32,621 nucleotides of DNA from Opitutus sp. GAS368 (GTDB lineage Bacteria > Verrucomicrobiota > Verrucomicrobiia > Opitutales > Opitutaceae), in NCBI GenBank assembly GCA_945871085.1, contig CAMBVX010000029.1, positions 1 to 32,621 on the forward strand, in the 5' to 3' direction. The translations under genes and the position numbers were made by a program. Position 1 is the first letter of the stretch, and the number at the start of each line of letters is the position of its first letter. This document shows, piece by piece, positions 1 to 32,621 of the stretch. The notes below the pieces were generated by a model that ran no database searches, was not told where the DNA came from, and saw only the letters and a list, made by a program, of their open reading frames with translations.

Positions 1-1259
1 TTCGGTTCCTTTTTCTTCAGTGGGCGGCTGATGAGCATCTGCAGTTTCGAGTTCGGGTGCGTGAGCGTGCCGCTCAGGACTTCGGCCTCGGTGAAACGTG
101 CCATGAGAATTTCACCGTCGGTCGCGCGATTGCGGTCGTAGGAAATATAAAGCGTGCCGTCGGGTGCCTGAAAACCGTCCGGATAAGAAAGGCCTTTGCG
201 CTCGTCGAGCATGAGCCCGCCCTGCCACGTGAGACCCTCGTCGGCCGAGAGCCACGCCGTGAGCTGCGATCGACCTTCATGAGCGTCGATCGTTTTGCCA
301 TGCTTGATGAGAAGGATCCGGCCCGACGCGAGGCGGCGGATGTGGAAGCGGGCCACCGGATGCTTGAAAGGCGGAAAGGTTGGCTCCGTCCAGGTGTGGC
401 CCGCATCCGCCGAGAAGGACTGCATCGTCCCGTCGCCGGTTCGAGCCAGCATCCAGAGGCGACCATCCTTCAACTCCACGAACATGTGCTCGTCCCAGCT
501 CGGCTTCGGAAAACGGACGTTCCCCCGTCGGGTCCACGATTTCCCCTGATCGGAGGAAACGTAGACGTTGGCCCCACGGAGCGGCGCGAGGTCGGCGTTG
601 GCATGCCGCATCGGCCCCATTCCGGGCATGTTTGGAAACTCCACGGGGAGCAACCACTCGCCGCTGGCGAGGACGGTCGGCTTGTTCAGCACCGCTCCGT
701 GACAAAGGCGATAGGGCTGGGACCAGGTCGGGTTTTCGGCATCGGGATTTTCACAGATTGCGATCCAGACGCCCTGCCGGCCGTCGTAGTGGTTCATCGT
801 CTGATCGAAGAAGAACCAGAGCCGCCCGCGCGGATCGGTCCAGAGGTTGCCCACGATGACGCTGCGCGGGATCGGAAGATGCGGGGCCTGGCTGTCGATG
901 ACGAGGCGCGGCTTTGACCAGGTCGCGCCATCATCGTCGCTGGTGGCCGCCACCATGAACGCCTTCGGGCCGTCCTCGCCGGCGACCCATGCCGCCCAGA
1001 GCCGGCCGCCTGGGGTGCGGGCGATGCCGATCGTCATGCCATAGTCGAGCTGGTCGTAGTCGTACTGCGGCAACGGCGCGGTGTTAAGCCGCGGCGGCAC
1101 GAGGGAAAGATCGGCGACCTTTTGGAGCACGGCCAGTTCGAGGGCGGGGATCCGCTGGCGTTCGGCGGCGAGAATTTCGGGCAGATTTGGCGCGCGATCC
1201 TGGCCGACGAGCGACCAAGGCATCAACAGGCACGGTAGCAGAAGGCGAAGTGGCGTCAT
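1..1259 (-). CDS. Secreted BNR/Asp-box propeller protein (sialidase-like), 3' end off window
   Basis: Reading the minus strand from an ATG at 1257-1259 gives an open frame of 419 codons with no stop before the left edge, so the C-terminus is missing. The N-terminus (MTPLRLLLPCLLMPWSLVGQ) is a signal peptide, so the product is exported. Four Asp-boxes (S-x-D-x-G-x-T-W type) lie near residues 107-114, 235-242, 283-290 and 338-345, as expected of a six-bladed sialidase-fold propeller. The blocks RRLASG, SYPDGFQ and YDRNR recur in the genes at 4547-5770 and, less exactly, 29650-30912, so these three form one subfamily. It follows TBDR1 on the same strand after 72 bases and is probably co-transcribed with it. 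The family is known as BNR_2/sialidase-like. The real substrate cannot be read from sequence and no sialic-acid catabolism gene is nearby. Confidence 0.88.
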   Translation of the reverse strand, partial: MTPLRLLLPCLLMPWSLVGQDRAPNLPEILAAERQRIPALELAVLQKVADLSLVPPRLNTAPLPQYDYDQLDYGMTIGIARTPGGRLWAAWVAGEDGPKAFMVAATSDDDGATWSKPRLVIDSQAPHLPIPRSVIVGNLWTDPRGRLWFFFDQTMNHYDGRQGVWIAICENPDAENPTWSQPYRLCHGAVLNKPTVLASGEWLLPVEFPNMPGMGPMRHANADLAPLRGANVYVSSDQGKSWTRRGNVRFPKPSWDEHMFVELKDGRLWMLARTGDGTMQSFSADAGHTWTEPTFPPFKHPVARFHIRRLASGRILLIKHGKTIDAHEGRSQLTAWLSADEGLTWQGGLMLDERKGLSYPDGFQAPDGTLYISYDRNRATDGEILMARFTEAEVLSGTLTHPNSKLQMLISRPLKKKEP

Positions 1260-1331
1260 TGGAAGGATTGGTAAAATGGAATCAAAAGGTGCCTTTGACA
1301 CGATCGTCGGTTCGGGCCACGGCGGGGTCGT

Positions 1332-4300
1332 TCACCATGTTCCACGGAGGCCGAATTCCAACCGCGGATCGAGATAGTCCTGCCGGTTGAGGAGGAATCC
1401 GTTTTGCGTGTTCTCGATCGGGGCGTTGAACAGATTGCGAATCTGAACGAACGGGACGACGCGACGCGAAAAGCTGTATTCCATCCGCAGATCCACAGTG
1501 GTGCGCGGCTTCATTTGGGTCCGCGTGTTCGTGTACGTCAACGCCCCGCCGGTGTAGCGCACGTCGGAACGCGAGATGCCACGGAGCGTTTTGCCGGCGT
1601 GATTGAGGCTGAGCATCGTGGAGAATCCCTTCCGGCGCCAGTTCAGCGCGAGGTTGTATTGCCGCGTCACGGCGTCCAATTCGAGCGAGTGGCGGACCTG
1701 CTCGACGAGCGCTCGGTTCTGCTCAGGATTGCCGGCGACCAACACCTGTTGCGTCACGATGGGCCCGACGTCGATGAACGTGGCGTTGGCCTGTACGCCG
1801 AGCGTGTTCAGCGGCGCGGGGAGGAAACCGAGCGTCTGCGAATACATCAGCTCGAGTCCGGAGTAGCGGCCGGGTTCGGCGACGTTGAACCGCGTGACGA
1901 CATCGTAGTCGGACGGGGCGCCGGACAGGCTGCCGTCGTTGAGCTCAAGTTCGGCGGCGAGTTCCCGGGTGAGCGAGCGCGTGGCTTGCACGATGTAGTT
2001 GCGAAAATCCTTCCGAAACAGCGACGCGCCCAGCATGCCGGACTGCCCGAAGTGATACTCGTATCCAAGATCGTAGTTCGTGATTTCATAAGGACGCAGC
2101 GCGGGATTGGTGAGGCTCACCCGGCCGCGCGCGCCCGCCGGCGTCGGTTCCGTGATCGTGAGCGTGCTCGGCAGGAGATCGCCGTAGTTGGGCAGCCCGA
2201 TGGATTGTGCGGTGGCGGCACGGAAGATGTGGTTGGGTGTGACGGCATACTTCGCGTTGAGCGAAAAATAGTTGTCGCGGTGGCTGAAGTTGCCGACTGC
2301 GCGCAGGAAACGGTTTTCGTTTTTCGAGGTGATTTCCTCGTGCCGCACGCCGGTGACGACGAGGAGGCCCTTGGTCGGCCGGAGATCGAAGCGCGCATAG
2401 GCGCCCTGCACGGTTTCGTCGAAGCGCGGCAGCGCGTTCGTGTCGTAGGTCTGCAGCGGCAGGTGGCCGTACAGTTCGTAGGCGCGCTTCATGTTGATCC
2501 AGGCGACGGTGCCGGGCTGGCCGAGCGGCGCGGGGGCGGCCGACCAGATCGCATCGGTCAGCGCCAGCATGCCGGGACCGGCGGGAACCGTCGGATCGAC
2601 GGGCGTGCGCCGGTTGAATTGTTCGCTCGTCCGCAACTTCGAGTCCTGGCGGGCTCCGATTTGCGCGGTGAACGGAATCCGCGCGACCTCGAAGGGCTTG
2701 CTCAGGTCGACCGCGACGCCTTGCCGCGTGTCCCATGCGCTGCGAGGCAGGGTGAACATCCGCGAGACACTGAAACGCGAATTGTCGTTGAGCTGCACGG
2801 GCGTGCCGCCCGCCACCATGGTGACCCCCGGCACTAGCGCGCCGAGGTTGGAGAGGTTGATGGTGACGTTCGCCAAGCCGGAGTCGACCTGCCCGAAGTA
2901 GCCCTCGGTGATGTCGCTGTAACGGTTGTCGGCCTTGTTCCAATAGATGTCGGAGGTCAGCTTCAGGCCGGCGCCAAATTCATGTTTCAGCGACGCGTTG
3001 CTGGTATAGGTGGTGCCGGCTTTGCGCTTTTGCTCCATGCGGTTGAGCAGGCGTCCGACGCCGTTCGTCGAGCCGGCTGACATCGTGTGCACGGGAGTCT
3101 GGCCCAGTGCCAGCGTCGGATGATTGCCGACGATGATCGCGTAGAGGTGATGCGACCACGGCATGTCGAACCAATTCCAGGAACCGCCGACACTGACGGT
3201 CGTGCGCGGGCCGGCACGCCAATCGACGCGGCCGGACGCGCTGCGGCGCGTGTTGATCGCGTAGTCGGTGTAGAAGTTCCACTCGGTCGGCGAGGGATCG
3301 GTGGGCAGTCCGCCCGAACCGGGATTGAAGGTGTAGACGTACGCGCTGCGCTCCATCATCCGGATGTTCTCGTAATTCCGCAGTCCAACATAAAAACCCA
3401 GGTTCTCGCGGAGGCGCATGGTGAGATCGAGTTCGGCGTTGGGCCGGGTCATCGTCGTGCGCTCGCCGGTGAGAGGTGAGAGTCCCTTGAGCTGCGTGGC
3501 GTGCCGCTCGCCGGGGGTGGAGAAAAACACGCGGTAGCGGAAGAGCGTGTCGCGCCGGTCGAACGCGCTCTTCGTCACGAGATTCACCGAGCCGCCCGCG
3601 TTGGTGGCCGGTTTGTCGGGCGTCAGCGTTTTGAAAACCTCGACCGTCTCGATGTTGCTCACGGAGATCTGTTCGAACTCGAAGCGACGCTCGGTGCCGC
3701 CGGAACTCGCACTGGCGACGGGGTTGTTGTCCATCGTGACGGTGGTGAGTGACGGGCTCAGTCCGCGCAGCGAGAGCGCGCGGGCGTCGTCGGCCGAATA
3801 GTCGAGACCGACGCCTGGCAGAAACTTCAGGTAGTCGGCGACGTTGCCGTTGAAGATGTCGCCGAACTGATCTCCGGCCGCGACGATGCGGGAGTCGCTG
3901 GCGGCCTTTTGCAGGGCGATCGCCTTGGACATGCCCTCCCGGGTGCCGCTGACGCGGAACTCGTCGAGCTGCACCACGTCGGTGCCCATGCGGATGGTCG
4001 GGTTGGCCGGGCGGTCGGAGGAGACTGTGACGGAGAGCGTCGAGCGGGCCAGGCCTGGATACGAGACGGCGAGCTGAACCTCGCCTGGGGTGAGCCCGCG
4101 GATCGTGAAGCGGCCATTGCGATCGGTGGTGGCGGTCAGCGTGGAGCCGGCGACGCTGACCTCGGCACCTTCCAAGTAGGCCGATGTACCGCCGTCGATC
4201 ACGGTGCCGATAATGGCAGTGCCGGCGGCGGTCTGGGCGTAGGCGATGGAATCGAGGAGTCGGCTGGAAACGAGAGCGAAGACACAAAGGATGAGTCGCG

Positions 4301-4349
4301 AAAAGCGGCGCGTTTCGCCGGGCTGAAAGAAAGGATGAGTGATGTTCAT
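1332..4349 (-). CDS. TonB-dependent receptor with carboxypeptidase-regulatory-like N-domain (TBDR1)
   Basis: An outer-membrane active transporter of 1005 residues. The ATG at 4349 (MNITHPFF) is preferred; an in-frame GTG five codons upstream is possible. A long signal peptide ends near AYAQ (about residue 39). It is followed by a CarboxypepD_reg-like beta-sandwich (about 45-125), a TonB-box-like stretch VVQLDEFRVSG and a plug domain with FLPGVGLDYS, LSLRGLSP and VEVFKTLTPDKPATNAGGSV. The 22-strand barrel ends in an aromatic residue (LRGTW), the usual assembly signal. This architecture is typical of glycan-uptake TBDRs; no SusD partner is present. Propeller genes flank it on both sides: one downstream on the same strand (1-1259) and one divergent (4547-5770). 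An operator-like CGTAAATCGTTACG sits 105 bases upstream. The transported substrate is unknown. Confidence 0.93.
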   Translation of the reverse strand: MNITHPFFQPGETRRFSRLILCVFALVSSRLLDSIAYAQTAAGTAIIGTVIDGGTSAYLEGAEVSVAGSTLTATTDRNGRFTIRGLTPGEVQLAVSYPGLARSTLSVTVSSDRPANPTIRMGTDVVQLDEFRVSGTREGMSKAIALQKAASDSRIVAAGDQFGDIFNGNVADYLKFLPGVGLDYSADDARALSLRGLSPSLTTVTMDNNPVASASSGGTERRFEFEQISVSNIETVEVFKTLTPDKPATNAGGSVNLVTKSAFDRRDTLFRYRVFFSTPGERHATQLKGLSPLTGERTTMTRPNAELDLTMRLRENLGFYVGLRNYENIRMMERSAYVYTFNPGSGGLPTDPSPTEWNFYTDYAINTRRSASGRVDWRAGPRTTVSVGGSWNWFDMPWSHHLYAIIVGNHPTLALGQTPVHTMSAGSTNGVGRLLNRMEQKRKAGTTYTSNASLKHEFGAGLKLTSDIYWNKADNRYSDITEGYFGQVDSGLANVTINLSNLGALVPGVTMVAGGTPVQLNDNSRFSVSRMFTLPRSAWDTRQGVAVDLSKPFEVARIPFTAQIGARQDSKLRTSEQFNRRTPVDPTVPAGPGMLALTDAIWSAAPAPLGQPGTVAWINMKRAYELYGHLPLQTYDTNALPRFDETVQGAYARFDLRPTKGLLVVTGVRHEEITSKNENRFLRAVGNFSHRDNYFSLNAKYAVTPNHIFRAATAQSIGLPNYGDLLPSTLTITEPTPAGARGRVSLTNPALRPYEITNYDLGYEYHFGQSGMLGASLFRKDFRNYIVQATRSLTRELAAELELNDGSLSGAPSDYDVVTRFNVAEPGRYSGLELMYSQTLGFLPAPLNTLGVQANATFIDVGPIVTQQVLVAGNPEQNRALVEQVRHSLELDAVTRQYNLALNWRRKGFSTMLSLNHAGKTLRGISRSDVRYTGGALTYTNTRTQMKPRTTVDLRMEYSFSRRVVPFVQIRNLFNAPIENTQNGFLLNRQDYLDPRLEFGLRGTW

Positions 4350-4453
4350 GGCAGGGTTGGTCACGGGGGTGGTCGACGGCGTCGGTCTCCGCGGAGGTGC
4401 GATGTCGGTTGGAATGCTGATCGGGCGGCAGCGCGGAGTGAAGCAAGTCGCTA

Positions 4454-4467
4454 CGTAAATCGTTACG
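4454..4467 (-). promoter_or_regulatory. Operator-like site CGTAAATCGTTACG between TBDR1 and BNR gene
   Basis: This imperfect palindrome (CGTAA-ATCG-TTACG) lies in the 197-base gap between divergent genes, 105 bases from the TBDR1 start and 80 from the start at 4547. The same 14 bases occur at 11561-11574 and 31026-31039, and the right half at 29583-29593. Each is in the same orientation and 100-125 bases upstream of a minus-strand gene. A LacI-type regulator is encoded at 31237-32268. Binding is inferred. Confidence 0.55.
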
Positions 4468-4546
4468 TGGTGGCTCGGGATTTAACGATGTTCGCCACTT
4501 CAAGCTGGGTGGAACGGGCGGGGGCGTTACGTTTGGCGAGCACCCC

Positions 4547-5770
4547 ATGCGTATTCCTGCGGCCTTCGTCGTTTCGATCCTCGCGTTTGGCTGCATGACG
4601 CGGACGGCCCCTGCGGCGGAATCCAGCGGCGGCGCCCTGGCTTCGCACCTGGACCATTCGCTGGAGGCAATCCCGGTCAATCATGCGCCCGGTCCGGAAT
4701 ACTCCGAGCGGGTGCTGAACTACGCGATGTCCCGCGGCATCGAGCAGACCCGCGGCGGCCGGATGTGGGCGGCCTGGGTGGCGGGAGGCGACAACGATCG
4801 CGCCTTTATCGTCGCGGCCACAAGCGACGATCGCGGGGTGACCTGGTCGAAACCGCGCTTCGTCCTTCATTCAAAGGATCCTGAAGACGTTCCCCTCCGT
4901 CGCCGCGCGCGCGTGAGCAATTTCTGGGCGGACCCGGCGGGGCGGCTGTGGTTTTTCTACGACCAGTCGATGGCGTCCTTCGATGGCCGGGCCGGGCTCT
5001 GGGCGATCACCTGCGACAATCCCGATGCGGCGCGGCCGTCGTGGTCGGCACCGCGCCGGATTTGGCACGGCTCGATGTTGAACAAACCCATCGTGCTGAA
5101 GAACGGGGACTGGCTGGCACCGGTCACGCTGTGGTCGCGCAACAAGATCTCCGCGCCCCTGCGGGATGCGTATCGGGAACTCGATGCCGAGCGGATGGCG
5201 CACGCGTTCGTCTCGACCGATCGGGGCGCGACCTGGCAGCGGCGCGGCGGAGTGCGCATACCCGAGACGGACTTCGACGAACACATGCTGGTGGAGCTGC
5301 GCGACGGCCGGATCTGGCTGCTGGCGCGCTCCGCCCGGGGCATCGCAGAGAGTTTCTCGGCGGACGGCGGGCGGACGTGGAGCGAACCGAAGGTGCGTTT
5401 TCCGCACGTGAGTTCACGCTTTTTTATCCGTCGGCTCGCGTCGGGAAATCTGCTGCTGGTGAGGCACGGCCACCTGAACGAGCGGACCGCCGGCCGTTCC
5501 CACCTGCGGGCGTTTTTGTCGGAGGATGACGGTGCCACGTGGAAGGGCGGCCTGTTGCTCGACGAACGGGAGCTCGTTTCCTACCCCGATGGTTTTCAAG
5601 GAACCGACGGCACGCTCCACGTGATGTACGATCACGATCGCGCGAACGCCCGGGAGATCCTGATGGCGCGATTCACGGAGGCGAACGTGCTCGCCGGTGG
5701 TTTTGCCGGTCGCGACGCGCAAGCCCGCATGCGAGTGCACAAAGCCATGGGCCCCTCGGCTGCGCCCTGA
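4547..5770 (+). CDS. Secreted BNR/Asp-box propeller protein (sialidase-like)
   Basis: A 407-residue protein with a signal peptide (MRIPAAFVVSILAFGCMTRT, cleavage near APAAE). Asp-boxes are at 93-100 (SDDRGVTW), 223-230 (STDRGATW), 271-278 (SADGGRTW) and 325-332 (SEDDGATW), which fits a sialidase-fold propeller acting outside the cytoplasm. The C-terminal blocks SYPDGFQ (345-351) and YDHDR (361-365) match the partial gene at 1-1259, with which it also shares the N-terminal block GGRMWAAWVAG. These two genes are close paralogues flanking TBDR1. It is transcribed away from TBDR1 and may share the operator-like site at 4454-4467. Hydrolase or lyase activity on a glycan is a family-based inference; the Arg triad of true sialidases could not be confirmed by eye. 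Confidence 0.9.
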   Translation: MRIPAAFVVSILAFGCMTRTAPAAESSGGALASHLDHSLEAIPVNHAPGPEYSERVLNYAMSRGIEQTRGGRMWAAWVAGGDNDRAFIVAATSDDRGVTWSKPRFVLHSKDPEDVPLRRRARVSNFWADPAGRLWFFYDQSMASFDGRAGLWAITCDNPDAARPSWSAPRRIWHGSMLNKPIVLKNGDWLAPVTLWSRNKISAPLRDAYRELDAERMAHAFVSTDRGATWQRRGGVRIPETDFDEHMLVELRDGRIWLLARSARGIAESFSADGGRTWSEPKVRFPHVSSRFFIRRLASGNLLLVRHGHLNERTAGRSHLRAFLSEDDGATWKGGLLLDERELVSYPDGFQGTDGTLHVMYDHDRANAREILMARFTEANVLAGGFAGRDAQARMRVHKAMGPSAAP

Positions 5771-5909
5771 TTCGGGCGGCGCGACATCGAACATTTTGCG
5801 GGAGTCGTGGGCATGCCGTTCGGACTTGGCCGGGCGGTCGATGATCGGTTCGTCCCGCGATGGTCCCGCGTCCGAACACTGATCGCCCCCCGTTGGCTTG
5901 TCCGTGACG

Positions 5910-7145
5910 CTACGGCGCCGCCAGCGGCGGCAACTTCGCGCCGTAGTAAACCGCGCGGTGCCGGTTGTCGTCGAAAGCGAAGTGCAGGTACGTCCGGTCG
6001 CGGCTGACGAATCCGTCCGGATAGTTCATGCGGCCCTGCGGGCCGTCCGACGACTCCTTCACCAACACCCGGCGGTACGGCCAGGTCTTCATGCCGTCGA
6101 AGCTCACCCACAGGGCCAGCGGGCTGCGGTGCTTCGGATTCGGATTGTGCACGAGCGCCACGCTATCACCGCCGAGTCCGTAGATCGTCGCCTTCGAACC
6201 CGGATTGGGAATGTCAGTCTTCCGGGCTTGCTCGGGCCAGGTGCGGCCGCCATCGCGCGATTCCGCGTAATAGAGCACGCCGCCCAGCCGGTCGGCCCGG
6301 ATGATCATCGCGATCCGTCCGTCACTGAGCTCGACGAGGTTGTTCTCCGCGAACCCGCTGTGGTCCTCGTCGTCGGTGAGCTTGATGTTGCCATGTTCGG
6401 ACCACGTGCGGCCGCGGTCGGAGCTGATCAACACGCCGTTGCGCGAGCGCCGCACGGCATCGGTGCGCGTGTTCGGTTCCGGCTGGCCGTCGCGCCGTGC
6501 GACGTGGTGCTGGAACGGCAGCAGGATCCGGCCGTCGCGCGTCACGATGTGGTTGCGGACATACGTCTTGTTTTGCAACCGGCCCGGCACGAGCTGCGGC
6601 ACGCTCCACGTGCGGCAGCCGTCGGTGCTCTCGCTCAGCCACGATTTCCAGCCGGCGCGGTGCCCGTCGTGCGTGGAGAAATACAGCACCGCGCGATCGC
6701 GCAGGACCATCAATTCGCTCGGTGACTGCGCGAGCTGCAGGCCCGTCCGCTCGAGCGGGAGCTTTGCCGGGGCCATCGGCGTCCAGGTCTTTCCCTGGTC
6801 GCGGCTGTAGGTGATCGTCACATGATTCTCCGGCGCCGGTTCGTGGTCCCCGCCGCCGCGCATGACCATCACCCAAGTGCCATCCGGCAGCTCGCGCAGC
6901 GCGGTGTCGCAGACCATGCTGTTGGGCTTCTGGCCGTCGAAGATCAGGGTCGTGCGGTCGTGCCGGGCGTCCTCGGTCACCTGGCGCGCGTGGTCCGCGG
7001 CGCCCGCCGTCACCCCAGTGGCGCAAAGGAAGAGGAGGAAAATGGAGCGGGTCACGATCGTTGCCGGAAGGAAACGGAATTCTCCGGCGGCAGGGGTTTT
7101 CGGTTGGATGGGGATTTCAGAGAGGGATTTGGCGGGGAAAATCAT
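5910..7145 (-). CDS. Secreted BNR/Asp-box propeller protein (sialidase-like), divergent member
   Basis: A 411-residue frame from the ATG at 7145. A GTG at 7055 gives a tighter signal peptide ([20 protein letters not shown]) and could be the true start (381 residues). No Shine-Dalgarno sequence decides between them. Five Asp-box-type repeats are visible: [32 protein letters not shown] and SFDGMKTW. The C-terminal [20 protein letters not shown] corresponds to the YPDGFQ...YD block of the other BNR genes but has diverged. It starts 80 bases after the glycosidase-like gene at 7225-8886 and is the last gene of the TBDR2 operon. It converges on the gene at 4547-5770 across 139 bases in which I see no clear terminator. 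Specificity is unknown. Confidence 0.87.
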
Positions 7146-7224
7146 GGGAGCGCACCGTCGGTCCGGCAGACGAGCGCAGTGGGGGTGATGATCCAGTGCG
7201 GTTGGAGGTGGGCGTAGCGTTTGA

Positions 7225-8886
7225 TCATCGTGGCGGGGCCGCGAGAGCGGCCGAACCCACCGTGTCGATCACACCGGGATAACCCGGACCGCCGGCGGCG
7301 ACGTAGCCCCGGCTGGCACCTGAAGCATCCGGGCTCACCCAAAAGGCGTAGAGGCTGCCACGTGTGAGGTGGAAGCGAAAGCGCACGGGCCTGCCACGCA
7401 GCGGCGCCAGATCGGCCGCGCCGTTCCAGCGAATCGGCTGCAACGTTTTGTCCGCGGAGACGGGCACGCAGTTCTCGCGGGTGAAGGGAGCGATCGACGC
7501 ACCATTTTCGTCGAGCACCTCGGCGCGCAATTCGCCGCCGGCGGGTACGGCCGCGTTTACGAAGATCTGGCGACCGCTGAAGGTGACCGGCCGCGTCGTC
7601 AGCGTGCCGGCGTTGCCCTTGGCGTCCATCGATGCGAAGCCATCGCGGCGCAACACCGCCATCCCGACACTTGCACCGGTGTACATCCCCCGATGTCCGT
7701 CGGGTGCGACGCCCGAGTAGGCGCAGTACGGGAAATATAATTGGTCGCCGACCACGAGACACACGCCCGTCGTGGTGTGCACGTATCCACGATCCCAGTC
7801 GCCGTCGCGCTGCGTCGGGGCGATAAACGCGCGCCGATCCGGACGGGCCCAGTGAAAGCCGTCGCGGCTGAAGCCGATTTTCAACTCGGTGAATTTCGGA
7901 AACAGGCCCAGCTCGCAGATGCTGTTTCTCGGGCCGAGCAGAATCTGAAACGCGCCGAGCATGATGCTCTCGTAGGCGACGGCGCTGAGGCTGTAGAGCT
8001 GCGGGGTGTCGCCGATTTTCGGGTCCGGCTTGTCGAGATCGTCCGCGTCGGCCCAGTGGACGGAGCGGTCGAAGGCGGCGGCCTGGCCGTAAACCGGACT
8101 CTCGGCGTAGGAGCGGTTCCGACCGTGCGGACCGCCGCGTTTGATGCTGTAGACCCAGACGCGCCGGAACGGATTGTAGAAAAACGAGCAGTAGTCGCCG
8201 GCCTTGCCGGCCGCGGTCTCGTTCAGGACGCGACCGTCGTCCGCGATCGTGGAAAGGAAATGCGACTGCCGTTTCCCGGTATGGTCGGCCAGGAATTTCA
8301 CGCGTTCGGACGGGTTGGTGGCGGTGGTGTCGAGCCACACGGAATTGTCGCCGCCGACGTGGGCGGAGTTTCGCGCGAGGATCAGATTCCCGCCGGCGAG
8401 GCCGAGATTCGGGCGCTCCCAGTTAATCGCATCGCGGCTGGTGGCGAGGGCGAGCCCGCCGCGCCAGTCGGCTGTGTACCACATCTTGAACAAGGCCGCG
8501 GCGGGATCGTAGAAGACACCGCCGTGGCCGAGATAGGTGACGGCGCGCTGGCCGTCGGCGGGGCCGATTTCATCCGGCGTGGTGGGCTTGAACACGGGGT
8601 TGCCCTCATATTTCCGCGCAAGGTGGAACGTGCGCGTGAGATTGGTTTCAGCGATCAGGAAATCGTCGACGAAGAGCTGGCGGCCCACGTCGATGGGGAT
8701 CACGGCCGGCGGGGCCTTCAGATACGGCACCGGCATGACCTCGCGCGATTTCGGATCGCGGGTTTTGACCGGCCACTCCGCGGGGAGCCGGATGCCGTTG
8801 TGGAGCAATTCGCCGGCCGGCTCGGCGGCGGCGCAGAGAAGTACTGAAGCGACGCCAAAGTGGAGGAGGGAAAAAAATTTGGTCAT
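7225..8886 (-). CDS. Secreted five-bladed-propeller glycosidase-like protein (GH32/GH43-like fold)
   Basis: 553 residues from the ATG at 8886. The signal peptide ([20 protein letters not shown]) is directly followed by [11 protein letters not shown]. An N-terminal block [17 protein letters not shown] precedes a propeller region with motifs such as [17 protein letters not shown] and [17 protein letters not shown]-terminal beta-sandwich-like part contains [16 protein letters not shown] and ends [11 protein letters not shown]. The whole architecture recurs in the gene at 16748-18478, so the two are paralogues in different operons. Similar proteins are common in Planctomycetota and Verrucomicrobiota, where they are usually called glycosyl hydrolases or hypothetical proteins. 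It lies between TBDR2 (gap 167 bases with repeats) and a BNR gene, which points to polysaccharide breakdown at the cell surface or in the periplasm. The catalytic acids were not identified. Confidence 0.84.
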
Positions 8887-8900
8887 AAAACTCCGCCCCG

Positions 8901-9029
8901 GTAGCTGCGAGCGCCAGCGAGTGGACTCCGCTCGCTCACGCTCGCAGCTACGGAAGGTCGGGGCGCAACGAAATAACTGTGACGCAACGCGGGATGCACG
9001 GGCAACCACTCGCTGGCGCTCGCAGCTAC
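8901..9029. repeat. REP-like triplet of GTAGCTGCGAGCG units
   Basis: Three copies of one unit fill the gap between TBDR2 and the glycosidase-like gene. The unit at 8901-8924 starts GTAGCTGCGAGCGCCAGCGA. A perfect 24-base reverse complement lies at 9006-9029. A diverged inverted copy ends at 8951, so 8901-8951 alone can fold with a 13-base outer stem. In a transcript this could act as a processing or stability hairpin. Confidence 0.8.
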
Positions 9030-9053
9030 GGAAAATGGAATGGAGTTTCATCA

Positions 9054-11438
9054 TTAGAATTTGAGACCGTAGCGGGTCATGTAGGCGCGACCGTCGTTGA
9101 GCCGCCCGGAGGAGCCCCACCACTCCCGGTCGGCGACATTGCGGACGTTGAGGCCGACGGAGTGCTTGTAGCGGCCGAGGGAGAAGTCGTAGCTGGCAAA
9201 CACATCGACCAGCGTGGACGAGGACCGCACTTCTTCGATGCGATTCGTCGGGCCGAAATTCAGCCGGAGCGCGTTCGTGATGTTGCCGGTGCCGGTGATC
9301 TCGGAGCCGCCGCGGCCGTAGCGCGAGACATAGGAGTCGACGTAGGCGACGCTGGCGCCGACGGCGACACCGCGGAGCGCGGCAGCCTTGAAACGATGGG
9401 TGAGCGCGAGACTCGCGTTGCTTTTCGGGGCGCCAAGGAGTTGCACCCCGACGCTGAGCGGATCATTGCTGCTCTTTGAGGTGCGCGCGTCGAGGTGGCC
9501 GAAGACGGTGCGCACGGAAAGATTCTCCGTGAGCGAGCCGGAGGCCTCGATCTCGTAGCCTTCGATTTTTTCCTCCCCGTTGCCGACGTACTGTGCGACG
9601 CCCGGCGGGAAATTGCCGTCGACGTCGGCGATGAACGCCGAGTTGGTTTGAGCGATTTGGTGGCGGCGGATGAAGAAGGCGCTCGACGACCAGTAGAACT
9701 TGCCGCCGAGCAATTCGCCCTTCACGCCGAACTCGACGCCGCGCGAGCGCGGGTTGTCCTGCAGGGCGCCGGTGCCGCGATCGATGGTCGTACTGGTGGT
9801 GAAACCGGTGCTGATGTTGCCGAACAGGCTGACGACATCTCCGAGCGGCCGGGCCACGCCGCCGACGCTGAACGTGGGTTGGGTGATCTGCTTGTTGGCG
9901 GAGTTCGCGCGGTTCAGATAATCGATATAGCGGTTGTCGAGCCGCTCCAGCCGCAGCGAACCGAAGAGCAGCAGACGCCGTTGGAAAGGCTCGATGCGTT
10001 CGCTGATCAACACGCTGCCGAGCCGCGTCGTGAGATCGTTGCGCGTGGTGCGGGTCGTGAGCTGGGCGCGCTCGAACTGGTAGTAGTCCGGGTTGCGCGG
10101 ATCGAGGTTGCGCACGGATGCGGGCAGGGCGTTTTGCAGCGCGGCGGGCAGCGTGAGGAGCAGGTTGGGAATCTCCTGGGTTTGCGAGGCATCGACCGAG
10201 AACAACAGCTTGTGCGGAATCTTCCCGGTCTTGAACGAGGCGAGGAGATCGATCTGGCCGCCGTAGAAGTAGTCGGCCTCGGGTTGGGCGAAGGCCGTGC
10301 GTCCCGCGAACAACCCAGTGCCGACGTTGTAGTTGGGCAGACTCCAGCGCCAGGCTTCGAAGGGGCGTTTCCACGCCTGGAGGTTGGCGCGCAGGCTGAG
10401 CACGGAATTTATTCGGTGCTCCGCCCGTACGTCGAGGGTGGACGCCTCGCGAATCACGCTGAAATGCGGGCCGTAGGCGTTGAACCCGCGCCGCATCAGG
10501 TTGTCCTCGATGCCGCCGATCATGTTGGCAACGTTGAGCCCCGAGACGGGGCTGCGGAATGTCGGGAACTGTTTCACCGGTCCGCCGGTGCCACTGTTCA
10601 TGAAGCGGCTGAGCTGTTCCACCTCGAGGGTCAGCGACGTGTCCGGGCTGTGTTCGTAGGTAAAGGCGGCGCTCGCGGCCCAGGTGCGGTTGTAATAAAA
10701 TTCCTCCGTGCCGTTCTGATCCGTGTGGGCGGCGTCGAGCCGGTAGAAAAGTTTGCCTGATCCGCCGATGGGCCCGGTGACGTGAAGCTCGCCGCGCTTG
10801 TAGTCGTAGCTGCCGAGGACGGTGCGGAAGCTGTAACTGGGGCGGCGTTGCGGGCGCTGGGTGATGTAGTTGACGAGGCCGCCGGGACTCGCGCGGCCAA
10901 ACGTGGCGGCGAGCGGGCCCTTGATGACCTCGACGCGCTCCATGTTGACGACCTCGCCGGTGCCGATGCGCGTGAATCCATTCCGATAATACGGCACGCC
11001 GAACCCGCGGATGCGCGTGTTGGCGGTGCCGCCCTGGGGCTCGCCGATCAGGCCGGCGCCGGCGATGTGCGCCATGATGTCGACGTCCTGGATGAGCAGA
11101 AAGTCCTCGATGAACTGCCGGTTGATCACCGACACGGCGATCGGGGTGTCGAGCATCGAGGTGGTGATGCGCATGGCGCCGAGTGTTTCGTCGACCTTGA
11201 TGCTGCGATTCTCGGGCGGGGTGTTTACGACGAATTCCTTCAGCGTGTAGACGTTGTCGGCCGTCGCGGCCGCGGAAGAGGTGGCGGCAGCCGGCTGCGC
11301 GCGAACAGAAATTGCGCCACCGAGGAGGGTGGCACAGAGCGAGGCGCGGAGCGCATGCCCCACCTTTTGGTTTCCAGTCCTAAAAGGGAGAACGGGTTCG
11401 ACTGAAGTTCCAACGCTGGGGAGGAGGAATTTGCTCAT
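9054..11438 (-). CDS. TonB-dependent receptor of the siderophore-receptor type (TBDR2)
   Basis: A 794-residue outer-membrane receptor without the carboxypeptidase-like N-domain of the other four. The signal peptide ends near SVRAQ (about residue 48), and a TonB-box-like YTLKEFVVNT follows. The plug carries the signature of TonB-siderophore receptors: TPIAVSVINRQFIEDF, NTRIRGFGVP and NMERVEVIKGPLAATFGRAS followed by PGGLVNYITQRP. The barrel ends RYGLKF. Family similarity would suggest ferric-siderophore uptake. It is, however, the first gene of a unit with a glycosidase-like and a BNR propeller gene, and shares its upstream region (11545-11698) with the unit at 29650-30912, so a glycan substrate is more likely here. 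An operator-like site lies 123 bases upstream. The start ATG has no evident Shine-Dalgarno sequence. Confidence 0.92.
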   Translation of the reverse strand: MSKFLLPSVGTSVEPVLPFRTGNQKVGHALRASLCATLLGGAISVRAQPAAATSSAAATADNVYTLKEFVVNTPPENRSIKVDETLGAMRITTSMLDTPIAVSVINRQFIEDFLLIQDVDIMAHIAGAGLIGEPQGGTANTRIRGFGVPYYRNGFTRIGTGEVVNMERVEVIKGPLAATFGRASPGGLVNYITQRPQRRPSYSFRTVLGSYDYKRGELHVTGPIGGSGKLFYRLDAAHTDQNGTEEFYYNRTWAASAAFTYEHSPDTSLTLEVEQLSRFMNSGTGGPVKQFPTFRSPVSGLNVANMIGGIEDNLMRRGFNAYGPHFSVIREASTLDVRAEHRINSVLSLRANLQAWKRPFEAWRWSLPNYNVGTGLFAGRTAFAQPEADYFYGGQIDLLASFKTGKIPHKLLFSVDASQTQEIPNLLLTLPAALQNALPASVRNLDPRNPDYYQFERAQLTTRTTRNDLTTRLGSVLISERIEPFQRRLLLFGSLRLERLDNRYIDYLNRANSANKQITQPTFSVGGVARPLGDVVSLFGNISTGFTTSTTIDRGTGALQDNPRSRGVEFGVKGELLGGKFYWSSSAFFIRRHQIAQTNSAFIADVDGNFPPGVAQYVGNGEEKIEGYEIEASGSLTENLSVRTVFGHLDARTSKSSNDPLSVGVQLLGAPKSNASLALTHRFKAAALRGVAVGASVAYVDSYVSRYGRGGSEITGTGNITNALRLNFGPTNRIEEVRSSSTLVDVFASYDFSLGRYKHSVGLNVRNVADREWWGSSGRLNDGRAYMTRYGLKF

Positions 11439-11544
11439 GGGGTGGGTCGGGGCGTGGTTGGCCGGTCACACATTGGCGGGGATGCTTCGTGCGCCAGGAA
11501 TATGCCGATGGGAAAACGCCACCGTGGAGGAGCGGTCGGCGAAC

Positions 11545-11698
11545 GGAAAGCCGGACGTTACGTAAATCGTTACGAAGAGCGACGGTGGGTCGTGGGAACG
11601 GGAGCGCATCTTCCGGTTGACGATTCCCCCCGCAGCGTAACCGGTGCGGCTACGGCAATTCATCCTGGTAGCCGTGCCGGTTGCGGCGCGGCCAGGTG
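11545..11698. repeat. Duplicated regulatory block, copy 1 (other copy 31010-31162)
   Basis: About 153 bases match 31010-31162 closely. The first 37 bases are identical, a short stretch around 11630-11648 has diverged, and the last 56 or so bases (from GGCTACGGCAATTCATCCTG) are identical. The block carries the operator-like site. Here it lies upstream of TBDR2; the other copy is upstream of the BNR gene at 29650-30912 and of lacI. This indicates copying of a promoter region. Confidence 0.9.
11556..11574 (-). promoter_or_regulatory. Operator-like site upstream of TBDR2
   Basis: CGTTACGTAAATCGTTACG contains the 14-base site seen at 4454-4467, and also the direct repeat CGTTACG-TAAAT-CGTTACG with a 12-base period. 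It lies about 120 bases before the TBDR2 start. TTACGTAA inside it is a perfect palindrome with a central CG, the usual symmetry of LacI-family operators. Binding by the LacI-type protein at 31237-32268 is inferred. Confidence 0.55.
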
Positions 11699-11778
11699 CG
11701 TTGATCCGCACTCCATCAATCCGCGGCATGGGTCAACTGGCAGAGGGACGTGGCTGCGCGCGGGCTGGTCGGTCTCCG

Positions 11779-11942
11779 AAAAATTTTCCTACCATCAAAA
11801 TATTCCTACCTCAAAAGCCGGGGCTCGGGCCGAAGGCTTCCCTACGGACAAGCCCCTCCGCCCGGCACAGCTCGACCGTTTTTCCAATCAAAAAAAACGC
11901 CGGATTGGAGGTAGGAAGATTTTTTTGGCAGGAAGATTTTCC
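11779..11942. repeat. Inverted-repeat element with GGTAGGAA arms
   Basis: The left arm (about 11779-11815, containing TTTTCCTACC and TATTCCTACC) and the right arm (about 11905-11942, containing GGTAGGAAGATTTT and GGCAGGAAGATTTT) are near reverse complements, separated by about 90 bases. Each arm is itself two direct copies of a GGTAGGAA(T/G)ATTTT unit. No reading frame of known type lies inside. The form is that of a small non-coding mobile or REP-type element. Confidence 0.72.
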
Positions 11943-12003
11943 AAGCGGCAGAAAGGCGGGTCGCATTCACACTCTAGCCGGAATCAAACGGGGAAAAGGG
12001 AAT

Positions 12004-12134
12004 GCTAATCTCCGCTAATAAACGCTAATCCCGGAAAACTGGAAATCATGAATCCAGAATTCGACCGGGATTGGGCAAATGTTCTGCGCCGAAGTCTTAC
12101 CGCGCGTGCCTTGATTAGCGCCGATTAGCGTGCC
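12004..12134. repeat. Inverted-repeat element with CGCTAATC units
   Basis: The left side has three CGCTAATC-like units (GCTAATC-TC-CGCTAAT-AAA-CGCTAATC, 12004-12030). The right side (12113-12134) carries two units in reverse complement (GATTAGCGCCGATTAGCG). They enclose about 80 non-coding bases. This resembles a short dispersed non-coding repeat. Confidence 0.68.
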
Positions 12135-12248
12135 CCAAAATGTCTTCTACTTTATCCCTCTCCATCTGACCGCCAATCCGGCCATCCCGTCGGAGTCGCT
12201 CAGGCCTTCCGCCGAAATGCGGGACGGCAAACTCGGAATGACCGCTGC

Positions 12249-12450
12249 GGTTTCTTCCCGTCGGGGCCAAAACTTGTTTTGGAAATTGGGCTCCTAAGAA
12301 ACAGCATTTACTTTTTGGAGGGACGACCTCCGCGTCGTCCGTTCAGTTCTATCGCGAGGCGACCAACCGAACCCGGCCCACGCGGAGGTGGGCCCTCCAA
12401 CGACGGTTTCTTCCAGCTGGTGGCAAAACTCGTTTTGGTAATTGGGCTCT
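12249..12450. repeat. Composite repeat: direct repeats flanking an inverted repeat
   Basis: A 46-base direct repeat starting GGTTTCTTC and containing CAAAACTTGTTTTGG (12249-12294) or CAAAACTCGTTTTGG (12405-12450) flanks an inverted repeat. The inverted arms are 12314-12340 (starting TTTGGAGGGACGACCTCCGC) and 12375-12400 (ending GCGGAGGTGGGCCCTCCAA). The nested order suggests one element inserted in, or duplicated with, another. No coding potential is evident. Confidence 0.72.
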
Positions 12451-12489
12451 CGGCTCTTCGCTCTGAGCTCTCGGCTGGATCGATTCTGG

Positions 12490-13164
12490 CTACGCCAGGG
12501 TGTCGAGCATTCGCTGCTTGCCGGTGATGATGTGGGTCTCGAAGGCGCGGGCCGCCCCGGCCTCGTCGCCGGCGGCAATCGCCTCGAGGATATCGAGGTG
12601 CTGCTGGTTCGACATTCTGGGCCGGGACGTCGCACCGCGGCGCAGGAACAGGAACACCTCGCGTTCGGTGATCGCCGTGAAGTCGATCAACCGCGAGTTG
12701 TTCGAGATCGCGACGATGCAGGTGTGAAAGTCCCGGTTGAGGTCGTAGTAGGCGTCGGAGTTTTCGGTGGCGATCGCGTTCTCCATCGCCTGCCAGAGAC
12801 CGCGCAATTCGGCGACCTGGTCCTTCGTCGCCCGCCGCGCCGCGATCCGACCGGCCACGGAGGCGAGGCCGGCGCGGACGTCGTAGATGTGCATGACCTC
12901 CTCCAATTTGATCTGCCGGACAAAGACGCCGCGGTTATGAATCGCGGTGACGAGCCCCGCTTCCGCCAGCAGGCGGGTGGCTTCACGCACTGGCCCGCGA
13001 CTCACGTTGAGTTTTGCCGCAAGGACGGCCTCGTTGAGACGTTCACCCGCAGCCACTTCACCGCGCAGGATCATCCCTTCGATCTGTTCGCGCACCGAGC
13101 GGGTGAGCGATTCGGGCTTGGGGGGATCGGCAACGACGCGCGCGGGCGACTCGATGGTGTCCAT
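12490..13164 (-). CDS. GntR-family transcriptional regulator, FCD (FadR) type
   Basis: A 224-residue cytoplasmic DNA-binding regulator. The winged helix-turn-helix covers about residues 20-85, with the typical recognition segment LNVSRGPVREATRLLAEAGL. The FCD effector domain fills the rest, with the likely metal or ligand residues D145 and H147 (in NRDFH), H189 (QQHLDIL) and H211 (ETHI). FCD regulators usually sense small organic acids such as sugar acids, lactate or glycolate, and most repress the neighbouring catabolic operon. The gene is divergent from TBDR3 with 196 bases between, where paired inverted repeats are seen at 13255-13283. That makes it the probable regulator of the plus-strand series 13361-25472, which includes two aldolase-family genes and an organic-acid-type transporter. 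Confidence 0.93.
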   Translation of the reverse strand: MDTIESPARVVADPPKPESLTRSVREQIEGMILRGEVAAGERLNEAVLAAKLNVSRGPVREATRLLAEAGLVTAIHNRGVFVRQIKLEEVMHIYDVRAGLASVAGRIAARRATKDQVAELRGLWQAMENAIATENSDAYYDLNRDFHTCIVAISNNSRLIDFTAITEREVFLFLRRGATSRPRMSNQQHLDILEAIAAGDEAGAARAFETHIITGKQRMLDTLA

Positions 13165-13254
13165 GGCTTAAATAGGGAAAAATAGAATAAATGCAGTCTT
13201 TCGCTATAGAAATGTCGAAACAGATCCGGTGTAAAGTTTATCTAACGAACAAAA

Positions 13255-13283
13255 TGTTGACAAAAATTCCAGATTGTAAACAA
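13255..13283. promoter_or_regulatory. Candidate GntR operators overlapping a -35-like TTGACA
   Basis: In the GntR-TBDR3 gap, TTGTAAACAA (13274-13283) is a TTGT-AA-ACAA inverted repeat of the kind bound by FCD regulators. TGT-TG-ACA (13255-13262) is a second small inverted repeat centred 20 bases upstream, about two helical turns. The sequence TTGACA (13257-13262) would be a good -35 for TBDR3, but no convincing -10 follows at 16-18 bases. A third candidate, TGTCGAAACA, lies at 13213-13222. All are predictions by eye. Confidence 0.4.
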
Positions 13284-13360
13284 AGAAAGGAGCTAAGTAT
13301 TTCATCCCGCACTACCCCGGTGCTCCTTCCCCATTCCTGCCCCAAAGACCCCGCACTGCC

Positions 13361-16300
13361 ATGATCCGCCGAATCGTCGTCCTCGTTCTGTTTGCCGTCA
13401 CATGTCTCAATCCGGCCGCTGCCGCCGAGCCGGGTTCATCCGGTACGATCGAAGGGCGCGTGTACAATGCTGCCACCGGAGCCGTACTGCTCAATGCGCG
13501 GGTGTCGATTGTTGGAACGGGCCGTGAGACCAACACGGACGAGAGCGGCTTCTTCCGGCTTACCGGTGTGCCGGCCGGTGAAGTGCTCGTTGGCGTCCAA
13601 TACTTGGGCTTGGAGCGTCAGACGGTCACCGTCACTCTGCAACCGGGCGGGTCGGTGCAACGATCGTTCGAACTTGCGCGACCCGATTCCGGGGCAACCA
13701 ACGAAGCGGTGGTCCGCCTGGCCAAAGTGACCGTGGTGGCCGACACCAATATGAGCGCTCAGGCGATTGCCATGAACGAGCAACGCGTTTCGGCGGGCAT
13801 CAAGAACGTCGTGGCTTTTGCCGAATATGGGGACCGGGGCCAGGAAAACGTCGGCGAATTCCTGCTTTTTCTGCCAGGCGTATCGGTGGGCATCGCGGGC
13901 GACGCCGGAGCGACTGGCGTATCGCTCCGCGGAATGCCCACGGGCCAGACTGGGATCACGATCGATGGTAATACGCTCGCAGGTGCACGGACCAACGGCC
14001 GGGCCATTGAGTTGCCGGATGTGCCGCTGGCAAATCTCTCCCGGGTCGAGGTGACCAAGGTCCCCACGCCCGACATGTCCGCCGCCGGGCTGGGGGGGGC
14101 GATCAATCTGATCCCATCGAGCGCCTTCGAATACAAGAAGCCGACTTTCTCCTACAATCTATCGACCATTTTTCACAACACCAATGGCGCCACGTTTGAA
14201 TGGCCGCGCCATCATCGGGCGGCCAATTCACCGAAATACACGAAACCGTCCGCGGATTTCACCTACTTTCGGCCGCTGAACGAATCGGTCGCCATCAGTG
14301 TCGGCGCCGCCTACACGTGGCGCACCAAGCCCCTCGACGACAGCAATTCGTCGCGGGATGAGACTCCAACCTGGGATCTTGTCGATCTCTTCCAGCGGTC
14401 CTCCACCTGGTCCACCCGCACGCAACAGTATGTCACCCGTACCGGACAGGTCGGAGTCGTCTGGCGAATCACGCCCCGGACGACGCTCTCGGCCGACTAT
14501 TCCACCAAGGACTACTCCATGATTGTCACCCGCGGGAATCTCAACGTCACCTACGGCGCCGGATCCCGGGGTGACGCCAGATTTACCCAGGGCGCAGCCA
14601 CGGGGGTCGGGCTGGTCGAACAGGGCAGCGGTACCTGGTATGAACGCAAAACCGACACGCAACTGGTGTCGGTGAAACTCCGCAGCACGGGTGAACTCTG
14701 GAAAACCGACGCCGGGTTTTCCTGGTCGCGCTCCACCTGGGGTCTGCCCGACGTCGAGAACGGCCACTTCACCGCCGCGACCGCGAGAATCACCAATCTC
14801 ATCATTCGTGGGGAGGACAACTCTCCGGACGGAATCGCGCGCCGCATCACCGCCACGACCCGCACGGGCACGCCGGTCGATGTTTATAACGGTGGGAATT
14901 ATTCCATCATCAGCGGCACTTCGGCGCAGGAAGACTCGACGACGATCTCCACGGGTGGACGGTTCAATCTCGGCCGACAGTTTACAGGCACGGTGCCGTT
15001 TGCGTTGAAGACCGGAGTTGCCATCGAGCGGATGGACCGGGACCGCCGGCATTCCGCCCGCACCTGGGACTTCCGGCCCAACGGCAACACCACCGAAGAG
15101 GCGCGTCTGGCGAAAAATTTCGACGTCTTTGACGAAAAGTATCTGGCGACCGCCAAGACCATTCACGGCAACCCCTACCGGACCCTCAGCCAGGAAAAAG
15201 TGTATCAACTCTATCAGCAGCACCCCGACTGGTTCGTGCTCAATGCCGCACAGGCTCATCAAAACCGGGCCAACACCTCGCGTCTGTTCGATGAGACCGT
15301 CTCCGCGGCATACATTCGTGGTGATCTTCGCCTGCTGGCCAACCGGCTGTGGCTGATCACGGGAGTGCGACTGGAGAAAACCGATGTGAGCGGCAACGGA
15401 CCGTTGGACGATCCCAGCGCGCAATACCAGCGGTCGGCCAACGGGAACTTTATTCTCGATGCCAGAGGAGCCCGGACCCTGATTCAGACGGATGCCCTGG
15501 GACTCGCGAGACTTCGCTACAAGGAGCGCGGGGCGCATTCGACGAGCAACTACAGTGGCTATTATCCCAGTCTAAGTTCGACCTACACCCTTTCGGAGCA
15601 CTTTGTGTTGCGCGCGGCCTATGCACGCACAATCGGCCGCCCGGACACGAGTTTCATCGTTCCTGGCATCACGATCAGCGATCCTGATATTGCGCAGCCG
15701 ACCATCACCGTCAGCAACATCGGTTTGAAGCCGTGGACCGCCGACAACTACGATCTCACGCTCGAAAGCTATGATTTTAAAGGGGGGTTCGGGCAGATCG
15801 GCGTGTTTCAGAAAAATATCACGGATTTCTTTGGTGCGACCCGGTCCCGCGTTACTCCGGAGTTGCTGCAATTTTACGGGTTGCCCGACGATGGCACCCT
15901 CAGCCAGTACGAATTTGCCGCCCGGACGAACGCCGGCAACGTCACGGTCAAGGGAGTGGAGTTTGGCTACCGCCAGTCCCTCACCTTCCTGCCCCGCTGG
16001 GCGCGGGGGATCCAACTAAACTGGAATTACACCAAACTCTCCACGTCCGGCAGTGCCACCGCCGACCTATCCGGATTTAACCCGAAGAAATATTCCGGCG
16101 GCGTCAGTTTGACTCGCGAGCGATATTCCATGCGGTTGACCTATAGTTTTCAGGACCGGGTGGCGGACAGCGCTGCGGCGGTGAGCGTGGCCAATGGAAT
16201 CCCGGCGAACACCTTCAACTATACCGACGCCTATGCGCGTTGGATTGCCGACGCCCAATATAGTTTCAGCAAACGGTTCACGGTCTACGGCATGCTCAAG

Positions 16301-16423
16301 GACATTGGCGGGCTGCAGGTGCATATGCTCCGCTACACCGCGGGTACGCCGGATTATGCCAGGGGCGCGCGCCTGCAAAAGCTTGGTTATACCTTCACCA
16401 TCGGAGTCAAAGGCACATTCTAA
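13361..16423 (+). CDS. TonB-dependent receptor with carboxypeptidase-regulatory-like N-domain (TBDR3)
   Basis: A 1020-residue outer-membrane receptor. The signal peptide MIRRIVVLVLFAVTCLNPAA is followed by a CarboxypepD_reg-like domain (about 28-105, with GTIEGRVYNAATGAVLLNAR and FRLTGVPAGEV) and a TonB-box-like segment VRLAKVTVVA. The plug carries NVGEFLLFLPGVSVGIAGDA, VSLRGMP and VEVTKVPTPDM, and the barrel ends VKGTF. It is the first gene of the plus-strand series and a clear paralogue of the genes at 20473 and 26312-29482. All three share an unusually conserved segment before the plug (MS-x-QA-x-AMNEQR and IKNVVA). A glycosidase-like propeller gene and an RraA-family aldolase gene follow. 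Regulation by the divergent GntR protein is likely. The substrate is unknown. Confidence 0.94.
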   Translation: MIRRIVVLVLFAVTCLNPAAAAEPGSSGTIEGRVYNAATGAVLLNARVSIVGTGRETNTDESGFFRLTGVPAGEVLVGVQYLGLERQTVTVTLQPGGSVQRSFELARPDSGATNEAVVRLAKVTVVADTNMSAQAIAMNEQRVSAGIKNVVAFAEYGDRGQENVGEFLLFLPGVSVGIAGDAGATGVSLRGMPTGQTGITIDGNTLAGARTNGRAIELPDVPLANLSRVEVTKVPTPDMSAAGLGGAINLIPSSAFEYKKPTFSYNLSTIFHNTNGATFEWPRHHRAANSPKYTKPSADFTYFRPLNESVAISVGAAYTWRTKPLDDSNSSRDETPTWDLVDLFQRSSTWSTRTQQYVTRTGQVGVVWRITPRTTLSADYSTKDYSMIVTRGNLNVTYGAGSRGDARFTQGAATGVGLVEQGSGTWYERKTDTQLVSVKLRSTGELWKTDAGFSWSRSTWGLPDVENGHFTAATARITNLIIRGEDNSPDGIARRITATTRTGTPVDVYNGGNYSIISGTSAQEDSTTISTGGRFNLGRQFTGTVPFALKTGVAIERMDRDRRHSARTWDFRPNGNTTEEARLAKNFDVFDEKYLATAKTIHGNPYRTLSQEKVYQLYQQHPDWFVLNAAQAHQNRANTSRLFDETVSAAYIRGDLRLLANRLWLITGVRLEKTDVSGNGPLDDPSAQYQRSANGNFILDARGARTLIQTDALGLARLRYKERGAHSTSNYSGYYPSLSSTYTLSEHFVLRAAYARTIGRPDTSFIVPGITISDPDIAQPTITVSNIGLKPWTADNYDLTLESYDFKGGFGQIGVFQKNITDFFGATRSRVTPELLQFYGLPDDGTLSQYEFAARTNAGNVTVKGVEFGYRQSLTFLPRWARGIQLNWNYTKLSTSGSATADLSGFNPKKYSGGVSLTRERYSMRLTYSFQDRVADSAAAVSVANGIPANTFNYTDAYARWIADAQYSFSKRFTVYGMLKDIGGLQVHMLRYTAGTPDYARGARLQKLGYTFTIGVKGTF

Positions 16424-16485
16424 TCCGGACTCTTCACACCTCGGCGTGAAACCTACACACACTGTTGCTCACTCGCTCCAAGTCT

Positions 16486-16646
16486 TGTCATTGCGAGAGC
16501 TGGACCAATACCGGGCCGTTGGGTGGAAGTTGCCGATGAAACATTTCCCTGATCTGTCATTGCGAGCGAGGCTTGCCGAGCGTGGCAATCCATCGTCGGT
16601 TTCACCTTGGATTGCCGCAGTCGGCTGAACCTCCTTCGCAATGACA
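16486..16646. repeat. REP-like TGTCATTGCGAG palindrome between TBDR3 and glycosidase gene
   Basis: The arm 16555-16592 (starting TGTCATTGCGAGCGAGGCTT) and the arm 16608-16646 (ending CTCCTTCGCAATGACA) are near reverse complements and can form a hairpin of about 38 base pairs with mismatches and a 15-base loop. An extra half unit TGTCATTGCGAG lies at 16486-16497. This palindrome type is widespread between bacterial genes. Here it sits inside a probable operon. Confidence 0.85.
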
Positions 16647-16747
16647 AACAAGAGTGCGAAATATCCTGGCTATCCCCAATGACCATGCATCCATTCCCCT
16701 CCCGAAACGACTCCGAGCCGGCAGATTTGATTTGGAATTCCCGGCCG

Positions 16748-18478
16748 ATGGCGGGCAGGCCCGCATGGCAGGACGTTTCAGGGCATGCGCCGCTTTTCAG
16801 GCGGCGTGGCGGGCAGGCTTTGGTCATCGCCCTGCTGGGAATGGCGGGCGTTTGTTTTGGCGTATCCAACGCAGAATCTGCCCAACCGGCCAAGGGAGAG
16901 ATGCTCTACAACGGCATCGTGCTGCCGGAAGTGTGGCCGCCGCGTGATCGCGATCCCGCCTCGCGGACGCCGATGCCGGTGCCGTATCTCGCCGCCCGGC
17001 CCGCCGTGGTGCCGATCGACACCGGCCGGCAGTTGTTCATCGACGATTTTCTCGTCGAGAAAACGACGTTGCGGCGAACCTTTCACACCCCGCAGAAATT
17101 TGCCGGCAATCCGATCCTCAAGCCGAAGAACTCCTACGAATTGCACGGCGGTCATCGCCCCGCTGCCGCGCCCCATTCCGGCGGCGCGTGGTATGACCAT
17201 CGCGACCAGCTTTTCAAGATGTGGTATATGACGGGTTGGTATGGCGGTGCCGCCCTCGCGCACAGCCGAGATGGTCTGACCTGGACCCGTCCGGATCTCG
17301 GCATTGTGCCGGGCACCAATCATATTCCGGACCCGAATCCGGAGATGCGCTGGGGAATGGACCACGTTCGCATCGACTGGTGGGCGCGCAACGAGGACGA
17401 GCGTTTCAAGCGGCTGCACTTTTATCACAAGACGGACAAAGGCGAAGGCGGGCGCGTCCACTTCTCGCGGGATGGCGTGCACTGGACCGCATCCGTCGCC
17501 GCCACCGGGCCGTCCGGCGATCGAAACACGTTTTTCTACAATCCGTTTCGAAAACGCTGGGTGTTCAGCATCAAGGTGCAGGCAACCGACGCTTCCAAAT
17601 CGCGGGCTCGCAACTACTGGGAGCATGCGGATTTCCTTTCAGCCGTCCGGTGGAAAAAAGATGACCCGGTGTTCTGGATGGGCGCCGACGATTTGGATCC
17701 GCCCGATCCCGCGGTTGGCGATCCCGCGCAGATCTATGATCTCGACGTGGCGCCGTATGAGAGCCTGCTCGTCGGAATCTTTCAGGTGCACAAGGGGCCG
17801 GCCAACTCTATCGCTGAAAAGAACCGCGTCCCGAAAATGACCGAGCTCTCCATCGGTTATACGCGCGACGGTTTCCACTGGCACCGGCCAGTCCGAACCC
17901 CGTTCATCGCCGCGTCGCGCAAGCCCGGCGATTGGGAGCGCGCGTATGTTCATTCCACGGGCGGCGTGCTGCTGGTGGTCGGCGACAAGCTCCACATCTA
18001 CTACTCCGGACTGAGCGGCGACGCGCCCAACGGTCCCGACATGTATGCCGGAGGCTCGACGGGAGTCGCGTTTTTGCGCCGGGACGGATTTGCGTCGATG
18101 GATGCCGGTGACACCGAAGGCGGGCTGACGACCCGCCCGCTGCGGTTCTCCGGCGCGCACCTGTTCGTCAATGTGGAGGCGCCCCAGGGGGCGGTGCGCG
18201 CCGAGGTAATCGACGCTGCCGGCAAACCGATCCCGCCGTTTACGCTACAGAACAGCGTCGCCTTCACCGGCGACAGTACGCGTCAACGCCTGCAATGGCG
18301 GGGCGCGGACAGCCTGGCGCCACTCGCCGGCAAGGAAGTTCGGATCCGCTTCCAGTTGCGAAACGGGAAGCTGTTTTCGTTTTGGGTGACGCCCGATGCA
18401 GAGGGATTCAGCCGCGGGTACGTGGCCGCGGGCGGGCCGGGACTGCGCGGTCCGGTGGATTCATCGACCGGGTTCTGA
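16748..18478 (+). CDS. Secreted five-bladed-propeller glycosidase-like protein (GH32/GH43-like fold)
   Basis: From the ATG at 16748 the product is 576 residues. The frame is open further upstream, with an ATG at 16679 and a TTG at 16607, but that part runs into the repeat element. The chosen start gives a signal peptide with a basic stretch (FRRRGG) before ALVIALLGMAGVCFG. The N-terminal block VPIDTGRQLFIDDFLV, the propeller motif LFKMWYMTGWYGGAALA, the block NPFRKRWVFSIK and the C-terminal beta-sandwich-like part ending [11 protein letters not shown] match the paralogue at 7225-8886. The protein should act outside the cytoplasm on a glycan. It stands between TBDR3 and the first RraA-family gene, 26 bases before the latter's start. 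The exact reaction and catalytic residues are unknown; the start is the least certain part. Confidence 0.82.
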   Translation: MAGRPAWQDVSGHAPLFRRRGGQALVIALLGMAGVCFGVSNAESAQPAKGEMLYNGIVLPEVWPPRDRDPASRTPMPVPYLAARPAVVPIDTGRQLFIDDFLVEKTTLRRTFHTPQKFAGNPILKPKNSYELHGGHRPAAAPHSGGAWYDHRDQLFKMWYMTGWYGGAALAHSRDGLTWTRPDLGIVPGTNHIPDPNPEMRWGMDHVRIDWWARNEDERFKRLHFYHKTDKGEGGRVHFSRDGVHWTASVAATGPSGDRNTFFYNPFRKRWVFSIKVQATDASKSRARNYWEHADFLSAVRWKKDDPVFWMGADDLDPPDPAVGDPAQIYDLDVAPYESLLVGIFQVHKGPANSIAEKNRVPKMTELSIGYTRDGFHWHRPVRTPFIAASRKPGDWERAYVHSTGGVLLVVGDKLHIYYSGLSGDAPNGPDMYAGGSTGVAFLRRDGFASMDAGDTEGGLTTRPLRFSGAHLFVNVEAPQGAVRAEVIDAAGKPIPPFTLQNSVAFTGDSTRQRLQWRGADSLAPLAGKEVRIRFQLRNGKLFSFWVTPDAEGFSRGYVAAGGPGLRGPVDSSTGF

Positions 18479-18493
18479 TGCCGCAGTCATCCG

Positions 18494-18498
18494 AAGGA
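18494..18498 (+). promoter_or_regulatory. Ribosome binding site AAGGA deciding the first RraA start
   Basis: AAGGA lies 6 bases before the ATG at 18505. This supports MTTNL as the true N-terminus rather than the in-frame ATG at 18478, which overlaps the preceding stop codon (TGATG). The paralogue at 23550 also begins MTTNL. Confidence 0.7.
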
Positions 18499-18504
18499 CT
18501 TTTC

Positions 18505-19161
18505 ATGACCACCAACCTTTCGACGGCGCTGCTTTCCAAGTTGGAGCCTGTGGCCGATTCCGCCCTGTTGCACGAGGCGCTCGGCCGGCGCGGGGCTCTG
18601 AGTCACGACATCAAGCCGGTGTATCCGGGGGCCCGGCTCATCGGGCGCGCCCTGACGGTGCGTTGCCCGCCGGGCGACAACCTGATGCTGCATCTCGCCA
18701 TCGCCCGGGCCCGGCCGGCGGACGTGCTCGTGGTGACGGTCGACGGCTTTTTGGAGGCGGGAGGGTGGGGCGAGATCGCGTCGCTCGCCGCGCAACTGCG
18801 TGGAATCAGCGGACTCGTATTGGATGGATCCGTACGTGACGTGGACGCGATCACTCGGCTGAACTTCCCGGTCTTCTCGCGCGGGGTCTCGATCAAGGGG
18901 ACCACCAAGCGGCAGCGGGGCGAGTTGAACCGGCCGATCACGATCGGGGGCGTCAGCGTGAATCCGGGCGACTATGTGGTCGGCGACACCGACGGCGTGG
19001 TGGTGATCCCGGCGGACGAATTGGACCCGGTGATCGCCCGGGCCCATGAGATCAAGCGGACGGAAGAGGCGATGATGGATAAACTGCGGCAGGGGGCGTC
19101 GACGCTCGATCTGCTCGGGTTGCGGCCGGTTTTGCACGAGCTGGGCATTCAATCCGACTGA
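18505..19161 (+). CDS. RraA-family protein (HMG/CHA aldolase-like), copy 1
   Basis: A 218-residue cytoplasmic protein of the RraA/HMG-CHA aldolase fold, older name dimethylmenaquinone methyltransferase-like. The block GGWGEIASLAAQLRG is followed by LVLDGSVRDVD. The Glu of WGE and the Arg-Asp of VRD are spaced E-x20-R-D, the pattern of the pyruvate- and metal-binding site in class II pyruvate aldolases of this family. GDTDGVVVIP near the C-terminus is also typical. Enzymatically active family members cleave 4-hydroxy-4-methyl-2-oxoglutarate-type compounds to pyruvate or decarboxylate oxaloacetate. An RNase E-inhibitor role as in E. coli RraA is unlikely in this context. It is about 78 percent identical by ungapped hand alignment to the copy at 23550-24206. 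The neighbours are a secreted glycosidase-like gene and a BNR gene, so the substrate may be a keto-acid made from a released sugar acid. Confidence 0.9.
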   Translation: MTTNLSTALLSKLEPVADSALLHEALGRRGALSHDIKPVYPGARLIGRALTVRCPPGDNLMLHLAIARARPADVLVVTVDGFLEAGGWGEIASLAAQLRGISGLVLDGSVRDVDAITRLNFPVFSRGVSIKGTTKRQRGELNRPITIGGVSVNPGDYVVGDTDGVVVIPADELDPVIARAHEIKRTEEAMMDKLRQGASTLDLLGLRPVLHELGIQSD

Positions 19162-19196
19162 CTTCCGCCATTTCAACCCGCAGCAACGATTTTCCG

Positions 19197-20399
19197 ATGA
19201 TTTGCATGTCACACCCCGCCCTTTTTTCGGCCCGATCGCACCGCCGTTTCGGCGCGTGGCTTGCAAGCGTGCCCTGGCTCGTCGCGACGGTTTTGGCGAC
19301 TCCGGCCGGAACGGCGCCGGATATCCGGATCACACCCGGGGACGTCCCGAACAAGGGTATCCTCTACGTGAATCGCGAGGCCGACGGTCGCTCCGGCCAC
19401 GGCAACCAGGCGCTCACCGAGTGCACTAATGGCGACATCCTTTCGTTCTATCCCAACACGGACAGCGAGGTGATGGCGGGCCACAGCACCACGGGTTGGA
19501 CGGAGTATCGGCGATCCAATGACGGCGGACGGACCTGGTCGGCGCCGACCGTCCTCGACTACTCGAAGGCGATGCTCCTGAGCAAGGAACTCAACTCCGC
19601 TGTGGTCGAGGAGGCCGTCACCGCGTCTAATGGAACGGTCATCGCCTTCATCGGCCGCTATATCACGGCCGAGTGGTGGCGCACGACGCCGGTGTATCTG
19701 ACGAGTCGTGACAACGGGAAAACCTGGAGCGCACCCCGTCCGGTGGATCCGGCCGCCGGAATCGCGCACCTCGGGCGCGCGCATGGGGTCTGTGTTCATC
19801 AGGGCACGATCTATGTGTTGTTCGATTCCGGCACGCACAACTCGAAGAAGGACGGCACGGGTCACAAGCTGTATGTCTCCACCGACAATGGTGAATCGTT
19901 CCAGTTGCGTAGCGCCCTGCCTTTTGGCGAACTGGCGTGGTACGGCACGATGAACGTGATTCAGGGTAAGCGGCTCATCGCGTACGTTTACAACAACGCC
20001 GACGAACGGAATATCGAGTACGCGACCAGCGATGATTTAGGCCGCACGTGGTCGGCGGTGAAGACCACGCTGGTCGCGAAGGCGCTGCGCAATCCACAGC
20101 TCTCCAGCGAAATCAACGGGACCTATTTTCTTCACGGCCGGAGCGGGCATCAGGGTCCCGACGCGTGCAACCTGGTGCTCTACCGCTCCACGGACGGCGT
20201 TCATTGGGACGAGGGCGTTTTCCTGAACAAGGGCCCGAACAACGACTCCGACTCGTATTCCACCAATGAAGTACTCGGGAAATATTCCCCCGGCGGCCCG
20301 CAGCGTCTCCTGATTCAAGCGAGCGTCGCCTACGACGGCAAACGACGCGTCAACCTGCATCACTGGTTTGTCGAATCCACGGCGCGCGCCCGCCCGTAG
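19197..20399 (+). CDS. Secreted BNR/Asp-box propeller protein, separate subfamily
   Basis: A 400-residue protein, starting at the ATG at 19197 or nine bases later at 19206 (MSHP). The N-terminal region has a hydrophobic stretch WLASVPWLVATVLATPAGTA and is a probable signal peptide. Asp-box-type repeats are SNDGGRTW, SRDNGKTW, STDNGESF, SDDLGRTW and STDGVHW. It lacks the RRLASG and YPDGFQ blocks of the three genes near TBDR1 and lacI, so it belongs to a different BNR subgroup. It lies 35 bases after the first RraA-family gene and 73 bases before TBDR4, and is probably transcribed with them. A role as an exported glycan-cleaving or glycan-binding propeller is inferred; the substrate is unknown. 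Confidence 0.87.
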   Translation: MICMSHPALFSARSHRRFGAWLASVPWLVATVLATPAGTAPDIRITPGDVPNKGILYVNREADGRSGHGNQALTECTNGDILSFYPNTDSEVMAGHSTTGWTEYRRSNDGGRTWSAPTVLDYSKAMLLSKELNSAVVEEAVTASNGTVIAFIGRYITAEWWRTTPVYLTSRDNGKTWSAPRPVDPAAGIAHLGRAHGVCVHQGTIYVLFDSGTHNSKKDGTGHKLYVSTDNGESFQLRSALPFGELAWYGTMNVIQGKRLIAYVYNNADERNIEYATSDDLGRTWSAVKTTLVAKALRNPQLSSEINGTYFLHGRSGHQGPDACNLVLYRSTDGVHWDEGVFLNKGPNNDSDSYSTNEVLGKYSPGGPQRLLIQASVAYDGKRRVNLHHWFVESTARARP

Positions 20400-20472
20400 T
20401 CGCACCCGTCACCGCTGCGGCCGTCTGCCTGCATCACAAGTCCAGTAAGAGTTTTTGAAACCCCGGAACCCC

Positions 20473-23400
20473 ATGAAGAGAAATCGAACCCTTGTCTGTC
20501 TGATCGCCCGGATCGCCCTGATGGTCCTCGCCCTCCCAACTTCCCGTGCGGCGGAGTCCGGCGCCGGCGCCGTGGAAGGGCGTGTCTTCAATGCCGCCAC
20601 GGGCGCCGCGCTCGCCAACGCGCGCGTTGCTCTCGAGGGCACGGATCGCCAGGTGGTCACCGATGGAACCGGCTCATTTCGTTTCAACGGCGTTCCCGCC
20701 GGCGAGGTGCGTGTCTCCGTCCACTATGTCGGGCTGGCCTCCCAGTCCGCGGCTGTGCAAGTTCCGCCCGGCGGCACCGTGCAGCGCGAGTTCGATCTCA
20801 CACCCGCGGGTGCGACCGCCGGCACCGCGGGCGAGGTCGTGCGGATGGATAAGTTCAAAGTTGTCGAGGAGAGCCAGATGAGCCTGCAGGCGCTGGCAAT
20901 GAACGAGCAACGTTCCGCCCCGAACATCAAGAACGTCGTCGCGGCCGACGAGTTCGGGGATCGCGGCCACGAGAATCTCGGCGAGTTCCTGCATTTCCTC
21001 CCCGGCGTGGCGGTCGACGTGCCGGGCGATTCGGGCCCGGCGTCGGTTTCACTGCGGGGTTTCCCCTCGAACAATTCCGGCGTGTTGCTCGATGGCGCCG
21101 AAGTGGCGGGCGCACGCTCCAACACCCGCGCCCTCGACTTGCATGACGTGCCGATGGTGAACGTCTCGCGCGTCGAGGTGACGAAGGTTCCGACACCCGA
21201 CATGCCGGCCACCGGCCTCGGCGGCTCGATCAACCTGATTTCGCGCAGCGGATTCGAGAACCGGCGCGCGGTGCTTTCCTACGAACTGTACACGCTGCTC
21301 AACAGCAACAACGGCTTCACCTTTCGCGGCGGTCACCGTAACCAGTCCGATTCCGTCTCTCCCCGTTTCGTCCATCCCTCGTTTGAGATCAACTACCTGA
21401 AGCCGATCAACAAGTCGCTCGCCATCACCGCCGGGTTCTCGAGCACGTGGCGGATGAAAACCCACAGCGCCGACGCTCGCGACGAGATTCCGACCTGGAA
21501 CCTCGTGAGCGGCGTGCAGCGCGACAGCGTGTGGCAGGCGCCCATCCAGCTTTACAAGTCGGGCTCCGGTCAGGTGGGCGCTGAGTGGAAAATAACGCCG
21601 AACGACACCCTGAGCGCCAACCTCCAGTATCGGGAGTTTTCGATGGAGGTTCACCGTAGCCGCATGCAGGTCACCTACGGCGCGGGCGTGGTGGGGGACG
21701 CAAAATTCAGCCAGGGTGCGGCCACCGGGGTCGGCGTGGCGACGCAGGGCACGGGCTCGGAATACGAGCACAAGACCAACAACCGGCAGGCCGCGCTCCG
21801 GTTCCGGCATAACGGCGGCGTCTGGCGCTTTGACGCGTCCGGTTCCCATTCGCTCGCGAACTACGCGAAGGCCGATGTGGACGACGGATATTTCTTCACC
21901 GTCCCGGCGACGATCCAGAATCTCGTGATTCGCGGCGACGGCATCCCGGAAGGGGGTGGCGTGCCGACGAGGTACAGCGCCTTCTCCCGTACGGGAGGGG
22001 CGGTCGACATCTACGACGGCGCGAACTATTCGATCGACACGGCGACCAGCAACCAAATCGACAACGACACCGCAAAATCCGCCGCGCGGATGGACCTGGC
22101 GCGCGACTTCGCGACCACGGTGCCGGTGACCGTAAAGGTCGGCGCGTCGATCGATCGCATGACGCGCGATGCCCGGACTTTTTCCAAGACGTGGAGTTTC
22201 CGGCCGAACGGCGCGAGCGACGTGACGGCGCGGCTGGCGCGTAACTTGGATGTGTTCGACGAAGCTTTCCTGGCCGTCGCCCCCAAAGTCTATGGCGTGC
22301 AGCTGCGCGACGTGAGCATGAGGAAAATCTATAACCTTTTTCTGGAGCATCCCAACTGGTTCGTGCTCGACGAACCGGGCGCATACCAGAGCTTCGTGAC
22401 CAGCTCGCGCGAATTCCAAGAAACCGTCACGGCCGGCTACGTTCGCGCCGATGCGCGCATGTTCAAAAACCGGCTTTGGGTGGTGAGCGGTGTTCGCTTC
22501 GAACAGACGGACGTGTCGGGCCGCGGTCCGCTCGATGACATCAACGCGCAGTATCAGCGCAATGCCAACGGCACGTTCGTGCGCAACGCCGCGGGTCAGC
22601 GCGTGCTCATCACCAGTGACGCGCTTGCGCTCCGGAAACTTCGTTACACGGAGCGCGGCGCCCACGCCGAGAGCGACTATCACGGGTTCTATCCCAGCCT
22701 GAACGCCACCTACAACCTCTCCGACCATTTTGTGCTGCGCGGCGCGTACGCGCGCACGCTCGGGCGGCCCGACACCAGTTTCATCACGCCGGGCACCACG
22801 GTTTCCGATCCGGACGTCGCCAATCCCACCATCACCGTCAACAACCCGGCGCTCGTGCCCTGGACGGCGGACAACTACGATCTCTCGATCGAGTCGTATA
22901 ATTTTAAGGGCGGTTTTGGGTCGGTCGGGGTGTTCCAGAAAAACATCAGGGACTTCTTCGGTTCCGTGCGCACGCGCGTCACGCCGGAGCTGCTCGCGCT
23001 CTACGGGCTGCAGAACGACGGCAGCCTGTCGAACTACGAAATCGCGACGCAGGACAACGTGGGTGACGCGAAAATCACTGGCGTGGAGTTCAACTACCGG
23101 CAGTCGCTGACGTTTCTCCCTGCGTGGGCGAACGGGTTTCAGATCTTCGTGAACGCGACCAAACTGCGGCTCTCGGGCAGCACGACCGCGGATTTCACCG
23201 GATTCAATCCGAGCAAGCTGGCGGGCGGCGTGAATTTCATCCGCGCGCGGTACTTCATCAAACTGAACTACAGCTATCAGGGCGAGACCCGGCGTGCGGC
23301 CGTCGGGGCCAACGCCGCCAACGGCATTCCGGCCGGCACTTACAATTACCAGGGCAAACGGGCGCGCCTGGGTATCAGCGCGCAATATAGTGTCTCCAAA

Positions 23401-23550
23401 CGGCTCTCCGTTTACGCTTCAATCATGGACCTCGGCGGCTTTGAGCTCCTCAATCGTCAATACGCCGCCTCCACCCCGGAGTATGCGCGCGGCAACCGGA
23501 TTCAGGAACTTGGTTACTACACCACCCTTGGGATCAAAGGTTCATTCTAA
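20473..23550 (+). CDS. TonB-dependent receptor with carboxypeptidase-regulatory-like N-domain (TBDR4)
   Basis: 1025 residues from the ATG at 20473; an in-frame weak start lies six codons upstream. The signal peptide MKRNRTLVCLIARIALMVLA is followed by a CarboxypepD_reg-like domain (GAVEGRVFNAATGAALANAR, FRFNGVPAGEV) and a TonB-box-like VVRMDKFKVVEE. The plug shows NLGEFLHFLPGVAVDVPGD, VSLRGFP and VEVTKVPTPDMPATGLGGS, and the barrel ends GIKGSF. It is a close paralogue of TBDR3 along its whole length, including AMNEQR and IKNVVA before the plug. The stop codon overlaps the start of the second RraA-family gene (TAATG), which suggests translational coupling of an outer-membrane receptor with a cytoplasmic enzyme. 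It belongs to the GntR-linked plus-strand series. Confidence 0.94.
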   Translation: MKRNRTLVCLIARIALMVLALPTSRAAESGAGAVEGRVFNAATGAALANARVALEGTDRQVVTDGTGSFRFNGVPAGEVRVSVHYVGLASQSAAVQVPPGGTVQREFDLTPAGATAGTAGEVVRMDKFKVVEESQMSLQALAMNEQRSAPNIKNVVAADEFGDRGHENLGEFLHFLPGVAVDVPGDSGPASVSLRGFPSNNSGVLLDGAEVAGARSNTRALDLHDVPMVNVSRVEVTKVPTPDMPATGLGGSINLISRSGFENRRAVLSYELYTLLNSNNGFTFRGGHRNQSDSVSPRFVHPSFEINYLKPINKSLAITAGFSSTWRMKTHSADARDEIPTWNLVSGVQRDSVWQAPIQLYKSGSGQVGAEWKITPNDTLSANLQYREFSMEVHRSRMQVTYGAGVVGDAKFSQGAATGVGVATQGTGSEYEHKTNNRQAALRFRHNGGVWRFDASGSHSLANYAKADVDDGYFFTVPATIQNLVIRGDGIPEGGGVPTRYSAFSRTGGAVDIYDGANYSIDTATSNQIDNDTAKSAARMDLARDFATTVPVTVKVGASIDRMTRDARTFSKTWSFRPNGASDVTARLARNLDVFDEAFLAVAPKVYGVQLRDVSMRKIYNLFLEHPNWFVLDEPGAYQSFVTSSREFQETVTAGYVRADARMFKNRLWVVSGVRFEQTDVSGRGPLDDINAQYQRNANGTFVRNAAGQRVLITSDALALRKLRYTERGAHAESDYHGFYPSLNATYNLSDHFVLRGAYARTLGRPDTSFITPGTTVSDPDVANPTITVNNPALVPWTADNYDLSIESYNFKGGFGSVGVFQKNIRDFFGSVRTRVTPELLALYGLQNDGSLSNYEIATQDNVGDAKITGVEFNYRQSLTFLPAWANGFQIFVNATKLRLSGSTTADFTGFNPSKLAGGVNFIRARYFIKLNYSYQGETRRAAVGANAANGIPAGTYNYQGKRARLGISAQYSVSKRLSVYASIMDLGGFELLNRQYAASTPEYARGNRIQELGYYTTLGIKGSF

Positions 23551-24206
23551 TGACAACCAACCTAGCGCCAGCGTCGCTTTCGGAGCTTGAGGCCGTGGCC
23601 GATGCCGCACTTTTGCACGAGGCGATGGGGAAGCGCGGCGCCCTGACTCACAATATCAAGCCGGTCTATCCGGGAGCCAAGGTGTTCGGCCGCGCGTTTA
23701 CCGTGCGCTGTGAGCCCGGCGATAACCTCATGCTGCACCTGGCGATCAGCCAGGCGCGGCCGGACGATGTGCTCGTCGCCACCACGGGCGGCTTTCTCGA
23801 GGCCGGAGGCTGGGGCGAGATCGCCTCGCTCGCCGCGCAACTCCGGGGCATCCGTGGTCTGGTGCTGGATGGTTCGGTGCGCGACGTGGACGCGATCGCG
23901 CGGCTGAATTTTCCCGTGTTCGCCGGGGGCGTGTCGATCAAGGGCACGACCAAACGGAAACGGGGTGAACTCAACCGGCCGATTACGGTCGGTGGCGTCA
24001 CCGTGAACCCGGGCGACTATGTCGTGGGCGACACGGACGGCGTGGTGGTGGTGCCCGCAGGTGAACTGGATCAGGTGGTCGCGCGGGCGCAGGCGATTAA
24101 AAAAACGGAGGAGACGATCATGCAGCGATTGCGACAGGGCGAACTGACGCTGGATTTGCTCGGCCTTACTCCCGTGTTGAAAGAACTGGGACTCGACCAG
24201 GAATGA
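23550..24206 (+). CDS. RraA-family protein (HMG/CHA aldolase-like), copy 2
   Basis: 218 residues, the same length as the copy at 18505-19161 and about 78 percent identical to it without gaps. The catalytic pattern is kept: WGE-x20-RD in GGWGEIASLAAQLRG and DGSVRDVDAI, plus PGDNLMLHLAI and GDTDGVVVVP. Its ATG overlaps the TBDR4 stop by one base, and only 6 bases separate its stop from the MFS gene, so all three are one transcriptional unit. The expected activity is a metal-dependent pyruvate aldolase or oxaloacetate decarboxylase in the cytoplasm; the substrate is unproven. Differences between the copies cluster near the termini, where specificity or oligomer contacts may vary. Confidence 0.91.
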   Translation: MTTNLAPASLSELEAVADAALLHEAMGKRGALTHNIKPVYPGAKVFGRAFTVRCEPGDNLMLHLAISQARPDDVLVATTGGFLEAGGWGEIASLAAQLRGIRGLVLDGSVRDVDAIARLNFPVFAGGVSIKGTTKRKRGELNRPITVGGVTVNPGDYVVGDTDGVVVVPAGELDQVVARAQAIKKTEETIMQRLRQGELTLDLLGLTPVLKELGLDQE

Positions 24207-24212
24207 CTAACC

Positions 24213-25472
24213 ATGAAATATCGCCACCGGCTCCTCGGCTTCCTCGGAGTCTTTGCCGTCATCACGTTTGTTGATCGCGTCTGCATTTCGGTCGCGGCGA
24301 AGGAAATTCAGGCTGATCTCGGACTGAATCCGGCGCAATGGGGCTGGGTGCTGGGCGCGTTCGTGCTCGCCTACGCGATTTTTGAGATTCCGACCGGAGC
24401 CATGGCCGATCGCCTGGGGCCGCGCCGGGTGATGACGCGGATCGTGATCTGGTGGTCCGCATTCACGGCGTTGAGCGGCATGGTCACCGGTTTCTGGTCG
24501 TTGGTGACGGCGCGCTTTCTTTTCGGGGCGGGCGAGGCGGGCGCGTATCCGAACTGCTCGGCGGCAATCGCGCGCTGGTTCCCCAAGGTCGAACGGGCGC
24601 GGGCGCAGGGATTTGTCTGGATGGCGAGCAAGCTCGGCGCCGGCCTCTCGCCGTTGCTCGTGATCCCGATTCAGCAGGCCTACGGGTGGCGCATGGCCTT
24701 TTTTGTGTTCGGTCTGGCCGGGATTGCTTGGGCCGTGGTGTGGTATTGGTGGTTTCGTGACACGCCGGCGGAGAAGGACGGAGTCACCGAGGCGGAACGG
24801 GCTGAGATTGGGGCGGCGCCGTCGGCGGGGAGCCATCAGCCCCTCCGGTGGCGGGTGGCCCTGTCACGCCCGAACCTGTGGTGGCTGATGCTGATGTACC
24901 ACACGCATTGCTGGTCGGCTTTCTTCTTTCTCACCTGGCTGCACATCTTTCTCGAGAACGGTCGCGGCTACACCAAGGCCGACCTTTTACAACTCTCCTG
25001 GATTCCTTTTGTCTGCGGGGCGGCGGCGAATCTCGCGGGTGGCATCGTCAGCGATCTGCTGGTCAAACGGATCGGGCTGAAATGGGGCCGCCGCACCGTC
25101 GGCTTGGTCGGGCACGGGGTGTCGGCGGGGTTCCTGGCGGCGGCGCTGTTGACCCAGGACAAAGGGTGGACGGTCGCGTTTCTCGCGCTGGCGTATGCCG
25201 GTTCCGATTTCATGCTCCCGGTGGCCTGGGCGGTCTGTCTCGACATCGGCGGAAAACACGCGGGCGCGGTGACCGGGGCGATGAACACGGCCGGGCAGTT
25301 TGGTTCGTTTCTCACCACGGTCATTTTCGGCCATATTGTGGGTGCCTATGGCAGCTACGACCTACCGCTGATTCCCATCGTGGTGATGTCGGTGATCAGT
25401 ACCGTCGTCTGGTTAAAGATCGATCCGACCGTGCCGCTCTTCCCAGAACCGGCGCCGCCGGTCCGGACGTAG
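24213..25472 (+). CDS. MFS transporter, anion:cation symporter (ACS) type
   Basis: A 419-residue inner-membrane protein with about twelve hydrophobic segments. Diagnostic motifs are the DR pair at residues 21-22 in TM1, the MFS loop motif GAMADRLGPRR (62-72), and the ACS-type block GEAGAYPN (107-114) followed by RWFPKVERARAQG (121-133). ACS members are proton- or sodium-coupled importers of organic anions such as hexuronates, galactarate, glucarate or tartrate. Here the gene ends the GntR-linked operon directly after an RraA-family aldolase gene, so the imported compound is probably a sugar acid or a related carboxylate. No terminator could be seen after the stop; repeats and gene remnants follow. 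Confidence 0.92.
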   Translation: MKYRHRLLGFLGVFAVITFVDRVCISVAAKEIQADLGLNPAQWGWVLGAFVLAYAIFEIPTGAMADRLGPRRVMTRIVIWWSAFTALSGMVTGFWSLVTARFLFGAGEAGAYPNCSAAIARWFPKVERARAQGFVWMASKLGAGLSPLLVIPIQQAYGWRMAFFVFGLAGIAWAVVWYWWFRDTPAEKDGVTEAERAEIGAAPSAGSHQPLRWRVALSRPNLWWLMLMYHTHCWSAFFFLTWLHIFLENGRGYTKADLLQLSWIPFVCGAAANLAGGIVSDLLVKRIGLKWGRRTVGLVGHGVSAGFLAAALLTQDKGWTVAFLALAYAGSDFMLPVAWAVCLDIGGKHAGAVTGAMNTAGQFGSFLTTVIFGHIVGAYGSYDLPLIPIVVMSVISTVVWLKIDPTVPLFPEPAPPVRT

Positions 25473-25605
25473 GCGCGAGGCCCATTCCCCGATTCAGGTG
25501 CCGAGCGACCAGGCGCCGACGGGGATGCTGCGCAGCTTGCTGACCGTTTCGAGTATGGCGCGCTGGCAGCGCTGCGGCGCCGCGCCAGCGAGGATGTCCG
25601 AACCG
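25473..25605. other. Gap after MFS gene, possible short coding remnant on minus strand
   Basis: No intact gene is seen. Minus-strand reading gives an open stretch ending at 25494 with FGSDILAGAAPQRCQRAILE and a C-terminus PVGAWSLGT. I do not recognise it. Part of the upstream frame runs through the palindrome at 25606-25669, so it may be chance or the tail of a lost gene. Confidence 0.25.
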
Positions 25606-25669
25606 AACGGGTCAAAACGCGACTTTCGACAAACGGCTGAATCTGTTGAATGTCGCGTTATGACCCGTT
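25606..25669. repeat. Palindromic REP-like element with AACGGGTCA arms
   Basis: The arm 25606-25631 (AACGGGTCAAAACGCGAC plus 8 bases) and the reverse complement of 25644-25669 differ at only 3 of 26 positions, around a 12-base loop. The right arm supplies the in-frame stop that ends the TBDR remnant next to it, so the element has probably inserted into, or rearranged with, that gene. Confidence 0.82.
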
Positions 25670-25910
25670 GACCCAAACCTGGAGGCCGCGCGTCCACTTT
25701 GGCAAGGCGGCGAAGGGCTTCAGCGACTGGCGCCAGCTCCACTCAAGGCCGTCGGTCGTGACCGAGTTCTTCGAATTGGTCGTCGTGATCACGTCGTAGT
25801 CGTGGTAGTCGTCGGAGAGGCCCATTTCGGCGAGGAGTTCGAGCGTGGCGTCGGTGCGCGTGGAGACGAAGGAGCCGCAACCATCGGGACCAACGAAGAA
25901 CGAGTGACCG
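25658..25910 (-). pseudogene. Remnant of a TonB-dependent receptor C-terminal half
   Basis: Read on the minus strand, about 80 codons ending at the TAA at 25658-25660 give a segment with STRTDATLELLAEMGL, then YHDYDVITTTNS, then GLEWSWRQSLKPF and RGLQVWVNGS. This matches the order and spacing of a late barrel segment in the intact receptors, for example TPELLALYGL, YEIATQDN, GVEFNYRQSLTF and NGFQIFVNAT in TBDR4. Neither the N-terminal three quarters nor the last barrel strands are present. The palindrome at 25606-25669 cuts it. It is not a piece of any of the five intact receptors, since its sequence differs from all of them. Confidence 0.75.
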
Positions 25911-25976
25911 CCGGCCTGCGCCCCGATGCAACGGTTGACCGTTGACGGCTCAGCGAAGTGGTCGCGGCCAGCGGGG

Positions 25977-26033
25977 AGGCGCTTTCCAAGCGCCTAGATT
26001 GGTCGGCCGGCATTGCGGCGGTTGGAAACCGCC
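25977..26033. repeat. Paired hairpins AGGCGCTTTCCAAGCGCCT and GGCGGTTGGAAACCGCC
   Basis: Two perfect hairpins (25977-25995 and 26017-26033) lie 21 bases apart in inverted orientation. Their stems differ by a compensatory C-G/G-C swap around a common TTTCCAA loop sequence when one is reverse-complemented. This is the form of a REP doublet. No T-run follows, so a simple terminator is less likely. Confidence 0.75.
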
Positions 26034-26139
26034 GTTCCGTTAAACCCGCGGGCCACCGTAATCGGGAAATGGCTGGCGACCCGGCCCGACGCGGTAAGTG
26101 TTGCGCGTCGCACGCGCCTGCGCATGGTTCTGCGCACCC

Positions 26140-26259
26140 ATGAATGCCCCTGTCAGCATGCGCGACATCGCCCGGCACGCCACGGTGTCGGTCGCTACTG
26201 TCTCGAAGTGTCTTATCGTTACGCTCGTCGCGGGTGCGAACCAGACGGGGTCATCGTGA
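26140..26259 (+). pseudogene. Truncated 5' copy of the lacI-type regulator gene
   Basis: From CACCCATGAATGCCCC (about 26136) to about 26214 the sequence is the same as 31233-31311 except for one base. It encodes MNAPVSMRDIARHATVSVAT and continues VSKCL exactly as the intact regulator does. After that codon the match stops and the frame ends at 26257-26259, giving a 39-residue product with the DNA-reading helices but no hinge or effector domain. It adjoins a TBDR remnant, which mirrors the TBDR5-BNR-lacI order to its right. It is therefore probably the relic of a duplicated module. Confidence 0.85.
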
Positions 26260-26311
26260 AACGCGAGGGCGTGGCTTCAAATAAGTCCGCAGTCGGTTCA
26301 TCGAAAGAGAA

Positions 26312-29300
26312 TTAGTACCGGCCTTTCAGGCCTGTGACGATATAGTATCCGTTCGTCTGGTTCCGGGTGTAGCGCGCGTAGTCCGGAGTTGAGGGCGCGT
26401 ACTGCATCGTGATCCACGACCGGCGGCCCAGATCCGTCGCTCCCAGGAAGACGGTGCAATGTTTTTTGAGGCTGTATTCCGCCTCGACGCCGTAGCGCTT
26501 GTACTTGTTCTGGTACGCGAAGGTATTGGGCAGCTCCGTGGCACTCGCGTTGACCGCACTGGTGGCGAAGCCGTCCTGATAGACATAGGTGAATTTCACA
26601 AGGTACCGCGGACGGATGAAATTCAATCCTGTGCTGAAGCTCATCGGCACGAAACCAGAGAAGTCGGCGAGTCGCCCGCCTTCGAGCCGGAGCTTGGTGA
26701 TATTCGCGTTCAACTGCAGGCTTTTGAGCAGTCCCGGCAGGAAGAAAAGCTGCTGGCGATAGCTGAACTCTACGCCGCGCACCCGGGCGTTGCCCGCGTT
26801 CTCCATCGTGCGGAACTGGTAGCCGTTGTAGGTGCCGTCAGTGGGCAACCCCTGCTGGTTGAGCAATTCTTCGGTGACCGGTGTCTGCACCGAGCCGAAG
26901 AAATCCCGCACGTCCTTCTGGAAAAAGCCCACCGCACCGGAGCCGCCCTTCACGTCGTAGACCTCGAACGTCAGATCGTAGTTGTCCGCGGTCCAGGGAC
27001 GCAGCCCGGGATTGTTGACCGTGATCGTCGGGTTCGTCGCCTCCGGATCGCTGATCGTGGTCCCGGGGATCAGCAGGTTCACGCCGGGACGTCCGATCGT
27101 CTGCGCGTACGCCGTCCGCGCGACAAAATGATCCGAAACGCGGTAGCTCGCGTTGATGCTTGGATAATAACCGTGGTAGTTGCTGTGGGTCGACGCCCCG
27201 CGCTCTTTGTAGCGCAGCCGGCGCAGCGTGAGCGCGTCGTTCGTGAGGAGAACGCGGGCGCCGGCGGCGGTGCGCACGAAGCTGCCGTCCGGATTCCGCT
27301 GATACTGGGCGTTGATGTCATCCAGCGGACCCTTCCCCTTGATGTCGGTTTCCTCCAGTCGCACGCCGCCCACCACGGTCAACCGGTCCTGCAGGAGCCG
27401 CAGGTCACCCCGTAGATAGGCGGCCGAGATCGTCTCCGTAAACTCGAACGAGCCGGTGACCTGGTTCTGGTGGGCGCCCGGTTCGTCGAGGACAAACCAG
27501 GACGGGTTCCTCAGGTACAGATCGTACATTTTCGTGTGACTGATGTCCCGCAGGGCATGGCCGTAGACCTTCGGCGCAACCCGCAGGTAGTCCTCGTCGA
27601 AGACGTCGAAGTTGCCGGCGCGCAGGGCTGGGGCGTTCGAAGCCCCGTTGGGCCGGAACGTGTAGGTGAACGAGCGATTGCGCTGCGCGCGTTCCTGCTG
27701 GTCCGAGGCCACGCCGAACTTCAGGGCGAACGGGACGATGGCGTTGAACTCGCGGCTGCCGTTGGCCCGCACAAACGAATTTTCGGAAAACGTGCGCCGG
27801 CTGCGGGCCACCGCCGAGTTGATCGTATAGTCTTCGCCCTTGAAGATGTCGACCGGCGCGCCCGTCCGGTCCCGGACGGTGTACTGCCGCGCGATGCCGG
27901 TCCGGAAGATGTCGTCGCCGCGGATGACCAGGTTCGTGAGCTGCGCATTGATCGTGGTGAAATAGCCGTTGTCGGCGTCGTGCTCCTGGTACCGGGCGGC
28001 GGAAAGCCCGCCATCCAGATCAAAGCGCCAGAGGTCGCCGCGGTGCGCGTATTTCAGGTTGAGCTGCTGCTGCTTTGAATCGCGTTGGTAGATGCCGGAG
28101 CCTCCACCCATCGCCGTCGATCCGACGCCGGTCGCGGCCCCCTGGGTGAACGTTTCGCCGCCGGTCGCGCCCGCGCCGTACGTCACGGCCAGGCGGCTGC
28201 GCGAGACGTCGTAAAGGTAGTTCTTCATCTCGCCGCTGATCGAGACGAGGTCCCGGGACGTTGGCTTCCAGGCAAAACCCAGCTGCCCGCCGTACGTCTG
28301 CGTCCAAGCCATGAGCGACTGCCATGCGCCGGCCGTCTGGATGTTGCGGCCGCGATCCCACGTCGGCTGGACGTCAAGTTCCTTGATCCCATTGTACGAA
28401 GGATTGAGCCGCCACGTGTTGTACAGACTCGCCGTGACCGCGAACCGCTCGCTGAGGGGCCCCTGGTAACTCACATTGGCCGAGGGCAGGGTGTAGCGTG
28501 GCGACGCATCGGGGTTCGGCCCGCGATTCCACCGCATCGAGGCTCCGTTCGTGTTGTGGAACAGGGTCGAGACGCGGTAGTTCAAGACGCGTTTTTTCAC
28601 CTCGAAGCCGTTGCTTGGAATCAGATTGATCGATCCGCCGAGTCCGGACGCACGCTGGTCCGGTGTCGGCACCTTGGTGACCTCGACGCGTGACACGTTG
28701 GAGAACGGCACGTCCGTCGTGGTGGCCTGGCGGTTGGTGCCGCGCGCCGTCGCGACGGAGCCGCCGTCGATGGTGACATTGGAGAAACTCGGGGAGAATC
28801 CGCGCAAGGATGCGCCGTTGGGGCCGACGTCACCGTCGATCGAGACGGACACGCCCGACAGGAATTGCAGGAACTCCCCCAGGTTCTCGTCCCCGCGATT
28901 GCCAAACTCATCCATCGCGACGACGTTCTTGATGTTCACCGCGGCCCGTTGCTCATTCATCGCCAGCGCCTGTGCGCTCATCTCGCGTTCGGCGGTCACC
29001 TGAAACGTCGCCAGCTCCACCACCTGATCGCCGCTCTTTTCGCCGGCGACCGCCGCGCGCGCCAGGTCGACCGTCAGGCGAGTCACGGCTCCCGCCGAAG
29101 CCGAAGCGATTTCGGTCTTCGTCGCCATGCCCGCGTACGACACGCTCACCCGGACTTCACCCGGCGGAACGTTCGTGACCCGGAATTCCCCGCTTGCATC
29201 CGAATACGCCGTGAGTCCGCCCGGCGTAATGGTGATGCGGGCGTTCCCGAGCGCCACGCCGCTGGTCGCGTTGAACACGCGACCCTCCAGGACGCCTGCG

Positions 29301-29482
29301 CCCTGGGTGGCCGGGGCGGCGGCGGGCGCGCGCTCCACCCCCGCGATGGGCAGCGCCACGATCACCGCCATCAGACGGAATGCACGCCAGCGGGTGCCGA
29401 AAGACCGTTGGGCCGAAACGGACGGAACGACGGAGAGGTTACCGACGGAGGCCGGCGACAGAAATAGCAGACGGATTTTCAT
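26312..29482 (-). CDS. TonB-dependent receptor with carboxypeptidase-regulatory-like N-domain (TBDR5)
   Basis: 1056 residues from the ATG at 29482. A shorter start at 29374 (MAVIVALPIAGVERAPAAA) would give a more usual signal peptide. The open frame continues far upstream but runs through the neighbouring BNR gene in another frame, so that extension is not real. It has a CarboxypepD_reg-like domain (GVLEGRVFNATSGVALGNAR, FRVTNVPPGEV), a TonB-box-like VVELATFQVTAE, and a plug with NLGEFLQFLSGVSVSIDGD, ASLRGFSP and VEVTKVPTPDQ. The barrel ends GLKGRY. It is a paralogue of TBDR3 and TBDR4 but linked to the LacI-side group. It follows a BNR gene after 167 bases that contain its own operator-like half site (29583-29593), so it can be transcribed with that gene or alone. 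Confidence 0.93.
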   Translation of the reverse strand: MKIRLLFLSPASVGNLSVVPSVSAQRSFGTRWRAFRLMAVIVALPIAGVERAPAAAPATQGAGVLEGRVFNATSGVALGNARITITPGGLTAYSDASGEFRVTNVPPGEVRVSVSYAGMATKTEIASASAGAVTRLTVDLARAAVAGEKSGDQVVELATFQVTAEREMSAQALAMNEQRAAVNIKNVVAMDEFGNRGDENLGEFLQFLSGVSVSIDGDVGPNGASLRGFSPSFSNVTIDGGSVATARGTNRQATTTDVPFSNVSRVEVTKVPTPDQRASGLGGSINLIPSNGFEVKKRVLNYRVSTLFHNTNGASMRWNRGPNPDASPRYTLPSANVSYQGPLSERFAVTASLYNTWRLNPSYNGIKELDVQPTWDRGRNIQTAGAWQSLMAWTQTYGGQLGFAWKPTSRDLVSISGEMKNYLYDVSRSRLAVTYGAGATGGETFTQGAATGVGSTAMGGGSGIYQRDSKQQQLNLKYAHRGDLWRFDLDGGLSAARYQEHDADNGYFTTINAQLTNLVIRGDDIFRTGIARQYTVRDRTGAPVDIFKGEDYTINSAVARSRRTFSENSFVRANGSREFNAIVPFALKFGVASDQQERAQRNRSFTYTFRPNGASNAPALRAGNFDVFDEDYLRVAPKVYGHALRDISHTKMYDLYLRNPSWFVLDEPGAHQNQVTGSFEFTETISAAYLRGDLRLLQDRLTVVGGVRLEETDIKGKGPLDDINAQYQRNPDGSFVRTAAGARVLLTNDALTLRRLRYKERGASTHSNYHGYYPSINASYRVSDHFVARTAYAQTIGRPGVNLLIPGTTISDPEATNPTITVNNPGLRPWTADNYDLTFEVYDVKGGSGAVGFFQKDVRDFFGSVQTPVTEELLNQQGLPTDGTYNGYQFRTMENAGNARVRGVEFSYRQQLFFLPGLLKSLQLNANITKLRLEGGRLADFSGFVPMSFSTGLNFIRPRYLVKFTYVYQDGFATSAVNASATELPNTFAYQNKYKRYGVEAEYSLKKHCTVFLGATDLGRRSWITMQYAPSTPDYARYTRNQTNGYYIVTGLKGRY

Positions 29483-29582
29483 GGTAATGTGGCGGATTGA
29501 ATCAACCGAGAGGAACGGCGACGCTGGCGGACTGAACGGCAGGGTGGCCTTCCGCGCCAGATTCGCGATGCGGCCGTTTCGA

Positions 29583-29593
29583 AAATCGTTACG
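29583..29593 (-). promoter_or_regulatory. Operator-like half site AAATCGTTACG upstream of TBDR5
   Basis: The right 11 bases of the site at 4454-4467 are kept here, about 100 bases before the TBDR5 start and in the same orientation. As at 4454, it is followed by TGG. The left half is changed (TTTCGAAAATCG in place of CTACGTAAATCG), so binding would be weaker or by one half site. Confidence 0.4.
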
Positions 29594-29649
29594 TGGCGGC
29601 GCCAGTGATTCCGGGAGGCGGGCTCCGCGCGCCGCGCCGCCGGGTCCGT

Positions 29650-30912
29650 TCACGGGCGGGTGGCGCGTTCCGCTTTCCACCTGTCGTAGTCCTTGGCGTT
29701 GAGCGTGCGTTGCCCGGCCCGGTTGGCGATCCGGCCGAGCACGGAGCCGTCGGCCACGATCTTGCCGGCTTTGATGTCCGCTTCGGTGAAGCGGTGAAAG
29801 ACGACCTCCTTGGCGCCGGTCCGTTCGAAGTCGTGTACGAGATGGATCGTGCCGGCGTCGTCCTGCACCGCGTCGGGATACGAGGTGGCCCGCGCGTCGA
29901 GCAGCAGGCGGTGCGGCCACGTCGCCCCGTCGTCCTCGGAAAGAAAAGCCGTCATGTGCGTGCGCGGCGAAGGCCGGTCGATGTCGTATCCGTTTTTCAC
30001 CAACAGGATGTTGCCCGAGGCGAGCCGACGGAAGAAGGTGCGCGACGACGGTCCCTGGATGCCCTTCGCCGGCGCGAGGTCGGTCCAGGTGCGGCCCTGA
30101 TCCTTGGAGAATGCTTCGCCGATGCCGTACTTCGCGCGACCCAGCAGCCAGAGCGTGCCGTCCTTTTTCTCGACGAGCATATGCTCCTGAAACGTCTGGT
30201 CGGTCGTCGGAATGCGCGCGTGGGACAGGAAACGGAGGGTGCGGCCCTGGTCGGAGGAGGCGAACACGTTGGCGTGATGCAGCTCGGGCAGGGAGAACGT
30301 CAGTTCCGGCTCCATGGGCTGGCCCCGCGCGAAGCGGCCGCGCCGGGTCTTCGGTCCGAAGTGTTCGATCAGGTAAAGCCACGCGCCGTCGCGCGTGATG
30401 AAGGGCTTGTTCTTCGTGTAGCCGTCGCTCAGCCGCACCGGCTTGCTCCAGCGCGTGTGCTCGTCGTCGCCGTTCTCGGCCGTCATCGTCCAATAACCGC
30501 CGCGGCCGTCCCAGAAACCGTACACCTGGCCCCACATCAGCGTCACCTTGCCGTTCGGATCCGTCCATATGCCGGGGTCGTTGGTGCGCACGGGGCCGTC
30601 GATGTCGACCACGAGGACGGGCTTGCTCCAGGTCTCGCCGCGGTCGCCGCTCGTGATGACGACGGTGCAGTTGTCCTCGTCCTCGCCGATGTCACCCGTC
30701 TTGAACGTGGCCCACAGCCGGCCGCCGCGCGAGATCGTGATGCCCGGGCCGCAGAGAAACATCCGGTTTTCGTCAAGGTACCGGTCGGGTACGGGGGCCG
30801 TGTAGACGTCGGGCGGCAGGAGCGAATCCTTGCGTTCGGTCGCTGCGCTAAATCCGGACGGCACGAGAGTGAGGCCGAGTAGCAATGCGGCGGACGGGCC
30901 GAGGTTCTTCAT
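29650..30912 (-). CDS. Secreted BNR/Asp-box propeller protein (sialidase-like)
   Basis: 420 residues from the ATG at 30912, chosen because it begins a clean signal peptide (MKNLGPSAALLLGLTLVPSG, cleavage near GFSA). The frame is open for another 435 codons upstream, but that part is antisense to lacI and repeat DNA. Asp-boxes are SGDRGETW, SSDQGRTL, SKDQGRTW and SEDDGATW. The blocks FRRLASGNILLVKNG, TSYPDAVQDD and FHRFTEADIKAG tie it to the genes at 1-1259 and 4547-5770, although the YPDGFQ motif is altered to YPDAVQ. It is first in a probable unit with TBDR5. The upstream gap carries the operator-like site and the repeated regulatory block, and then the divergent LacI-type gene. Substrate unknown. 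Confidence 0.9.
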   Translation of the reverse strand: MKNLGPSAALLLGLTLVPSGFSAATERKDSLLPPDVYTAPVPDRYLDENRMFLCGPGITISRGGRLWATFKTGDIGEDEDNCTVVITSGDRGETWSKPVLVVDIDGPVRTNDPGIWTDPNGKVTLMWGQVYGFWDGRGGYWTMTAENGDDEHTRWSKPVRLSDGYTKNKPFITRDGAWLYLIEHFGPKTRRGRFARGQPMEPELTFSLPELHHANVFASSDQGRTLRFLSHARIPTTDQTFQEHMLVEKKDGTLWLLGRAKYGIGEAFSKDQGRTWTDLAPAKGIQGPSSRTFFRRLASGNILLVKNGYDIDRPSPRTHMTAFLSEDDGATWPHRLLLDARATSYPDAVQDDAGTIHLVHDFERTGAKEVVFHRFTEADIKAGKIVADGSVLGRIANRAGQRTLNAKDYDRWKAERATRP

Positions 30913-31009
30913 GGAGGGGTGGGGGCTGTTCGCGGACCGGACCGCGCGGGTGGACGCAAGCGAAGTCTGCGGGTTGAAAAAAGACACCTTGGGCATGCGC
31001 GCAATGATC

Positions 31010-31162
31010 GGAAAGCCGGACGTTACGTAAATCGTTACGAAGAGCGATGGTGTGTCGTGGGAACGGGAGCGCATCTTCCAGTTGACGATCCCCCGCACCG
31101 AAAAAGCAGTGTGGCTACGGCAATTCATCCTGGTAGCCGTGCCGGTTGCGGCGCGGCCAGGT
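31010..31162. repeat. Duplicated regulatory block, copy 2 (other copy 11545-11698)
   Basis: This block lies in the 324-base gap between the BNR gene (start 30912) and lacI (start 31237), and matches the TBDR2 upstream region. It contains the operator-like site and a GGCTAC...GTAGCC inverted repeat (about 31112-31139). Its position beside lacI suggests this is the original copy, and that TBDR2 acquired the other. The rest of the gap shows nothing further. Confidence 0.88.
31021..31039 (-). promoter_or_regulatory. Operator-like site between BNR gene and lacI-type gene
   Basis: The sequence CGTTACGTAAATCGTTACG is identical to 11556-11574. It is about 110 bases from the BNR start at 30912 and about 200 from the regulator start at 31237, so it could serve control of the BNR-TBDR5 unit and autoregulation. 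The internal TTACGTAA has the central CG typical of LacI-family operators. Binding is inferred. Confidence 0.55.
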
Positions 31163-31236
31163 GGATCGATCGGAGTTCTCCACGATCGACAAAACCATTG
31201 CGCAACGCGGGACCGAGGCCGATCGTCACACCACCC

Positions 31237-32268
31237 ATGAATGCCCCCGTCAGCATGCGCGACATCGCCCGGCACGCCACGGTGTCGGTCGCTACTGTCT
31301 CGAAGTGTCTTTCGGGCAAGCGCGATGTGTCGGAGGCGACGCGGCGTCGCGTGGTGGAGGCATGCCGGAAACTCGGATACCGGCCAAATCCACTCGTGGC
31401 GGCGCTGATGCGGAGCCGGCGGCGGCACTTGGAGCCGGCGCAACGGCTCACCTTGGCGTATGTGACCGCATTTCCCACGGCCGACGGCTGGCGACAGCAT
31501 CCCTCGCCGATTTTTCGGCAGATGTTTGCCGGAGCCAAGGCGCGGGCGCACGAGCGCAATTATCAGCTCGAACATTTCTGGCTGCATAGCGAAGGCATGA
31601 GCAATGAGCGGTTCAGCCAGGTGCTGGAGGCGCGCGGCATCCACGGGCTCCTGATCGCGCCCATGCCTGACACGCACACGACCATCGACTTGAACTGGTC
31701 CGCGTTTTCGACCGTGGTGCTCGGGCTCACTCCGACGACGCGAGCGTTTCATCGCGTGACCACGGACTACTACCAGTCGATGCTGCTGACCATGGAGCAA
31801 TGTCTGAATCTGGGTTATCGGCGGCCTGGGCTCGCCGTGCGCTTGGAGACGATCAAGCGGCTGGAATTTCGCTGGGAGGGAGCCTATCTCGCGGCGTGCG
31901 AGCGATTCGGCGTCGCGGCGCCGCAGCCGCTGTTTGTCGATGAGTGGACGGAAGAAAACGTGGAGCGGTGGCTGGAGCGCGAAACACCGGATGTCGTGAT
32001 TGGTCCGGTGCTCGGAAAATTGGAGAAGTTCATCCGTGCGACGGGCAGCCGTGTGCCGGCAGATCTTGGTCTGGTCGGCTTGCTGGTGCCGACGGCCGGC
32101 GATCGCTTGAGCGGTGTGCTGCAGGAGGGTGAAGTGATTGGCGCGGTGGCGATCGACCAATTGATCGCCGCCGTGGAGCGCAATGAAACCGGCATTCCCG
32201 AGCATCCCATCACCCACACGACGCTCGGTCGCTGGAATCCGGGGCGCACGGTGCGAAAACAGCGTTAG
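31237..32268 (+). CDS. LacI-family transcriptional regulator
   Basis: 343 residues from the ATG at 31237 (MNAPVSMRDIARH). The frame is open upstream but only through repeat DNA. The helix-turn-helix (about residues 7-27) reads RDIARHATVSVATVSKCLSG, followed by the hinge region with LGYRPNPLVAALMRSRR. The remainder is a periplasmic-binding-protein-like effector domain (LTLAYVTAFP, GLLIAPMP, DVVIGPVLGKL, GLVGLLVPT). Such proteins usually repress or activate sugar-utilisation genes in response to a small sugar. It is divergent from the BNR-TBDR5 unit, and the repeated operator-like sites in front of four minus-strand genes make it the likely controller of those units. A truncated copy of its 5' end lies at 26140-26259. 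Confidence 0.94.
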   Translation: MNAPVSMRDIARHATVSVATVSKCLSGKRDVSEATRRRVVEACRKLGYRPNPLVAALMRSRRRHLEPAQRLTLAYVTAFPTADGWRQHPSPIFRQMFAGAKARAHERNYQLEHFWLHSEGMSNERFSQVLEARGIHGLLIAPMPDTHTTIDLNWSAFSTVVLGLTPTTRAFHRVTTDYYQSMLLTMEQCLNLGYRRPGLAVRLETIKRLEFRWEGAYLAACERFGVAAPQPLFVDEWTEENVERWLERETPDVVIGPVLGKLEKFIRATGSRVPADLGLVGLLVPTAGDRLSGVLQEGEVIGAVAIDQLIAAVERNETGIPEHPITHTTLGRWNPGRTVRKQR

Positions 32269-32455
32269 CCACCGCGCCCCCTCGAATCGCCAACGTGCAA
32301 GCTCGATAACGCTGGCCGATCTTCGCGTAAATCTTGCTCATCAGCCACGCCGGCCCGATGAGCAGGAAGACGAGGTCCGGCAGAAAAGCCGGCTTCTTTC
32401 CTTCGATCTTGTGACCGATAAATTGGCCGATCCACGCGAGCCCAACGTTGGTCAT
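32210..32455 (-). pseudogene. DUF962/Mpo1-like protein fragment (C-terminal part)
   Basis: Minus-strand reading from the ATG at 32455 gives GLAWIGQFIGHKIEGKKPAF followed by LPDLVFLLIGPAWLMSK and IYAKIGQRY. I recognise this as the C-terminal membrane-associated part of DUF962/Mpo1-like proteins. After IGQRY the frame runs on for about 30 unrelated residues and ends inside the 3' end of lacI on the other strand. The frame is open to the right edge of the window, but the residues before the ATG do not resemble the expected N-terminal half in any frame. It is therefore either a broken gene or a short divergent member, and the true right boundary cannot be seen. It has no evident link to the glycan genes. 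Confidence 0.5.
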
Positions 32456-32621
32456 GGCTTTCGTGATACTCGCGCTGGAGCTGTCGCTCGCGTGGTCGGA
32501 TCGCTCGGCGTTCCGCGCGATGCTCGCGGCGCGCGTGACGCTGGGCTGAACGTGCTCGCTGAGCGCGAGGGGAACGAGGTCGGCGGTCTTCCGTTGCGCG
32601 AAATCGCGCTGGCGCTTTGGG

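Follow-up and report, generated by a model that had tools for sequence, protein, structure and literature searches.

In Proteobacteria, SusD-free TBDR carbohydrate utilisation (CUT) loci bring together a TBDR, degrading enzymes, an inner-membrane importer and a regulator, and sialic acid (nan) loci combine a sialidase-fold enzyme, an acid importer and a pyruvate-releasing aldolase. An RraA-family enzyme has also already been published in polysaccharide breakdown, namely FlDet of the FlDet/FlDeg alginate branch of Flavobacterium sp. UMI-01, which is described in the part of the source cited here as a dehydratase/decarboxylase forming alpha-ketoglutaric semialdehyde, whose gene flanks that of an alginate lyase and which has no more than 20% identity with the HMG/CHA aldolase of P. 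putida (PMC8563752).

The window, i.e. the whole stretch of 32,621 nucleotides analysed here, likewise has TBDRs, putative degrading enzymes, an importer and a regulator without SusD, and these lie in one conserved cluster, as in a SusD-free TBDR carbohydrate locus. It differs from CUT loci in having propellers, some sialidase-fold and some unclassified, as its enzymes, and two unrelated types of putative class II pyruvate aldolase as its end enzymes. With nan loci it would share the sialidase-fold enzyme, the acid importer and a pyruvate-releasing type of aldolase, but the aldolase is here of the RraA or HpcH/HpaI type and not NanA, and no amino-sugar genes were seen. Two adjacent operons each seem to consist of a TBDR, a propeller, an anion-type importer and a class II pyruvate aldolase, the importers and the aldolases being unrelated between them. 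We give about even chances to the reading that a single catabolic locus of parallel operons, by which an acid would be taken up and cut to pyruvate, is for the most part contained in the window.

The SusC/SusD pair by which Bacteroidota-type PULs are recognised was not found. The earlier note on this DNA had treated the absence of SusD as a distinguishing mark; however, PF07980, the sole SusD model searched, had no match in the genome itself or in any of 200 genomes of the family, so that this absence is ordinary for Opitutaceae. It was consequently rejected as a novelty, and the SusD-free aspect alone carries no significance.

Organisation and conservation of the right operon

Every gene named in the earlier note was found at its place, in the order GntR(FCD), TBDR3, propA, RraA1, BNR_d, TBDR4, RraA2 and ACS-type MFS, with all genes of the right operon on the plus strand and the GntR gene alone on the minus strand, divergent from TBDR3. 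The GntR/FCD regulator (12490..13164, Pfam) has a 74% relative at the same place in genome G122. TBDR3 (13361..16423), assigned by Pfam, reached 283.9 bits with TIGR01782 against a cut-off of 310 and is followed after about 320 bases by propA (about 16748..18478), a glycosidase-like propeller without a Pfam family, the start of which was derived from comparison with locus L051. A palindrome-like repeat was read within this gap. From propA to the MFS gene the intergenic gaps range from -1 to 73 bases, comprising RraA1 (18505..19161, the start being aligned with that of RraA2 while the mechanical ORF begins at 18295), BNR_d (19197..20399, a divergent BNR_2 propeller, Pfam BNR_2 1.8e-21), TBDR4 (20473..23550, 53% identity to TBDR3), RraA2 (23550..24206, 78% identity to RraA1) and the ACS-type MFS (24213..25472). 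Judged by these identities, the two RraA and the two TBDR genes are a duplicated module, and the view that a TBDR plus RraA module is present twice was thus borne out in the window. Promoter and terminator scans gave no excess over shuffles, and a tRNA-Gly called by ARAGORN was rejected, since Rfam at the gathering score gave no match to it.

The arrangement of GntR divergent from TBDR–propA–RraA–MFS recurs in G122 at 64-80% identity, and TBDR–propA–RraA–MFS recurs in L051 at 79-95%, on a short contig that holds the TBDR in part and has no GntR gene. This conserved core agrees with a coherent operon and, as the order recurs in both relatives, the association of TBDR and RraA exceeds chance. 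A general pairing was rejected by a count of TBDR-RraA neighbourhoods: in BLAST searches with five TBDRs, at least 5 of 60 other RraA loci had an adjacent TBDR. In the search for a GntR operator common to the window and G122, the longest shared word was 11 bases. Bases 1-32245 of the window are 99.4% identical to contig C45 of G182, a genome placed in another genus, which casts doubt on one or the other bin.

RraA1 and RraA2

Both RraA proteins look like class II pyruvate aldolases of the HMG/CHA type. The cut-off of 179 of the NCBIfam model NF006731 (PRK09262, CHA aldolase/oxaloacetate decarboxylase) was passed by RraA1 and RraA2 with 190.2 and 194.8 bits respectively, and the stricter ligK_PcmE model was missed (179.8 and 186.3 vs 304.5 bits). 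Their closest solved structure is the HMG/CHA aldolase of protocatechuate 4,5-cleavage (3noj), with which they share the fold and most active-site residues, and the P. putida HMG/CHA aldolase matches RraA2 with 142.6 bits. The active-site residues N71, H75, R123, D124, G144, T145 and K147 of 3noj are retained in both proteins, amounting in RraA2 to 7 of the 9 positions checked; R40 is retained in RraA1 and replaced by K in RraA2, and R195 aligns to Ile in both. Unlike the 3noj enzyme, RraA1 and RraA2 are encoded in a TBDR locus. The LigB ring-cleavage dioxygenase had no match in the three genomes searched, including the genome of the window, which speaks against an aromatic (protocatechuate 4,5-cleavage) role, and this role was rejected. 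No literature tying RraA aldolases to Verrucomicrobiota was found.

The RraA fold also covers the RNase E regulator of E. coli, and the HMG/CHA aldolase additionally decarboxylates oxaloacetate, according to the part of the source cited (PMC5065237). RraA1 and RraA2 could accordingly be RNase-regulator-like proteins or promiscuous oxaloacetate decarboxylases, carried as operon passengers without a role in the pathway, and the abundance of TBDR genes in the genome (at least 150 plug matches) makes TBDR adjacency alone cheap evidence against such a case. However, the regulator models NF006875 (66.3 and 70.5 vs 136 bits) and TIGR02998 (36.2 and 43.4 vs 241.25 bits) were both missed by RraA1 and RraA2 while the aldolase model was passed, the gene order is conserved in G122 and L051, and both RraA copies have been kept, with signs of sequence exchange. 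A mere passenger status is considered very improbable.

The genes beside other RraA genes bring in the main rival of the scheme proposed below. Enzymes encoded at other places would degrade polymers such as alginate or pectin to unsaturated uronates, and the acid would be oxidised to 2-keto-3-deoxyglucarate, on which RraA would act as a FlDet-like dehydratase/decarboxylase or as an aldolase. In the latter case, as in the GarL/GarR route, tartronate semialdehyde would be formed and subsequently reduced by enzymes of the GarR or GhrB type. Consistent with such a uronate route, RraA relatives in G023 and L052 have as neighbours Ldh_2 and a protein resembling 2-hydroxy-3-oxopropionate reductase, and one in G122 lies next to a D-2-hydroxyacid dehydrogenase gene; the earlier description of the layout as being without dehydrogenase is therefore not supported. 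The flanking of an alginate lyase gene by the FlDet gene (PMC8563752) points the same way, but no lyase family was found among the 17 window proteins scanned, and the low identity of FlDet is to the very aldolase that RraA2 matches. The uronate route is considered possible, at a low probability.

The left operon and the propellers

At window base 1 a longer locus is interrupted by the end of the contig. Here the BNR_2 (sialidase-fold) propeller BNR0 (3..1301, minus strand, Pfam BNR_2 4.9e-31) lies behind TBDR1 (1332..4364, minus strand, Pfam plug and barrel). The sister contig G182:C45 continues past this base with an SBF symporter, an APH kinase and an HpcH/HpaI aldolase behind TBDR1–BNR0. 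Therefore, the apparent lack of a kinase, which had been held to characterise the locus, is an effect of the contig edge. How the kinase would fit into the proposed scheme is not evident. The SBF-APH-HpcH trio was also found on contigs C626 and C111 of the same genome, at the edge of the latter (18.4 kb), on which no propeller or TBDR3-type match was present.

An HpcH relative occurs in 6 of 20 propA-family loci (L206, L207, L209, L210, L213 and L218), in none of 60 RraA loci and in 1 of 35 loci of another set. The order propA-HpcH-MFS of L207 parallels propA-RraA-MFS, its HpcH (31%) and MFS (27%) being distant. HpcH-like proteins are common, being present in 120 of 200 family genomes. Among the 13 listed HpcH matches of at least 54% identity, 6 (in G182, G054, G006, G140, G046 and G122) have a listed propA match on the same contig within about 12 kb, and three genomes with HpcH at this identity (G091, G160 and G005) had no propA match at all. 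The link between HpcH and propA has no bearing on how the right operon is read. No named aldolase model came near to its cut-off with the HpcH of L218, and the best sub-cut-off NCBIfam matches of this protein were GarL-type models, a point in favour of the uronate route. In the parts of the literature covered, nothing related was found on HpcH/HpaI with TonB-dependent polysaccharide or ulosonic acid use.

Between the operons lie the BNR_2 propellers BNR_b (4547..5770, plus strand, 52% identity to BNR0) and BNR_c (5910..7145, minus strand, with matches to GH33 sialidase structures), the propA paralogue propB (7225..8886, minus strand, 49%) and TBDR2 (9054..11438, minus strand, Pfam plug 3.6e-11). 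The catalytic residues of GH33 are a Glu and an Arg triad. In the alignment of BNR_c with 4fj6, a Glu and a later Arg line up, the alignment falling short of the first Arg and being ambiguous at the second; read by eye, the first Arg of the triad was not found in BNR_b or BNR_c, and BNR_d seems to be without the Glu/Arg stretch present in these two. GH33 covers sialidase, Kdo hydrolase and KDNase, according to the part of the source cited (PMC9120202).

As for propA, no Pfam or NCBIfam model matched at E<=0.001, and an AlphaFold2 model from four sequences had a pLDDT of 35. A family profile of 41 relatives matched glycosidase and phosphorylase structures in the PDB, which we take to carry GH family labels and a five-bladed fold, with a best whole-sequence E of 3.3e-09 and weak single stretches; these matches suggest that propA may be a glycan-degrading enzyme. 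The family was matched in 55 of 240 Verrucomicrobiota genomes, and no relative was confirmed in viral contigs. Of 13 long homologues with at least 700 aa, 7 were scanned, and in 5 of these a BNR_2 domain is joined to propA-type domains. The sibling locus L206 encodes a protein that scores above the threshold of the Pfam BT_1020 propeller model (33.3 vs 27 bits), and BT1020 has a role in Dha release.

Proposed route to pyruvate

The nearest solved relative of the MFS protein is DgoT (6e9n, 2.4e-40), followed by vesicular glutamate transporter 2 and sialin, and the cut-off of the D-galactonate transporter model TIGR00893 was missed (251.6 vs 395 bits). It is a probable acid importer. In the proposed scheme, the TBDRs would take up oligosaccharides, from which the sialidase-fold BNR_2 and propA/propB-family propellers would release an acidic monosaccharide; an anion-type symporter would move the acid into the cytoplasm, where a class II pyruvate aldolase would cleave it to pyruvate and an aldehyde. 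These last two steps would fall to the ACS-type MFS and RraA in the right operon, RraA being doubled by local duplication, and to SBF and HpcH/HpaI, with the APH kinase, in the left operon, which the contig edge truncates. Export of proteins is suggested by N-termini that look hydrophobic on inspection by eye. From gene order and family resemblance we infer co-transcription, the direction of transport, the reaction and the substrate.

The earlier proposal that an acid is cleaved to pyruvate agrees with the aldolase likeness of RraA and the DgoT-like importer, and is further backed by the unrelated pyruvate-aldolase-type gene of the neighbouring operon; the earlier interpretation as a whole is supported in part. 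As the operon proteins scanned include no dehydrogenase or dehydratase usual in sugar-acid routes, the acid is probably imported already as a 2-keto-3-deoxy-4-hydroxy acid, the best guess being one of the 3-deoxy-2-ulosonic acids, for instance Kdo or Dha, which occur in green algal thecae and rhamnogalacturonan II (RG-II). In the parts of the sources cited, the thecae of chlorodendrophytes have Kdo, its 5-O-methyl form and Dha as main sugars (PMC6930497), and RG-II carries Kdo and Dha in its side chains (PMC12282258, PMC12168206). A dedicated scavenging of Kdo/Dha-type acids from algal thecae or pectin by freshwater Verrucomicrobiota, with propellers freeing the acid and RraA and HpcH/HpaI equivalent in twin operons, is proposed tentatively and remains rather doubtful.

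Within the fetched stretch, 14 of 20 propA loci have no HpcH and their neighbours are sulfatase, esterase and fucosidase genes; consequently, propA alone is no sign of such an acid. The propellers could instead free a neutral sugar, which would be oxidised and dehydrated by enzymes coded elsewhere, RraA handling only the keto acid. The sulfatases, fucosidase and other GH genes near propA-family members fit this, as do a nucleoside hydrolase and, read by eye, a rhamnose-isomerase-like gene in the G122 locus. However, both importers, the DgoT-like MFS and SBF, belong to anion and not to sugar transporter types, and the scanned window proteins include no sugar dehydrogenase or dehydratase, so that a neutral-sugar locus appears unlikely.

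If the Kdo/Dha scheme holds, part of the RraA family would gain a defined place in glycan breakdown, and two unrelated aldolase families would fill an equivalent place in neighbouring operons. It would also draw attention to propellers that form a common Verrucomicrobiota family lacking a Pfam entry, and would provide a route, open to testing, by which keto-sugar acids from algae and pectin are consumed.

Beyond the right operon, the window ends with TBDR5 (26312..29482, minus strand, 47% identity to TBDR3 and 49% to TBDR4) and a LacI regulator (31237..32268, plus strand) with 66% identity to the LacI of the sibling locus L209. On contig C268 of the same genome, SBF and APH genes likewise occur with BNR, propA-type, TBDR and LacI genes.

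Gene content of the two operons

All genes that the earlier note had named in the right operon were found in the order given there, namely a divergent GntR (FCD) regulator followed by the TonB-dependent receptor (TBDR) TBDR3, the glycosidase-like propeller propA, the aldolase-type RraA1, the propeller BNR_d, TBDR4, RraA2 and an ACS-type MFS transporter; the start of RraA1 (18505, outside the propeller gene) and the family match of the propeller were corrected. The intergenic gaps from propA to the MFS gene range from a one-base overlap up to 73 bases, and the roughly 320 bases between TBDR3 and propA include a palindrome-like repeat.

The contig, which is the entire window, belongs to a 7.37 Mb MAG of 630 contigs, and its positions 1-32245 share 99.4% identity with contig 45 of G182 (CAMDOF010000045.1), a genome placed in a different genus by the genome collection. 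The bin assignment of the shared contig is probably wrong in either this MAG or G182. The sister contig extends 7.4 kb past window base 1, where the left operon (TBDR1 and the sialidase-fold propeller BNR0) runs off; there BNR0 is immediately followed, on its own strand, by genes for an SBF-family symporter, an APH-family kinase and an HpcH/HpaI aldolase family protein. On this sequence the left operon would read TBDR1-BNR0-SBF-APH-HpcH. Therefore, the proposed lack of a kinase holds for the right operon only and not for the locus, which has three class II pyruvate aldolase type genes of two unrelated families. The SBF-APH-HpcH trio is also present in this MAG on contigs C626 and C111, in the latter at the contig edge with no propeller or TBDR3-type match in the remaining 16 kb, and on C268 SBF-APH is found with BNR, propA-type, TBDR and LacI genes.

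Duplication and surroundings of the TBDR-RraA module

The twofold presence of the TBDR-RraA module is real. RraA1 and RraA2 share 78% identity, TBDR3 and TBDR4 53%, and TBDR5 shares 47% and 49% with these receptors respectively; the repeat is therefore a local duplication rather than two independent pairings. An Opitutaceae MAG contig (L051) carries TBDR-propA-RraA-MFS with a single RraA (2620-3276) which, at the 165 DNA sites differing between RraA1 and RraA2, is a block mosaic of copies 1, 2, 1 and 2. This pattern suggests exchange between RraA copies with loss of BNR_d-TBDR4, and it could also be an artefact of a chimeric MAG contig. G122 has a divergent GntR gene and TBDR-propA-RraA-MFS, with genes for a D-2-hydroxyacid dehydrogenase and a relative of the propeller BNR_c coming next.

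SusD absence and TBDR-RraA adjacency had been taken as special marks of the locus, and neither stood. SusD (PF07980) was found in none of 200 family genomes, sampled evenly over a larger group, nor in the MAG itself. A TBDR-like ORF, sought by BLAST against the five TBDRs, lay within 2.5 kb of RraA in 5/60 further RraA loci taken in rank order (L151, L162, L172, L175 and L195 among L143-L202), and the same held for one of seven other RraA loci outside the module (G023 and L043-L048), this one (L048) being the third RraA of the MAG. With at least 150 TonB plug-domain matches in this genome (16 receptors are given for Opitutus terrae in PMC3422733, counted by a different method), a random gene would often have a TBDR near because these are so many; the evidence is therefore the conserved operon, not the adjacency. 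The locus is a variant, and a new one, of SusD-free TBDR loci.

Elsewhere in the window, 26135-26214 is an isolated 80-base copy (99%) of the LacI gene start (31232-31311), a putative LacI remnant and sign of earlier rearrangement. A 204-base repeat (84%) lies upstream of TBDR2 (11503-11706) and between TBDR5 and LacI (30968-31171). The 91-base tRNA-Gly reported by ARAGORN at 25952-26042, without Rfam match, is probably a false call.

Enzyme assignments and proposed substrate

Both RraA1 and RraA2 passed the CHA-aldolase model, and the closest solved structure to RraA2 is 3noj. Mapped on the printed alignment to 3noj, both keep N71, H75, R123, D124, G144, T145 and K147, all of which except D124 are covered by the variants measured in PMC5065237; R195 is not conserved at the corresponding alignment position, and RraA2 has K instead of R40. 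The MFS protein is nearest to a D-galactonate transporter and BNR_c matches sialidases. The closest RraA relatives with no TBDR found nearby, in G023 (68%) and in a Phycisphaerae MAG (L052, 57%), neighbour Ldh_2 and a 2-hydroxy-3-oxopropionate-reductase-like protein, which keeps a 2-keto-3-deoxyglucarate-type substrate possible. Other RraA relatives share 55% (L055) and 47% (L053) identity. An RraA-Ldh_2-HIBADH-type trio is common to L052 (9980-12739) and an Opitutaceae genome (L041, 6815-9558).

The twin neighbouring operons each have a TBDR, a propeller, an anion-type importer and a class II pyruvate aldolase type gene, the importer and aldolase families being different, which supports the earlier proposal of an acid cleaved to pyruvate; the earlier interpretation as a whole is partly supported. 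Through a chain of inference, they are best explained by polymers that would release a 2-keto-3-deoxy-4-hydroxy acid or a close precursor. GH33 activities include sialidase, Kdo hydrolase and KDNase (PMC9120202). Chlorodendrophyte thecae have Kdo and Dha among their main sugars (PMC6930497), RG-II carries both in its side chains (PMC12282258, PMC12168206), and GH143 is reported among the pectin enzymes of an Opitutaceae isolate (PMC12613999). A uronate route is a serious rival because of the precedent of FlDet, an RraA-family enzyme of Flavobacterium (PMC8563752). Since two aldolase families are paired here, a prediction of the substrate is open to testing.

The propA family and its sibling loci

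No Pfam or NCBIfam model matched propA at E<=0.001, and 41 relatives gave weak matches only (for example, 2 relatives to PF24067 and 10 to a model of beta-1,2-mannobiose phosphorylase), none with E below 0.0005. Against structures, the propA profile matched 1,2-beta-oligomannan phosphorylase, beta-1,2-mannobiose phosphorylase and fructofuranosidase/invertase, single stretches being weak.

Among the 20 loci with the best propA matches (mostly one per genome, G122 twice), an HpcH relative lay within the stretch fetched in six (L206, L207, L209, L210, L213 and L218), five of which additionally have SBF and APH; L207 reads propA-HpcH-MFS with distant HpcH (31%) and MFS (27%). An HpcH relative was found in none of the 60 RraA loci and in one of 35 loci of another fetched set (L067, 38%). 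Among the matches listed, 6 of the 13 HpcH proteins of at least 54% identity stand no more than about 12 kb from a propA match on the same contig. HpcH-like proteins are spread over 120/200 family genomes, and G091, G160 and G005, among those 13, had no propA match; both observations argue against a tight HpcH-propA link.

The 84 ORFs scanned in the remaining 14 propA loci include 6 sulfatases and 3 SASA esterases, besides a fucosidase and other GH genes among the 25 of 82 families listed; propA therefore belongs to a wider glycan-related family. An N-terminal BNR_2 domain was present in five (L117, L122, L126, L127 and L109, not L120 and L097) of seven long homologues scanned, out of 13 of at least 700 aa, and both propeller types are therefore linked. 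One sibling-locus protein scored above the cut-off of the Pfam BT_1020 propeller (33.3 vs 27 bits; structure 5mqr).
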